Shown: positions 1-58,113 of the stretch, piece by piece | How the letters are laid out: every line of letters starts with the position of its first letter | Numbering within the stretch: position 1 is the first letter of the stretch | DNA from: Planctomycetaceae bacterium | GTDB lineage: Bacteria; Planctomycetota; Planctomycetia; Pirellulales; Pirellulaceae | Direction: 5' to 3' | DNA length: 58,113 nucleotides | NCBI GenBank assembly: GCA_005798335.1 | Contig: SYJV01000198.1 | Coordinates: 1 to 58,113, forward strand | Position numbers and translations under genes: made by a program | The notes under the pieces: model-generated | Database searches by the model: none | Told to the model about the DNA's origin: nothing | Seen by the model: only the letters and a program-made list of their open reading frames with translations

Positions 1-3000
1 ACTCCGATTCTGTTTGCGCAAGATGTGAATTTTACTGCCGAGCTAATGAAAGCCTCGATTATTCGCGCGATCAATTCGGCGCAGGATACGTCGCTGGTGG
101 CAAAGAATCGAGGCGGTGGTACGCTGTTTGTCGAGAACGCGATCTCGATTGACTCACCGGTTCCCAACTTTTTCCAACGAGCCATCGAAGATTTGGCCGG
201 CAATGATTTGCGAGCTAATCGCATCAACGATGAGACGCAGTTCACAATCCTGATGCCGGGTTCGCAATTGGATTACGGCGATGCTCCCGATCCACTTTCG
301 ACTACCAATGGTCGATATCCCACACAACATGTCAACGATGGGGCTCGTCATGCGCTTGGGCAGTCGGTGGCAATTCTGGGCGCCTCGATTACGGCGGAAG
401 AAGATGGAACGCCGACTCCTGGCGCGGACGGTGACGGAACCAGCGATGATGGCGTGGTATTTGGATCGGCACTCAATGCACTGGGCGTCTTCAATCGCAA
501 CATTCCAACTACGGTGACGGTCACGATGACCGGTGCGGGTTTTGTCGACGGCTGGATCGACTTCAACGCTGACGGAGATTGGACAGATCCGGGCGAACAA
601 ATTCTCAGTTCGGTTCAGTTCTTTGAACAGTCTGGAACTCAATCGTTTAGCGTTCAAATGCCTGCCACCGCGCCTGTGCCCAACGGTCCGACTCGTACCT
701 ATGCTCGGTTCCGTTCCAGCAGCGTCGGTGGTTTGACACCAACAGGGCTCGCCGTGGACGGTGAAGTCGAGGACTACGCGGTAACGATCGTACCCGGGAC
801 ACCGCCAACTCCTGTTCCCGATACTTATACTTTCAACGAAGACGTGCAACTGAAGACGGTTGATCCAAGTGGAAAGAGCACACCGAATTTCGGCAGCGAT
901 GACGGCGTCGCAGCTAACGATACCGATCCGGAAGGTGGAACGTTTTCAGTTGTACTTGTGAACGGTCCGGCAAACAGTCAGCAGTTCAAATTGAACAGCG
1001 ATGGTACTTTCGAATACACGCCGGTCGCAGACTTCAATGGAACGGACACGTTCACTTACCGTGTCAGCGACGGCATGCTGCTGTCGGAGGCGATCGGTAC
1101 CGTGACCTTGGTCGTTAAAGAAGTTAATGATGTGCCCATTGCCGTCAACGATTCTCTGACGATCAACGAAGACGTTACGCTGACAATTAGTGAAGCTGAA
1201 TTGATGGCGAACGATTTGTCAGGCCCAATTAACGAAACCGCTGTGCAGACGATTCGCGTCACTGGAGTGCAGCCGACCAGCAAGCAAGGTGGTTCGGTCA
1301 GCTTGGTTAACGGCGTGATTACGTATATCCCGCTACCGGATTTCCGAGGTGCGGATCAATTTACTTATACGATCACTGATAATGGAACCACAAACGGTTT
1401 AGCGGCGCCTTTGAGTGCGACGGCGACTGTATTCTTGAATGTTCTGGACAAGAACGATATTCCGATTGCGGGTTCCGATAGCTTGACCGTGACGGAAGAT
1501 TCTAGCGGAACCATCGCGGTCACGACCCTGCTGAGCAACGACTCACCGGGACCAACCGACGAACAGACTCAAACGCTGAGATTCGATCGAGTACAACCCA
1601 CGAGTTCGAAGGGCGGTACGGTCGTACTCTCATCGAACGGTCAAAGTGTGATCTACACTCCCGCCGCTGATTTTGCGGGGACAGATACTTTCTTCTATGA
1701 GATCAGCGACAATGGATTGAGCGGCGGAGTTCTCGATCCGCAAGTAGGTGTGGGGACAGTGACTGTTACGGTCAATCCTGTTAATGATCAGCCGCGTATT
1801 GCCAATGCGATGGGAACGATTACGGTCGTCGAAGATTCGGCCGCACGAGTGGTCGACCTGTCAACCGTGTTCTTTGATCCCGATGTGGTTACCAACGGCG
1901 ACGTTTTGACTTACCGCGTGGTCAGCAATTCTAATGCCGCGCTAGTGAACCCGACAGTCAATGGGAAATCACTGACCCTGTTGCCAGCAGCCGATCGGAA
2001 TGGCTCCAGCGTGATTGTCGTCGAAGCGCGCGACCAACAGGGAACGACTCGAACCGATACGGTTACCTTGATCGTAACCGAAGTCAACGATGCACCACGA
2101 TTAGTGCAAGCATTGCCGGACCGAACGGTGGATGAAGATGTCGCTCCGATTCAGATCACGCTTAGTCCCGCATTCTTCTTTGACCCAGACGTGGCCACCA
2201 ACGGCGATACGTTAACGTTTGCGATCATTGAAAATTCGAATGCCCTGTTGGTGACACCAACGCTCAGCGGTGGTGTGTTGACACTTACTTTGGCAGCCGA
2301 CCAATCTGGGTCGTCTCAGTTCACGATCACAGGAACCGATTCCAAAGGGCAGTCGATCTCTGACAGTTTTCTGCTGATCGTAAACCCAGTCAATGACGCT
2401 CCGAGAACGGTCGCGGACAGCTATACCGTGCCTCAGCGCGGAACACTTAATGCAACTGATGCCCGCGGTATCGTGGGAACGCCGGCTGATGACGGAGTGT
2501 TGGCCAATGATGTGGACGTCGAAGGTAATACCTTCACTGCCTCCGTCGTCACGGGTCCGCAGTTTGGAACTTTGACGCTCAACGCAGACGGTACATTTCG
2601 GTATGTACACAACGGCCAGAACCGTACGACCGACACATTTACCTATCGGGCCAATGACGGTCTGGTCAATAGTGCAGTAACGACCGTAACCATTACCATT
2701 GGCCTGCCGTTGCCGTCGGCGCATCAGAATCCCACGCTGTTCCAGGACGTCAACGCGGATGGGTTCATTTCCCCGATCGATGCATTGTTGATCATCAACT
2801 ACATCAATTCCGGAGCCCCATCCTCCGTGATTGGGTTACCTGCACCACCACCCTATCGCGACGTGAACGGTGACGATTTCATTTCTGCAATTGATGCGCT
2901 GCTGGTGATCAACGAATTGAACCGACGATCCGCTTCTGGAGAAGGTGAAGCAAGCAGTACCGAATTTACGACCCAAGCGTATGCCAGTCGTGTCGCAGTA

Positions 3001-3231
3001 TCCGGCGACCTTGGTTACCACATGATGCCACTTGTTGGAGCTGAACAATATGTTCCCATTTCGTCCGTCGAGGGTGAGGCCAACTGGTCCGCCGGTTCCC
3101 AGGACTGGCAAGTGGATCTCGATTGGGCGGACGTTTCGAATTCGGCTGACAGCGACCAATCCGAGGCTACGGACGAGGCCTTGGCGGGGTTGATGCTCGA
3201 TTTGGGCATCAACCGCAAACTTAACGACTAA
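1..3231 (+). CDS. Giant secreted dockerin protein, 3' part (5' end outside window)
   Basis: The reading frame is open to the first base of the window, so this is the C-terminal part of a larger protein; the GTG at 25 is not a credible start. In order, the visible part holds the tail of a module found five times in the downstream giant gene, an LDYGDAPDP segment, a GEVEDY-type domain (ends near 790), several tandem cadherin-like/VCBS-like repeats with 'ND.P...ND....ED' boundaries (about 800-2700), and a dockerin type I pair (about 2740-2930, DVNADGFISPIDAL and DVNGDDFISAIDAL). A GEGEA motif and an acidic tail follow. In planctomycetes such proteins are exported and probably surface-bound; calcium binding by the dockerin is expected from its D.N.D pattern. 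Domain order and wording match the gene at 3424-19281 almost line by line, so the two are tandem paralogues. Ligand and partner are unknown. Confidence 0.9.
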   Translation, partial: TPILFAQDVNFTAELMKASIIRAINSAQDTSLVAKNRGGGTLFVENAISIDSPVPNFFQRAIEDLAGNDLRANRINDETQFTILMPGSQLDYGDAPDPLSTTNGRYPTQHVNDGARHALGQSVAILGASITAEEDGTPTPGADGDGTSDDGVVFGSALNALGVFNRNIPTTVTVTMTGAGFVDGWIDFNADGDWTDPGEQILSSVQFFEQSGTQSFSVQMPATAPVPNGPTRTYARFRSSSVGGLTPTGLAVDGEVEDYAVTIVPGTPPTPVPDTYTFNEDVQLKTVDPSGKSTPNFGSDDGVAANDTDPEGGTFSVVLVNGPANSQQFKLNSDGTFEYTPVADFNGTDTFTYRVSDGMLLSEAIGTVTLVVKEVNDVPIAVNDSLTINEDVTLTISEAELMANDLSGPINETAVQTIRVTGVQPTSKQGGSVSLVNGVITYIPLPDFRGADQFTYTITDNGTTNGLAAPLSATATVFLNVLDKNDIPIAGSDSLTVTEDSSGTIAVTTLLSNDSPGPTDEQTQTLRFDRVQPTSSKGGTVVLSSNGQSVIYTPAADFAGTDTFFYEISDNGLSGGVLDPQVGVGTVTVTVNPVNDQPRIANAMGTITVVEDSAARVVDLSTVFFDPDVVTNGDVLTYRVVSNSNAALVNPTVNGKSLTLLPAADRNGSSVIVVEARDQQGTTRTDTVTLIVTEVNDAPRLVQALPDRTVDEDVAPIQITLSPAFFFDPDVATNGDTLTFAIIENSNALLVTPTLSGGVLTLTLAADQSGSSQFTITGTDSKGQSISDSFLLIVNPVNDAPRTVADSYTVPQRGTLNATDARGIVGTPADDGVLANDVDVEGNTFTASVVTGPQFGTLTLNADGTFRYVHNGQNRTTDTFTYRANDGLVNSAVTTVTITIGLPLPSAHQNPTLFQDVNADGFISPIDALLIINYINSGAPSSVIGLPAPPPYRDVNGDDFISAIDALLVINELNRRSASGEGEASSTEFTTQAYASRVAVSGDLGYHMMPLVGAEQYVPISSVEGEANWSAGSQDWQVDLDWADVSNSADSDQSEATDEALAGLMLDLGINRKLND

Positions 3232-3283
3232 CGTCAATTAAGATGGAAGTCGATATGAAGAATTTCAGTGGCTTTGGTAGAAG

Positions 3284-3349
3284 GGTCGCGCCAAAAACGA
3301 AGTGGCGCTGACCGCAGAAGTTAGAACTGTACATCACAGATGGTGATGT
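3284..3349 (+). promoter_or_regulatory. Two hairpins between the giant genes
   Basis: In the 192-nt gap between the two giant genes, 3284-3313 forms a stem GGTCGCGCCA/TGGCGCTGACC with one bulged base. Then 3331-3349 is a perfect 7-bp palindrome ACATCAC/GTGATGT with a 5-nt loop. The first may slow or end transcription of the upstream gene, although no T-run follows it. The second could be an operator or part of the leader of the downstream gene. Function is inferred from position only. Confidence 0.35.
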
Positions 3350-3423
3350 GTAGGTGTGTAATTAGATTACTCATCCCGATTAGTTAATTGTCAAAACTTA
3401 TTGTATTGAAAAAGGTAAGTCGC

Positions 3424-6400
3424 ATGGCTAGCGATCTTCGCTTACGGCAAATTTCTTCCGCCAAGCTTGCCAAACAGCGCCGCAACCGCCTTCGCCGGAT
3501 GTTGCTCGAGAATTTTGAATCGCGCACGTTAATGGCCTTTGATGCTTTGAGTCCTGAAGGTCAGCAGGCAGCATTGATTAACAACGAGCCATGCGCCTCA
3601 CCATCGCATTCCGAAAATTCTGCAAGCAACAACACATTGATGGTCAATGGTGATGTAGCCAACACACTCAATTCTGTGTATGGCGGCGACGGTGGTGCTG
3701 TGGCTGCGCAGCCATGGTTTCCGCTGGTGGAAAATGCGTATCAAGCATGGAGCCAGCAAGAGGGTTTAGCGTTCTCAGTTTTGAGCTTGGGAGGCCTAGT
3801 CGGTGAGGGTGAAGGATTGCGAGCCGAAGGCGAAGCCGGCGGTCCACGATTATTGTCGGTCGCGCCGAATTCGGGAGACATTTTTACATTTAATGGAGTT
3901 AATCAGTTAACCGATTCGCCCACGGAGTTAACCTTCCGATTCGATGGTTCCGGAGACATTGCACCAGCAACACTGGCAGGCGGAATTCGCATCACGCGCG
4001 CCGGTGGCGATGCAACGTTTGGAAATGCCAATGACCAACTCGTTTCGCCAGGCTTCCTTGGATTTGGTGACAATAACCGAATTGTGATTTCTCGATTTGC
4101 ATCAACTTTGCCAGATGATCTTTATCGTGTTGAGTTCATAGGAGCGGACGTTCCGGCTCAAGGCTTGACTGCTATTCGCAATACCAATGGCTTGCGTCTA
4201 ACACCGCGTTTTGGAAATACTGATCGAGATACCGTTCTATTCAACTTGGAACTTGGCGCTCAAGTTGTGGCGGTCGTGCCGCAGCCTGTCGACCGAGCTG
4301 CTGATGGCTCACTCGATCCAAAGTTAAAAGAGATTCACGTTTTTTTCAATGACGACAATTTATATCCCGTTGCGGTTGAAACAGGTGCGATTACTCCGAA
4401 CCCAACGGTCGTAGATCCTGCGTTTTATCAATTGATTTTGACCCAAGACACCGTTCAGCCGCACGACGACGTTGTATTTCGCCCGAGCAAAGTCAAATAC
4501 GACCCGGCATTGGACCGCGCGATTTTGGAGTTCGCTAGCGATATTCATGCACTGGCCAATGGTGCTGGGACTTTTCGATTGCGAGTTGGCTCCAGCGACA
4601 ACGTAGCATCGGCAGTGCAGCTTCCAGTAGTTACCAATACGATACCGGGCAGCGATCCGGCGGGTTTCCTGGGTAGCGCATTTGATTTTGGAGCGATCAA
4701 TTCGACAACTTCAAGAATTATCTCTGAACAAATCGTTACAGTTTCTAACCCGCTGGCACTCGATTATCCAGGCTCCAATCAAGAACCCGGCCATCGGGAC
4801 ATTCAGGACGAGAACCATCTGGCACGCTCGGCAGATAGCAATTCACAGATAACAACGGCCCAGTATAACTTTGCATTAGATCGATCGTACGGAATCAACG
4901 CCAACAACCAACCGGTATTTACGTCGATCACTCCGGACCAAATCGAGCGCATTCGTGAAATATTTGATTTTTATTCAGCCCAGCTCGGGATCGACTTTGT
5001 CGAAACGCCTTCATCAGGTATGACCGTCGTAGTTGGTGATCTGGCTCCTAACGGTAAAACAAGCGGTCCCGGAGACGTTGCTGGAGTAGCATCGACCAAT
5101 AATATCACCAGCGGGTTGGCAATCATGGACGGTGCCGAATCATGGAACAATAGTTTAGGTGGCGATTTTTTTAGCATCGCGCTGCACGAAATCGGCCACA
5201 TGCTCGGACTGGGACATGCGTATGAGCTACCTGCTGGTACCGTTCAAGCAAACGGGCCGATCGATTTCATCTTCCCAGGGGACCACGACGTTGCCCACGG
5301 ACGGCACTTGTATCGCCCTGACAATCGAGACGTCGATCTCTATCGATTTCAAGTTCAGGCGGGAGTCTCGGGCGACGTAACAATCGAGGCCGTTGCTGAA
5401 CGGTTGGCAAACAGCAGCAATCTAGATTCCCATCTCACTCTGTTAAGACAAACTTCGGCGGGTTTGGAAGTCGTATCTGCGAACGACGACTATTTCAGTT
5501 CCGATTCTTTGATCAAGGCGAAGTTGTCTCCGGGAGTTTACTTTGTCGGCGTGACCAGTTCTGGCAATAGTGACTTCAATGCTGCAACAGGCGACACAGG
5601 TGCCGGCGGCGTCAGTCAAGGAAGTTACCAACTACGTTTTGATTTTGTTCCCGCAGTGGCAACCTCGATTGTCGACACAACTGGAACGGCGCTCGACGGA
5701 GACGGTGACAATCAACCCGGCGGCAATTTTAATTTCTGGTTTCGCACTGCGGCACCCTTAGGAACGGCCGCCAGCGGTGCGCCGAAGACAATCTACGTCG
5801 ACAAGGGTTACACAGGCGCGCAAATTGGTTCTCCATCACAGCCATTCAACAATCTACCCGCCGCTGCCGCGGCGACCGCTCCTGGAGATATCCTGCGTGT
5901 TGTGGGCAGCATTGGAGCCGACAAGAATTTGGCAACGACGGCTGATAATCTTGCCTACGAAATCGGTCGTGGAGGCGTTGGCAACGTAGCTTTGTCGGAC
6001 GGTGTCGTATTTGAAGTTCCACGTGGCGTGACAATGATGATCGACGCCGGAGCGATCATTAAAACGCGTGGCAGCCGAATTATCGCCGGCAGTCGCGATG
6101 CCGGTGTCGATAATCGATTCTCGTCGATCCAGGTGCTTGGCACTCCGCAGCGATCGGTACTGTTCACCAGCTACAATGACGAATCGCTGGGTGTTGATAC
6201 CAACCCCTTGGTGACCACACCCCGAGCTGGCGATTGGGGCGGAATCGAAATCCATAACGACATCGATCGAGCGGAAGGACGAGGCGATTACGAACGAGCT
6301 GGTATTTTCCTGAACTACTTATCGCATGCCGATATGAAATATGGTGGTGGGCAAATCACCGTTACGAATCCAAGTCCAACGATCAGTTCCATCCACCTCA

Positions 6401-9400
6401 GCGAATCTCGTCCAACGCTGCTGAACAACAAGATTCAATTTGCTTCGGACTCGGCAATTTCAGCCGATCCGAACAGTTTTGAAGAGACTTTGTTTACCGA
6501 ACCAAGATACCAATTGTTTGGACCGTACCGGCCCGACTATGATCGCGTGGGTCCAGAGATTCGCGGCAATCTCGTAATCAGCAACACGCTCAACGGTTTG
6601 TTTGTTCGCATCGCAACTGCCCCGGGTGGCCGGCTCCAAACGCTAGATTTGGCCGCGCGATTTGATGATGTCGATATCACTCATATCTTGGGTGAAAACT
6701 TAATCGTTGCCGGAACTCCAGGCGGCTCCTTTTTGGAAACTGTGGCGCCAGATATCAGCCGCATCCAATTTCAAAACGCAACTGGAGGCAGTTTAACCGT
6801 CGGCGCGATTCATCGTTATCGGGTTACGTTTGTCGATCGCTTTGGTGGCGAGAGCATTCCCAGCGTTGGTAGCCCGCAAGTGACTGTCTCGGCAGGTAGA
6901 GCCGTACAAATCAATAATCTGCCAGCCGCTACCGGTGATTTTGTTGGCAGGCGATTGTGGCGCAACGTTCCTCAAACTGGTGCATCGGTACTGGTCGCCG
7001 AACTCGATGGTGACACTACTAGTTACACCGACCTTGGTGCCAATTTAGGAATAATCTTGGCCAACCCGAATGCGACATCACTACAACGCGCCAGGCCGGA
7101 TGCTCGATTGGCAGTTGATCCGGGAATCATCGTCAAGTCACAGGGTTCGCGCATCGAAGTCGGCATCGGTGCACAGTTCCTGGCGGAAGGCACGCCTGAG
7201 AACAAAGTTGTTTTCACCAGCCGCTTTGATGATCGCTACGGAGCAGGCGGTACGTTCGACACCAATAACGATGGGCAAGGCAGTACTCCTGGCGCTGGCA
7301 ATTGGGGCGGTATCATCGCTCGCCATCTGTCGTCGTTGAGTATCGATTCAGCATTGATAACCTACGCCGGAGGTGTGACAAGTTTACCGGGCGGTGCGGG
7401 TGGTTTTAGTGCCGTTGAATTGCATCAAGCGAATGGGCGCATTGCCCGTTCGATATTTGAAAATAACGGTAACGGACAAGGCGGCAATTTGCCGTTACGG
7501 GATGGTCGAGGCAACAATGATCCGAGCGTCATTTACGTCCGTGCCAGCCAGCCGGTCATCGTCGATAATATCTTTCGCGGTAATTCCGTTGCCGGAACTG
7601 CGGCGATCAGCATCAATGCTAACGCCATGAAAGCGGAACCCGTTCAAGATCAAGGACGGCAAATAGGCGACAACGAGAGGCGCGCTGGATCGCTAGGTAA
7701 CTTGGGTCCGCTGGTTCGCGGAAATCGTTTGGGCGGAAATGGATTGAACGGTTTGCGCATTCGCGGTGCGACCTTGACCACCGACTCGGTATGGGATGAT
7801 ACCGACATCGTGCATGTCCTTCAAAGCGAAATCGTGGTACCCAATTTTCATACCTACGGTGGGCTCCGATTACAAAGTCGAGTTGATGAGAGTTTGGTCG
7901 TAAAGCTCGACACCGGAGCCGGCATCACTGCCAGTGGAAGCCCTTTGGATATATCGGACCGCATTGGTGGATCGGTTCAAGTAATCGGGACACCGGGCTT
8001 TCCCGTGGTGTTAACGAGCATTAAGGACGATTCTGTCGGTGCAGGTTTTGGTCCAGACGGCCAGGCACTACTCGACACAGATAATACAAACGCGACGCCA
8101 GCCGCAGGCGACTGGCGAGGTATTCGCCTTGAGTCATTTTCCAATGATCGCAATCTAGACACTGCCATCGAATTGGAATCAGACCAAATCCAAGACGTGG
8201 GCGTCAATGATGATCCATTGGCGGCTCAGTTTCTTGGGACGTTGGCGGCATCAACCCATGGTGGTGACGAAAATCTTCGGTTGGGATTTACGGTCGCCGG
8301 TGCTGTAGCATCGCCTAGCGATCTGGACGTTTATAACTTTGTGGCCACTGCGGGTTCGCAAGTTTGGATCGACATCGATCGTACTGACGCGGCCTTAGAT
8401 TCCGTAATTGAACTGGTTGACGTCAACGGCAACATCCTGGCGCAGAGCGATAATTCGTTGGCGGAGTCGGTTGCCAAAGCACCATTGTTCATCAACAGCA
8501 AACTGATCTTGCCGAGTAACGTGAATGTGCTCGACGCAAGTCCGTTTGCTCCTCGCAATTCTTTGTCGGCGGCAGCCGTTGATTTCCAGTCAACGAATCC
8601 GCTGGATGCCGGTCTGCGAGCTATTTTGCCTGGAGCTGCAGGGGCTCAGAATTCGTATTTTGTGAGAGTTCGCAGCAGCAACGTTGCACCCGGACAATCG
8701 ACGGCGAGACTTCAAAATTCAGCCGAATTGCGGTCAGGCTTGACAACAGGTGCCTACCGCATGCAATTGCGTTTGCAGCAAGAGGACGAAGTTGCTGGAT
8801 CCACCGTCCGATATGCCGATATTCGCTTCGCCACCAACGGTGTTGAGGCGTTGGGTTTGCCCGCTCATTCACCGTTGCTTGGTAACGGAAATGAAGTTGA
8901 GGGTGGACCTGATCTTAACTTTGGAAACCTAGCTACAACGGATCGTGCATCGGGATCAGCGTTGGGTAATCTATCGCCGAACGATGTTGATCTCTATCAA
9001 TTCACGATTAATCGTCAAGGCATCCAAATTCCCGGTAATTTACACATCGGCACAACGATCGATATTGATTATGCGAGCGGTTACGGAGGTCCCAACACTT
9101 CGCTGTGGGTTTATCGACAGGGCGGAGGTTTGGTTTTGGTTGGATCCGATTCAAACGTTGCCGACGATCGGACCGCACCTATGCAAAACACCGACCTCGA
9201 TGACCTGTCTCGCGGGTCATACGGGGCACTCGATTCGTTCATCGGCACCCAAGAGCTACCCGACGGCAATTACATTGTTGCCGTAACTGCTCATAGCCGC
9301 ATCGCGGACCAATTGCTGCAGTACCAACAAGCGGCTCCTCCAAACGCCCTTGTTCGGCTGGAACCCATTGATTCAGTCCGGCGAATCTCAGTTGATCGAT

Positions 9401-12400
9401 TCCGCGACGAGCAAGGGAATTTTATCAATACAACGTATCCCGAGACCGCTTTACCGCCATTGCAAGTCGCATTTGACGGAAACAATCTCTCGGCAGTTAA
9501 TTCAGTGCCATGGACACTCGCCGATGTTACCGCGTATGCGGTTCGGCAAAATGGTAATAACTCGGAGCTTGTGTTTTTTAATGCATTCACCGGTGCGCAA
9601 GAAGCGTTAATTGCGCCAGGCGATGCTAACACCGCGACCTTTGCTCAGGTCTTTGACATTGCTGTCGCGCCAGACGGACGTGTTGCCGCATTTGTAATAC
9701 CTACCGGCACTCAAACAGATGCTAACAGCGGCCAGTTTGTAATTCTGGATTCCACAGGTGGAGGTGGAGGAGCGGCGGCCGCCGGCAATTCCGGGATTGT
9801 GACGCTGACTGCACAACAAACCGCGGCTACACCAACTTTTGCGATCCAGCCGCGCAGTCAAGCTGGTTTTACTCCAGCAAACAATCCTCAGGGAGATGGT
9901 ATCCAATTTAATGCGTTATCGTTTTATAGTGAAACGACGACTACCGCTTTGCAGCTGTACGGTGTAGGTTCTCGAGGAAATGGTCAGACATCCTTCAATG
10001 TTGGTGCCTTGGACGCCAACAATGCGGTGATTGGACTTGGAGCACTAAGTAACGTTACAACCAATATTGTTTACAAACTCGACCCTACAACGGGAGCTGC
10101 GATTAATCCCAATGGAGTTGCTGATCGAACTACGACTGCAGTTTTGACCGGCGCGGGCACCAACAAAGTTGAATTCGGTCGCTTTATCACAACCGGAACC
10201 GTGACTGGCTTGGCAGACATAGGATCGAGTCTATATGCGGTAAGTGATCGAGGCGAGTTATTTGTCGCCAGTGTTGGAGCCGGAACTGCCGCCTTCGGTA
10301 ACGTCAATCCCTTGGCGACGATTATGGATGGGAGCGCGGTCGTCTTCACCTCTCTGTCCGCTGGCCCAAGAAACCTGGAAGGTGGCCGGTTCGCGAATAT
10401 GTTGTTTGGCTCCACCTCCGACGGCACGCTCTATGCCTTCAATACATCAGGCGCTTTGCAGAATGTATTCCCAGGGGGTGCGTTTAAAGTTAAGTCGACT
10501 TCGGCTGCATTCGCAAATGTTCGGGGAATTGGTTTTTCCCCGCTCGATGTCAACTTGTGGCATTTGACGGAAACAGAAAGCGCTTCTGCTGGTCACGGCC
10601 GGTCCGCAACTTTTGATCGGTCTCGGCCTCAAGATCGGGCCGGTGGTAATAGTCTTTACTTCGGTTTTGAAAATCCAGGCCGAACTGTATTGCAAGGAAA
10701 GCAGGATGGGATTTGGAATGGAATCTACGATGTGGCCGCGTATCGAGACACATTCAACTTACCCGGCGGTGCGCATGGTGCAATCGAAAGTCGACCGATC
10801 GACTTGCGCGGATATAGCTCCGAAGACATGCCAACGCTCTATTTCAACTACAACCTGGCCACGGAAAACGCAAACAGTCCCTTAGATGACAACGATGTGC
10901 GAATGCGAGATGCGTTTCGTGTCTACGCAATGCGAGATGACGGCACGTGGGTTGAGCTTGTTACAAGCAACTCTGCGACAAATGGAAACTTTGCCGATTT
11001 CAATGATGAGTTGGACGTCAACGTTAGCGGAATGCGAGACCCGTTCGGTCGCCCTCTTGCTGTTCAAGAAGCTTTTGATAACTCAGCATGGCGTCAAGCC
11101 AGAGCCTCATTGGCGCCTTTAGCTGGCAACAAAAATGTTCGCATTCGGTTCGAATTCAGTAGCGGAGCTTCATTCCGCACGGGTGATGCATTGCGAGGAG
11201 GCGTTGAGCTGAATGCTGTCGAGGGTTCACGAATTGCGGATGGCAACATTTTTGTTGTCGCCCCAGTGGATCAAGCGACCTCCGTTAGTCGCACATTTGA
11301 ATTTGATGTCACCGGAAACGGTGTGTCAGCAGGCAACGTGGCTGTTTCCATATCTCAAAACATGACTGCCGTCCAAGTTCGAGACGCGATCCGCAGTGCA
11401 TTGGCGCAGGCGTTCAACGCAACGGGTCAAGAGTCTAATCTAAATGTTTGGCCAGTTTATGGGCAAACCATCCGTATGTTCAAGTACAACGTTTTGAATG
11501 CCGGACCATTGAGCGTGTCCTCTCGATCCGGCGATCGATTCGGAGTTCAGCTATCAGGTGGTGATCTAACACGGATGGATGAACGCGCTCAAAACAACAC
11601 TGGACGCGGTGTATTTATCGACGACATTATCGTAGGTTTGGCCGAGCGCGGCGAGATGGTAATCAACTCATCTGCCGGCGGGCCGACGTTTGCACAAAAC
11701 CTTCAGTACGAACCGAACGGATTCGCAATCAATGAAATCGAAGAAGGTCGTTACCAGTTGGAGATTCGCACATCGGCAGACTACGGTCATACGCTGAAGA
11801 ACGAAGTCCTCCTACTTCCGCCAGTGTATCAGTTTCCGCCGAACGAAAGCTTGATACTTGGCAGCAGTTATCCAAACTATCCGTCACGCGTATTTGACTC
11901 CAATGATCGACTTAGCCAGGGTCTCAGTATTGACGTTAACACACAAGGTACTGCCGGGATAGCGGATGGAACGCTGTTGACGCTCAGCGATGGATACAAT
12001 CAAGTCAACTTTGAATTCGATCTCAATGGAGCAGCGCAAGCCGGTAATATTCCCATCTCGATCTTGGCAACTGACAATTCTGCCGAAGTTGCCACCAAAA
12101 TTCGCAACTCGATTAACAGCTCGACCGCTCAGTCGCTGTTGAAGATCTCGGCTTCGGTGAATGGGGAAATGCTGCAGTCGGCAAACGTTGACGTGCGCCC
12201 GTCGGGTTCGCCTCGCGTAATATTGCATGGTCCGGCAGCACTAAATCGGACCGGTGACTTTGTTTTCGCCGGAAGCGGCTTGACGATTGTCCGATCAGGA
12301 ACCGAGTCTGGATTCGGTGAAGATCATGGAGATGCAAATCGAAAACGTGATCAAGGCGTTGTCGTGATTTCAAGCTCCACAATGCGCGACAGTTCGCAAT

Positions 12401-15400
12401 TCGGAGTGCTCGTCGACGCAGCTCGGGACGCGGGCGGTGTTACTCGTCCTGGATCGCCAATCAACTACCCTACCGTCAATGCAGATCGTCTCGCTCCGGG
12501 TGTTGTAATTGTCAACAATATCTTGGCCTCAAACGTTCAAGGTGGCATTCGAGTTAGCGGCGATTCTGGGCAAGGTTCGGCCTCGACTGTGGCTCGCATC
12601 ATCAATAATACTGTATTCGGGCGTCGCGCAGGAAACGACCGAGGTATCTTGGTTGATGATGGAGCGTCTCCAACGATCATCAATAACATCCTGTCTCGGT
12701 CAACTACGGGCGTTGATGTTGCCGCAGCCGGCGCACGATTCGTTATCGGTGCCAACTACTATTTCGATAACGCTGCAAATCTTAATCCGACCGGCGCGAC
12801 CGAGTCTTTTCCGTTGTCCTCCAGCACATCACCGTTTGTAGACTCCGCCACGGGCAGATTTTATCCTGCGGCTGGTTCTCAAGTTATCGACAGTTCGCTC
12901 GAGACCTTGGGGGAGCTGGCCTCGTTGTCCCAAGTCAAGAACTCGCTTGGTCTGCCTCCCAGTCCCGCTTTTGCTCCTGATACTGACGTGACTGGTCAGC
13001 GACGTGTCGACGACCCAACCGTAAATTCGCCTGCTGGGCTGGGTGCCAACGTGTTCAAAGATCGCGGTGCGGTTGATCGGTCGGACTTTGTGGGGCCGCT
13101 GGCAGTTTTACTGCAGCCAGCCGATAACGATTCGTCCAATCTTGATGGTGATAAATCGGATACCTACATTCGCCTTACCGAAGGTACTCTCGATTTCTTT
13201 TCAATTCTGTTGCTCGAGACTCAAGGCACTGGGCCGGATGCCAGTACGGTGAACCAAGACTCAGTTACGCTTACCGAAAATGGAAAATTGCTTCGACCAG
13301 GAATTGATTACGTCTTTGGATTCAATGCAAATAGCCGTACGATCCGATTGACGCCATTGTCTGGAATATGGCGGAATGACAGCGTTTACGAAGTTACGCT
13401 GAACAATCGCGATGGTATTCGATTGTCCAATTCCAGTGGCGCGGCCCTGGCGGATGGAAATCGTTTGACAGTCAAGATTCCAGGTGTGGCTGACCGAGTG
13501 CTCGAATTTGACAAACAACCGACGGGCGTTTCGGCCGGCGCGATTGCGATACCGATTAGCGATACTTCGACGTCGCTCCAGGTCTCGGCGCAGTTAGTAG
13601 CCGCTCTCAACGGGCTCGGCAATGGCGTGTCCGCGCACTTGCAAGCCGACGGCACAGTTCTCGTCTACGGCGCGACGTCAATTACCGCGACTCCTGCTAC
13701 GGCCGTCACCGCGACCACTATCGCCGGTATTCGCGACCTGGCAACTAATGCACTTCAGCCTAATCGCCCAAACAGCCTGACGCAGTTCACCATCGTCATG
13801 CCCGAAGTTCCACTCGATTTTGGCGATGCGTTATCAACGTCCAGTCCCACTTTGCAGGCAAACAACGGGGCTCGTCACGCAATTTTGCCGGTCGATGTGC
13901 CTCGTCTAGTGCTAGGTACCTTGATTGACGGCGATGCGGATGGACAGCCCAGCAATGGTGCCGTTGGCGACGATATTGACACATCGATTTCGGTTGGAGT
14001 CGCTGGTTCGATCCCAGTGACACTCGCGGCGACCGGCCCATTCGTATTGAATATGCCTGCATTTAGTGCGGCTCTGGAAGGACAGTCGATCAAGGTTACC
14101 GATCCGAACTTACCTAACCCATTACCTAAGGACGTTGTATTTGAATTTACGACCGATGCAACATTGATCAATGGCTCAGCGATAGCCGTCAATGTAACGA
14201 GCACTTCGTCCGCCGCTCAAGTTGCCGCAGCGCTGGCCAACGCAGTCAATGGCGCGATTCTTCAAGGACGACTCCAGCGCATGGTTGCAGGCGCAGATGG
14301 AAACGTGGTTACATTGTTTGGAGACGCTTTGCACGTTCTTGATTTGAGCGGCTCGCCAGCGGTCTCACGGCGCGCTGTGGGCAATGTTAACTTGGTCGTG
14401 CCGGGATCAATAGCCGGTTTTGCAGATGCCCAAGTTTTAACGATCCAGGATGGCGATGGACGATCGGTGACATTTGAGCTGAACAATAGTATCGCCTCAA
14501 ACCCAAATCAAGGAGTATTGCCAGGTAACATCGCAATCAATATCGATCTAACGGCCGCTACGCCAGCTACAGTTGCTCAAGCTCTGGCAGGTGCAATCAA
14601 CAACCAAATCTCTGCTCGCAATCTGACGCTGGGTACTGCAGTTGTGAACGGGCTAAACATTTCCATCGTTGCCGATGATGAAGACGGCGTGCAGTTCGCC
14701 AGTAACTTCAAAGGCAACGCTGGGGCGGTTCCTGTATCGGTTACTTCATCTGGACTCGGTGTCCTTGACGCTTGGATCGATTGGAATCGCGATGGAGATT
14801 TCAGCGACAGTGGCGAGCAGATCATTGTCAGCCAAGTCATTCCCGCTGGAACTTCTACGTTTAATATCAACACACCTTTAACCGCGTCGGTCGGATTGGC
14901 CAACAGTCGTTTCCGGCTGGGAACAGCGGTAGGACTGAGATCAAACGGACTGGCCATCGGTGGCGAAGTCGAAGACCATGTCGTAGTTATCGAGGCGGCT
15001 GGACCGCTGATCAATGATCCACCTGAATTCACTTTGCCAATTCCTGCGGTTGCTCGGGGGTTCGAGGATCAAGGGGTCGTGACTGTCCCCAACTTCATCA
15101 CCGGAGTACGACCAGGACCGGCCAATGCGATCGACGAAGTGAATCAGAAACTGACGCTTACGATACAAGCGGATCCGGCGTCGTTCATTACTTTGCCAAC
15201 GATTGATTTAGCGACCGGTGAATTGAAATTCCAAACTGCAAATGATGTTAACCGTTTGTCGGGACATAACTTGCAGGTTATGGTTACGATCAAGGACGAC
15301 GGCGGAACCGCGCAGGGTGGAGTTGATACGACCACAAAGACGTTTACTTTGGACATTGATCCAGTCAATGACGAACCTAGTTTCACTCTACCATCTTCGA

Positions 15401-18400
15401 GTGCAAACGTCTTCGAAGATAACGAGACTGTCGTAGGTGCCAGTGAAACGGTGCTCGCCAACTTTGCCACGAAAATTTCGGCAGGTCCCGCAACTGCTGT
15501 GGATGAGACTACAGCCGCTGCCACGAAACAAACCGTCAGTTTCACAACGGTTTCCGTGTCCGACCCGTCCTTGTTCCTTGCCGGTGGTCAACCCGCAATC
15601 GCAGCCGATGGTTCTCTGCGCTTCCGAACGTCGCCAGACAAGAGCGGGTCAGCGGTCGTAGTTGTCAAGTTGCTGGACAATGGCCAAGTGCCTACGAATC
15701 CAGTGACGTTGCCGCACGATAACGAGAGTGCCGAGCAGACATTCACCATTTCGCTTCAAGCTATTAACGATGCTCCCGATTTTGTGGTTCCTGCAACCAC
15801 CAGCAGCAATGAAGATCAGGGACTTGTGATTGTACCCAGCTTCGCGACGAACATCATCAAGGGCCCAGCCACTGCAACCGATGAATCTGCGCAGACGGTT
15901 ACATTCACGGTCCAGGCGACCGACCCAACCGCGTTTGCCGTGCAGCCAACGATTGCGGTCGACGGCACATTGCGATATCAGACTGCCAAGGACATCAACT
16001 CCATTGGCAAACAGCTTTCGGTAGCAGTATTCTCCACAGACAGCGGACTGGGAACACCTGCACCAAACACGAACAAATCCGCTACTAAAACGTTCACGAT
16101 TATTGCGGCGCCTATCAATGACCCTCCCGTACTAACAATTCCGAATGTCAGTCCCACGGTTGATGAAGATGCGCCGCTAACGACTATTCCAGGTTTTGCG
16201 ACCAATATTGCTGCGGCCAGTGGCTTGCTCAGTTCTCCGCAGACAGCGATTGATGAAGCCAGCCAGACCTTGAGCATCAACATACTTTCGGTTAGCGCTC
16301 CAGAGCTGTTTGAAACTCTGCCGTCGCTGAGCAGTACCGGCACGTTGACCTTCAAGCCCGCTGTGAATAAAAACGGTAAAGCGGTCGTCATTGTACAAGT
16401 GGCCGACAATGGAGTCGGCGCACCAACTCCAAACGAGAATGTTTCGGCGCGCGCCACCTTTACGATTTCGATCAATGCGATCAACGACGCGCCGCAGTTT
16501 GACATTCCCACCACCTTGACTGTCAACGAAGATCAAGGACTGGTCATTCGCAACAACTTTGCGACGAATATTCGGCGTGGCCCTGTTGGAACTGACGACG
16601 AAAACAGCCAGCTCATTACGTTCAACCTCACGGCGGCCGATCCTACCGCGTTTGACATTCAACCGCGTATCGAAGTGGACGGCACTCTGACATTTACGAC
16701 TGCCGCGAACATCAATTCACTGAACAAGAGTTCACTGGCAGTGCGCGTGCAATTGGTCGACAATGGACTTAACTCGCCGGTGCCAAATTCCAACCAGTCA
16801 ATCGTGAAGACATTTACGCTGACGATCAATCCGGAAAATGATCCGCCCATCGCCGACAGTTTCTCCGTCTCGACGATCGAAGATACGCCGGTCGTGATTC
16901 AGGCGAGCAGCATCCTGGTTGGAGATGCTGGTGGGCCAACGTCCGATGAGCTTGGCCAAACGCTACGAATTAGTCAAGTGGAACCTGTTTCTGCACGCGG
17001 TGGCTCAGTTTCAGTAGTCTCCAATAACGGTACGATCACTTCGATTACCTACACACCGCTAAATAACCTGTTTGGTACGGACACGTTCTTGTACGTTGTG
17101 GCGGATGATGGCAATCCTAGTCGCAGCGGCACAGGGACGATTACGATCAACTTGACTGGTATTAACGATCCACCGCAATTCGTTAAGGGCCCTGACCAAG
17201 TATCTTTGGAAGATGCCGGAGTGGTTTCGGTACCGAACTGGGCGACCAGCATTCTCGCTGGCCCAGTGACGGCAGGTGACGAGAATCAGTCACAGATAGT
17301 TAGCTTCGAATTGGTGGCCGACCAACCAGCATTGTTCGAACAGCAGCCAACGGTTTCGTCCAACGGCACATTGCAATATAAGACCGCCAAGGACGCTAAT
17401 GGTGTCGCCAACATAACGGTTACGGCTGTCGACAATGGTTCGAATGTAGCTCCCAATCGCAATCGTTCGACTCCGGCAACGTTCCGGATTAGCGTTACTC
17501 CGCGCAATGATGCTCCTGCGTTCACGGCTGGCGCTAACGTGAGTGTCGCTGAAGACAGTGCTGCATACTCACAAACCTGGGCCACAAAAATCGTCGCAGC
17601 GTCGGGCTTGCTATCAACACCGCTTACCGCTCAAGATGAAAGTAACCAAACGGTCGGTTTTGAAGTTGCGGCAGACAAGCCCAACTTATTTGCCGTCCAG
17701 CCAGCGATCAATGCTGCTGGATTACTGACGTTCACGGTTGCCCCCAATGCAACCGGAACAGCTATCTTGACAGTCTTGGCACGCGATACAGGCGCCACTG
17801 GCCCCAATGATGAAAATGCTTCGGGAAACGTTCTTCTAACGATCACGATTACGCCGACCAATGATGCGCCCACTGCGAACAACGATACGTTTGCAGCTTC
17901 GGAAAACAATGTATTGCAAATCAACGCTGCCGGACTGTTGGCCAATGATACCGACGTGGATCTGCCGAGCGATCAGATATTTGCTGTAGCGAGCAAGATA
18001 ACCAGCTCTCAAGGTGCAAACGTCAACATTCTGCAAGACGGTTCGTTTTCTTATGACCCAACTCAGGTGCAGGTGCTCCAACGATTGAATGGTACGCAAA
18101 GCGCTATCGACACATTTACGTATCGCATTCGGGACAATGCCAACGTACAAAGTGGACTGGCTACAGTGACCATCAACGTCGCAGGCGCCAATGACGCACC
18201 GACTACCGTCAACGATCGCTTCTCAGTAGGTGTCAGCCAATCTCAGTCGTTGAACATTTTGGCTAATGATACCGACATCGATTCGCCAATCGATGTCCGC
18301 ACAGTCGTCATTGGCAGTCTGCCGACGTTTGGCACAATCACCGTCAACCAAAACGGTACTGTGGATTACGTTCCAAGTGCCGGATTCCGAGGTACGGATT

Positions 18401-19281
18401 TCTTTACGTACACCGTTCGCGATACTACGGGACTGATCTCCAACGAAGCCTCGGTAACGGTGGATGTGAACAGTTCGCCCGTCGCCGGCAATGATTCGGT
18501 GGTGACGTTTAAGAACAAAGCCATTGATATCAGCGTGTTACAGAACGATTCGGATGTTGATGGAACCGTTGATGTGTCCAGCTTACAAGTTGTCGTCGCG
18601 CCCACACCCAGTGGAACGACACAAATCTTGCCCAGCGGAAAGATCCGTTTCACGCCAGCCACAGACTTCTTTGGTCCGGCTCAGTTCTCGTATGTCGTCA
18701 AAGATGATTTAGGAGCCACATCCAACGTGGCAACGGTTCAGGTTCAGGTTCAGCGCAGTCTTTGGTTAAATCCAGCGAACAGCTTGGATGTCAATGCGGA
18801 TACCTTTATTTCCCCCATTGATGCTCTGCAGATTATCAACTACCTCAATTCTGGCCGGCCAGCGTCGCTGCCGTCGTCCAGTGTCGTACCACCTCCTTTC
18901 TTGGATACCAACGGCGATGAATTCGTCACGCCGATCGATGCCCTGTTGATCATCAACTTCCTGAACACTATCGGAGCCGGAGAGGGAGAAGGTAACTCAA
19001 GCCACGACGTAATGATGGTTTCGGCTAGCGATATGTTGGCCACGGTAGGACCAGGAGTAATTCGCCAAACTTTGGAAATGCTCGACGAGATCAAGCTGGC
19101 AACTGCGTGCGAAGAATTCGATGCAAACGATGATCCTGCTGGAATCTTTAGCATGGCAGTCAATGTCGGCAGTTCTACGACAACGGACACGATTGCTCGT
19201 GATCGTACAAGTCCAGGGCAGCAGACAGCAGAAATCGACGCCGTGCTGAGCGATCTTTTCGGGGAACTTGAATTACCTTAG
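3424..19281 (+). CDS. Giant (~5285 aa) secreted metalloprotease/adhesin-like protein with beta-helix, cadherin-like repeats and dockerin
   Basis: ATG 3424 is preferred over the in-frame TTG at 3388 because AAAGGTAAG lies just upstream. Residue numbers count from this ATG. Residues ~15-45 hold a basic stretch and the planctomycete N-terminal motif LLENFESRTLMA, with no classical signal peptide. A GEGEG motif follows near residue 135. HEIGHMLGLGH at 588-598 is the HExxHxxGxxH zinc site of matrixin/serralysin-type peptidases. PPC-like domains follow (~625-740 and ~1590-1690). Beta-helix segments contain three 'GTP...V..TS..DD...GDW.GI' units, with a NosD-like stretch at ~2960-3140. Five copies of an unnamed module lie between ~2600 and 3750, then a GEVEDH domain (~3780-3858), eleven cadherin-like repeats (~3860-5110) and a dockerin pair (~5116-5190), then GEGEG. 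It is probably a cell-surface or matrix protein that binds calcium. Substrate and processing are unknown. It is intact over nearly 16 kb. Confidence 0.9.
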   Translation: MASDLRLRQISSAKLAKQRRNRLRRMLLENFESRTLMAFDALSPEGQQAALINNEPCASPSHSENSASNNTLMVNGDVANTLNSVYGGDGGAVAAQPWFPLVENAYQAWSQQEGLAFSVLSLGGLVGEGEGLRAEGEAGGPRLLSVAPNSGDIFTFNGVNQLTDSPTELTFRFDGSGDIAPATLAGGIRITRAGGDATFGNANDQLVSPGFLGFGDNNRIVISRFASTLPDDLYRVEFIGADVPAQGLTAIRNTNGLRLTPRFGNTDRDTVLFNLELGAQVVAVVPQPVDRAADGSLDPKLKEIHVFFNDDNLYPVAVETGAITPNPTVVDPAFYQLILTQDTVQPHDDVVFRPSKVKYDPALDRAILEFASDIHALANGAGTFRLRVGSSDNVASAVQLPVVTNTIPGSDPAGFLGSAFDFGAINSTTSRIISEQIVTVSNPLALDYPGSNQEPGHRDIQDENHLARSADSNSQITTAQYNFALDRSYGINANNQPVFTSITPDQIERIREIFDFYSAQLGIDFVETPSSGMTVVVGDLAPNGKTSGPGDVAGVASTNNITSGLAIMDGAESWNNSLGGDFFSIALHEIGHMLGLGHAYELPAGTVQANGPIDFIFPGDHDVAHGRHLYRPDNRDVDLYRFQVQAGVSGDVTIEAVAERLANSSNLDSHLTLLRQTSAGLEVVSANDDYFSSDSLIKAKLSPGVYFVGVTSSGNSDFNAATGDTGAGGVSQGSYQLRFDFVPAVATSIVDTTGTALDGDGDNQPGGNFNFWFRTAAPLGTAASGAPKTIYVDKGYTGAQIGSPSQPFNNLPAAAAATAPGDILRVVGSIGADKNLATTADNLAYEIGRGGVGNVALSDGVVFEVPRGVTMMIDAGAIIKTRGSRIIAGSRDAGVDNRFSSIQVLGTPQRSVLFTSYNDESLGVDTNPLVTTPRAGDWGGIEIHNDIDRAEGRGDYERAGIFLNYLSHADMKYGGGQITVTNPSPTISSIHLSESRPTLLNNKIQFASDSAISADPNSFEETLFTEPRYQLFGPYRPDYDRVGPEIRGNLVISNTLNGLFVRIATAPGGRLQTLDLAARFDDVDITHILGENLIVAGTPGGSFLETVAPDISRIQFQNATGGSLTVGAIHRYRVTFVDRFGGESIPSVGSPQVTVSAGRAVQINNLPAATGDFVGRRLWRNVPQTGASVLVAELDGDTTSYTDLGANLGIILANPNATSLQRARPDARLAVDPGIIVKSQGSRIEVGIGAQFLAEGTPENKVVFTSRFDDRYGAGGTFDTNNDGQGSTPGAGNWGGIIARHLSSLSIDSALITYAGGVTSLPGGAGGFSAVELHQANGRIARSIFENNGNGQGGNLPLRDGRGNNDPSVIYVRASQPVIVDNIFRGNSVAGTAAISINANAMKAEPVQDQGRQIGDNERRAGSLGNLGPLVRGNRLGGNGLNGLRIRGATLTTDSVWDDTDIVHVLQSEIVVPNFHTYGGLRLQSRVDESLVVKLDTGAGITASGSPLDISDRIGGSVQVIGTPGFPVVLTSIKDDSVGAGFGPDGQALLDTDNTNATPAAGDWRGIRLESFSNDRNLDTAIELESDQIQDVGVNDDPLAAQFLGTLAASTHGGDENLRLGFTVAGAVASPSDLDVYNFVATAGSQVWIDIDRTDAALDSVIELVDVNGNILAQSDNSLAESVAKAPLFINSKLILPSNVNVLDASPFAPRNSLSAAAVDFQSTNPLDAGLRAILPGAAGAQNSYFVRVRSSNVAPGQSTARLQNSAELRSGLTTGAYRMQLRLQQEDEVAGSTVRYADIRFATNGVEALGLPAHSPLLGNGNEVEGGPDLNFGNLATTDRASGSALGNLSPNDVDLYQFTINRQGIQIPGNLHIGTTIDIDYASGYGGPNTSLWVYRQGGGLVLVGSDSNVADDRTAPMQNTDLDDLSRGSYGALDSFIGTQELPDGNYIVAVTAHSRIADQLLQYQQAAPPNALVRLEPIDSVRRISVDRFRDEQGNFINTTYPETALPPLQVAFDGNNLSAVNSVPWTLADVTAYAVRQNGNNSELVFFNAFTGAQEALIAPGDANTATFAQVFDIAVAPDGRVAAFVIPTGTQTDANSGQFVILDSTGGGGGAAAAGNSGIVTLTAQQTAATPTFAIQPRSQAGFTPANNPQGDGIQFNALSFYSETTTTALQLYGVGSRGNGQTSFNVGALDANNAVIGLGALSNVTTNIVYKLDPTTGAAINPNGVADRTTTAVLTGAGTNKVEFGRFITTGTVTGLADIGSSLYAVSDRGELFVASVGAGTAAFGNVNPLATIMDGSAVVFTSLSAGPRNLEGGRFANMLFGSTSDGTLYAFNTSGALQNVFPGGAFKVKSTSAAFANVRGIGFSPLDVNLWHLTETESASAGHGRSATFDRSRPQDRAGGNSLYFGFENPGRTVLQGKQDGIWNGIYDVAAYRDTFNLPGGAHGAIESRPIDLRGYSSEDMPTLYFNYNLATENANSPLDDNDVRMRDAFRVYAMRDDGTWVELVTSNSATNGNFADFNDELDVNVSGMRDPFGRPLAVQEAFDNSAWRQARASLAPLAGNKNVRIRFEFSSGASFRTGDALRGGVELNAVEGSRIADGNIFVVAPVDQATSVSRTFEFDVTGNGVSAGNVAVSISQNMTAVQVRDAIRSALAQAFNATGQESNLNVWPVYGQTIRMFKYNVLNAGPLSVSSRSGDRFGVQLSGGDLTRMDERAQNNTGRGVFIDDIIVGLAERGEMVINSSAGGPTFAQNLQYEPNGFAINEIEEGRYQLEIRTSADYGHTLKNEVLLLPPVYQFPPNESLILGSSYPNYPSRVFDSNDRLSQGLSIDVNTQGTAGIADGTLLTLSDGYNQVNFEFDLNGAAQAGNIPISILATDNSAEVATKIRNSINSSTAQSLLKISASVNGEMLQSANVDVRPSGSPRVILHGPAALNRTGDFVFAGSGLTIVRSGTESGFGEDHGDANRKRDQGVVVISSSTMRDSSQFGVLVDAARDAGGVTRPGSPINYPTVNADRLAPGVVIVNNILASNVQGGIRVSGDSGQGSASTVARIINNTVFGRRAGNDRGILVDDGASPTIINNILSRSTTGVDVAAAGARFVIGANYYFDNAANLNPTGATESFPLSSSTSPFVDSATGRFYPAAGSQVIDSSLETLGELASLSQVKNSLGLPPSPAFAPDTDVTGQRRVDDPTVNSPAGLGANVFKDRGAVDRSDFVGPLAVLLQPADNDSSNLDGDKSDTYIRLTEGTLDFFSILLLETQGTGPDASTVNQDSVTLTENGKLLRPGIDYVFGFNANSRTIRLTPLSGIWRNDSVYEVTLNNRDGIRLSNSSGAALADGNRLTVKIPGVADRVLEFDKQPTGVSAGAIAIPISDTSTSLQVSAQLVAALNGLGNGVSAHLQADGTVLVYGATSITATPATAVTATTIAGIRDLATNALQPNRPNSLTQFTIVMPEVPLDFGDALSTSSPTLQANNGARHAILPVDVPRLVLGTLIDGDADGQPSNGAVGDDIDTSISVGVAGSIPVTLAATGPFVLNMPAFSAALEGQSIKVTDPNLPNPLPKDVVFEFTTDATLINGSAIAVNVTSTSSAAQVAAALANAVNGAILQGRLQRMVAGADGNVVTLFGDALHVLDLSGSPAVSRRAVGNVNLVVPGSIAGFADAQVLTIQDGDGRSVTFELNNSIASNPNQGVLPGNIAINIDLTAATPATVAQALAGAINNQISARNLTLGTAVVNGLNISIVADDEDGVQFASNFKGNAGAVPVSVTSSGLGVLDAWIDWNRDGDFSDSGEQIIVSQVIPAGTSTFNINTPLTASVGLANSRFRLGTAVGLRSNGLAIGGEVEDHVVVIEAAGPLINDPPEFTLPIPAVARGFEDQGVVTVPNFITGVRPGPANAIDEVNQKLTLTIQADPASFITLPTIDLATGELKFQTANDVNRLSGHNLQVMVTIKDDGGTAQGGVDTTTKTFTLDIDPVNDEPSFTLPSSSANVFEDNETVVGASETVLANFATKISAGPATAVDETTAAATKQTVSFTTVSVSDPSLFLAGGQPAIAADGSLRFRTSPDKSGSAVVVVKLLDNGQVPTNPVTLPHDNESAEQTFTISLQAINDAPDFVVPATTSSNEDQGLVIVPSFATNIIKGPATATDESAQTVTFTVQATDPTAFAVQPTIAVDGTLRYQTAKDINSIGKQLSVAVFSTDSGLGTPAPNTNKSATKTFTIIAAPINDPPVLTIPNVSPTVDEDAPLTTIPGFATNIAAASGLLSSPQTAIDEASQTLSINILSVSAPELFETLPSLSSTGTLTFKPAVNKNGKAVVIVQVADNGVGAPTPNENVSARATFTISINAINDAPQFDIPTTLTVNEDQGLVIRNNFATNIRRGPVGTDDENSQLITFNLTAADPTAFDIQPRIEVDGTLTFTTAANINSLNKSSLAVRVQLVDNGLNSPVPNSNQSIVKTFTLTINPENDPPIADSFSVSTIEDTPVVIQASSILVGDAGGPTSDELGQTLRISQVEPVSARGGSVSVVSNNGTITSITYTPLNNLFGTDTFLYVVADDGNPSRSGTGTITINLTGINDPPQFVKGPDQVSLEDAGVVSVPNWATSILAGPVTAGDENQSQIVSFELVADQPALFEQQPTVSSNGTLQYKTAKDANGVANITVTAVDNGSNVAPNRNRSTPATFRISVTPRNDAPAFTAGANVSVAEDSAAYSQTWATKIVAASGLLSTPLTAQDESNQTVGFEVAADKPNLFAVQPAINAAGLLTFTVAPNATGTAILTVLARDTGATGPNDENASGNVLLTITITPTNDAPTANNDTFAASENNVLQINAAGLLANDTDVDLPSDQIFAVASKITSSQGANVNILQDGSFSYDPTQVQVLQRLNGTQSAIDTFTYRIRDNANVQSGLATVTINVAGANDAPTTVNDRFSVGVSQSQSLNILANDTDIDSPIDVRTVVIGSLPTFGTITVNQNGTVDYVPSAGFRGTDFFTYTVRDTTGLISNEASVTVDVNSSPVAGNDSVVTFKNKAIDISVLQNDSDVDGTVDVSSLQVVVAPTPSGTTQILPSGKIRFTPATDFFGPAQFSYVVKDDLGATSNVATVQVQVQRSLWLNPANSLDVNADTFISPIDALQIINYLNSGRPASLPSSSVVPPPFLDTNGDEFVTPIDALLIINFLNTIGAGEGEGNSSHDVMMVSASDMLATVGPGVIRQTLEMLDEIKLATACEEFDANDDPAGIFSMAVNVGSSTTTDTIARDRTSPGQQTAEIDAVLSDLFGELELP
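11221..14680 (+). repeat. Five divergent copies of an ~85-residue module within the giant gene
   Basis: Five stretches share one pattern: an [A/L]xGxxLT(I/V)xD start, a V.FEF strand, GxIAIxI, a Thr/Ser-rich turn, then an amphipathic VAxAIxxAIN helix and a closing G..V.L.G strand. Approximate spans are 11221-11520, 11950-12237, 13435-13683, 14071-14338 and 14407-14679. A sixth copy is cut by the window start in the upstream paralogue (IIRAINSAQ). I do not recognise a named family. The strand-helix-strand order suggests a small independent fold. Confidence 0.6.
15000..18760 (+). repeat. Eleven cadherin-like tandem repeats in the giant gene
   Basis: Each unit of roughly 90-130 residues opens with ND[PAE]P or an equivalent, followed by a short strand and an acidic 'ED' turn. 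Most close with a 'TFTI/TVTI.V..' strand running into the next ND.P. Units begin near 15013, 15367, 15766, 16120, 16483, 16840, 17167, 17509, 17860, 18190 and 18475. The last three are of the VCBS/Ig-like type with 'LANDTD.D' and 'G..TY.P...F.G.D.F.Y'. Sequence divergence between units is high, so the array is old. Such arrays usually form stiff extended stalks. Confidence 0.75.
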
Positions 19282-19366
19282 GGATCACTTGCGGGATAAT
19301 TCAACTCTCCACATAACACTTCACGCGGGTGTTCAGGCCACTCGTTAATCGTGCTAAACTGACGTT

Positions 19367-20941
19367 GTGAAAGCACAAACACCTAAAAAGAAGCTGCGCG
19401 AGGAAGCCGAGAAACTTCACGCGTCCAACGATATCCTTGGAGCGCTGCGCGTCCTCGATCAGATTATTGATCGCGATCTGGCGGACCTGGAGGATTGGTG
19501 TCTGACCGGGGAGCTGCTCGCCAAAGTTGGTGAGTTTGCTGAAGCGATCGGTGCATATGAGCGCTGCTTGGATTTGAAGTCCGATCATGTCCAGGGCCGG
19601 TTCGAATATGGACGCTCGCTTTACAATCTTGGCCACGTAGACAAAGCGGCTGAAGAAATCTATCGACTTGCCGAGTCAACGAATTTGCCTCACCTCTGGC
19701 AAAGCCTCGCTACCATTGCGCCAGGCGTTCCGCAATTCTCGCTACAGCGAGTTTACGAAATTCGCCAGCGGTATGCGTCGTTCATTCGCAGCGAGTGTGA
19801 ATTGCGTGAGGGGTTTCGCCGAGCCTCTGCGAGTATTTCGCAGCCGATTCGAGTTGCCTATATTTCTGCTCACTGGTCCCAAGCGAACTATATGAAGCCC
19901 GTTTGGCCGCTGATCAATGCTCATGATTGCAATCGATTTGACTTCTTCGTACTCGACGACAGTTCGAGCGAACCTGCGTGGAGCTGGCTCAAAAATCGCC
20001 GTGTCGAACGATGCATGGTTGGCTCGCTCAGCAATTCGGAGCTGGCCAAGCGAATTCAAGAAATGAAAATCGATATTTTGGTTGATTTGAGTTCCTACAG
20101 CAAACCACTTCGGCTCGGCCTCTTTGTTCATCGAGCGGCACCGATTCAAATGGCATGGTTCAATGCTTTTGCGACAAACGGCTTTAACGAAATCGACTTT
20201 ATCGTGGGCGATCGCACCGTCATGGGGTCTGGTGAGGAGCAGTTCTATGCTGAACGCTTTCTTGAACTTCCGGTAAGCTATTTAACATTTCAGACCGAGC
20301 ACGACGCACCAGCAGTTGCAGCAGCTCCTGTTAAGACAAGCGGGCAATTTACGTTTGGCTGTTTAGCTACGCAGTACAAGATAACGCCTCAGGTAATAGC
20401 AGCATGGAGTGAAATACTGAAGAACAGCCGCGGTACAAAACTTGTTTTGGCGAATCGAGCGCTAAAATCTTCATGCAATCGCGAATTTATATTGAACAGT
20501 TTTAAGTTGCACGGGATCGACGTTCAGCGCATTCAGATTTTCCCGCCTGCAAGTCATTTTGAATTTCTAAAGTACTACGACCGGATCGACGTTGCCTTGG
20601 ATGTATTTCCTTATAACGGCGGGACAACCACTATGGAGGCTATCTGGCAAGGAGTGCCGGTTCTGACATTCAATGGAGATCGCTGGGCTTCGCGCACCAG
20701 TCGAACGATTCTTGAATTCGCCGGTCTCGACCGGTTTGTCGCCAACGATCGCGAAGAGTACATTGAGACGGCGACCGAGCTTGCCACGGATCAGTCGGCA
20801 TGGAATGAGTTAGCGGAGCTTCGTCGCGAAATGCGAGAGCGGTTGTTAAAGTCCTCAGTGACCGATTCAACGGCATTGGCGCGAGGCATGGAGGATATTT
20901 TTCAGAAAGTTGTGCAATCAGATGTATGTTCTCACCCGTAG
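19367..20941 (+). CDS. TPR protein with O-GlcNAc-transferase-like (GT41/SPINDLY) C-terminal domain
   Basis: The GTG at 19367 starts a 524-aa protein. Residues ~1-110 form two to three TPR-like helical repeats (AEAIGAYERCLDL). From ~155 onward there is a glycosyltransferase 41 catalytic region: IRVAYISAHW, HRAAPIQMAWFNAFATNG, FTFGCLATQYKITPQV, the 'DVALDVFPYNGGTTTMEA' stretch and WQGVPVLTFNGDRWASR. GT41 enzymes move GlcNAc from UDP-GlcNAc to Ser/Thr. The sugar-binding loop GGTTTMEAIWQGVP is well kept, while the usual 'RPAP.Q..WLGYPGTTG' segment is altered to FNAFATNG, so donor or acceptor may differ. There is no signal peptide, so it acts in the cytoplasm. It lies 85 nt downstream of the giant protein on the same strand and could be co-transcribed. 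Modification of secreted proteins before export is a guess only. Confidence 0.85.
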   Translation: MKAQTPKKKLREEAEKLHASNDILGALRVLDQIIDRDLADLEDWCLTGELLAKVGEFAEAIGAYERCLDLKSDHVQGRFEYGRSLYNLGHVDKAAEEIYRLAESTNLPHLWQSLATIAPGVPQFSLQRVYEIRQRYASFIRSECELREGFRRASASISQPIRVAYISAHWSQANYMKPVWPLINAHDCNRFDFFVLDDSSSEPAWSWLKNRRVERCMVGSLSNSELAKRIQEMKIDILVDLSSYSKPLRLGLFVHRAAPIQMAWFNAFATNGFNEIDFIVGDRTVMGSGEEQFYAERFLELPVSYLTFQTEHDAPAVAAAPVKTSGQFTFGCLATQYKITPQVIAAWSEILKNSRGTKLVLANRALKSSCNREFILNSFKLHGIDVQRIQIFPPASHFEFLKYYDRIDVALDVFPYNGGTTTMEAIWQGVPVLTFNGDRWASRTSRTILEFAGLDRFVANDREEYIETATELATDQSAWNELAELRREMRERLLKSSVTDSTALARGMEDIFQKVVQSDVCSHP

Positions 20942-20952
20942 GAATCCAAATC

Positions 20953-21537
20953 ATGCCTTGGCCGCTTGATCGGAATATCTCGCAAATACAAGCCCGACGC
21001 GCTAGCGAGTGCGCCAATCCTGTCGAGTGCATCAATCCTGGCTCGCACTTGCTTGCACAGCGGGCTTGTATTGGAAAATCCCCATCTGCCGCTCGCCCAA
21101 GTGGTCGAAATGTACTAGCGATATTGATTGGCGCGGCTATGGTGTTGAACTCGAACGTCACCGTAGGTCAAACCGCTGAGGAACAACTGAAAGCGATCGT
21201 GGCCAAACAAGCTGCGGATTGGAATCGTGGCGACATCCATGCGTTCATGCAAGCGTACTGGAACAGCGAACAACTTACATTTTCGTCGGGCGGCAAGACG
21301 GAGCGAGGCTGGCAGGCAACTCGCAAGCGTTACCTCGAACAGTATCCCACTCAAAAAGAAATGGGGCGGCTTGAATTCTCAGCGTTGGAGACTCACAGTC
21401 TCGGTCCGGACGCGGCACTCATGCTGGGAGAATGGAAACTCCTTCGCCAGGCACCGGTCGCAGGCAACTTTACTTTGGTGTGGCGCAAATTGGGCAACCA
21501 ATGGGTGATCGTCCACGACCACACTTCGGTACGCTGA
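20953..21537 (+). CDS. SnoaL/DUF4440-like protein with a palindromic repeat inside its N-terminal coding region
   Basis: ATG 20953 is preferred over ATG 20926 because AGGA at 20940-20943 sits 9 nt upstream, overlapping the preceding stop codon. The last ~120 residues look like an NTF2-fold SnoaL/DUF4440 protein: EEQLKAIVAKQAADWNRGDI, FMQAYWNSEQLTF, GWQATRKRYLEQYP and a closing LGNQWVIVHDHTS. Families of this fold bind small molecules or act as calcium-kinase association domains; the substrate here is unknown. A hydrophobic segment NVLAILIGAAMVLNS with VGQ after it looks like a signal peptide, but it starts ~50 residues in. The residues before it are the in-frame translation of a palindromic repeat (IQARRASE). 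Initiation may instead use the TTG or ATG within that hydrophobic segment. The stop is 3 nt before the next gene, so the two form an operon. Confidence 0.75.
   Translation: MPWPLDRNISQIQARRASECANPVECINPGSHLLAQRACIGKSPSAARPSGRNVLAILIGAAMVLNSNVTVGQTAEEQLKAIVAKQAADWNRGDIHAFMQAYWNSEQLTFSSGGKTERGWQATRKRYLEQYPTQKEMGRLEFSALETHSLGPDAALMLGEWKLLRQAPVAGNFTLVWRKLGNQWVIVHDHTSVR
20960..21098. repeat. Palindromic 'QARRASE' repeat, copy A, inside coding sequence
   Basis: The arms 20985-21013 and 21044-21072 are inverted copies (AATACAAGCCCG...GAGTGCG) with a few mismatches, flanked by weaker outer parts. The right outer part (CATCTGCCGCTCGCC) matches copy B at 28732-28869, while the left outer part is degenerate. 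It is read through in frame by the SnoaL-like gene. No transposase is nearby, so this is a non-autonomous element of MITE or REP type. Confidence 0.8.
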
Positions 21538-21540
21538 AAA

Positions 21541-22848
21541 ATGAATACAAGTGAACTGAGGCAGTCCAGCCGTGGTACGACGGTCGTAATTGGTGGAGGA
21601 GTGATCGGCCTGTCCAGCGCGTGGTATCTGGCGCGTGACGGTTGGGAAGTTACAGTCGTCGATCGTGGATCGGTAGGCGGCGCTTGCTCGCATGGAAACT
21701 GTGGCTTAATTTGTCCAAGCCACGTTTTGCCGCTGACCGAGCCCGGTGCGTTTCACAATGCCCTCAAGTCGCTGTTGACACCCAACAGTCCGTTTCGCGT
21801 ACAACCAAGATTTGATCCTGCGCTGTGGAGTTGGCTATGGAACTTCGCCAAGCGATGCAATCACGCTTGCATGCTCGACGCGGGGCACGCGATCCAGCGA
21901 CTGCTGAAATTGAGTATGCACGAGTATCAACAATGGATGGAGAACGACCCATTCGAATCCGAATGGCAGGAAAAAGGTTTGCTGTTCGTCTACCAAAACC
22001 CCAAGGCCCTGGCGGATTTTGGAAAGACGAACGACTTCATGACCAGCGAATTCGAGGAGCCCGCGCGACTCTTAGATCAACGTGAAGTAGTTCGCCATGA
22101 ACCTGCGCTAAAGGAGAGCGTTGCAGGCGGATGGCTGTATGAACACGATGCGCATTTGCGGCCGGACAAACTGCTTGCGTCCTTGCGTGCACAGTTGTCC
22201 GAAGCTGGTGTCGAATTCATGGAGAATTGTGAATTCAAGAGTTTTTCGGGAGGTGCAGGGACCGCGCAGTGTGTCGAGACTTCGCAAGGCAGTTTGCGCG
22301 CGGATGCGTTTGTGATCGCGACTGGAGCGTGGACTCCGCATTTGAACGAACAAATCGGCGCCAAGATCCCAATTCAGCCCGGCAAAGGATATTCGATCAC
22401 AATGCCGCGGCCTGAAGTGTGCCCAATTGTTCCGTTGATTTTTCCAGAGCATCACGTCGCGGTAACGCCAATGATGTCGCGCTATCGATTGGGCTCGATC
22501 ATGGAATTTGCGGGCTACGATAGTTCGATTCGCCCCGAGCGCCTGGATTTATTGCGACGAGCCGCAGAGATCTACTTGCGGCAACCGCGCTGTCAACCGG
22601 AATTGTCAGCCTGGTTTGGTTGGCGCCCAATGACCTACGATAGTGTGCCCATCATCGATTTTACGCCCAAATGGAACAACGTTTTGCTGGCGACCGGCCA
22701 CAACATGTTAGGCATGAGCATGGCACCAGGCACTGGACTGATCGTATCGGCGATGTTGGCCAACCAACCGCCTCCGATTGATGTGGCTCCCTATCAAATC
22801 GCCCGGTTCGCCAATAAAAAAACGTCCAGACGATCGGGCCATCGATGA
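21541..22848 (+). CDS. FAD-dependent D-amino-acid dehydrogenase-like oxidoreductase
   Basis: This 435-aa protein has an N-terminal Rossmann dinucleotide-binding site (VVIGGGVIGLSSAWYLARDG, residues ~15-35) followed by the acidic end VVDR. A GACSHGNCGLICPSH flavin loop follows, with a C-terminal GWRPMTYDSVPIID and the ATGHNMLGMSMAPGTG FAD-contact segment. This order and length fit the DAO superfamily, closest to DadA/glycine-oxidase-like amino-acid dehydrogenases, which oxidise D-amino acids to 2-oxo acids and pass electrons to the respiratory chain. Exact substrate is not readable. The ATG lies 3 nt after the SnoaL-like stop, so the two genes are probably translated from one mRNA. It converges with the HAF-repeat gene 38 nt away. 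Confidence 0.85.
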   Translation: MNTSELRQSSRGTTVVIGGGVIGLSSAWYLARDGWEVTVVDRGSVGGACSHGNCGLICPSHVLPLTEPGAFHNALKSLLTPNSPFRVQPRFDPALWSWLWNFAKRCNHACMLDAGHAIQRLLKLSMHEYQQWMENDPFESEWQEKGLLFVYQNPKALADFGKTNDFMTSEFEEPARLLDQREVVRHEPALKESVAGGWLYEHDAHLRPDKLLASLRAQLSEAGVEFMENCEFKSFSGGAGTAQCVETSQGSLRADAFVIATGAWTPHLNEQIGAKIPIQPGKGYSITMPRPEVCPIVPLIFPEHHVAVTPMMSRYRLGSIMEFAGYDSSIRPERLDLLRRAAEIYLRQPRCQPELSAWFGWRPMTYDSVPIIDFTPKWNNVLLATGHNMLGMSMAPGTGLIVSAMLANQPPPIDVAPYQIARFANKKTSRRSGHR

Positions 22849-22885
22849 CATGACGCAACTCTTGAAGAGACCAAATCAGGGCTTG

Positions 22886-24115
22886 TCATTTGGCCTTGGC
22901 AGTAGTGGCGGCCTTGGGTGTCCAGACAAAGCCCAGTGTCTTAACGATCGGCTCTGAGTTCGGTTCCTGTTTGTTGGCTTGTGGAATGGTTACGTCCATC
23001 ATGCCGGCGATTTGGCCGCGGGAGTTGATGGCCTGCGCCGAACTAAACTGAGTTTTCGGTGGTAGCTCGAGAGGCTTGGTCAAGCCATCGCGATAAACAA
23101 ACGCTTGTGGGCCACCGTCGGGACCGGGTGGATCGTCGCTGAATCCAACGACTGTCCCAGACTCATCAATGCCCAGAGCCTCACCGGAAACATCGTCGGG
23201 AAATAACTTGATCAGATGCATGGCACCCTCTTCATCGACCCAACAGGGACGGATGTTGATGCTGTTGGAAGACGTTGGCTTGACGGCACCGACGATCATG
23301 CCGCGGTTATTCATGTCCTTCAATCGAAATTCCTTAGCGCCGACTTTTCGATTGACCCAAGCTTGATCCTGATCTTGTTCCCAAATGTGTACCTCATATT
23401 CGAAGCCGCCACTGGGCAATTGTTGGCTGACAATGCACGCAGCAATCCGCTTTCCATCAGGCGATATCAGCACGTTGCTAGTCATTAAAAACGGGTTGTA
23501 TTCGAACATCGTCGGCAATACGTCGACATCCCAAGTCGATTGCTCGCGATTCCAGGTCCACACGCAAGGTCGCAAGCGCGCTGGATTGGAACCGCTGGCG
23601 TAACCGGTGATTCGTGTACCATCGGCGCAAATATCTTGCGCGTGCGACCCGGCATCGCCCATGGGCTTGCCCAGATCGGTGATCTTGCCGGACGAGGTAT
23701 CCCAAACCACCGCAGTGATACTGCCCTTCGGGTTTCCAATGGGACGACTGGCGTAGCCAATCACCTGTCCGGTATCGCTAAGCGCTTGAATTTCCGTATT
23801 GGTATAGCCTTCTAGGATTGGGGCGATGCGTTCCGTTTCACCTTTTCGATAGAACCCTTGTTGCCCGCCGACTTGAGTCTTGGCATCGATCTGTTCGCGT
23901 AACCCAATCACTGCACCGTGCGAGTTGATTCCAGTAATCACGCTGAACGTCGGCGAGTTATCGATCAGCCGCACCGAAAATCCTTCGCCAGAAATCTCAA
24001 AATCCGCTGCAGAAATAGGCAGCATGGCAAGACGCATATACGACACCGCAATTAGCAGCACGCACGAACCGCGCGTTAGAGTTATGCGACCAGCCATCCC
24101 AGGTTCCGTTTCCAA
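22886..24115 (-). CDS. Secreted HAF-repeat beta-propeller-like protein
   Basis: This 409-aa protein has an N-terminal hydrophobic segment (SCVLLIAVSYMRLAMLPISA, then AADF) that reads as a signal peptide. The rest is made of repeats with the pattern 'in.G.v.G......g....a..W', for example ITGINSHGAVIGL, IQALSDTGQVIGYA, ICADGTRITGYA, MNNRGMIVGAV, GIDESGTVVGFS and AINSRGQIAGMM. This is the signature of HAF-type extracellular repeat proteins, probably folding as a beta-propeller; no catalytic role is known. A TATAAT box lies about 50 nt upstream. The C-terminus is basic (KAATTAKAK), with no PEP-CTERM or anchor. Confidence 0.75.
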   Translation of the reverse strand: METEPGMAGRITLTRGSCVLLIAVSYMRLAMLPISAADFEISGEGFSVRLIDNSPTFSVITGINSHGAVIGLREQIDAKTQVGGQQGFYRKGETERIAPILEGYTNTEIQALSDTGQVIGYASRPIGNPKGSITAVVWDTSSGKITDLGKPMGDAGSHAQDICADGTRITGYASGSNPARLRPCVWTWNREQSTWDVDVLPTMFEYNPFLMTSNVLISPDGKRIAACIVSQQLPSGGFEYEVHIWEQDQDQAWVNRKVGAKEFRLKDMNNRGMIVGAVKPTSSNSINIRPCWVDEEGAMHLIKLFPDDVSGEALGIDESGTVVGFSDDPPGPDGGPQAFVYRDGLTKPLELPPKTQFSSAQAINSRGQIAGMMDVTIPQANKQEPNSEPIVKTLGFVWTPKAATTAKAK

Positions 24116-24162
24116 TAAAGATGTTCTCTAGCAACCGTCCGAAACGAATTCGAATCCAAAGC

Positions 24163-24189
24163 ATTATACCGCGATTTCTGTAGCAAGAA
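24163..24189 (-). promoter_or_regulatory. Candidate promoter of the HAF-repeat gene
   Basis: Read on the minus strand, TATAAT occupies 24168-24163, with a poor -35 match TTCTTG at 24189-24184 (15-nt spacing). It lies about 48 nt before the ATG at 24115, in the divergent region shared with the molybdopterin oxidoreductase gene. The -10 is perfect and the -35 weak. Confidence 0.4.
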
Positions 24190-24406
24190 CGCTTTGACGA
24201 GAATTAGCACCCTAGTTCCGCATTCGAATATTGTGAAAACTACCGCGAACTTGGGCCGGCGTAGAATGCGGCGTGTTTCAAAGATCGGGTGAATTGAGTC
24301 TGCTTCAATAGTTCTCATACGTTTGATCCATTACAATTCGATGTTCCGAGTGGATGACGGATTATCGAGCGAAGCGGGAACAAATTAATAGTTGAGAAAG
24401 TCGTCG

Positions 24407-26656
24407 ATGCGCAAACTAAATGCCGGCGGAGGCTGGCAAGCGATCAAATACTCGATTGCCAAAGCGAAACAAGCCGGTGGATTCTGGAAGTTGTTTCGAG
24501 CGATGCGCACTAAGAATGCGTGCAAGACTTGCGCGCTGGGCATGGGTGGACAACGAGGCGGCATGGTGAACGAGCGCGGATCGTTCCCAGAAGTCTGCAA
24601 GAAATCGTTGCAAGCAATGGTCGCGGATATGCAACGACCAATCACCGCCGATTTTTGGAACCGATTTACAGTCGACGAGCTGCGCGAATGGACTCCGCGA
24701 CAACTAGAACACGCTGGACGATTAATTCAACCAATCGTCTATGAAAGAGGCGCAAAGCACTTTCGCACCATCACTTGGCAAGATGGATTTCAGCGAATCG
24801 AAAGACAACTCAAGGCGATTTCGCCGGATGCATCGTTCTGGTACTTCAGCGGGCGTAGTAGTAACGAAGCAGGTTTCTTACTGCAACTAGCCGCTCGGCT
24901 TTACGGGACCAACAATGTTAATAACTGCAGTTATTACTGCCACCAGGCCAGCGGTGTAGGACTGAGCGCAAGTCTGGGGACCGGGACCGCGACCGTGACT
25001 CTGGACGATTTGGAGCAAGCCGACCTGTCGTTCATCATCGGAGGCAACCCAGCCAGCAATCACCCCAGGTTGATGACCAGCCTAATGCACCAGCGTCGGC
25101 GCGGTGGCAAAGTGATCGTCATCAATCCAGTGCGCGAACTGGGAATGGTCAAATTCCGCGTCCCCAGCGATGTGCGCAGTATGCTGTTCGGCACGGAGGT
25201 CGCTTCACACTATGTCCAGCCCCATATCGGTGGCGATCTGGCATTGCTCACAGGGCTAGCCAAATCGGTCGTCGAATTGCAAGCCATCAATCGTGATTTT
25301 CTACAATTCTATTGCCGCGAGCCGGAGTCGTACCTGCAATGGCTGGAGGCCCTTTCATGGCCAGAGATCGAAGCCAAGTGTGGAATCGCGAGAACACAGA
25401 TACGATCGTTGGCAGAAGTATATGCTCAATCGCACGCGACAATTTTTGGTTGGACGATGGGAATTACTCATCATGTCCATGGCGTAGAAAACGTCGAAGC
25501 GATCGTCAACTTGGCGCTGTTGCGCGGGATGGTTGGCCGACCCGGAACCGGTCTGATGCCTATTCGCGGACATTCCAACGTGCAGGGCATCGGCTCCGTC
25601 GGCGTTACGCCGAAACTGAAGGATTCGATCTTTCGAGGATTGCAGGAGAACTTCGGTATCAAGCTGCCGACTAGTTCTGGTCTGGACACGATGGCTTGCA
25701 TGGAGAGTGCGCATCAAGGCAAGCTGCAAGTCGGCATCTGTTTAGGTGGCAACTTGTATGGCTCGAATCCCGATGCAAAGTTCGCGCGCGAAGCGCTCGC
25801 CAAATTGCGGTTGCTGGTTACGCTCAGCACGACGCTCAATACCGGCCACGTGCAGGCGCTAGCCGCTGAAACACTGATCCTGCCGGTCTTGGCTCGCGAC
25901 GAAGAGCCGCAACCAACGACCCAGGAATCCATGTTCAACTACGTACGCTTGAGCGAAGGTGGAGTAGCACGGTTGCCTGGTCCACGCAGCGAGGTTCAAG
26001 TGATCGCCGAGATTGGCAGGCGACTGGTGGGCGACAGCCAAGCGGTTCGATGGTCGGAATTCGAAGCCACATCGACGATTCGCGATTGGATCGGCCAAGT
26101 CGTGCCAGGTTATGATGCGATTCGCTCGATCGACAAAACGAAAGCTGAATTCCAAATTGAAGGCCGGACTTTTCATCACCCGCATTTCCCCACTGCGGAT
26201 GGCCGCGCGGTGCTCGCTCGATATGCGTTGCCAGAACTTGCCGGACAGGCTGACGGCCAATTGCGGTTGATGACCGTGCGCAGCGAAGGACAGTTTAACA
26301 CGGTGGTGTACGAGGAAGACGATCTCTATCGGGGACAAGAACGACGCGACGTCGTGCTGCTGCATCCAGACGATCTGGAAAGAATGGGTATACAACATGA
26401 TGCACCGGTGGTAGTGAGTAGTTCAGCAGGCGAGATCCGCGGGTTCTTGGCGCGCCAGTTCCCGGAGATTCGTCCGGGCAATGCGCTGATGTACTACCCC
26501 GAAGCCAACGAGTTGGTTCCACGCAACTTGGACCCACGTTCGAAAACTCCAGCTTTCAAATCCGTGGTCGTGACAGTAAAACCGCTGGGTTGTCGCCAGA
26601 ATGTAGAACATCTCGTCTCGAATGTTCACGGGCCAGAGTCACCATCCAGTTCATGA
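24407..26656 (+). CDS. FdhF/YdeP-family molybdopterin oxidoreductase
   Basis: ATG 24407 is preferred to the in-frame TTG at 24392 because GAGAAAG lies 6-7 nt upstream of the ATG; this gives 749 aa. Cysteines C39, C42 and C64 (ACKTCALGMGG ... FPEVC) form the N-terminal iron-sulfur-type segment of the YdeP branch, which is shorter than the classic four-Cys motif. CSYYCHQASGVGLSASLG follows where formate dehydrogenase carries its Mo ligand region. IIGGNPASNHPRLM, GVENVEAIVNLALLRGMVGR and GLMPIRGHSNVQG are molybdopterin-guanine-dinucleotide contact regions. The C-terminal DMSO-reductase-type domain includes RSEGQFNTVVYEEDDLYRG. The family is annotated as formate dehydrogenase-like, and E. coli YdeP is linked to acid resistance. 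No twin-arginine signal is seen, so it is cytoplasmic. No FdhD or electron-transfer partner is adjacent. Confidence 0.85.
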   Translation: MRKLNAGGGWQAIKYSIAKAKQAGGFWKLFRAMRTKNACKTCALGMGGQRGGMVNERGSFPEVCKKSLQAMVADMQRPITADFWNRFTVDELREWTPRQLEHAGRLIQPIVYERGAKHFRTITWQDGFQRIERQLKAISPDASFWYFSGRSSNEAGFLLQLAARLYGTNNVNNCSYYCHQASGVGLSASLGTGTATVTLDDLEQADLSFIIGGNPASNHPRLMTSLMHQRRRGGKVIVINPVRELGMVKFRVPSDVRSMLFGTEVASHYVQPHIGGDLALLTGLAKSVVELQAINRDFLQFYCREPESYLQWLEALSWPEIEAKCGIARTQIRSLAEVYAQSHATIFGWTMGITHHVHGVENVEAIVNLALLRGMVGRPGTGLMPIRGHSNVQGIGSVGVTPKLKDSIFRGLQENFGIKLPTSSGLDTMACMESAHQGKLQVGICLGGNLYGSNPDAKFAREALAKLRLLVTLSTTLNTGHVQALAAETLILPVLARDEEPQPTTQESMFNYVRLSEGGVARLPGPRSEVQVIAEIGRRLVGDSQAVRWSEFEATSTIRDWIGQVVPGYDAIRSIDKTKAEFQIEGRTFHHPHFPTADGRAVLARYALPELAGQADGQLRLMTVRSEGQFNTVVYEEDDLYRGQERRDVVLLHPDDLERMGIQHDAPVVVSSSAGEIRGFLARQFPEIRPGNALMYYPEANELVPRNLDPRSKTPAFKSVVVTVKPLGCRQNVEHLVSNVHGPESPSSS

Positions 26657-26790
26657 ACGACTATTCGAGTTTGCACAGCGTGAGCGCGGTTCTTACTTGC
26701 GCATGGCAAGCCATGCAGCCGACTCAAAGGTCCTGCTGACCCATGAACTTTCGGGACGAAATGTTCTACACTCTTGCGGCCGGCTGGTCT

Positions 26791-28107
26791 TTATTTCTTG
26801 TCATTGATGTTGAGGGACGCTTCAAGTACACAATGTCGGCGCACTTTGCGAACTAACAATCGCAGCGATTGAGTGCACACTTCTTCGCCGCCGGTGGGTT
26901 TGGTCCCGAGTCGCTCGATTACCCAGGCATTGACGTTCAATGCGGGTGAGTCGCTCGTTAAATCGATACCGGTCATATCTCGCAAACGTGCCAACGAGAC
27001 GCCGCCGCCGACGACCCAGCCTACTCCTGAGCGCACGACGTGAATTGGCAACTGATCGTATTCGTCTTGAATATCTCCAATCAATTCCTCAACGATGTCT
27101 TCCAGCGTGATCAAACCGACAACCGCGGCTTGTTCATTGCGCACTAAGGCAATGTGCGTATGTTCGCGCAGCAACTTCTCCATCGCTTCCGACAGCGGCA
27201 TCGTCGCGCTGAGGCTGGGAATCTGGCGGAGAATCGCGCGCAGAGTCGGAGCATGTGGACTGATGCGCAAGATCGCCACGATATCCTTGAAGGTGACGTA
27301 ACCGATGATGGATTGCGGGTCGCCTTTTCGCTCGGCAACTGGAAATCGCGTGTGGAGGTCGAGATGAGCAGTAATCAAGCACTGTGCCAGCGTATCTTCG
27401 ATGAACAAAATGCGCATGTGTTCTGCGGGAAGAATGATCTCCCGGAGCTGGCGGCTGGCCAAACGCGCGGCACCCAGAATGATATTTTCCTCGCGCGCGC
27501 CGATTAAGCGCGAAGTGCGAGCCAGTCCCACGATGGCTCGCAATTCTTGCAGTTCTGCAGCTTCAGCTCTCGCATTCGCATGGGGTTGAGGATGCCACAA
27601 TCGTTCACTCAAGTCCATGATTCCCGAGGCTGACCATTCGAGCAACCATACTACCGGCCACGTACTTAGCGCGAAAAAGCTCATCAATGGCGAAAGCTTT
27701 AGGCACACCCATTCTTTGTTCCGCAGCGCGAACAATTTTGGGACGAGTTCACCGATGACGATGGTGAGCGCGGTAAGTGGCACGACGACCATCAGTATTG
27801 CCAGCGCACTAGCAACCATCGGTCCCAGCCCGAACCGTTGCAACTGAGGTGCGATATCGTCCAGCGCACTAGCTCCGCCGGTAGCACCGGCGATCAGACC
27901 CACCAGCGTTATCCCAAGTTGGACGACCGCGAGACTCCTTTCGATATCCTCTTTCATGCGCAGTGCGGAAGCTGCACCGGACCGGCCTTCACTAACAAGC
28001 AACTGAAGCCGGGAAACGCTCACCGAGGCCAATGCAATCTCGTACCCGGCAAATATCGCGTTGACAAAAATCATCAACACGACGACCGCGATTTCCAAAC
28101 TTTCCAT
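26791..28107 (-). CDS. CNNM/TlyC-type transporter-like membrane protein (DUF21, CBS pair, CorC_HlyC)
   Basis: This 438-aa protein begins with a DUF21 membrane domain: residues 1-25, ~55-80 and ~95-120 plus a further segment near 140-155 are hydrophobic. The signature IFAGYEIALASVSVSRLQLL is followed by VVQLGITLVGLIAGATGG and VIGELVPKLFAL. A CBS-domain pair (~205-335; IIGYVTFKDIV and VVGLITLEDIVEELIGDI) and a C-terminal CorC_HlyC domain (~350-430, SLARLRDMTGIDL) complete the family layout. The family is called hemolysin-like for historical reasons; CNNM/CorC members are linked to Mg2+ or Co2+ efflux, with CBS domains that can bind adenine nucleotides. It is single, with no obvious operon partner, and divergent from the region around 28400. 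Confidence 0.88.
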   Translation of the reverse strand: MESLEIAVVVLMIFVNAIFAGYEIALASVSVSRLQLLVSEGRSGAASALRMKEDIERSLAVVQLGITLVGLIAGATGGASALDDIAPQLQRFGLGPMVASALAILMVVVPLTALTIVIGELVPKLFALRNKEWVCLKLSPLMSFFALSTWPVVWLLEWSASGIMDLSERLWHPQPHANARAEAAELQELRAIVGLARTSRLIGAREENIILGAARLASRQLREIILPAEHMRILFIEDTLAQCLITAHLDLHTRFPVAERKGDPQSIIGYVTFKDIVAILRISPHAPTLRAILRQIPSLSATMPLSEAMEKLLREHTHIALVRNEQAAVVGLITLEDIVEELIGDIQDEYDQLPIHVVRSGVGWVVGGGVSLARLRDMTGIDLTSDSPALNVNAWVIERLGTKPTGGEEVCTQSLRLLVRKVRRHCVLEASLNINDKK

Positions 28108-28416
28108 TGTGTTCCTATGTAGGTATCACTCATCGAAGACTATTCGTGTTTGCGGCGGACTGAGCATTAACCGCACTCACTTGTCGCGTCAGCCTGCACC
28201 CATTCGCTCCGTTCGAAACCATCCAAGGACCAGGCGTTTTCGCGAGGCGCTGAGTTGCTGTGTCCGCAAGAACATGGGAGTTGACTCGCTTAAATCATAC
28301 AGTTCCCATGGACCAACGTCTTGATCCCAGAGGCTTGCTTGAGGCTTGCGTACTCATAATACTGAGAACACTCTTCGACGTAGAGTCGAGTAGCGCGATG
28401 GATAATTCCTCTTATA
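28108..28416. other. Gene-free stretch upstream of the DUF21/CBS gene
   Basis: I see no supportable gene, hairpin or strong promoter here. Short open frames lack a plausible composition or ribosome-binding site. It probably holds the promoter of the minus-strand membrane protein gene and debris from the leucine-rich-repeat remnant that follows. Confidence 0.5.
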
Positions 28417-28785
28417 TTGCTTTGCTTGGATTCTTTTACAGTTGACCCATTCCCGGAATATCGAATCCTCACTGACAACGATTTGGCGGGATTAGTGCAT
28501 TTGCAAACACAACGATTGGACTCGACAGGGATCACGAATCTGGGTTTTAAGCGCCTTGCTTCGCTTCCATCCCTTCGCACTCTTCACGTGGATTCAACCG
28601 CCATAGACTCAAGTGGCTTACACTATTTGGAGAAAATGCCAAAGCTCCAGGAGGTCACCGCGGACCATACCAAAGTTACCGATGAAGACTGGAGCGATTT
28701 ACTCTTGCACTTCCTGCCAACAGAGACAATTAGGCGAGCGGCAGATGGGAATATACCAGTACAAGCCCGACGCGCAAGCGAGTGA
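28417..28785 (+). pseudogene. Leucine-rich-repeat gene remnant ending in a palindromic repeat
   Basis: The frame encodes about two and a half leucine-rich repeats of the kind common in planctomycetes: LTDNDLAGLVHLQTQRLDS, GITNLGFKRLASLPSLRTL and HVDSTAIDSSGLHYLEKMPK. The only start in frame is a TTG at 28417 with no ribosome-binding site. A hydrophobic stretch (WIIPLILLCL) lies just upstream in the same frame without a start codon, as if an N-terminal signal had lost its initiation codon. The last 16 residues (RRAADGNIPVQARRASE) are translated palindromic repeat copy B, which supplies the stop. Complete LRR proteins are several times longer. I read it as a decayed fragment truncated by the repeat; a short expressed protein is possible. 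Confidence 0.5.
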
Positions 28786-28869
28786 GAGCCTGGATTGACA
28801 TACGCCTGGACTGACGCACTCGCTTGCGCTTCGGGCTTGTATTGGTATATTTCCTTCTGCCGCTCGCCT
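28732..28869. repeat. Palindromic 'QARRASE' repeat, copy B
   Basis: Two 53-nt arms, 28732-28784 and 28817-28869, are inverted copies with 4 mismatches around a 32-nt centre. Each arm runs from AGGCGAGCGGCAGA to GCGCAAGCGAGTG. The core AATACAAGCCCG...GCGAGTG is shared with copy A at 20960-21098. The RNA from either strand would fold into a long hairpin. There are no transposase or clear target-site duplications. Confidence 0.9.
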
Positions 28870-29211
28870 TAGGAGAGTTCTTTTCGAGCCTACCTCCAAC
28901 GTTCGGCTTAGCCTTTTTGCATTTTGCAACGCCGGTTACATGCAACTGTCCGACGGAACCAAACACGCTTAAGAGGGGCCGACGCTGTTCCTTCGAGTGA
29001 TCTCGAGGCTACAAAATTGACAACCTGTGCATGGGAACTAGTCTAATACGAGCATAACGCGTTATTCTTGCTTACCTTTTTATGCAAATAGCGTTTTTGC
29101 AAGCAAATTTGTCGGTCACGCTAGGTACTTCTATTTTTTGATTTCCGTCCAGCGTGCCGCCCAATGATGCGTTCCAAGAGTTTCTTGTACTATTTTCTAA
29201 GGGGGTTTTCA
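28870..29211. other. Gene-free stretch before the PEP-CTERM gene
   Basis: No supportable gene. It holds one possible promoter (29017-29049) and an AT-rich stretch leading to the PEP-CTERM gene, whose ribosome-binding site AAGGGGG ends at about 29205. Confidence 0.5.
29017..29049 (+). promoter_or_regulatory. Weak candidate promoter for the PEP-CTERM gene
   Basis: TTGACA at 29017-29022 is a perfect -35. Possible -10 boxes are TAGTCT at 29039 (16-nt spacing) or TAATAC at 29044 (21-nt spacing, too long). The start codon is ~165 nt downstream. Support is limited to the -35. Confidence 0.25.
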
Positions 29212-30033
29212 ATGAATCGATGGAAATGGGGCATTGGTTTGTGTTTTCTGATTTTGCTGGATAACACATTGGCTCGCGCGGATTTTGTTTTCTTTAATGC
29301 GGCTCAGGATAACACGCTATATGAAAGCCAAACTGGAGCATTGAGCAATGGTGCTGGCGACTTTTTGTTTGCAGGGAGAATAGCCCCGAGAGGTGGTTCT
29401 TTACTGCGGCGGGGACTGATTCGCTTTGATATATCCACTGTTGCCTCTGGTTCGAATGTCAGTTCCGCGACGCTTCGACTGGGGATGAACAAATCGGATC
29501 GAGTTGGCGCATCTACCGTTAGTTTGCATCGTTTGACACGCGCGTGGGGCGAAGGGACATCGAATGCCGATAATGACGAAGGCGGCGGGATAGCAACGAC
29601 CGCTGGGGACGCTTCATGGACCCAAGCTGTTTCTCCTGGTACCAACTGGACAACTCCGGGTGGTGACTTTGTAGCAACTGCTAGCGCGTCGCTATTGCTT
29701 AATGCGGACGGCAATTACACCTGGGGATCGAACGCCGGGATGGTGTCGGATGTGCAACTGTGGATCAACAATCCGGCATCGAATTTTGGCTGGATCATTC
29801 TGGGCGACGAATCGAGTGCCACGACCGCAACGGCCATGCGATTTCTTTCGCGCACTGGTCCAATCACGGCGACAGCCGATCGTCCGCTATTAACGATCGA
29901 TGTGGCTGCCATTCCCGAGCCAGCCAGCAGCGTTCTCGTGCTCTCGTCGATTGGTTGGCTCGCGCTGCGCAGGCGCGCCGCGAGACGAAGAGTAGAGCAA
30001 TTGTCCTCAATTGCTCAGACAACGATCGGATGA
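29212..30033 (+). CDS. PEP-CTERM secreted protein with DNRLRE-like domain
   Basis: ATG 29212 is chosen over the in-frame ATG at 29164 because AAGGGGG lies 6 nt upstream and the protein then starts with a clean signal peptide (MNRWKWGIGLCFLILLDNTL, cut near ARA). The 273-aa product has a DNRLRE-type beta domain: LRRGLIRFDIS, VSSATLRLGMNKSDR, TVSLHRLTRAWGEG and WTQAVSPGTNWTTPGGD, ending with the 'rP.L.i.v' strand. The C-terminus is a textbook PEP-CTERM sorting signal: IPEPASS, hydrophobic VLVLSSIGWLAL, then RRRAARRR. In the known pathway an exosortase removes this tail at the membrane and the protein is released or attached; no exosortase gene is in this window. Role unknown. It converges with glpD at a hairpin. 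Confidence 0.88.
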   Translation: MNRWKWGIGLCFLILLDNTLARADFVFFNAAQDNTLYESQTGALSNGAGDFLFAGRIAPRGGSLLRRGLIRFDISTVASGSNVSSATLRLGMNKSDRVGASTVSLHRLTRAWGEGTSNADNDEGGGIATTAGDASWTQAVSPGTNWTTPGGDFVATASASLLLNADGNYTWGSNAGMVSDVQLWINNPASNFGWIILGDESSATTATAMRFLSRTGPITATADRPLLTIDVAAIPEPASSVLVLSSIGWLALRRRAARRRVEQLSSIAQTTIG

Positions 30034-30075
30034 TGCTCGGGTAGAGTTTGGAAGCTCAGGAAAGAGGCAACGCTC

Positions 30076-30104
30076 AGTAAAACGATTGGGACAATCGTTT
30101 TACT
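30076..30104. terminator. Bidirectional terminator-like hairpin between converging genes
   Basis: A perfect 12-bp inverted repeat AGTAAAACGATT/AATCGTTTTACT (30076-30087 and 30093-30104) with a 5-nt loop lies exactly between the two convergent genes. It overlaps the stop codon of the minus-strand glpD. The arms are AT-rich at the base, giving TTTTACT at the 3' side on both strands, but a long T-run is missing. Confidence 0.65.
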
Positions 30105-31668
30105 CTAAAACATAATTTTGCGATGTAATGCGAAATTGCTGACATTGATTGTGTTGCCAGTTCGCATCACGTCCTAGTTCACTCGCAATAAGCTCTGTGA
30201 CCTGCGGAGCGATTGCTTGTGTTGCTCGAGCATTCAAAAATAAGCACCGAGTTCGACGAGCGAGTACATCTTCGACGGTTCGCGCCATCTCATGGTGGAC
30301 GGCCCAAAGTACTTGCGCGCGATTGATGGATAGATCGGGATGCATTGGGCTGCCAAGCTGTGTTTCGCGATCGATGATTTCGTCGATTTTGATTCCATCT
30401 GAGCCGTAGCACTGCAGTTCCGCTCGACGTGAACGCATCGATCCCGAACCGTGTATGGCCAAATCTTTTGTGACACAAGGTCGACGAGCGAGTCGCCCGA
30501 CTGTGATCGCACGGTCGACCGCGTCTTCGGCCATCTTGCGCACTGTTGTCCATTTTCCGCCAGCGATTGTGATCAGATTTGACTTGGCAACATGCACAAC
30601 GTGATCGCGTGAAATTGCCGAAGTCTTTGCTTGGGAACCCGATTTACCGAGAACCAACGGACGGACCCCGACAAAGACGCTGTGCACATCCGCCATCTCC
30701 GGTTTCTCCGCTAGGTACTCAGCGGCCGTGTTCAGCAGAAACTCAATCTCTGCGGGCAGGGCGGAGGGTTCTTCCGTTGCCGAATCGATAGGTGTGTCGG
30801 TAGTGCCGACGAGAGTTTGACCGTGCCACGGAATTAGGAACATCACTCTCCCATCGCGAGTACGTGGGACAATGAGCGCGGTCGATCCAGGCAAAAAACG
30901 GGGTGGCAATACGAGATGGATACCCTGACTGGCTGCCAACATCGGTCGATCGTTGGGCCGATCCAAACGTCGCACGGAATCTCCAAATGGACCTGCCGCA
31001 TTGATCACAGTGCGAGCTGGAACCACGTGCGAAATTCCGCTCTCTGCATCCTGGAACTGCACTCCACTGAGCTTGCCGTGAGAGTCTTTCGTCAGGCCAG
31101 TAACCGTCGCATAATTCGCAACCACCGCCCCCAACTGAACTGCCGTTTGAACGAAATTGATCACCAGGCGAGCGTCGTCGAACTGACCGTCGTGGTACAG
31201 CCATCCTGAATAGAATGCGGCTGGGTTGAGCGTCGGCAAACGGTGGGCGACGTCGGACTTGGACAGGCGACGCGCTCTGCCAAAGTCGCTGCTGCGAGCC
31301 AGCAGATCGTACAACCACAGGCCCATTCCAAAGTAAAACGATTCCCAGCGTCCGCGGCACGGCAAAATAAATTCCAGGTCATGGACCAGATGATTAGCGT
31401 TCTTGAGCAATAGCGAACGTTCTCTCAGCGCGTCGCGAACCAATACTAAGTTACCTTGTTCCAAGTAGCGGACTCCTCCATGAATCAGTTTTGTCGAACG
31501 GCTGGAAGTGCCCTTGCCGAAATCATTTTTCTCAAGCAACGCGACGGTCAAGCCTCGGCTGGCAGCGTCCATCGCAATAGCGGCGCCGGTCGCTCCACCT
31601 CCGACGACTGCCAATTCAAAGGGTTCGTCGCGATCGATCAGCTTGGCAAGCATTTTTTCGCGGTTCAT
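30100..31668 (-). CDS. glpD: Aerobic glycerol-3-phosphate dehydrogenase
   Basis: This 522-aa FAD flavoprotein oxidises sn-glycerol-3-phosphate to dihydroxyacetone phosphate at the cytoplasmic membrane and feeds electrons to quinone. It shows the family's N-terminal LAVVGGGATGAAIAMDAASR FAD site (~19-40), the signature KGTSSRSTKLIHGGVRYLEQ and FYFGMGLWLYDLLA. Further marks are the second half RTVINAAGPFGDSVR, VMFLIPWHGQTLVGTTDTP, FVGVRPLV and ITIAGGKWTTVRKMAEDA. A C-terminal helical domain (~385-520) is present as expected for GlpD. Length is normal. glpF and glpK are not adjacent. The region between its start and the M16 gene is a short divergent promoter space. Confidence 0.92.
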   Translation of the reverse strand: MNREKMLAKLIDRDEPFELAVVGGGATGAAIAMDAASRGLTVALLEKNDFGKGTSSRSTKLIHGGVRYLEQGNLVLVRDALRERSLLLKNANHLVHDLEFILPCRGRWESFYFGMGLWLYDLLARSSDFGRARRLSKSDVAHRLPTLNPAAFYSGWLYHDGQFDDARLVINFVQTAVQLGAVVANYATVTGLTKDSHGKLSGVQFQDAESGISHVVPARTVINAAGPFGDSVRRLDRPNDRPMLAASQGIHLVLPPRFLPGSTALIVPRTRDGRVMFLIPWHGQTLVGTTDTPIDSATEEPSALPAEIEFLLNTAAEYLAEKPEMADVHSVFVGVRPLVLGKSGSQAKTSAISRDHVVHVAKSNLITIAGGKWTTVRKMAEDAVDRAITVGRLARRPCVTKDLAIHGSGSMRSRRAELQCYGSDGIKIDEIIDRETQLGSPMHPDLSINRAQVLWAVHHEMARTVEDVLARRTRCLFLNARATQAIAPQVTELIASELGRDANWQHNQCQQFRITSQNYVLE

Positions 31669-31716
31669 GTCCGAGTTCCAAGAGTGAGAAAAATTGTGAT
31701 CTACAAATTTGAACTA

Positions 31717-31746
31717 CTGACCAACTGACGAAGGAATCTTTACAAT
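31717..31746 (+). promoter_or_regulatory. Candidate promoter of the M16/fusion operon
   Basis: CTGACC at 31717-31722 and TACAAT at 31741-31746 are spaced 18 nt. Transcription would start near 31753, after the upstream in-frame ATG at 31745. This agrees with the choice of 31805 as the start. Confidence 0.35.
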
Positions 31747-31804
31747 GGCGGGCAAATTCAGGAATTCTTACTTCGTGATTCTAGAGCCAGTGGAGGATAA
31801 AGAC

Positions 31805-34573
31805 ATGTCGAGCAGGATTGTTGCGTGGAGCTTGGCCGCCGTGTTGGGCTGGTTCGTTCATTTCAACTTGCCCTCAAGAGCACAGGAACCCATGGTTAAG
31901 AAGATGGCTTCGATCGAAGGGATTACCGAATACGAACTTCCCAACGGCGTCCAATTGTTGCTGTTTCCCGATCCAAGTAAATCGCAAGTCACCGTGAACA
32001 TGACCGTCTTTGTGGGTTCACGACACGAAGGCTACGGCGAAGCGGGGATGGCGCACCTGTTGGAACATATGATGTTCAAGGGAACTCCCAGCCATGAAAA
32101 GATCCCCGATGAGATGAAGAATCGCGGTGCGGATTTTAATGGTACCACGTGGTTGGATCGCACGAATTACTATGAAACGTTGCCCGCTACGTCGGACGCG
32201 CAGGCTGCGGAAAATCTCGAATACGCGCTCTCGTTGGAAGCCGACCGGTTGATGAACAGCTACGTGCGCGGCGAGGATCTTGCCTCGGAAATGACCGTCG
32301 TGCGCAACGAATTCGAATCTGGCGAAAATAATCCTCGGCGAGTCTTGATGCAGCGTGTGCAAGCGGTGGCCTACGAATGGCACAACTACGGTCGTTCGAC
32401 CATCGGTAACCGCAGCGATATCGAGCGTGTGCCTATCGATCGGCTGCGCGATTTCTACCGCAAGTTCTACCGGCCCGATAATATCATGTTGGTGGTAGCG
32501 GGCAAGTTCGATCCAGAGAAGTGTTTGGAACTGGTGGCAGAGTACTTTGGTGTCTTGAAAGCGCCCGAGGTTCCACTCGATCGCACTTATACTACTGAGC
32601 CACCACAGGACGGTGAACGCACGGTCGTATTGCGACGCGTCGGGAGCAGCCAGTTAGTGTCGCTGGCCTATCACGTGCCAGCCGGTGGCGATCGCGATTT
32701 CGCAGCGATTGAACTGCTGGGTTACGTGTTCGGTGCCGAACCCAGTGGTCGACTTTACAAAGAACTGGTGATACCCGAAATCGCTGCGAATGCCAGCTCG
32801 TTTGCTTTCGCGCTGCACGACCCAGGTATCGTCATGTTCACTGCTCAAGTCTCCAAGGAAAAGTCCATCGAAGACGCGCGCCAATCCTTGCTGAGCGTCG
32901 TGGAGTTGGTACCCGAAAAACCGATTACTGAAGAAGAACTCGTTCGAGCTCGCACTCAATTTATGAAAGACCGCGAATTGCGCGCGAACGATTCCAAAGA
33001 GATTGCGATCGAACTGAGCGAATGGGCTGCTGAAGGAGATTGGCGACTGTACTTTTTGTTTCGCGACTACATTGAACAGGTCACCGCTGAAGAATGTACT
33101 AAAGCTGCCGCGAAATATTTGGTGCGCAACAATCGGACCGTGGGACTGTTTATTCCCAGCGAAAAAAGCGAGCGCATCGAGATTCCGACGCGTCCAGATC
33201 TAAAGGAGTTGTTGGCGAATTACCAAGGCAGAGGCGAAACTCAGCAGGGCGAGAACTTTGATCCGGATCCGGTTGCGATTGAAAAACGGACCATTCGCGG
33301 CAAGTTATCATCCGGCCTCAAGACTGCGTTTGTTGCCAAGAAAACTCGAGGTCAATCCGTCAGTCTGCAAATTAACTTGCGATATGGAAACGAAGCAGCA
33401 CTGAAGGACTTGGTGACCGCGGCCGAGTTCCTGCCTGAAATGATGATGCGAGGCACGATCAATTTGAATCACGAGCAACTGCAGGATCGATTGGATGAAT
33501 TCCGCGCCAAGGTGGGTGCTGGTGGCACGACTGGATTGTTGCAAGTTTCCGTGGAAACAAAACGAGAGTACTTGGACAAAGTGCTGCCATTGATCGGCGA
33601 AATACTGCGCTCACCTCGACTGGAATCAAGCGAATTAGAAGTGCTGCGCCGCCAATCCATCACGAGTACCGAATCGCAGTTGACCGAACCCCATGCCTTA
33701 GCTGGAAATACACTGCGCCGACTCCAGTCGCCCTATGCGCCCACGGACGTTCGCTATACGCCGACTCTGGAAGAGCGCATTGAGCGTTACAGGTCTGTGT
33801 CTATTGATCAGATTCGACAACTCCATGCGACGATGCTGAGTGGTCAAAATGGTGAAGTTACTGCCGTAGGCGATTTTGATTCCCAGGAGTTGGTGGCGCA
33901 CTGCGAAAAAATCATGGGAGGCTGGACGACCCAAGTTGCTCAGCAGCGCATCACTCAGCCGGCCGTAACCACCGTGGCAGGCGGCTCGCACGAAATCAAC
34001 ACGCCGGACAAAGCCAATGCAGTGCTATACGGCGGCGAGCAAATTGCCATGCGCGACAGCGATCCCGACTATCCGGCATTGTTCATTGGCAACTATATCC
34101 TCGGTGGCGGTTCGCTATCGTCACGCTTGGCGGATCGCATACGCCAGCGTGAAGGGCTTTCCTACGGAGTGGGATCGAGCATCACGGCTCATCCGATCGA
34201 TCAGCGTACCAATTGGACATTGTTTGCCATCACCAACCCAGGAAATCGAGATCGTTTGCTGACCGTGATGCGCGAGGAAATCGAGAAAATTCTCGCCGAG
34301 GGCGTTTCGCAAAGCGAGTTGGACGCAGCCATTCAGGGATACTTGCAGAGCGAACAATTAAGTCGTACTGATGACAGTGGGTTGGCACAGTTGCTTTCTC
34401 AAACCTTGTTCGTCGGTCGCACGTTGGAATTTAACGCTTCGCAGGAAAAGCGTGTCGCCGCTCTAACTCCCGCGCAAGTCAAAGAAGCACTGGTAAAATA
34501 TCTTGACCTCAAGCGGTTACTGTTGGTTACCGCAGGAGATTTCCGTAAGCCCCAGTCGCCTGGTTCCAAATGA
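31805..34573 (+). CDS. Secreted M16-family (pitrilysin/insulinase-like) zinc metalloprotease
   Basis: ATG 31805 has GGAGG at 31792-31796, 8 nt upstream, and opens a signal peptide (MSSRIVAWSLAAVLGWFVHF, then NLPSRAQ); the longer ATG at 31745 has neither. The mature protein of about 895 aa holds two M16 halves. The N-terminal half has the inverted zinc motif HLLEH at residues 84-88 (HLLEHMMFKGT). The third ligand is probably the Glu of SEMTVVRNEFESGEN near 162. The C-terminal half (from ~510) lacks HxxEH but keeps the chamber-closing segment GGGSLSSRLADRIRQREGLS with YGVGSS. Such two-domain enzymes close like a clam to degrade peptides. Exported versions are common in planctomycetes. Its stop overlaps the next start by 4 nt, so both are made together. 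Confidence 0.92.
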   Translation: MSSRIVAWSLAAVLGWFVHFNLPSRAQEPMVKKMASIEGITEYELPNGVQLLLFPDPSKSQVTVNMTVFVGSRHEGYGEAGMAHLLEHMMFKGTPSHEKIPDEMKNRGADFNGTTWLDRTNYYETLPATSDAQAAENLEYALSLEADRLMNSYVRGEDLASEMTVVRNEFESGENNPRRVLMQRVQAVAYEWHNYGRSTIGNRSDIERVPIDRLRDFYRKFYRPDNIMLVVAGKFDPEKCLELVAEYFGVLKAPEVPLDRTYTTEPPQDGERTVVLRRVGSSQLVSLAYHVPAGGDRDFAAIELLGYVFGAEPSGRLYKELVIPEIAANASSFAFALHDPGIVMFTAQVSKEKSIEDARQSLLSVVELVPEKPITEEELVRARTQFMKDRELRANDSKEIAIELSEWAAEGDWRLYFLFRDYIEQVTAEECTKAAAKYLVRNNRTVGLFIPSEKSERIEIPTRPDLKELLANYQGRGETQQGENFDPDPVAIEKRTIRGKLSSGLKTAFVAKKTRGQSVSLQINLRYGNEAALKDLVTAAEFLPEMMMRGTINLNHEQLQDRLDEFRAKVGAGGTTGLLQVSVETKREYLDKVLPLIGEILRSPRLESSELEVLRRQSITSTESQLTEPHALAGNTLRRLQSPYAPTDVRYTPTLEERIERYRSVSIDQIRQLHATMLSGQNGEVTAVGDFDSQELVAHCEKIMGGWTTQVAQQRITQPAVTTVAGGSHEINTPDKANAVLYGGEQIAMRDSDPDYPALFIGNYILGGGSLSSRLADRIRQREGLSYGVGSSITAHPIDQRTNWTLFAITNPGNRDRLLTVMREEIEKILAEGVSQSELDAAIQGYLQSEQLSRTDDSGLAQLLSQTLFVGRTLEFNASQEKRVAALTPAQVKEALVKYLDLKRLLLVTAGDFRKPQSPGSK

Positions 34574-37500
34574 ACCAAAAAACGAGCTCTGCCATGACGC
34601 GATATCGAATCATCTTGCTTGCCGCCGTTGTGTGTCTAATTGGCTCGGCGGTGTCACAAGAGTTGTGTGCAGATGAAGAGCTAGCTGGACTAAATTCCAG
34701 ATTGCGCGCCGCGATCGCCCGGTCGCTGCCCAAACTGGAGGCGGGTTCCGTGGGCTCGGCCAATGAGCGAGTGTGTTTCACTTGCCATAACCAAGCCTTG
34801 CCCGTGTTCACGATGGTCGAAGCCAAACGCCGAGGATTCAAAGTCGCTGAGACGAATTTGGCTCGGCAGATCGATCATGCCTACGAACATCTCAAGCGTG
34901 GCTTGGTTAACTACCGTCAAGCCAAAGGCCAAGGTGGCGGAGTGCTTACGGCAGGATACGCGATGTGGACGCTCGAAGAGGGCGGACGCGCTGCGGACGA
35001 AGTGACCGAAGCAGTAAATCACTACTTACTGGAAATGCAACAAGATTTGCCACATTGGCGCCACCGGGGAACTCGTCCGCCGACCTCCGGCAGCGACTAT
35101 ACGGCGACGTACGTGGCGCTGCGCGCCTTGTATTATTTTGGTACCGATGCGCAAACAAATCTGTTTGCTCAGCGGCGCCAGAAAATCGCCAAATGGTTGG
35201 AATCAGAGAATCCACCAGAAACTGAAGACTTAGTTTTTCGACTTGGCTCGCTCGGTTATGCTGGCTCGTCGCCTGAGGCAACTGCTAATGCCGCAACGGA
35301 ACTATTGAACAAACAACGTCCCGATGGCGGTTGGGGACAAAAAGACGATATGGTCAGCGATGCCTACGCGACCAGTACAGCACTAGCAAACTTATTGCAT
35401 CATGGCAAAATCTCAGCGACGGAATCGAGAATTCGCAAAGGCTTGGATTACTTGCTGGATCACCAACTTAACGACGGCACCTGGCATGTGGTCACTCGTG
35501 CCAAGCCGATTCAAGAGTATTTTGAGTCTGGATTTCCGCACGGCAAAGACCAGTTCATTTCCATCTCGGCCACTGCTTGGGCCGCGCTGGCACTGCTGTA
35601 CGCGTTGCCAGCGGAACCCACTGCTTCCGTCGGATCTTTAGCACTTAACCAAGACAGCACAGCGAGTGTCGATAAGAATAAGGATTCAGACAAGCCCTTC
35701 GATGTCGTGCTGCGTGGCGGGCGAGTGGTCGATGGAACTGGCGCGCCTTGGTATATCGCCGATGTCGGAATTCGCTCTGGAAAGATTGCCAAGATCGGCC
35801 GTGTATCGGCTGATGCTGGCCAAATCACAATCGATGCAACAGGCTTAGTTGTAGCACCAGGCTTTGTCGACATGATGGGGCAGTCTGCTTCGCCGATGGT
35901 CGATGATCCGAAGTCTGCGCTGAATCTGCTGACTCAGGGTATTACGACGATCAATGCTGGCGAAGGCGCATCTGCTGCGCCGTTGAGTCCGATCGATGGC
36001 AAGCGGCTCGGATATACGACGATGTCGGAGTACTTTGCGCTACTCGATATGCAAGGCTTGCCCATTAACGTGGCGCAGACAGTGGGCCACACGCAAGTAC
36101 GTCGGATCGTACTGGGCGACGTAGACCGACGGCCTAGTGATGAAGAACTGAATCAAATGAAAACGCTGGTGCGCGAAGCGATGGAGGCCGGCGCGATTGG
36201 CGTTTCTACTGCGCTAATTTATCCACCAGCAGTGTTCGCCAGCACGCGCGAGATCGCCGCTTTGGCACAAGTTGCTGGGCAATACGGTGGACGCTATTAC
36301 ACCCATATGCGCAACGAAGGAGATCAATTGCTCGAGGCGATCGATGAAGCCCTGCAGATCGGCCAGGAGGGCAAAACGCCTGTCCACATATTTCACCTCA
36401 AGACGGCCGGCCAACAGAACTGGGGCAAGATGCAACTGGCAATCGCCAAAATCAAGTCCGCGCGGGCCGCTGGTGAGCAAGTAACCGCTGACATATATCC
36501 GTATATCAACAACGGCCTGGAGATTTCTGCGCTCATTCATCCGCGCCATTTCAGCCAAGGGCGCGAACAGCTTCGCGGTCGCCTGGATGATGATGCGCTG
36601 CGTAGTGAAATTCGCAAGGAAATGGAGACCATCGGTGGTTGGGAGAACTGGTACCGTCACGTCAATCACGATTGGCAGCGCGTAATCATCGGTCAGACTA
36701 ACGAGCGGCGTTATCGCGACACGGTCGGTCAGAGTGTGGCGGCAATCGCGGCAGCTCACCGAGAAGATCCGTGGGACACATTTTTTAATCTGGTGAAAGC
36801 GGGTTCTTTTGCACTGCCACAGAGCATGACGGATGCCAACAAGATCCTCGCGATGCAGCAGGAATTTATCTCGTTTTGTACCGACGTCGGGCCCGCCGGA
36901 GGTGAACGCCATGCCTCGCATCCACGCGCCTATGGAGCGTTTCCTCGCCTGTTCGCCAAGTATGTGCGCGAACTAGGCGCGATTTCGCTCGAACGCGCGG
37001 TCGCGCAAGCATCGTCGGTTGCGGCCAACGATATCCTGGCGTTCGACCGTGGGCGAATCGCGGAAGGCTTGGCGGCGGATGTTGTCGTATTTGACTATCA
37101 ACGTATGACCGACAACGCGACATTCACTGAACCAACAGCGCTTTCCACTGGGGTAAAGCACGTGTTGGTCAATGGGGTGTTAGTTTTGCATGACGGAGAA
37201 TTTACAGGCAAGCGGCCAGGTCGAGTATTGCGCGGACCGGGATTTAACCCCGAGCGCGCACCGTCGGCCATTTCCACCGGCCAAAGTGTTCCGAGCTTGT
37301 CTGACTTCGACACAGCGATCCGTCAATTCATGCAACACCATCGCGTCCCCGGGGCTGCACTTGCGATCACTCACAAAGGCCGACTAGTCTACTCGCGCGG
37401 TTTTGGTTACGCCGACATCGCGACGAAGGAGCCTGTCACGCCAACTAGTTTGTTTCGAATCGCCAGCGTTTCGAAGCCGATCACAGCAGTCGCCATCTTG

Positions 37501-38442
37501 CAGATGATCGAACAAGGCAAACTCAAGCTGAACGATCGAGTATTTTCCATACTCGACTTCGAAGCCGAGATTCAGGCCGCAGGAGAATCATTCGATAAAC
37601 GTTTGCGGGACGTAACCGTTCGACATCTGCTCGAACATCGCGGTGGCTGGGATCGAGACAAGTCGTTTGACGCGATGTTTCAATCAGTTCGCTTTGCCGA
37701 GCAAATGAACTCACCACCACCGGCTGGTCAGCGCGACGTAATCGTTTCCATGTTGCGCGTGCCATTGGATTTCGATCCCGGTCAGCGATATGCCTATTCC
37801 AATTTCGGCTATTGCCTGCTCGGTCGCATAATAGAGAAAATTTCCGGTCAACGTTACGAAGCGTATGTACAAGAAAAAGTATTGGCGCCAGCGGGAATCA
37901 ATTCCATGCGCATCGGTGCCACGCGCATCGAAGGACGTCAGTCTGGCGAAGTTCGCTACTACGCTCCAGGCAGAGGCAAGTCCGTTTTCCAAGCTGATCT
38001 GGGTGAAGATGTTTCGTGGTGTTATGGAGCTTGGCATTTAGAGGCTATGGATTCGCACGGTGGCTGGATCGCGTCGGCGGATGATTTAGCCAAGCTTGCG
38101 ATAGCTTTGGATGATCCGCACAAATCACCAATTTTGTCGAACGCCAGTTTCGAGCTGATGCATCAGCGACCGCCTGGAGCCGCAGGGACAAATGAGGATG
38201 GTACTCCCAAGCCCACGTTTTATTCGCTCGGCTGGACTAACCAGGAAATTGAACCCGGAAAGATCAATAGCTGGCATACGGGATCGCTTCCTGGTACCGC
38301 AACCATCTTGCTTCGTCGCCACGACGGTTGTAACTTGATCGCCCTGTTGAACACCCGCGTTAGTCCCGAAGTGGAACACCTTGGCCGCGCCATCCAATCC
38401 GTGCTCAACCAAATCGCCGATTCAATTAAGCAGTGGCCGTAG
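34570..38442 (+). CDS. Three-domain fusion: cyclase-like helical repeats, D-aminoacylase-like amidohydrolase, beta-lactamase-like serine hydrolase
   Basis: ATG 34570 overlaps the M16 stop as ATGA; MTRYR at 34594 is an alternative giving a cleaner signal peptide (IILLAAVVCLIGSAVS). Residues ~40-350 contain squalene-cyclase/prenyltransferase-type helical repeats (QRPDGGWGQKDDMVSDAYAT, LNDGTWHV) and a CFTCH motif at 69-73 that matches the haem c pattern CxxCH. Residues ~375-900 are an N-acyl-D-amino-acid deacylase-type amidohydrolase (FDVVLRGGRVVDGTGAPW, YYTHMRNEGDQL, HIFHLK, ASHPRAYGAFPR). The usual HxH after 'GFVD' is replaced by MMGQS at ~432. Residues ~905-1290 are a class C/penicillin-binding-type serine hydrolase with S966-VS-K969, Y1076-SN and H1236-TG. 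It is probably periplasmic. With the coupled protease it may degrade peptides containing D-residues or cell-wall peptides; this is inference. Confidence 0.85.
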   Translation: MNQKTSSAMTRYRIILLAAVVCLIGSAVSQELCADEELAGLNSRLRAAIARSLPKLEAGSVGSANERVCFTCHNQALPVFTMVEAKRRGFKVAETNLARQIDHAYEHLKRGLVNYRQAKGQGGGVLTAGYAMWTLEEGGRAADEVTEAVNHYLLEMQQDLPHWRHRGTRPPTSGSDYTATYVALRALYYFGTDAQTNLFAQRRQKIAKWLESENPPETEDLVFRLGSLGYAGSSPEATANAATELLNKQRPDGGWGQKDDMVSDAYATSTALANLLHHGKISATESRIRKGLDYLLDHQLNDGTWHVVTRAKPIQEYFESGFPHGKDQFISISATAWAALALLYALPAEPTASVGSLALNQDSTASVDKNKDSDKPFDVVLRGGRVVDGTGAPWYIADVGIRSGKIAKIGRVSADAGQITIDATGLVVAPGFVDMMGQSASPMVDDPKSALNLLTQGITTINAGEGASAAPLSPIDGKRLGYTTMSEYFALLDMQGLPINVAQTVGHTQVRRIVLGDVDRRPSDEELNQMKTLVREAMEAGAIGVSTALIYPPAVFASTREIAALAQVAGQYGGRYYTHMRNEGDQLLEAIDEALQIGQEGKTPVHIFHLKTAGQQNWGKMQLAIAKIKSARAAGEQVTADIYPYINNGLEISALIHPRHFSQGREQLRGRLDDDALRSEIRKEMETIGGWENWYRHVNHDWQRVIIGQTNERRYRDTVGQSVAAIAAAHREDPWDTFFNLVKAGSFALPQSMTDANKILAMQQEFISFCTDVGPAGGERHASHPRAYGAFPRLFAKYVRELGAISLERAVAQASSVAANDILAFDRGRIAEGLAADVVVFDYQRMTDNATFTEPTALSTGVKHVLVNGVLVLHDGEFTGKRPGRVLRGPGFNPERAPSAISTGQSVPSLSDFDTAIRQFMQHHRVPGAALAITHKGRLVYSRGFGYADIATKEPVTPTSLFRIASVSKPITAVAILQMIEQGKLKLNDRVFSILDFEAEIQAAGESFDKRLRDVTVRHLLEHRGGWDRDKSFDAMFQSVRFAEQMNSPPPAGQRDVIVSMLRVPLDFDPGQRYAYSNFGYCLLGRIIEKISGQRYEAYVQEKVLAPAGINSMRIGATRIEGRQSGEVRYYAPGRGKSVFQADLGEDVSWCYGAWHLEAMDSHGGWIASADDLAKLAIALDDPHKSPILSNASFELMHQRPPGAAGTNEDGTPKPTFYSLGWTNQEIEPGKINSWHTGSLPGTATILLRRHDGCNLIALLNTRVSPEVEHLGRAIQSVLNQIADSIKQWP

Positions 38443-38624
38443 TCTGGGGTGTTGATAGACTCAGCATTGAACCCAGGCTGATTATTGGTTCGCAGACCGA
38501 GGCACGACTTGCGACTCATTGGGACATCGCCAACGATTCTAATCTCGTGAAACGGCGCAGCCCAATTCCAAGGTTATCCATTTTCACTGGCGTTCCCGGG
38601 TCGCGATGTGGTAGTTTTCGCTAG

Positions 38625-38646
38625 TGCTAGCCACGGATTGCTAGCA
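38625..38646. repeat. Short palindrome upstream of the BrkB-like gene
   Basis: TGCTAGC (38625-38631) and GCTAGCA (38640-38646) form a perfect 7-bp stem with an 8-nt loop, followed by AAAAGGG. It sits in the 247-nt gap between two + strand genes, 43 nt before the next start. It may be an attenuating or terminating hairpin for the upstream operon. Nothing else clear is seen in this gap. Confidence 0.4.
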
Positions 38647-38689
38647 AAAGGGATGATCGATCAAGCAACCGTTATCCAATAGTAAGCAA

Positions 38690-39751
38690 ATGCAGCTCAT
38701 AGAGTCGCGGCAGGTTCATGCAATGTCCGCATCGGCGGTCACTCGCAAAGGCTGCGGCTATGTCAGTTCGGTCGCGCGTGGAATCTACCTGGCGGCTAAC
38801 CGTTGGAATCAAGATGATGCTAGTGCAATGGCGGCATCGGTCGCCTACTATTTGGCACTCTCGCTGTTTCCGATGCTGCTGTTGTTGACAGCGGGAGTGG
38901 GCATGGTGATGCGATTTACAACAGTCGGTCACGATGCAGAACTGCAGATCCTCAACGTCGTCAAAGAACACTGCTCTGCATCGCTAGAGGCGCAAGTGCG
39001 ATCGGTACTAGATCAACTGCAATCGCAATCATTGGTCGGCGGGCCGTTTGGTTTAGTCACCGCGCTCATGGCCGCGATCGGTGTGTTCTATCAATTTGAA
39101 CGCGCCTTTGATCGAATCTGGCGGATTCCACCCAAGCGAAACGACGCCTGGTTGAAAATTTGCCAGCGAGTCTTGATCGAACGTTTCTCGGCCTTTTGTC
39201 TACTTGCGGGTTTGGGTTTTTCGATTGTGTTGATCTTGGCCACCAACATGGCCCTGGCCGCCATTGCCGGTTGGATGCAGAGCATGAAATTGCCTGGTAC
39301 CCACTTGCTAAGTCTTGCAGAGGCGTCGGTCACGATTCTGCTCAATGCGATGGTATTCGGCATGATCTTTCGATTTTTGCCCAAGCGTCCAGTTCGCTGG
39401 CCCGACGCGCTGCGGGGCGGAATGCTCGCGGCGCTGGTTTGGGAAATTGGTCGCCAGTTGTTGAGCACTACATTGATTGGCATGAAATACACCACCGCCT
39501 ATGGTGCGATCGGTTCATTCATTGCACTGTTGCTGTGGTGTTACTGGGGAGTTTCGATCATCTTCTTTGGCGCCGAGTACGTGCAGGTCTTGTCCGAATG
39601 CAATCATGATTCAGTATCAATTGAAGACAGCCATGCTCAATCGGATCAAACGCTCTCAGAACCAACCCAGCTATCGATTGCCTCGCATCTAGAGTCAATC
39701 GAACCCGTTGACCATCGCAAGAAAATAGTCCCTCGCCGAATCGCAGCTTAG
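38690..39751 (+). CDS. YihY/BrkB-family inner membrane protein
   Basis: The 353-aa protein has about six hydrophobic segments between residues ~45 and ~300. It carries the family pattern: an N-terminal basic helix, ASVAYYLALSLFPMLLLLTA, FGLVTALMAAIGVFYQFERA then FDRIWRI, PVRWPDALRGGMLAALVWEI, and YGAIGSFIALLLWCYWGVS. The family was once called ribonuclease BN (wrongly) and virulence factor BrkB; its real function is unsettled, with transport or envelope roles suggested. The C-terminal ~60 residues are hydrophilic. An in-frame ATG at 38723 is an alternative start. It follows the protease/fusion operon but is separated by 247 nt and a hairpin. Confidence 0.88.
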   Translation: MQLIESRQVHAMSASAVTRKGCGYVSSVARGIYLAANRWNQDDASAMAASVAYYLALSLFPMLLLLTAGVGMVMRFTTVGHDAELQILNVVKEHCSASLEAQVRSVLDQLQSQSLVGGPFGLVTALMAAIGVFYQFERAFDRIWRIPPKRNDAWLKICQRVLIERFSAFCLLAGLGFSIVLILATNMALAAIAGWMQSMKLPGTHLLSLAEASVTILLNAMVFGMIFRFLPKRPVRWPDALRGGMLAALVWEIGRQLLSTTLIGMKYTTAYGAIGSFIALLLWCYWGVSIIFFGAEYVQVLSECNHDSVSIEDSHAQSDQTLSEPTQLSIASHLESIEPVDHRKKIVPRRIAA

Positions 39752-39811
39752 ATGGACAGCGCCACTTTCGTTTGCAGTGGAAAGAACAAGTCGTTGCAGC
39801 GAAATCGTTTA

Positions 39812-39909
39812 ACGAACGTGGGATAAGCTTCCAGCTTGTCAATATCTTGTGCAAGCAATGGCGAAACTCCGCTACAGGTTGACAAGCTGGAAGCTTATCC
39901 CACGTTCGT
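39812..39909. repeat. Perfect 31-bp inverted repeat with 36-nt centre
   Basis: The arms 39812-39842 and 39879-39909 are exact reverse complements (start ACGAACGTGGGATAAGCTTC, end CAGCTTGTCAA). It lies between two convergent genes. Transcripts from either side would fold into a very stable hairpin, so it can act as a two-way terminator. The perfect arms and lack of a T-run rather suggest a recent non-autonomous mobile palindrome. It is unrelated to the 'QARRASE' repeat. Confidence 0.9.
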
Positions 39910-39990
39910 ACTCCCGAAATATACAATGGACCGCTTTTTTGCTGGGGTGCGCTTTCGGATGTACGTAAATCCATTGGCAAAAGCACAGTA

Positions 39991-41406
39991 TTAGTTTTTT
40001 ACCGCACATCTTTTTGCCGGCTTGTAATTGAATTTCGTTTCGCGAATGGGTTTGCTGAAAATCATCGTCCAAAGCGCAACGACAATTGTTGTCACGAAAT
40101 TCGTTAGTGGATGTGTAGATTGCTCGGCTGGATCGCCAGCGACTGAGTCTAACGATTGATCAGAAGGCTCGCCTTGGCTTGACTCAGTTTCGACACCGCC
40201 TTGGGCATCGGCGCGCAGGAAAATTTGCAGCGCGGTTATGGGACTAGCGTCTGCCGACAACCAATTCTCAGACCGAACGCTCTGCGGTCGCTGATTAGCT
40301 TGATTGAGCGTCAATTCAACCATGCCTTCCGGTAGCGGCAACGCTCCTATTAAACGCGCTACTGAACCAGGAGACGAAATCTCTCTGCGGTGTTTAATGG
40401 GTTCGCTGAAATCGTTCTGACCGTAACTCCAGGTGACGTCTAACTTGGTTCGTGACTGGTCAACAACTTCCTGGCGGGACTCAAAAGTCAGCGGAAGCAT
40501 CCCTGCTAACACATCTGCCGTCCCAAGAGAAATTTGCGTATCATTCCCTTGGTTCGGTGTAACGAGAGTTGCATTGAACCACGAGCTTTCGCCGGTCACT
40601 GGCTCCTGCTGCTGACCAGTTTCCGTGGTTATCGCTCGCTGAGAATGTGGTTCAACGTCAAGAATTGACGCATCCCGCGTTGCGCGATGCTGCTGTACGC
40701 CGGTAGCATTATCGAAGCTGGACGGTGTATCGGCATTCTGCGGCAAGACGTTGGCGGTGAACCTGGGCATCTCGTGGGACTGTGCGTCACGCAAACTAAT
40801 AACGCTGGCGGTTGGATTGGTGTCGTACCTTGAAACGCTATCTACCAGCAAGTTTGTGCCGCTGGAAATTGGCAACAGAATCGATTGCGGAGCCTTGGGG
40901 AAGACGACCAACGTAAAACGCGGAACTGCAGCATCGAGATTTACTTGCGCCGCAGCGGAATTGGTTCGCGGAATGATGATGGCGAACGACTCGGTCAAGC
41001 CAACGCCAGTGGCGAGATTTGGCACCGTTTGCGCACTATCCGCAATCAAACTGTCGGGACGCCGCGGACCGTGCACGACGATCACCATCGGCAGTGGCCC
41101 GAGCGGTTCGGTGCTACGTACTTCCGGAAGTGGCTGGCCACCGATGCGATCGACGGTCGGAGTCGTGTGCAGAGAAAATCTCAAACTGGTCAAATCGTTT
41201 GCGCCTGCCGTTGCTTGGCTGGTATGAAACGCAGCAACATCGCTCGATTGTTCAAGACGATGGTATCGAACGCTGTTATCGGAAAGCTCCCATAGGTCTA
41301 CGCCGGCAATGTCTGCCGCCATCAGTGAGCGCGATTCCATTTCTTCAAGTCGTAGAGCGCGTCGACATCCATGCTTCGCCACGCTGGAATACCAGGAGCG
41401 TTTCAT
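39991..41406 (-). CDS. Hypothetical exported protein with the planctomycete ESR-LMA N-terminal motif, third gene of the sigma-kinase operon
   Basis: The 471-aa protein begins with a basic stretch and LRLEEMESRSLMAADIAG, nearly the same motif as in the giant protein at 3424 (LLENFESRTLMAFDA). The middle is Ser/Thr/Gln-rich with few charged clusters and short beta-type stretches such as PLPMVIVVHGPRRP and FAIIIPRTNS. I recognise no enzymatic domain. Near the C-terminus an acidic region (AQGGVETESSQGEPSDQSLD) is followed by one hydrophobic helix (FVTTIVVALWTMIFS) and a basic tail, as for a membrane-anchored protein with its bulk outside. Its ATG overlaps the kinase stop by 4 nt, so its synthesis is tied to the kinase and sigma factor. 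It may be an envelope target or sensor for them. Confidence 0.7.
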   Translation of the reverse strand: MKRSWYSSVAKHGCRRALRLEEMESRSLMAADIAGVDLWELSDNSVRYHRLEQSSDVAAFHTSQATAGANDLTSLRFSLHTTPTVDRIGGQPLPEVRSTEPLGPLPMVIVVHGPRRPDSLIADSAQTVPNLATGVGLTESFAIIIPRTNSAAAQVNLDAAVPRFTLVVFPKAPQSILLPISSGTNLLVDSVSRYDTNPTASVISLRDAQSHEMPRFTANVLPQNADTPSSFDNATGVQQHRATRDASILDVEPHSQRAITTETGQQQEPVTGESSWFNATLVTPNQGNDTQISLGTADVLAGMLPLTFESRQEVVDQSRTKLDVTWSYGQNDFSEPIKHRREISSPGSVARLIGALPLPEGMVELTLNQANQRPQSVRSENWLSADASPITALQIFLRADAQGGVETESSQGEPSDQSLDSVAGDPAEQSTHPLTNFVTTIVVALWTMIFSKPIRETKFNYKPAKRCAVKN

Positions 41407-44081
41407 TTCGAGTCCCTCGACGAAAAAGATAAGCGAACTTGTTCGAGCGATCGGCGATAAGGTTTTGAATCTGGCTCAAGTTCAACTGCAATTGTCTGAT
41501 GTTTTAGGGCTCGTGTAAACATGTCACGAGAATCTTGTCGCAAATTCATCTTATCTAGCAAAATTCCCAAGTTATTCTGAATTCCAGCCAAATGGCTCGC
41601 CGCTTCTGCATTGCTGGTGTCGCTTTGGAATTCGGCGTCGGCAATCTTTTCTGCTCGCCGCAAGGCTATTTGGGCCGTCGAATAGTTGGTCGCCGAAGTT
41701 GCCACCATACCCAAATTGTTTAGTGCGATCGCTAATCGCGTGCGCAGTTGGACTAAGCTGGGCGAGCTTTTTGAAGCCGCCTCTAATAGGTGAACAACTT
41801 CGCGATATTCCTCAATCGCCTCGGTCTCGTGACCCGCCCGCCAATGAAGCGCTGCGATATTATTGCGTGCGGTCGCGAGCCGCTCAGTAGTGCGCCAATC
41901 CGAATTTGCTTGTTCAACAGCGAGTTGACGCAACTTGACGACCTGGGCGGAAACTTCCAATGCCGCTGGCGACTGCCCCTGCGCATCGAGTATGATCGCC
42001 AGATTATTGAGCGAATCCGTCAAGTCGCTTGAAAAGGCCCAGCTTTCTGGCTGAAACGCCGCGCGGTCTGATGAGTCGAGGATTTGGACGGCTCGCCGAA
42101 CAGCTTCCAAAGCGTCCTTGGTGCGTCCCAACCGAAGCATAACAACACCGAGATTGTTGTGCGTCGTCGCCAGTGCATCGGGAGGCAAATGGTCCAAAGT
42201 AATACTTTGCAGCAGTTGTAACGATTCCGTCTGATCGCCATGTTCGCAATGCAACATCGCCAGCTCATTAACGGCCATGGTCCACACATGGTAAGCCCGA
42301 TGGGAAGCGTTAGGTGCACACGCTTTTAGAGCTTCGATCGCTACTCGATAGGCGCTTGCCGAATCCTCGAAATTACCGAACTGACGAACCACACGTGCGA
42401 CTTGCAATTTCGTTTGAGCGACTTCGTCGTCCAGTGCAGCGTCGTGGCTCGCGTTAGAAATGAACTCCTCGTAGTAACTGAGCGTCTGCGCGAGAACCTC
42501 GCGACGCAGCGGTTGTGCTTCGGGAATCTCTGCCAGTCGATTTGCAACACGGGTACCCAGCGAGTCGACCGCGGCCCGTGCATGGAGATACATTTGGTCA
42601 GCCGCCAATACGGCTTGCTCGGTGCGCCGTTTCTCTGCGGTTAACCTGGCAGCGTGTGCCAGTGCGCCGATCAAGCCTACGCTGAGAACTATCACGATGG
42701 ATAGCAGTGCCGCGGCATTGCGAGACGCCCATGCCAGGGCTTGTTCGGGCAGACCGCGCCGTTTTGCCAAAATTGGCTGGCCGCTGAGGAAGCGTCCCAA
42801 ATCATCGGCCAAGGCCGCCGCCGACTGATAGCGCGCCGACTGATCGGAGCGCATTGCCTTTTGAATAATCGTTTGCAAATCTCTAGGCAAACTCAGTACG
42901 ATCTTTCGCGGTGAAGTCGGTTCGCCACGGCAGATGGCTTGAATCAAATCGGGATAGCCTTCGTTAGGAAAAGCCGGCATCAACGTACAAAGTTCGTACA
43001 AAGTCGCCCCCAGTGCATAGACGTCGGTGCGAGCGTCGACCAGCGAACTTCTTCCGGCAGCCTGCTCGGGACTCATGTAGCGAACCGTACCGATCAATTC
43101 ACCGGAGCGTGTAAGATGACTTTGATAGTCCAGCCTAGCCAGGCCAAAGTCGGTCACTTTTAAGTTGCCCTGACGGTCGACGATCAGGTTGGACGGTTTT
43201 AGGTCTCGATGTACAACGCCGGACAAATGAACCGCGTGCATGGCTTCTGCTGCGGCTTGAATCAAACCTGCCGCTTTGCGAAAACGGTTCGGTCCACCAA
43301 ACAGGCTCGATTCAATCGCCTGGCGTGACGCGTCTTCCGCTGGAACAATTGGATGCATCGGCAACGACTGGTTCCGATCGTTTGTCCGAAAGGTGGTCGG
43401 GTCGGGTGGAGCATCTGGCTTGGCCCAATCGATATGCCGATCCAACGAATATCCGTCGATCCATTGCATGACGTAGAAATAGGTACCCGCTTCATTTCCT
43501 ACGTCGAATACTTTAACAACGCCCGGATGGTCCAGCGCCGCGGTAATATGCGCTTCGCGTTGGAATCGGGCAACGCGATCCTCATCAAGGGCACCGCTGG
43601 ATGATAGCACCTTGATCGCGACGCACCGCCCGAGCGATTTCTGAGTCGCTCGGTAGACCACGCCCATCGATCCGCGACCGATCTCAGTTCCAATTTCGTA
43701 ATCGGCTAGCTGTCGGGGAGCAGCGATGATCATCGATTCGGCCGAGACACTGTGTGGTATCAAGTTTGCCAGCAATCGCAAATCGGCAAAGTACTCGGCG
43801 AGTATCTGTGCCAAGTCAGGATTATCGGACAGAATCTGCGATTGGGATATCGGACGCCCTTCCTCTCGGGCAATCAAAAATCCATCTAAGATCGATGCCA
43901 GCCGCTGTTGGTCATGCTCGTTCAGATCGAGGCGCTCGACCAGCGATTCATCGACCAGCGATTCATCGACCAGCGATTCATCGACCAGCGATTCATCGAC
44001 CAGCGATTCATCGATCAGCGATTCATCGATCAGCGATTCATCCGCTGAATTCAGGCGTTCTCGAGAATGCCAGCCACTCAT
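41403..44081 (-). CDS. Membrane Ser/Thr protein kinase with TPR C-terminus and pentapeptide repeat N-terminus
   Basis: The 892-aa protein starts with seven tandem DESL[VI] pentapeptides (residues ~14-48). A Hanks-type kinase domain (~128-430) follows: glycine loop GRGSMG 135-140, catalytic K157, HRDLKPSN 291-298, DFG 311-313 and SPE 337-339. All catalytic residues are present, so it should be active. A transmembrane helix lies at ~457-476 (ALLSIVIVLSVGLIGALAHA). From ~480 to the end there are TPR-like repeats (TTHNNLGVVMLRLGRTKDAL, ALNNLGMVATSATNYSTAQI), predicted outside the membrane. It overlaps the upstream sigma factor gene and the downstream gene by 4 nt each (ATGA), a coupled three-gene operon. 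ECF-sigma plus kinase pairs are known in planctomycetes. The kinase is probably the regulator of the sigma factor. Confidence 0.92.
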   Translation of the reverse strand: MSGWHSRERLNSADESLIDESLIDESLVDESLVDESLVDESLVDESLVERLDLNEHDQQRLASILDGFLIAREEGRPISQSQILSDNPDLAQILAEYFADLRLLANLIPHSVSAESMIIAAPRQLADYEIGTEIGRGSMGVVYRATQKSLGRCVAIKVLSSSGALDEDRVARFQREAHITAALDHPGVVKVFDVGNEAGTYFYVMQWIDGYSLDRHIDWAKPDAPPDPTTFRTNDRNQSLPMHPIVPAEDASRQAIESSLFGGPNRFRKAAGLIQAAAEAMHAVHLSGVVHRDLKPSNLIVDRQGNLKVTDFGLARLDYQSHLTRSGELIGTVRYMSPEQAAGRSSLVDARTDVYALGATLYELCTLMPAFPNEGYPDLIQAICRGEPTSPRKIVLSLPRDLQTIIQKAMRSDQSARYQSAAALADDLGRFLSGQPILAKRRGLPEQALAWASRNAAALLSIVIVLSVGLIGALAHAARLTAEKRRTEQAVLAADQMYLHARAAVDSLGTRVANRLAEIPEAQPLRREVLAQTLSYYEEFISNASHDAALDDEVAQTKLQVARVVRQFGNFEDSASAYRVAIEALKACAPNASHRAYHVWTMAVNELAMLHCEHGDQTESLQLLQSITLDHLPPDALATTHNNLGVVMLRLGRTKDALEAVRRAVQILDSSDRAAFQPESWAFSSDLTDSLNNLAIILDAQGQSPAALEVSAQVVKLRQLAVEQANSDWRTTERLATARNNIAALHWRAGHETEAIEEYREVVHLLEAASKSSPSLVQLRTRLAIALNNLGMVATSATNYSTAQIALRRAEKIADAEFQSDTSNAEAASHLAGIQNNLGILLDKMNLRQDSRDMFTRALKHQTIAVELEPDSKPYRRSLEQVRLSFSSRDSK
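43936..44040. repeat. Coding tandem repeat, seven 15-bp units in the kinase gene
   Basis: Seven head-to-tail 15-bp units: five identical TCGACCAGCGATTCA followed by two TCGATCAGCGATTCA (43936-44040). On the minus strand they encode DESLV x5 and DESLI x2. Because the unit is a multiple of three, changes in number keep the frame. The near-perfect identity implies recent expansion by slippage. Confidence 0.95.
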
Positions 44082-44725
44082 GGTATTTCACTCTGATCGT
44101 TCAGTGCTCGCAGTCGACGAATGGCCCGCAGCCAGAGCAATCGCGCGGCTGTAGACGAGCGCCCCATCTGCTGGGCAATCGCTTCGAACCGCATCGAATT
44201 GAGATTGCGCATCACGATGACATCTCGATAGTCATTCGGCAGCTTGGCTAGCAAATCGTAAATCCGCACCAATTCCTCTTCACGCATGACGATCGAACTG
44301 GCGGTAAGCGTAGCTGCTTGAAGGATATTGGAAATAGCGCAACAACTGGACTCAATTTGGCTCGCGACCGATTGCAACGATATCTCTTTTCGCAGGTCCC
44401 GTTTTTCTGCTTTGAGGTGCCGTTCGACCGTTCGAAATAGGCTGCGCGCTAAGATCGTGCGTAACCAAGCTGAGAATTGTCCGGCACTCTCGCCACGGAA
44501 TTCCGCAAAATCGCGATGTGCGGCTAACATCGTTTCCTGCACAATATCTGATGGGCTCATCCGCAACGACAATCGGCGACTGACCTGGGCCGCTGCCAGA
44601 ACCCGCAAGTAATTGCGATAGGACTCCAGCAATTCCCCTAACGCTTCAGAGGTTCCTGAACGCGCAAGCGGAAAGAGAGTTGTGAACGGCCGGCGATCGT
44701 CGTGCGAATTGACTTCAGTGACCAT
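44078..44725 (-). CDS. ECF-type RNA polymerase sigma factor
   Basis: The 215-aa protein has sigma region 2 at ~25-100, with SLRMSPSDIVQETMLAAHRD and FSAWLRTILARSLFRTVERH. A linker is followed by region 4 at ~145-205: LLAKLPNDYRDVIVMRNLNS then MRFEAIAQQMGRSSTAARLL, the helix-turn-helix that reads the -35 element. It fits the Rhodopirellula/Verrucomicrobium-type ECF group, often encoded next to Ser/Thr kinases instead of anti-sigma factors. No anti-sigma factor is nearby. The gene is first in a coupled operon with the kinase (4-nt overlap) and an exported protein. The promoter of the operon is not obvious in the 550-nt upstream space, which could mean it is recognised by this sigma factor itself. 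Confidence 0.9.
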   Translation of the reverse strand: MVTEVNSHDDRRPFTTLFPLARSGTSEALGELLESYRNYLRVLAAAQVSRRLSLRMSPSDIVQETMLAAHRDFAEFRGESAGQFSAWLRTILARSLFRTVERHLKAEKRDLRKEISLQSVASQIESSCCAISNILQAATLTASSIVMREEELVRIYDLLAKLPNDYRDVIVMRNLNSMRFEAIAQQMGRSSTAARLLWLRAIRRLRALNDQSEIP

Positions 44726-44997
44726 GGCATCTCAACTCATTAGAACCAAAAACTGAGGTTGGACAAAATGCCGATGACCCTCAATTATTTACTAGTGTGA
44801 ATCTGGGGCAATTTGTTTCTCGCTTAGCGAAGAATTTGGAACGACGTCGTTGAAGCAAGGTTCCCGTCAATCCTTGGAAATAAGGGCTTTAGTGTCTCTC
44901 TAGGGCCAGCGAAATCTGGGAAAGATTTTTTACGCACTTATTAGACATTTGGACGCAACTCTGTACCTGGCAATCATTTGCGTATCTAAAATCGATA

Positions 44998-45025
44998 TTG
45001 ACCCAGACCGCCCAGCCGCTATAAT
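44998..45025 (+). promoter_or_regulatory. Sigma70-type promoter of the two-component operon
   Basis: TTGACC at 44998-45003 and a perfect TATAAT at 45020-45025 are separated by 16 nt. Transcription should begin near 45032, giving an untranslated leader of about 245 nt before the ATG at 45277. Confidence 0.65.
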
Positions 45026-45034
45026 CCCGGCTAT

Positions 45035-45213
45035 CTGGCAAGCTCGGTAAACTTGGCAGAGACGGTGAATACTGGAGGATGAATAGACAGGAAGACCGTG
45101 AGAGTATGCACGGTCTACGAGTGTGTTGACAGGGAGCAATAGCTAAGCACCGCGCTTTTGTGCGGATGGATGGCTGGTAGATCACGGATAGACAACTTCT
45201 TTTCTAGGAAGTT
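45035..45213 (+). promoter_or_regulatory. Structured 5' leader with four hairpins
   Basis: Within the predicted leader: CTGGCAAG/CTTGGCAG (45035-45042 with 45052-45059, one mismatch); AGACCGTG/CACGGTCT (45093-45100 with 45109-45116, 8 bp, loop AGAGTATG); CCGCGC-TTTT-GTGCGG (about 45153-45168); and AACTTC/GAAGTT (45194-45199 with 45208-45213). I match it to no known riboswitch class. It may control translation or serve as an RNA-binding site. Confidence 0.45.
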
Positions 45214-45276
45214 CTTCTCACATCTTCCAACTTCCCGCCAAGCTCGGCCATCGAAGAGGAAGGATGGTACGTCGCA

Positions 45277-45867
45277 ATGTCCATTGCAAAGACAGTTTTT
45301 ACGACTGGTGAAGCGGCTAAGATCTGCAAGGTCAGCCAGCAGACAATTATTCGCTGTTTCGACAATGGCTCGCTGAAGGGATTTCGAGTCCCAGGTAGCC
45401 GTTTCAGACGCATTCCGCGCGATCAACTGTTCGCTTTCATGAAGGACAACGGAATCCCAACCGATGCCCTGGAAAATGGAAGAAAGAAGTTGTTGATCGT
45501 GGACGATGATCAAGATCTGGTCGAGTTGATGTCAGAGGCCTTTGAACGGGACGGCAGGTTCGATATTCGCACCGCGAATAACGGATTTGATGCCGGGATG
45601 CAGGTTAAAGAATTTCGTCCTGACATGGTGGTCTTAGACGTAATGCTACCCGACATCAACGGCAAGGAAGTCTGTCAACGAGTCCGCAGTGACTCGACGC
45701 TGGATTCCGTTAAGATCATCTGTATTTCGGGGATGATCGAGCAAGATCGCGTGGGTGATTTGCGAGCTGCTGGCGCAGACGATTTTCTGCAAAAGCCGTT
45801 TACGGTAGATCGTTTGGTGGATCGAGTGTGCGATCTGCTCGACATCGAAAAACCCGTGTCGGCCTGA
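45277..45867 (+). CDS. Response regulator: excisionase/MerR-type HTH plus receiver domain
   Basis: The 196-aa protein has an N-terminal helix-turn-helix of the excisionase/MerR-like kind (residues ~7-55: TTGEAAKICKVSQQTIIRCF, then GSLKGFRVPGSRFRRI). A receiver domain follows (~70-190) with acidic pocket DDD 76-78, phospho-acceptor D121 (VVLDVMLPDINGKEV), and the conserved Ser/Lys positions near ICISGM and DFLQKPF. The order is reversed compared with usual response regulators (DNA-binding first). It probably binds DNA when phosphorylated by the histidine kinase 40 nt downstream. GAGGAAGGA lies 12 nt before the start. A long structured leader and a strong promoter precede it. Confidence 0.9.
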   Translation: MSIAKTVFTTGEAAKICKVSQQTIIRCFDNGSLKGFRVPGSRFRRIPRDQLFAFMKDNGIPTDALENGRKKLLIVDDDQDLVELMSEAFERDGRFDIRTANNGFDAGMQVKEFRPDMVVLDVMLPDINGKEVCQRVRSDSTLDSVKIICISGMIEQDRVGDLRAAGADDFLQKPFTVDRLVDRVCDLLDIEKPVSA

Positions 45868-45907
45868 TGCACGACCCTGACGAGCGTACCATGACAGTGT
45901 TTGCGAA

Positions 45908-47122
45908 ATGAATGTGTCGTTTTCGGACGACACAATTGGTCGTCTCGCAGACTGGTTGCTGTCCTGCGCCGCAAATCCATCCGCAACTGGAAACTCTCGA
46001 CCGCAAGAGTTTGGGGGGATCGTAACGCAACTTGAGCGAAGCGATCCTCAGTTCCAAGCTTGGCTTAATTGCCAGGCAAGTGAGCCAGGGGACCAACTGG
46101 ATTCGCACGGCAATTGGCCTTCGGACAATGCACCGCACTCAACCGACGACGTACAGCGTGGCTGGTTGATTCGCCGTTTGTTGTGCGATACCAGTTGGGC
46201 AGCAAACTGCGCTGCTTGGCAAGTGAAGCCCGTTGACGATCCAAAGTCCATAGGTGACCAACGAGCCATTTTGGAGTTGAGGCTTTGGCATACTCTGCTG
46301 GTTTACAGCCGACTGGACGCGCTCCAATCGACGTTTGTCAAAGAACTCGATCGATCGACTCGCGAGACTCTGTACCACATGGCGTATGGGCTCAGCCACG
46401 AGATTAACAATCCGCTTGCAAATATTGCCACGCGGGCAAACGTATTGGCAGCACAGGAGTCTGTTACTCATCGTCGTCAAATGCTTGTTTCCATAGTGGA
46501 TCAAGCGATGCGCGGCAGTGAAATGCTCGCCGATCTCATGCTGGTCGCTCGACCACCACGCTTGACATTTGAACCGTTGGATTTGACGAAACTGTTGCGC
46601 AATATCATCGACAAGGCCAATCCATGGTCGCAATCGATGAATGTTCGCATAGTGGCTGACAAATCGATCGAAATCGAAGCCATCGTCCACGCCGATTGCG
46701 CAGCCTTGACCGAAGCGTTATGGTGCGTGCTGCGCAATGGAATCGAAGCCACCTATTTTTCTGCTCACGCGAAAACCGCCGCCAACGATCAAGCGGCTCC
46801 AGAGGATAACGTACGAATTTCAGTACGAGTTTCCAAAAGCAGTAACCGACATTTCATAAGTACTCAAATCAAAGACGATGGCAATGGGCTGTCCGCTGAA
46901 GCTCTCAAGAATTGCCTCAATCCATTCTATTCTGGCCGAGAAGCGGGACGTGGCTTGGGCGTGGGGCTTGCGAAGGTCAAACGCATCGTGGAACTACATC
47001 ATGGAACGATTCAAATTGCTAACGCTCCTAGCGGAGGCTGCATCGCGGCTATCATCTTACCCTTGGTAGCAGAATCAGTTGGTAAAGCATGTAGGGATAG
47101 TAACGCAGGGCCAGAAGTCTAA
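45908..47122 (+). CDS. Sensor histidine kinase, cytoplasmic
   Basis: The 404-aa protein lacks membrane segments. The N-terminal ~140 residues match no domain I know. The dimerisation box is at ~155-175, with phospho-acceptor H164 in MAYGLSHEINNPLANIATRA. The ATPase domain runs from ~245 to 385 with the N-box WCVLRNGIEATYFS, G1 KDDGNGLS and G2 GRGLGVGLAKVKRIVELHHG. It should phosphorylate the upstream HTH-receiver protein, as the two genes are 40 nt apart on the same strand. No sensory PAS or GAF domain is recognised; input may come through protein contact with the N-terminal region. It converges with the minus-strand gene at 47193. Confidence 0.9.
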   Translation: MNVSFSDDTIGRLADWLLSCAANPSATGNSRPQEFGGIVTQLERSDPQFQAWLNCQASEPGDQLDSHGNWPSDNAPHSTDDVQRGWLIRRLLCDTSWAANCAAWQVKPVDDPKSIGDQRAILELRLWHTLLVYSRLDALQSTFVKELDRSTRETLYHMAYGLSHEINNPLANIATRANVLAAQESVTHRRQMLVSIVDQAMRGSEMLADLMLVARPPRLTFEPLDLTKLLRNIIDKANPWSQSMNVRIVADKSIEIEAIVHADCAALTEALWCVLRNGIEATYFSAHAKTAANDQAAPEDNVRISVRVSKSSNRHFISTQIKDDGNGLSAEALKNCLNPFYSGREAGRGLGVGLAKVKRIVELHHGTIQIANAPSGGCIAAIILPLVAESVGKACRDSNAGPEV

Positions 47123-47192
47123 CCGTGTCCTCCACCCCAAGTTTTGCACTACACAATTGCGATCGTTCTAGCTCGACACCAGATTCAGCCAG

Positions 47193-47687
47193 TTACACGG
47201 ACTCGAAACCGCACTCAAACTGCTGTTCGCCATCCTTGGATGTGGCAACCAAAAGCGACAGTCGTTCAAGGTTTTTGGGGGCACACTGAAACGCCAACAG
47301 GCAGGTCTTTGATTCGCCGGCTGACAGACACATTTCTCCATTCGACAAAAGGCCCAGTTGCCGCTGCAATCGACGATTATAGAGTGGGCCTGTAAGAAAG
47401 ATCGATGCGTCAATGATTGCCGAAATCGGGTGAAAGTCGATGATCGAATAGAGCAGGAAATCCCAGGTGAATTCACCGAGCTGTCGAATAATCTTGCCTG
47501 GGTCTTCAACAACATAGGTCTGGCCGCCGACCGTTAGTTTCGACGAGCCCAAGTGTAATCGCACAGCAGAATCGCCTTCATTTTTTGCTCGGAGGCGGAC
47601 AACGGTGATCTTCTTCCTGGTCGCTTTCAAGGCGTAGGCATGGCGGTTATTAGCGAGAAAGTTGTCGCATCGGATATCGATTTGCAT
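47193..47687 (-). CDS. Hypothetical protein, 164 aa
   Basis: I do not recognise the family. The N-terminal half has alternating hydrophobic and charged residues typical of beta strands (RKKITVVRLRAKNEGDSAVR, LTVGGQTYVVEDP). A hydrophobic middle follows (FLLYSIIDFHPISAIIDASI), then a Cys-containing beta region ending KDGEQQFECGFESV. The strand pattern resembles immunoglobulin-like domains of the 'conserved secreted protein' kind, but no signal peptide is present. Amino-acid usage looks like a real gene. It is isolated, converges with the histidine kinase gene, and the 260 nt upstream show no clear promoter. Confidence 0.6.
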   Translation of the reverse strand: MQIDIRCDNFLANNRHAYALKATRKKITVVRLRAKNEGDSAVRLHLGSSKLTVGGQTYVVEDPGKIIRQLGEFTWDFLLYSIIDFHPISAIIDASIFLTGPLYNRRLQRQLGLLSNGEMCLSAGESKTCLLAFQCAPKNLERLSLLVATSKDGEQQFECGFESV

Positions 47688-47947
47688 AGTGGAATTGCCT
47701 CCAACGCACTAAGTCATTGCCACGAATAATTTCCGTGTTGGAACTTAACGCAGCACAAATCCCAGCAACCAAACATACTCTTCCAAAATTGATGCTTCAA
47801 CACACTAACGCAAAGACTCGTCATATTGAGCCTCGCCTCATCGTCCATTTGCACTAGCCAGACAGGCTCTTAGCTCGATTGAAATCGCGACATCTTCCTA
47901 ACGCGATCTCTGCGAATTCGGCTAAGTGATTTTTTTGCCACGAATCG

Positions 47948-49063
47948 TTACCAGTATTTCACGCGGCAGGTAAGGTGAAGGTCCTTGCCGCGCGTTTGAA
48001 TCGTATCGACTTCGATCTGAGGACCATCGGCGATCGTTGATACTCCCAAGCCAGCGACTGGCGAAACGGATTGGACTCCACCAACGATTTTGGGTGCCAT
48101 AAAAACTTCGATCTGGTCAACTTGCTGGAGATCAAATAGGCTGCCCAGTAACTCCCCGCCTCCTTCCACCAAGACGTTGGTGGCAGAATATTCAGCAGTC
48201 AAAAATTCGAGCAGACTCAGCAGACGCTGATTGCGCTGCGGTTCTGGGCAGACCTCAACGTGGCAACCCAAATGGCGCAATTTGGAAACTCGCGACACAT
48301 CGGCGTTTGGACCAGCCCAGAGTAAAACTGGAAATTGACGCGAAGTTTGCACCAGTTGGCTGGATTCAGGTATTCTCAAATTCGAATCGACGACAACTCG
48401 CCAAGCAGTCCGCAACCCGGCTGGACGCGCGGTCAACAGCGGATCGTCGGCCAAGGCGGTACCGATGCCGATAACGATGGCGTCCATGCGGCCTCTCAGC
48501 CTGTGGACTGCTGCGCGGCTGTCATCCCCCGAGATCCATTGACTCTGCTTGGTACGGGTAGCAATCTTGCCGTCCAGCGTCATGGCCCATTTGGCGATCA
48601 GCCAAGGCTTTTTTTGGCAGATTCGTTTTATATAAGGAGCGTTAAGTAAACGTGCAGCATCTTCTTCTAAGCCACAGTCGACCTGAATTCCTGCGGCTCG
48701 AAGTTGTTCGATCCCGCGCCCAGCAACCAGGTCGCAAGGGTCGCGAATGGCGACTATAACGCGAGCAAACTTGGCTTCGATCAGCGCATCGGTACAAGGT
48801 GGCGTTTTACCATGATGGCAGCATGGTTCCAGAGTCACCACAGCGCAGCAACCGTGAGGGATGGTTCCTGAGATGGTAACCAGCGCATCGCGCTCCGCAT
48901 GGGGTCCGCCAAAATGCCTGTGGTAGCCAGACGCAATTTGGCGACCTTGATGAACGATGATGCAACCGACCATCGGGTTCGGTTCCACGGCACCTTGGCC
49001 CTGGCGAGCCAAGGAAATCGCCTCGCGCATCCATGCCCGTTCATTGTCGGTAAATTCGACCAT
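47948..49063 (-). CDS. ribD: Bifunctional riboflavin deaminase/reductase
   Basis: The 371-aa RibD carries out steps two and three of riboflavin synthesis: deamination of diaminohydroxyphosphoribosylaminopyrimidine and reduction of its ribose using NADPH. The N-terminal deaminase domain (~1-145) has HAE 55-57 and PCCHHGKTPPC 80-90, the zinc-binding residues of the cytidine-deaminase fold, plus VEPNPMVGCIIV. The reductase domain (~150-370) has KWAMTLDGKIATRTKQSQWI, AIVIGIGTALADDPLLTAR and a NVLVEGGGELLGSLF nucleotide site. Length is normal. Its start is 3 nt after the stop of the SEC-C/TPR gene, so they form an operon. No other rib genes are in the window, and no FMN riboswitch is seen upstream. 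Confidence 0.95.
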   Translation of the reverse strand: MVEFTDNERAWMREAISLARQGQGAVEPNPMVGCIIVHQGRQIASGYHRHFGGPHAERDALVTISGTIPHGCCAVVTLEPCCHHGKTPPCTDALIEAKFARVIVAIRDPCDLVAGRGIEQLRAAGIQVDCGLEEDAARLLNAPYIKRICQKKPWLIAKWAMTLDGKIATRTKQSQWISGDDSRAAVHRLRGRMDAIVIGIGTALADDPLLTARPAGLRTAWRVVVDSNLRIPESSQLVQTSRQFPVLLWAGPNADVSRVSKLRHLGCHVEVCPEPQRNQRLLSLLEFLTAEYSATNVLVEGGGELLGSLFDLQQVDQIEVFMAPKIVGGVQSVSPVAGLGVSTIADGPQIEVDTIQTRGKDLHLTCRVKYW

Positions 49064-49066
49064 GCG

Positions 49067-51226
49067 CTAACTGCCGGGCAACCACAACTTGCTCTTCGTA
49101 GCTCCCGACGGCGACGGATCGCTGCCTGGAAGAACCAGTCCGCTTGGTGTCTGCGCAGACTCAGGTTGGCCAGCGGGATTTTCGGCGCGCGAGCGAGCTT
49201 GACGCGCCATCAGTTGTCGCCCAGTCAGCGAGTCGAGGTCCGTCCCGACATTGCTATTCTGCAAAATATGCTGGTAAAAATTCAACAGGTAGGGATCACT
49301 CGGATACTTGGCAAAAGCACTGGTAATCGCACTCTTAGCTTCCTCGTGTCGCCCCAACATCATTAAAATATTCATCCGCTGGATGACAACATGTCCAATA
49401 GGCTTGTTCGACTTGCCCAGAACGTCTTCCAACTCTGCAAATAATTCGAGTAGTTTTTCATATGACAGCGGAGTAGTCGCGAGGATCGTTAGCGCCGCAG
49501 CTCTGAGATTATTGTCGCTCTTAAGCGATTCGCGCTGCAGGCATTCGTTTGCAGTTCGATAGGCCACACGTGAAGCTCCGAGTGCGCCAGCGTGAGAGAA
49601 CAGCCCAATCAACTGTGCATCGGACAATTGCCTAACGTCGATGCGCTCGATGTCCAATGGTGATGTCAATCGCAATTGATCCGCGGTCGGATCGACCTCG
49701 ACTTTGGGTCGTTCGAATCTCAGTTTTTCATACAGAGTTTCTATGGTGCCGTCTTCGACAAGGATCGACTGTTCACCTTCGAAATGAGCCAACAGCCCAC
49801 GTAGTAGTCCATGCTGCGATTCATTCTCGGACGCCATGAGGGGCGAATTTCCGCCAAGCAAATCCATGGGCATGTTCAAGAAATCGTCGATCAGAAGTCG
49901 TGAAAGTTGCTCCAGGGTTCTTGAATTGACTCCGGGTTCTTGCTTGTTGGTAACCGACGGACGCTTCAAGAAAGTAGGATAGGGATAAGTTCGAGGACTT
50001 GCCGGATCCTCCAGATCGCGGATGGCGCTGAGACAACCAACGATTTGACCAAAGGCATCCTCGATCCCAGGTTGGCGATAAAAAATAATCATCGCGCGGG
50101 CTGGTTTATCGGTTTGTTTGCCGAACAATACGAGGTTGCCAGACATGCGCGTGGGCTGTGACTCAGCGGAAGATTCGTTAACAGGGCGGTCAAAGATGGC
50201 AAACAATTTAAGTGCGGGAACTTCATCCTTGATCGAATGAGCAAAGTACTCACGAATGGGCGCAGATGAATTATCTCGAATTTCGTCGATAAAAGTCAGG
50301 CTTTGCAAGCGATGGACAGCTTCATCTGTCGAGTCGATTTCGCAAAACTTACACAGCAATTTCGTGGCGAGCTGCCCATGGTTGCCCTCGAGTTCCAAGG
50401 CCAGGGCCATGAAATAATCGCGCTGCGCTTGTGGTACTTCCTTTAACGAGGCTAGTTTGCGCGCTGTCGCGATTGCACCATGCTCGTCAATCAGGATGAT
50501 CTGGGCCCGCAACAAATTGCTTAGCGGCCCCGGTTGGTCCGGGAAATCTCTAACGATCGATCGCAATTTGGTTTCCGCTTGAGCGTAGCGAAACGTGTGA
50601 GCCAATGCGCCGACTTCGGTCAGCCGTTCAATCCATGGTGCGCTTGGTGGGTCGGCGATAATTAGGTTGGGACTTCGAACCAGCAGATTCAAGTCAGCCT
50701 CTCGCGACATCGGCTCGTGTTCGATATCCTGAGCTTCTGCGAATCCCGCCAAAATGTCCTCCCAAAAACTGCAGTAGGCTCCTTTGCCCTCTTTCAACAT
50801 GGTGACGATCAACGTGTTAATCGCAATAAACGCAAAACTATGAACGTGCTCGCGAAATTCGGCTAAACCTTCCAAGAGGTATCGCGCTGCAACATCTACA
50901 GGCTCGTAGGTCGCGCATGCTACCGTTGAACGCATCACTAGGGCCAATGGGTTATCTGGCTTGAGTTTCAGAAATCGAATCGCAGTATCGCGAAAGGTAT
51001 CCATCTCTTCCAAACGCAGCGAGATTTCGCATTTTAGCGCCAACAACCATGCTGTGCTGGGCGTCTTGGCCAGCAGTTGATTGATTCGATCAAGCGCGGC
51101 TAAATCTTGATTGGCGACCATCATGCGAGCGATTTTCTCGTACTCTTGCGGCTGGTCGACGCATTTGCAAAACTTCAGTTTCTTGCCATTGCCACAAGGG
51201 CAAAGGCTGTATTGATCAATGGACAT
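49067..51226 (-). CDS. SEC-C motif protein with TPR-like helical repeats
   Basis: The 719-aa protein opens with a SEC-C zinc motif (LCPCGNGKKLKFCKC, Cys 9, 11, 20 and 22), the small metal-binding tag found at the end of SecA and in many stand-alone proteins. Here it is at the N-terminus. The rest is mostly helical with TPR-like units (~30-130, ~210-320 and ~590-680; for example YAQAETKLRSIVRDFPDQPG, HEEAKSAITSAFAKYPSDPY). A middle region of ~330-450 looks like a distinct globular domain. No catalytic residues are apparent. The product may link other proteins to the Sec machinery or ribosome; this is inference from the motif. It precedes ribD by 3 nt; the metabolic connection is unclear. Confidence 0.8.
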   Translation of the reverse strand: MSIDQYSLCPCGNGKKLKFCKCVDQPQEYEKIARMMVANQDLAALDRINQLLAKTPSTAWLLALKCEISLRLEEMDTFRDTAIRFLKLKPDNPLALVMRSTVACATYEPVDVAARYLLEGLAEFREHVHSFAFIAINTLIVTMLKEGKGAYCSFWEDILAGFAEAQDIEHEPMSREADLNLLVRSPNLIIADPPSAPWIERLTEVGALAHTFRYAQAETKLRSIVRDFPDQPGPLSNLLRAQIILIDEHGAIATARKLASLKEVPQAQRDYFMALALELEGNHGQLATKLLCKFCEIDSTDEAVHRLQSLTFIDEIRDNSSAPIREYFAHSIKDEVPALKLFAIFDRPVNESSAESQPTRMSGNLVLFGKQTDKPARAMIIFYRQPGIEDAFGQIVGCLSAIRDLEDPASPRTYPYPTFLKRPSVTNKQEPGVNSRTLEQLSRLLIDDFLNMPMDLLGGNSPLMASENESQHGLLRGLLAHFEGEQSILVEDGTIETLYEKLRFERPKVEVDPTADQLRLTSPLDIERIDVRQLSDAQLIGLFSHAGALGASRVAYRTANECLQRESLKSDNNLRAAALTILATTPLSYEKLLELFAELEDVLGKSNKPIGHVVIQRMNILMMLGRHEEAKSAITSAFAKYPSDPYLLNFYQHILQNSNVGTDLDSLTGRQLMARQARSRAENPAGQPESAQTPSGLVLPGSDPSPSGATKSKLWLPGS

Positions 51227-51496
51227 GTACTACCAACCCTCAATATTGAATAGCGGTGAGTAAACTCCGCGTAAAGTTGCTTGTGAATCGGAATTGGCAA
51301 TTTAGCATAGTTCACTCGTTTCAGCGACATCCGTACTTGCTCCGATTCTCAATTCTCAATGGCAACTTGGGAGAAATAGGGAGAATCATGGTCGGTTTTC
51401 AATAATCCGCTATTCCCTCCAGCCACCTAACTTCTCTATACATGAAGTCGTTGACGACCAGCCGCATTGTTATGTCGCTAGTAATGGAATGGAATC

Positions 51497-52723
51497 ATGC
51501 TCAGCAATGCCATCCGAGCAATAATCCTGTGTGCAGCAGTGCCGTTGATGTTGGCCGCATTTCCCAGTGTTGTTTGGGCGCAACGCAAGGTAGTTTCCAA
51601 ACCGGCCACTCAAAAAGCTGGTTCCGCGAAGTCTGCGATTTCGCAAGACCTTCAAGATGTTTATTCGCAAACCGGCTTGGCGGTTTCGGCGGATGACTAC
51701 ACCAAAATTGCGCGCTTTTGCGCCGATGTGATACAGAGTCCGCAACGGTCTAAAGCGGATCGCGATTACGCCAAGAATCTACTGGCCTGGTCGCTAAATC
51801 GGCGCGGTGAAGTACGCGGCGACGAAGCTTCTCAATTGGTGGAAGAGGGAAAAATCGCTCAAGCGGAAAAGCTGGATCAGCAAGCAGCCGAGGATTTCGC
51901 TACCGCAATCCAGTACGCTCCCAATAATTGGCGTACCGTTCACAACTATGCCATATCGCTGGCCATGCAAGGCAAGTACGCTTTGGCCATCGAGCAATTT
52001 TCGCAAGTTGTCTCGCTGAACGATCAATATGCCAACGCATTTTTCAATCGTGGCGAACTGTATTTCGAGACTAAGAAATATTCCTTAGCCGTGGACGACT
52101 ACAGTCAAGCCATTGCTCTGGTCCCTAGCGATGCACAATACTTCAACAGTCGCGGACATAGCCAATTCATGCTGTCCCGTTATGAACCAGCGCTAGAGGA
52201 CTATCGTCAAGCCGTCAAGCTGGGAGCCGACAGCGCAGTGTACCACACGGATCTCGCCGATGCCCTACAATTCCTCGGTCAATGGGATGAGGCCGCCAGA
52301 CAATACCGTGAAGCCATCGCCTTGAACGCTAACTACGGCCGCGCTTATAAGAACGCGGCTTGGCTGATGGCGACTTGCCCCGATGCCAAGTATCGGGACA
52401 CAGAATTAGCATTGTCGGCAGCCAGAAAAGCGCATGCTATGGATGGCGATGGCGATTTTCGTACGCTCGATACCCTCGCCGCAGCTATGGCAGCCACCGG
52501 CGATACTCGCCAAGCGGTTAAAGTGGCCGAACAAGCAATGCAAACTGCGCCTGTCGCTGATCGCCCTGAATTGATGGCGCGAATGAAACTGTATCAACAA
52601 GGGCGAGCTTATGTTCAGCCTCGAGTACCCGTCAAAATAGTAGACGAGTCCACTGCCGAACCCGCCGAACCCTCTGTTGTTACTGCTTCTAACTCTAAAC
52701 GTCCGTTGCCAAGACAACGTTGA
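51497..52723 (+). CDS. Exported TPR protein
   Basis: The 408-aa product has a signal peptide (MLSNAIRAIILCAAVPLMLA, ending FPSVVWAQ). A linker is followed by at least five TPR units between ~115 and 345: NWRTVHNYAISLAMQGKYAL, QYANAFFNRGELYFETKKYS, AQYFNSRGHSQFMLSRYEPA, SAVYHTDLADALQFLGQWDE and a fifth near GRAYKNAAWLMATCPDAKYR. TPRs bind other proteins, so it may be a periplasmic assembly or scaffold factor. The C-terminus is a proline- and Ser-rich tail. It is divergent from the SEC-C gene (270-nt gap with no convincing promoter) and converges with the coiled-coil membrane protein gene. Confidence 0.82.
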   Translation: MLSNAIRAIILCAAVPLMLAAFPSVVWAQRKVVSKPATQKAGSAKSAISQDLQDVYSQTGLAVSADDYTKIARFCADVIQSPQRSKADRDYAKNLLAWSLNRRGEVRGDEASQLVEEGKIAQAEKLDQQAAEDFATAIQYAPNNWRTVHNYAISLAMQGKYALAIEQFSQVVSLNDQYANAFFNRGELYFETKKYSLAVDDYSQAIALVPSDAQYFNSRGHSQFMLSRYEPALEDYRQAVKLGADSAVYHTDLADALQFLGQWDEAARQYREAIALNANYGRAYKNAAWLMATCPDAKYRDTELALSAARKAHAMDGDGDFRTLDTLAAAMAATGDTRQAVKVAEQAMQTAPVADRPELMARMKLYQQGRAYVQPRVPVKIVDESTAEPAEPSVVTASNSKRPLPRQR

Positions 52724-52785
52724 TGCAGCAGCGCGTTCGCAGCATGGGGCCGAACAAATTCAGAACACGAATCATTTCGGATGTG

Positions 52786-53871
52786 CTAGGGCTTTGGCAC
52801 TTTTTCGTTGGAGTTATCCGAAACGCTTGAAGGAGGCGTAGTTGGAGCGGAAGAATCGGTTACAGGTAGCTCGATTGCGCGGGCCGTCTTGGTCGGCGGT
52901 GAAACAGGGAGCTCGTCCGCATTTTGCTTCTTAGCCGGCACCGCTACTGACGTCTCAGCAGCCGGTTCAACCCTGTATTTTGCATCTTGAGCGGCATCGC
53001 GAGCGGCTTTCGCAGAGGCAGTTGAATCAGCATTTGGCGGTGCGGTTGAATTCGACGATGCACGTGTTCCAGCATTCGATTCGTCGGCGATCGGTTTGAT
53101 GGACAGTCCATCGGAAGCTCGCAAGGAAATGGCATACGATTTTCCTTCGCGGACTTTTACCGAGACAGCTTCGCCGTTAGCGGCTCGTATCCCCATATCG
53201 CTAGCCTTTTTCGCATCATTAGAGAATTCCCAGAACTCCGACCAAAGCTTGGTTTCAAAGTCGCTTAATCTGCCGCCGCGCGCGTAGGCTTGGGGACGCA
53301 TGCCAACTTCGTCAAGCGAAAAGCCCTCGTTGGGTGACTGTTCTTCACTAAAAATACGCCGAAACAGGCACAGCGACGTGCCGCGTTCGACGTCCCCTTT
53401 TTCTGTGTAGCTGTCGTCGAACTTGACGATCCAGTTGTCGATGTAGATAACGTCGCCAGGCAGTTTAAACTTCTTTGGAGCGGATAAATTATCACCGTGC
53501 GGCGACAGTTCGACGAACTCCAATTCTGATGCGATCGCGCGACCCTTGTCGTTGCGCTGGATCGAAAGTACGTTGATGCGCGCCAAACGTTGGTCGGTTT
53601 TCAGCAAGTGCATGGAAGTTTGCAGTTTTTCGACATGCTGCTGTAAAGACTCGATTTCTAATTGCTTACGATCTAAGTTTGCCTGCAAACTGCTTAGTTT
53701 GGCGCTGGCCGAACGAATTTCAGCCTCTTGGGCTGCAAGTAATCGATCGCGCTTGGAGTACTCAAGAAAACCCCAGTAACCCGCGGCGACCAGTCCAGCG
53801 ATCAAAACTGTCAGCAGCAGCGTTCGCACGGCTGAATCAATCGTCCGCACGTTGTCCATCATTTTACCCAT
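52786..53871 (-). CDS. Hypothetical membrane-anchored coiled-coil protein
   Basis: The 361-aa protein has one transmembrane helix near residues 18-37 (LLLTVLIAGLVAAGYWGFLE) and a coiled coil at ~45-95 (AEIRSASAKLSSLQANLDRK, QLEIESLQQHVEKLQTSMHL). A globular central domain (~100-250: VIYIDNWIVKFDD, RGTSLCLFRRIFSEEQSP, FETKLWSEFWEFSNDAKKAS) and a long Ser/Ala/Pro-rich low-complexity tail (~260-361) follow. The bulk should be outside the cytoplasm. I cannot name the central domain. The start could be Met 1, 4 or 5 (53871, 53862 or 53859). A hairpin repeat lies upstream in the divergent gap. Confidence 0.7.
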   Translation of the reverse strand: MGKMMDNVRTIDSAVRTLLLTVLIAGLVAAGYWGFLEYSKRDRLLAAQEAEIRSASAKLSSLQANLDRKQLEIESLQQHVEKLQTSMHLLKTDQRLARINVLSIQRNDKGRAIASELEFVELSPHGDNLSAPKKFKLPGDVIYIDNWIVKFDDSYTEKGDVERGTSLCLFRRIFSEEQSPNEGFSLDEVGMRPQAYARGGRLSDFETKLWSEFWEFSNDAKKASDMGIRAANGEAVSVKVREGKSYAISLRASDGLSIKPIADESNAGTRASSNSTAPPNADSTASAKAARDAAQDAKYRVEPAAETSVAVPAKKQNADELPVSPPTKTARAIELPVTDSSAPTTPPSSVSDNSNEKVPKP

Positions 53872-53969
53872 CGATTGCTGTCCTATATTTCAAGCGAACA
53901 TTAAACCACAAACAGGTGCCCAAGCCGAACTTGTCGTGTCTTGCAAGGATTCCCGTGAAGCATCATCAT

Positions 53970-54008
53970 AGGAAAGTCGTAGTTCGCGGCGGGAACCACG
54001 ACTTTCCT
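53970..54008. repeat. 16-bp inverted repeat in a divergent intergenic region
   Basis: AGGAAAGTCGTAGTTC (53970-53985) and GAACCACGACTTTCCT (53993-54008) pair with one mismatch around a GCGGCGG loop; TTTG TTTG follows. It looks like a terminator, but it lies upstream of both flanking genes, so a palindromic repeat element or attenuator is more likely. It differs from the other palindromes in the window. Confidence 0.7.
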
Positions 54009-54062
54009 TTGTTTGAACCATTCCGCAAGTGCGGTATTTGACCAAATTACTTCTGGGTTTGC

Positions 54063-54788
54063 ATGGCGAGATATCGGAATTCTTACGAATCGACCAAACG
54101 ATCGCCGTCGGTCCAGACCATAAGGTTAATTCGGCGAAGAGCCTGGCAGTTTTCTGCGATTGCAGTACTTGCCGGCTTAGCTAGCTTTGCCCTCATGACC
54201 TGGGATGTGGCCGTCTCTGAGTTTGCTCGACAATGTGAACTCCCGGGCGACATACGCAAAGCAGTGGACTTGAGTGAAGCATTCGCGCACGGTAGCGGTT
54301 GTGCTGTGATTTTGCTGGCAATACTCTTGTCCCATTCGTCACGCTGGCGAATGGTATTGTTGGCGGGAATCATTACAGCAAGCAGCGGATTGGCTGCCAA
54401 CGGAGCGAAAGCTGCCTTTGTAAGGACTCGTCCCAATGCACTGAATTCGGCGAAGTTGGAATCGTCGCGTTCAACTGATGCGACAATTGAGTTTCTCGGT
54501 CAAGGCAGTTTTTGGTCTGCCAGCCATCGCAGCTTTCCGTCAGGACATGCTGCGACGGCATGGGGGCTGGCAATCGCGTTGAGCCTGCTCTATCCTCGCG
54601 CAACGGTTTTGTATGGGGTGCTGGCATCCATTGCGTCATTTCAACGGCTGACCAGCGGAGCACACTATCCGAGCGACATCATGGCGGGGACCGCGATTGC
54701 ATTCTTGATTGCCGCCGGCCTGTTAACGCTGCCTTGGTCTTGCCAAGAATTATGGAGAGATCGCCTAATGCGAGGTTTGCATGATTGA
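54063..54788 (+). CDS. PAP2-family phosphatase, membrane
   Basis: The 241-aa protein has about five to six hydrophobic helices and all three PAP2 acid-phosphatase motifs: K116-x6-RP (GAKAAFVRTRP), PSGH at 159-162 (FPSGHAATAWG), and R195-x5-H201-x3-D205 (QRLTSGAHYPSD). These enzymes hydrolyse lipid phosphates such as phosphatidate or undecaprenyl pyrophosphate using a phospho-histidine intermediate. Substrate is not readable. The ATG at 54063 lacks a strong ribosome-binding site. The last 8 nt overlap the yacG start, so yacG depends on its translation. Confidence 0.9.
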   Translation: MARYRNSYESTKRSPSVQTIRLIRRRAWQFSAIAVLAGLASFALMTWDVAVSEFARQCELPGDIRKAVDLSEAFAHGSGCAVILLAILLSHSSRWRMVLLAGIITASSGLAANGAKAAFVRTRPNALNSAKLESSRSTDATIEFLGQGSFWSASHRSFPSGHAATAWGLAIALSLLYPRATVLYGVLASIASFQRLTSGAHYPSDIMAGTAIAFLIAAGLLTLPWSCQELWRDRLMRGLHD

Positions 54789-55005
54789 TCGAACCAGGTT
54801 CCAACCGCGTTGCCCCAGTTGTGGACAAACAATTCAGCCGGTATCGGTCAGCCAATTTCTGCCATTTTGTTCAGATCGCTGCCGTTTAGTTGACTTGGGG
54901 CGTTGGCTGAACGAAGAACATTCAGTACCCTGCCAGACTCGTCAAGACGATGAACAGACATCTCCCGAAAACACGAAGTTGCCGCCAGGTTGGGATGATC
55001 CATGA
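54781..55005 (+). CDS. yacG: DNA gyrase inhibitor, zinc protein
   Basis: The 74-aa protein has the YacG signature: zinc ligands C11, C14, C30 and C34 (RCPSCGQ...FCSDRC) followed by LVDLGRWLNEEHSVP. In E. coli YacG binds gyrase and blocks its DNA-binding; the C-terminus here is acidic and ends LPPGWDDP. It starts inside the PAP2 gene (8-nt overlap, +1 frame). Length is slightly above the usual 60-70 residues. Confidence 0.92.
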   Translation: MIDRTRFQPRCPSCGQTIQPVSVSQFLPFCSDRCRLVDLGRWLNEEHSVPCQTRQDDEQTSPENTKLPPGWDDP

Positions 55006-55073
55006 TCACCTTGGAATTTCCTGGAAATCGATATCGCGCACGGCACCCGTAACTGAAGAAATTGGCATCCAAA

Positions 55074-56330
55074 ATGGAAGAAGTTCCTTTCGACGATCGG
55101 CGCGTTCCGCGTGCTGAAATTGACTGGGAGCGATCGTTGTGGTGGTGGTACCCGCTAACTCGCTCGATCCATCCCGCCATGAGAATGACTTCGTTGTTGG
55201 TTGCCAGTGTGACGATCTTGCTGGGCCAATTCGGGTTCGTGCTGGCCAGTTGGCTTTTTGCTCCGCGATGGTCGTCGGAGTTGGTCGAGTCGCTAATTGA
55301 ATTGCAGTCAACGACGCAAAACGAATTAAGCGTGTTCGCTGATGGTGGAGCCAGCAGTGCATCGGGGATGAGCGTTTGGATCGGGTTGATTCCCAACGGT
55401 CAAGCGCTGTTGACCTATGCCTCGCAAGGCAACTTGTTTGCTGTATTTGGTTTACGCGAAATGGCATACGTTTCCTTTATTCTGGTGTGGACAGCGATTA
55501 CGATTGCGATCGGAGGCGGAATTCTCGCGCGGCGGGCAGTCGTAGAGCTTGGCCAGCGTACTATCGCACCGTGGGGCCAAACGGTGCGCTTGGTACTGTC
55601 GAGATGGGCCGGGTATTTATGGGCCTCGGGGATGTCGCTGCTGGGATTGGCGGTCGTGCTAGTGATACCGCTATCGCTCGGCTTCATCGCACGTTTGAAC
55701 TGGCTGGCACCAATTGCGGGCGTGATCTTGTTGCTCGTCTATTTGCCGTTGGTTTTCAGCACCGGTCGACTGTTATTCAGCTCCATCGTGTGTTATCCGT
55801 TGAGCGTGTGTGCTATCAGCACCGAGCGCAAGGCAGATGCTTTTGAAGGCTTTAGTCGTTCCAACGCTTATTTTTTCCAGCGACCGATTGTAGTATTTCT
55901 GTTGACTGTCGCGCTGGCTGGAGTCGGCTGGATTGGATACCAGATCTTGTTTTGGATCATCGCGGGAGGTTGGTATTTGACGCGCGACGTTTTTCTGCTG
56001 GGTGCCGGAACATCTACTGCAAACCTGGCGGATACCTCCCGGGCAGCAGAATCTGCCGTCGTATTACCTTGGGTCATCGCTGGCACTTGGCTCGCCAGTT
56101 TGTTATTGGTGGCCTATAAGTTTAGTTTCTTCTGGAGCGCGTCCGCAGCGGTCTATTTGATTGCTCGCAGATGTGTCGACAATACCGAGCTGGAAGAAAT
56201 GGATCTGCAAGAAGTTGATAAAGAAGTTTCGCTTCCACCCATTCCACCGCCGCCATCTTCTGCGGCACCTAGTGAATCTACTGCAAGCCAACCAGATTCT
56301 CAGGTGCCAAGCGATTCAAAAGCTCCGTAG
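55074..56330 (+). CDS. Multi-pass membrane protein of unknown function
   Basis: ATG 55074 (MEEVPFDDRRVPRAEIDWER) is chosen over the in-frame TTG at 55062. The 418-aa product has about seven hydrophobic segments between residues ~35 and ~365 (TSLLVASVTILLGQFGFVLA, ILVWTAITIAIGGGILARRA, LLGLAVVLVIPLSLGFIARL, WLAPIAGVILLLVYLPLVFS, VFLLTVALAGVGWIGYQILF, WVIAGTWLASLLLVAYKFSF). A hydrophilic tail rich in Pro and Ser (PPIPPPPSS) follows. I cannot name the family with confidence; it resembles uncharacterised planctomycete membrane proteins with no catalytic motif. It lies 68 nt after yacG and may be in the same operon. Confidence 0.8.
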   Translation: MEEVPFDDRRVPRAEIDWERSLWWWYPLTRSIHPAMRMTSLLVASVTILLGQFGFVLASWLFAPRWSSELVESLIELQSTTQNELSVFADGGASSASGMSVWIGLIPNGQALLTYASQGNLFAVFGLREMAYVSFILVWTAITIAIGGGILARRAVVELGQRTIAPWGQTVRLVLSRWAGYLWASGMSLLGLAVVLVIPLSLGFIARLNWLAPIAGVILLLVYLPLVFSTGRLLFSSIVCYPLSVCAISTERKADAFEGFSRSNAYFFQRPIVVFLLTVALAGVGWIGYQILFWIIAGGWYLTRDVFLLGAGTSTANLADTSRAAESAVVLPWVIAGTWLASLLLVAYKFSFFWSASAAVYLIARRCVDNTELEEMDLQEVDKEVSLPPIPPPPSSAAPSESTASQPDSQVPSDSKAP

Positions 56331-56365
56331 GGAAAAATCTCGGCAGTTGGCAACACAATTCAGCA

Positions 56366-57307
56366 CTAGAGAAATTTGCTCAAATCATCGAGCAGTGTTT
56401 GCAGAATGACGATGTCACTGTCGGGACGACTGGGGCTGTTTGGGTGCGTTAGGTTCGACGCTATCCAACCACGCAACTTCAGCCACTGCGCGGCAGTGTG
56501 CTTATAGGCCGGGACAGGCCGGCGAAAAGCGAAGAATCCGAGATACTGCAACCAATCGTTCAGGTGAAAAAACTCGGCATTGCCTTCCAACCAATATCGG
56601 TCGCGCAGCGCGAACAGATCGGGGGCCATCGTGCTCAAGCCTAGCAGATAATCGCTGCCGTACATGACCATATCGATCGCCAAGTCATTTCCCGTGAACA
56701 CGTGAAATTCCGAGCGAACTTCATCGCGCACCGCCAACCGCTGCCATTCCAGTTTGCGGTCCAGCGAACTGTGTTTGGCGCCCAGGCATTGCGGTATCTT
56801 GACTAATTCGCGATAAGCGTCCAGCGAATATATTTTGCCAAATGGAGCAAACATAGTGCCCAGTTCGAACGCGATGAATTTTTGGCAATGTCGACCCAGC
56901 TCTCGATAACTCGCGATCAGTTGGTCGTCGGATTGTGATGTTAGGCCGAACGACTGGAAAATTACTGGCGTCCCGCCGTGGCGTTGAATGGATTCGATTT
57001 GAGCCAGATAGCTGTCTCTCGCAAACACAGCGCCTGGAGAATCGCCAACGAAAGCTCCCGCAGCAAATGTTCTGCCTGCCGCAACCACCCGTGTTCGCTC
57101 AAGTACTTGTTCTCGGGTCGCTTCGTCGATGAGATTCGCGTAACCAGTATCCATATTAACGGCCGGCACTAGCCCCGATTCCAAAGTACGCCGAATATGT
57201 CCCTCCAAACCGCTCCAGTCCACTTGGCCATTTTGTTCGAATGGCAGCAAGATCGCAGATATCCCCAAAATCTTGCGGCGAGGTTTCCAAGCTGGTACTT
57301 CTTTCAT
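56366..57307 (-). CDS. DapA/N-acetylneuraminate lyase superfamily aldolase-like protein
   Basis: ATG 57307 ([15 protein letters not shown]) is preferred to an in-frame TTG at 57364; GGAG lies just before it but with short spacing. The 313-aa protein has the Schiff-base-forming TIM-barrel plan: [40 protein letters not shown], then the Lys in [10 protein letters not shown] (K178) expected to bind substrate, and [20 protein letters not shown]. The typical 'GTTGE' and catalytic 'YYN' segments are changed (DTGYAN, FQSFG), so it is unlikely to be true DapA; a sugar-acid or related aldolase is possible. Substrate unknown. It is divergent from the acyltransferase gene, with 77 nt between starts. Confidence 0.8.
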
Positions 57308-57384
57308 CAACTCCACATTGTCGCTCCGGCAAATGCGCTGTAAATGTATAGGCTCAATCGTCAATCGCTTGATTGTGTCAAATT

Positions 57385-58005
57385 ATGCAAGACATCATTG
57401 TAGAAAAACCTTACCAGTTCATCGATCCACTTCGCGGAAATCTGTTCCCAACTTTGATACAAACCTTTCGGCTATGCGATCGATACCTCGCAAAGTACGA
57501 GGGAGTTACCTCGTACGAAGTGCGTGGGGCCGAGATTCTGCAGGAATCGATGCGCGAGCACAACGGCATCGTCCTGGCTCCGAATCATTGCCGATACGCA
57601 GATCCCTTGGCGATCGGCTGGCTCGCGCGCCAAGCCAAAACCCATGTGTATGCGATGGCCAGTTGGCACTTGTTCCATCAGAGTCGTTTCCAATCTTTCG
57701 CCATGCGCGCGATGGGTGGTTTTAGTGTTTTTCGCGAAGGCTTGGATCGCAAGTCGCTGGAAACAGCGATTGAAATCCTGGTCGACGCGAAACGACCGTT
57801 GATTGTCTTTCCCGAAGGAACCGTGTTTCGCACGAACGACTTGCTGCAGCCGATGCTGGACGGAGTTGCCTTTCTAGCTCGTTCGGCTGCTCGGCGCCGC
57901 CACAAGCTCGATGGAGGCCGCGTCGTTATTCATCCTGTAGCCATCAAATATCTGTTCCACGGCGACTTGCACCTGTCTTGGTTCAACGGCAAGTGGAATT
58001 TCTAG
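57385..58005 (+). CDS. 1-acyl-glycerol-3-phosphate acyltransferase-like protein (PlsC family)
   Basis: ATG 57385 is used (an in-frame TTG at 57373 is less likely), giving 206 aa. The acyltransferase motifs are present: N67-H-x4-D73 (APNHCRYADPLA), the substrate block GGFSVFREGLD (111-121), FPEGTVFR (142-149) and VIHPVAIKY near the end. PlsC enzymes acylate lysophosphatidate on the way to phospholipids; here the acceptor is not known. No transmembrane helix is evident. The protein ends soon after the fourth motif (GDLHLSWFNGKWNF); related planctomycete proteins, as I recall, run longer, so a C-terminal truncation or frameshift cannot be excluded. Nothing recognisable lies in the final 108 nt. 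Confidence 0.85.
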   Translation: MQDIIVEKPYQFIDPLRGNLFPTLIQTFRLCDRYLAKYEGVTSYEVRGAEILQESMREHNGIVLAPNHCRYADPLAIGWLARQAKTHVYAMASWHLFHQSRFQSFAMRAMGGFSVFREGLDRKSLETAIEILVDAKRPLIVFPEGTVFRTNDLLQPMLDGVAFLARSAARRRHKLDGGRVVIHPVAIKYLFHGDLHLSWFNGKWNF

Positions 58006-58113
58006 CCACTGGGCTAACGGAAAAAAGGGGATTGGTTAGTGCCGAAAGCGTAGGGTGCATTGCGGCGAGGTTTAGCGCATTGGAGTGAAAATCAGAAGCA
58101 GTGTAAGGAAGTG

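Follow-up and report, generated by a model that had tools for sequence, protein, structure and literature searches.

What does a third, exported protein contribute to an operon that encodes an ECF sigma factor and a Ser/Thr kinase, and which genes would such an operon control? These questions are raised by a locus on the minus strand of the window analyzed here, the whole 58,113-nucleotide stretch of contig SYJV01000198.1, which is one of the contigs of an 8.46-Mb Planctomycetaceae genome and whose encoded protein families are likewise those of a planctomycete. The sigma factor gene comes first and is followed by the kinase gene and the third gene, together referred to below as the trio (Table 1).

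Table 1. Features of the trio and their positions in the window
Feature	Position	Strand	Evidence or remark
Third protein, LEPR motif, C-terminal membrane anchor, 471 aa	39991..41406	-	Positional counterparts in 70/72 readable loci, window included
Third protein C-terminal helix, near residues 434-450	40057..40107	-	17-residue hydropathy 1.84; preceding net charge -4
LEPR / Planc_extracel export motif (RRALRLEEMESRSLMAADI)	41308..41364	-	PF07595 match under cutoff
Kinase-third gene ATGA stop/start overlap	41403..41406	-	Plus strand TCAT; -4 overlap in 29/70 loci
Membrane Ser/Thr kinase with TPR repeats, 892 aa	41403..44081	-	Pkinase 5e-41, TPR_12 1.4e-15
TPR repeats, residues 605-768, predicted extracytoplasmic	41778..42269	-	Pfam TPR families
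Kinase transmembrane helix, residues 457-475	42657..42713	-	19-residue hydropathy 2.63
Kinase domain, residues about 130-425	42807..43694	-	Pfam PF00069/PF07714
Sigma-kinase ATGA stop/start overlap	44078..44081	-	Plus strand TCAT; -4 overlap in 45/73 loci
ECF sigma factor, Sig-70_plancto1 subfamily, 215 aa	44078..44725	-	TIGR02984; Sigma70_r2 and r4_2
Region 2.2 motif S57-P58-S59-D60, replacing DAED	44546..44557	-	S59 codon 44549-44551

Organization and conservation of the trio

The original prediction described the three products as an ECF sigma factor, a membrane Ser/Thr kinase with TPRs, and an exported anchored protein, and the family matches and predicted helices agree with this description. 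Both ATGA junctions that were said to join the genes are exact in the sequence, but "forcing equal translation" was an overstatement, as such an overlap permits coupling and sets no ratio. The trio is followed by a gene for a BrkB/YihY membrane protein and preceded by a divergent response regulator/histidine kinase pair. As anticipated, no anti-sigma factor adjoining the trio was detected with Pfam and NCBIfam in the third protein or in three neighboring genes. The layout also differs from that of a membrane anti-sigma system, in which an adjacent anti-sigma factor carries a cytoplasmic sigma-binding domain; the tail of the third protein is too short for this.

Relatives were collected by a contig scan seeded with the sigma factor alignment alone, and the best 80 of 107 were kept. 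The record titles of 77 of these loci name planctomycetes and three give only "bacterium"; the named hosts include Rhodopirellula, Stieleria, Aporhodopirellula, Lacipirellula, and Adhaeretor. Together with the window and two paralogues from the same genome, this set amounts to 83 loci, of which six have no kinase frame before the contig end, three have a cut kinase, two are cut in the third gene region, and 72 are readable past the kinase. A third gene lies directly after the kinase in 70 of the 72 readable loci. The LEPR motif is present in all 70 of these third proteins, 68 according to a widened pattern and two by eye; the initial pattern missed many of them, and the counts given here rest on the widened pattern and on reading by eye. 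L207 carries an anchored LEPR third about 400 bp past the kinase, and L230 has no third gene after its kinase. Within the genus, all three genes occur in order in 9 of 15 genomes, with two of the nine third genes cut by a contig end and one located about 400 bp from the kinase. The genus also has nine sigma-kinase loci outside the trio set in which the following gene is on the same strand, and in one of these nine it is an LEPR gene (L162, 1,335 aa, 156 bp further on). The trio loci include close relatives, and the counts should not be read as independent events. With 70 of the 72 readable loci sharing it, the gene order is not a chance arrangement, and the trio is conserved across a planctomycete clade around Pirellulales. 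The survey of relatives proposed in the original prediction, which would have been contradicted by an unlinked third gene, thus found the gene linked.

In a smaller sigma factor tree, which lacked eight of the non-trio rows (L134, L136, L137, L157, L159, L161, L162, and L167), the 83 trio rows were separated by one branch (95/84 support, 94% of bootstrap trees). Once the eight were added, giving 102 rows, the trio rows required two changes and were cleanly split off in 16% of bootstrap trees. L159, a sigma-kinase locus with a transposase-like next gene, has a long branch and joins L214 at the root of a group of 84 rows (91/81), outside of which the other 18 non-trio rows fall. The trio label in both trees also covers loci cut before the third gene as well as L230. 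Since L159 enters the group, a single clean clade of trio sigma factors was dropped; the trio sigma factors cluster, but the clade is not proven. Given the 102-row tree, a single gain of the third gene is likely but not proven.

Sigma factor, kinase, and third protein

The window sigma factor matches TIGR02984 with 208.9 bits, above the curated cutoff of 183.75, in a genome that alone holds at least 55 matches to one sigma factor family, most of them below the family cutoff. Canonical ECF factors carry the motif DAED in region 2.2. The window protein is devoid of two of the three acidic residues and keeps Asp60, and both S59 and D60 are invariant in an alignment of 16 sigma factors (16/16). 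Across 81 trio loci, no acidic residue occupies position 1 of the motif, and 80 of the loci have Ser at position 3, the variants being SPSD (43 loci), NPSD (19), SASD (7), STSD (4), and others (8), although one of the two scan patterns demanded [SNG][PS]SD and therefore partly selected such proteins. Non-trio sigma factors with a readable motif have Asp at position 1 in 13 of 18 cases, counted by eye; those without it are L133, L138, L157, L162, and L164, and L157 combines an SPSD sigma factor and a kinase but has no same-strand gene next. According to these counts, the absence of an acid at position 1 is characteristic of the trio without being exclusive to it, whereas a Ser at position 3 is widespread in the subfamily.

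When compared via published motifs, Ser59 shares its register with the phospho-Thr of EcfP and EcfK, which is the third letter of STTA and QATE, respectively, in the passages of PMC8999054 and PMC13147305 that give these motifs. A passage on ECF59 in PMC8103513 assigns the part of phospho-residue to a serine. By analogy, the kinase may phosphorylate the sigma factor, most likely at Ser59. Ser59 need not be the sole site, however, since the T51A variant of EcfK retains function according to a passage of PMC13147305. Alternatively, the kinase could act on other targets, leaving the sigma factor to be controlled by its level alone through autoregulation. This would fit the retention of Asp60 in region 2.2, and section 3.4 of a review (PMC8999054) states that the mode of action may differ outside ECF43. 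We nevertheless consider it unlikely, given that two of the three acidic positions are lost and that the kinase follows the sigma factor in every trio locus with enough DNA, with a 4-nucleotide overlap in 45 of 73.

The window kinase contains the motifs VAIK, HRDLKPSN, and DFG. All 73 complete trio kinases (73/73) are catalytically intact as judged by motifs and possess a membrane helix, and TPR_12 was found in each of the 26 that were submitted. In the window kinase, the helix is flanked by net charges of +3 before and +1 after, which suggests that the kinase domain is located inside and the TPRs outside.

The third gene had been predicted to make a motif-bearing protein with its own membrane helix, and both elements are seen, as the LEPR motif and a C-terminal helix. 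PF07595 (Planc_extracel) matches residues 15 to 33 of the window protein with an E value of 0.0088 and 16.2 bits, below the gathering cutoff of 25.5 that would give family membership by score. Planc_extracel is also the only recurrent Pfam family in 36 third proteins (18/36 at E ≤ 0.1). Of 66 complete third proteins, 55 have a C-terminal helix (17-residue mean of at least 1.3), compared to 4 of 47 other LEPR open reading frames (ORFs) from the same loci (Fisher P = 4e-16), a mechanically collected set that may include a few spurious frames. At a stricter threshold of at least 1.6, the counts are 39/66 and 0/47, respectively. A clear helix is missing in 11 of the 66. The helix of the window protein is followed by a basic tail with a net charge of +6, and in most third proteins this tail comprises about 10 to 45 residues whose sequence is not conserved. 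The charges predict an N-out/C-in topology.

The remainder of the protein is highly divergent. Identity to the window copy ranges from 12 to 20% for third proteins (35 others), from 29 to 37% for kinases (25), and from 39 to 48% for sigma factors of the genus (15), these ranges coming from different sets of loci. By sequence comparison, the third protein is thus hypervariable outside its motif and helix. Searches with the full-length protein matched 2 of 15 genus genomes, one of them the query, with little similarity past the roughly 40-residue motif; seven of 199 family genomes, namely the query and six motif-only matches; and nothing in the wider collection of genome contigs. On similarity searches alone the protein would pass for an orphan, a view that we rejected, as gene order shows its counterparts. 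Its sole BLAST relative among the third proteins is that of L172 (28% over 110 aa). A profile built from a 16-member Rhodopirellula-type cluster reached 17 of 66 third proteins but missed that of the window, so no domain homology to this cluster is claimed. Structure models were unusable both for a cluster member, the third protein of L198 (mean pLDDT of 41.9, with 79 of its 436 residues reaching 50), and for the window protein (mean pLDDT of 27.0, with no residue reaching 50). Because the LEPR motif and the anchor recur while the rest diverges, the third protein appears to represent a class of its own, an export-motif protein tethered in the membrane.

Predicted promoter motif and local regulon

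The pair GTGAC and CGGCC with a 15-nucleotide spacing occurs in 14 of 82 regions upstream of trio sigma factors, compared to at most 4 for the best pair in three shuffles. A two-box profile trained on this same upstream set, GCGTGACA-N13/14-TCGGCCT, scores 12 or more in 37 of the 82 regions, where 0.8 would be expected, and the motif lies before about 40% of the trio sigma factors. The other 45 regions score below 12, so specificity may differ by clade or the promoters may lie further up. At a threshold of 15, scanning of the 82 trio loci returned 63 matches versus 10.7 expected from shuffles: 33 before the sigma factor gene, 12 before LEPR genes, and 18 elsewhere, four of which precede small secreted Gly-rich proteins. 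LEPR genes therefore account for 12 of the 30 matches not before a sigma factor gene, compared to 120 of 6,000 random positions (2%; P = 2.5e-13), and these sites were outside the training set of the profile. Pfam matches for 11 of the 12 motif-preceded LEPR genes point to secreted enzymes and repeat proteins: three dockerin-bearing heme peroxidases, three metalloproteases (two matrixins and one leishmanolysin), three propellers (two beta-propellers and one of DUF5122), and two dockerin proteins. Of the 83 trio loci, 26 contain a gene for a peroxidase (10 loci), a matrixin (14), or a beta-propeller (4), two loci holding two; the 21 loci around other sigma factor genes of the genus, most of which have a kinase, contain none (292 kb versus 1,313 kb for the trio loci). 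The trio is thus predicted to govern a local regulon made up of its own operon and neighboring secreted LEPR genes. Such a regulon was absent from the original prediction.

Genome-wide, a strict form of the pattern gave 22 matches in 19 genomes versus 5 for the control; nine of them lie 37 to 161 bp before a trio sigma factor gene and one lies before an LEPR gene beside a trio. A Rhodopirellula-type pattern gave five matches in nine genomes, as did its control, with three of the five inside trio loci. When one mismatch was allowed, 166 matches were counted in eight genomes versus 76 for a reversed-pattern control, which is too noisy to define a genome-wide regulon. Control of all LEPR genes by the sigma factor is unsupported: 37 LEPR-gene loci (31 from the genome of the window and 6 from relatives, a few of them duplicates and two of them trio third genes) score at most 8.7 within 600 bp or less before the LEPR motif. 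It could be argued that the two-box motif serves an unrelated regulator or a sigma factor other than that of the trio, as it is missing before the window sigma factor and about half of the others and as relaxed genome-wide counts are barely or not above controls. The presence of two boxes with near-fixed spacing, the nine strict copies shortly before sigma factor starts, and the way in which the motif tracks trio loci and not the 37 other LEPR-gene loci make this improbable.

In the genome of the window, the motif is found at a paralogous trio, L130, with a score of 20.7 before the sigma factor gene and 20.6 before an LEPR neighbor. The window sigma factor itself has no good copy upstream (best score of 3.8, with none of 7 or more within 2.6 kb), so the regulon prediction covers the wider group and not the window copy. 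Nor did the window yield an LEPR gene with the motif before it, and its single site scoring over 13, inside the third gene, was taken as chance. A giant gene with LEPR, matrixin, cadherin, and dockerin regions is present at 3388-19281, 20 kb from the trio, and no site over 11.0 occurs near its start. The nearest relatives of the window copy, L170 and L171, have a variant site (9.3) before an LEPR gene, a matrixin gene in the case of L170, which also holds a strong site (18.7) farther upstream that no detected gene follows.

Two other readings of the third protein can be weighed against these data. It could be an effector only, a tethered surface protein coexpressed with its regulator, in which case the kinase would sense through its TPRs alone. 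Hypervariability outside the motif and helix would suit a surface decoration, and the remaining LEPR genes in the neighborhood resemble outputs. Unlike those outputs, however, the third gene sits inside the sigma-kinase operon and overlaps the kinase gene by ATGA in 29 of 70 loci. In addition, no third gene is preceded by any of the 12 LEPR-gene motif sites, and the inner-membrane-type anchor found in 55 of 66 third proteins is shared by 4 of 47 other LEPR ORFs. We regard the effector-only reading as a tentative possibility that deserves to be kept in mind. The third protein could also replace an anti-sigma factor, its basic cytoplasmic tail holding the sigma factor or the kinase and releasing it upon a signal such as cleavage of the ectodomain. 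The fixed operon position, the charge-based N-out/C-in topology, and the matrixin genes in 14 of 83 loci agree with such a role, which we nonetheless find very unlikely: a mostly 10- to 45-residue, unconserved tail leaves no room for a known anti-sigma domain, and 11 of 66 third proteins have no clear helix.

Proposed mechanism and comparison with known systems

The operon architecture, its conservation, and the motif with its placement are direct observations. On this basis, we propose, with somewhat more confidence than doubt, that the trio is a membrane-to-transcription switch in one operon, with a kinase-activated sigma factor, the third protein at the input, and a local secreted regulon. 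First, the TPR half of the kinase and the membrane-held LEPR protein would receive an envelope signal. Second, by analogy with EcfP/PknT and EcfK/PknS, the kinase would phosphorylate sigma factor region 2.2, most likely on Ser59; the phosphate would supply the missing negative charge and allow the sigma factor to bind RNA polymerase, making an anti-sigma factor unnecessary. Third, as predicted from sequences outside the window, the active sigma factor would read the two-box promoters in many relatives, targeting its own operon, neighboring secreted LEPR genes (matrixin/leishmanolysin metalloproteases, heme peroxidases, beta-propellers, and dockerin proteins), and a small secreted Gly-rich protein. 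Taken together, these steps would make a local group of secreted proteins respond to the condition of the envelope.

A bolder version, which we hold to be rather doubtful, makes the anchored LEPR protein an obligatory input subunit of a new ECF class. The kinase TPRs would read its export, folding, or cleavage, so that the cell would gauge LEPR export and its surface layer and answer with local LEPR enzymes such as proteases and peroxidases. If this were true, then wherever the regulon includes a metalloprotease, cutting of the ectodomain, which is probably disordered, could establish a feedback loop. The module ties a sigma factor, a kinase, and the LEPR export signal together, and it yields concrete predictions: a phosphosite (Ser59), a promoter sequence, a small number of target genes, and a third partner amenable to deletion. 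The function of a set of planctomycete sigma-kinase pairs thereby becomes directly testable in culturable Rhodopirellula and Stieleria relatives. Adhaeretor mobilis (L215) is one culturable relative that has both the trio and the motif.

Sigma-plus-kinase control is already known from ECF43 and predicted for planctomycete groups, according to the parts of the literature covered here. As described there, EcfP/PknT of Vibrio parahaemolyticus and EcfK/PknS of Xanthomonas citri (ECF43) resemble the trio in having an adjacent Ser/Thr kinase and no anti-sigma factor, and in the loss of region 2.2 acids with Ser or Thr at the phospho-position; EcfK keeps Glu at position 4, where the trio sigma factor keeps Asp. 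An ECF43-like mode would thus fit the adjacent kinase, the lack of an adjacent anti-sigma factor, and the loss of DAED acids with Ser at position 3. The trio is set apart from ECF43 proper by motif and subfamily, as it has SPSD with one Asp kept instead of (Q/S)TTA with a phospho-Thr and its sigma factor belongs to TIGR02984. It also differs by the predicted extracytoplasmic TPRs on the kinase, the LEPR membrane protein, and the local LEPR secreted regulon. ECF59, ECF61, ECF62, and ECF217 are described as planctomycete groups linked to Ser/Thr kinases and predicted to be controlled by phosphorylation. Compared by description only, they share with the trio a planctomycete sigma factor adjoining such a kinase, and the passages on these groups do not mention a third partner. 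The example given for ECF62 is a protein of Rhodopirellula sallentina, a species that has trio loci (L190, L216, and L249).

On the side of the exported proteins, a passage of PMC8567305 describes N-terminal LEPR (RRLxxExLExRxLLA) as a motif thought to be a novel export signal. Trio third proteins share this N-terminal motif with Planc_extracel/LEPR-XLL proteins (PF07595) but add a C-terminal helix with a basic tail, such a helix being present in 4 of the 47 other LEPR ORFs examined, and a place in a sigma-kinase operon. In proteobacteria, according to the relevant part of PMC1569441 (Haft 2006), PrsK/PrsR/PrsT control PEP-CTERM surface proteins through sigma-54 and a two-component pair. Like the trio, the Prs system as described there combines a dedicated regulator pair with a DNA motif before genes that share a protein-sorting signal, whereas the trio uses an ECF sigma factor with a Ser/Thr kinase, the LEPR signal, and predicted targets next door. 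The "planctosome" idea of dockerin-bound planctomycete peptidases comes from PMC6461901, in passages of which no trio-type regulator was seen. No mention of an anchored third partner or of a linked regulon was found in the parts of the literature searched, and earlier notice may exist elsewhere. The anchored third partner and the linked secreted regulon are therefore best read as additions to kinase-activated ECF systems.

Third-gene position and kinase N-terminus

At L159 (G007:C455), a non-trio locus in which a sigma factor gene is paired with a kinase gene, a transposase-like gene occupies the place expected for the third gene. The sigma factor encoded there clusters near those of the trios, and the third gene has perhaps been displaced or lost at this locus. 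In the window, the tandem repeat at the start of the kinase gene encodes iterated DESLV/DESLI units, and its length is possibly variable.

Matrixin genes and other features of the window

Matrixin genes lie upstream of the sigma factor gene and on the same strand at L170, L173, L191, L194, L198, L203, L207, L229, and L236. According to pattern matching, a LEPR-type motif (putative planctomycete export motif) is present in all nine, while dockerin and/or EF-hands were found in six of them; at L170, 13 bp separate the matrixin gene from the sigma factor frame. The window itself carries a giant open frame, which is a candidate surface protease/adhesin. Elsewhere, an M16 peptidase gene precedes the amidohydrolase/PF00144 frame with a 4-nt overlap, and the response regulator of the divergent pair has an N-terminal HTH_17 domain.

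Features in the window and near trio loci
Feature	Position	Strand	Details
Giant open frame	3388-19281	+	5297 aa; LEPR motif, matrixin (M10), PPC, cadherin-like repeats, dockerin
M16 peptidase gene	31745-34573
Amidohydrolase + beta-lactamase-family (PF00144) domain fusion	34570-38442	+	1290-aa frame
Response regulator + histidine kinase	45277-47122	+	Divergent pair adjoining trio
15-bp tandem repeat	43936-44042		7.1 copies, 98% matches; in frame, kinase N-terminus
Small secreted proteins (predicted)	L174:9012, L200:7040, L212:12011, L236:4674; also in L183, L191, L198, L202, L208

Small secreted proteins near trio loci

Predicted small secreted proteins recur near trio loci. Their N-termini resemble signal peptides, and they contain AQC(S/R)GG..GGG together with stretches rich in Gln. 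Upstream of four such AQC(S/R)GG-type proteins lies the two-box predicted promoter motif that precedes many trio sigma factor genes.
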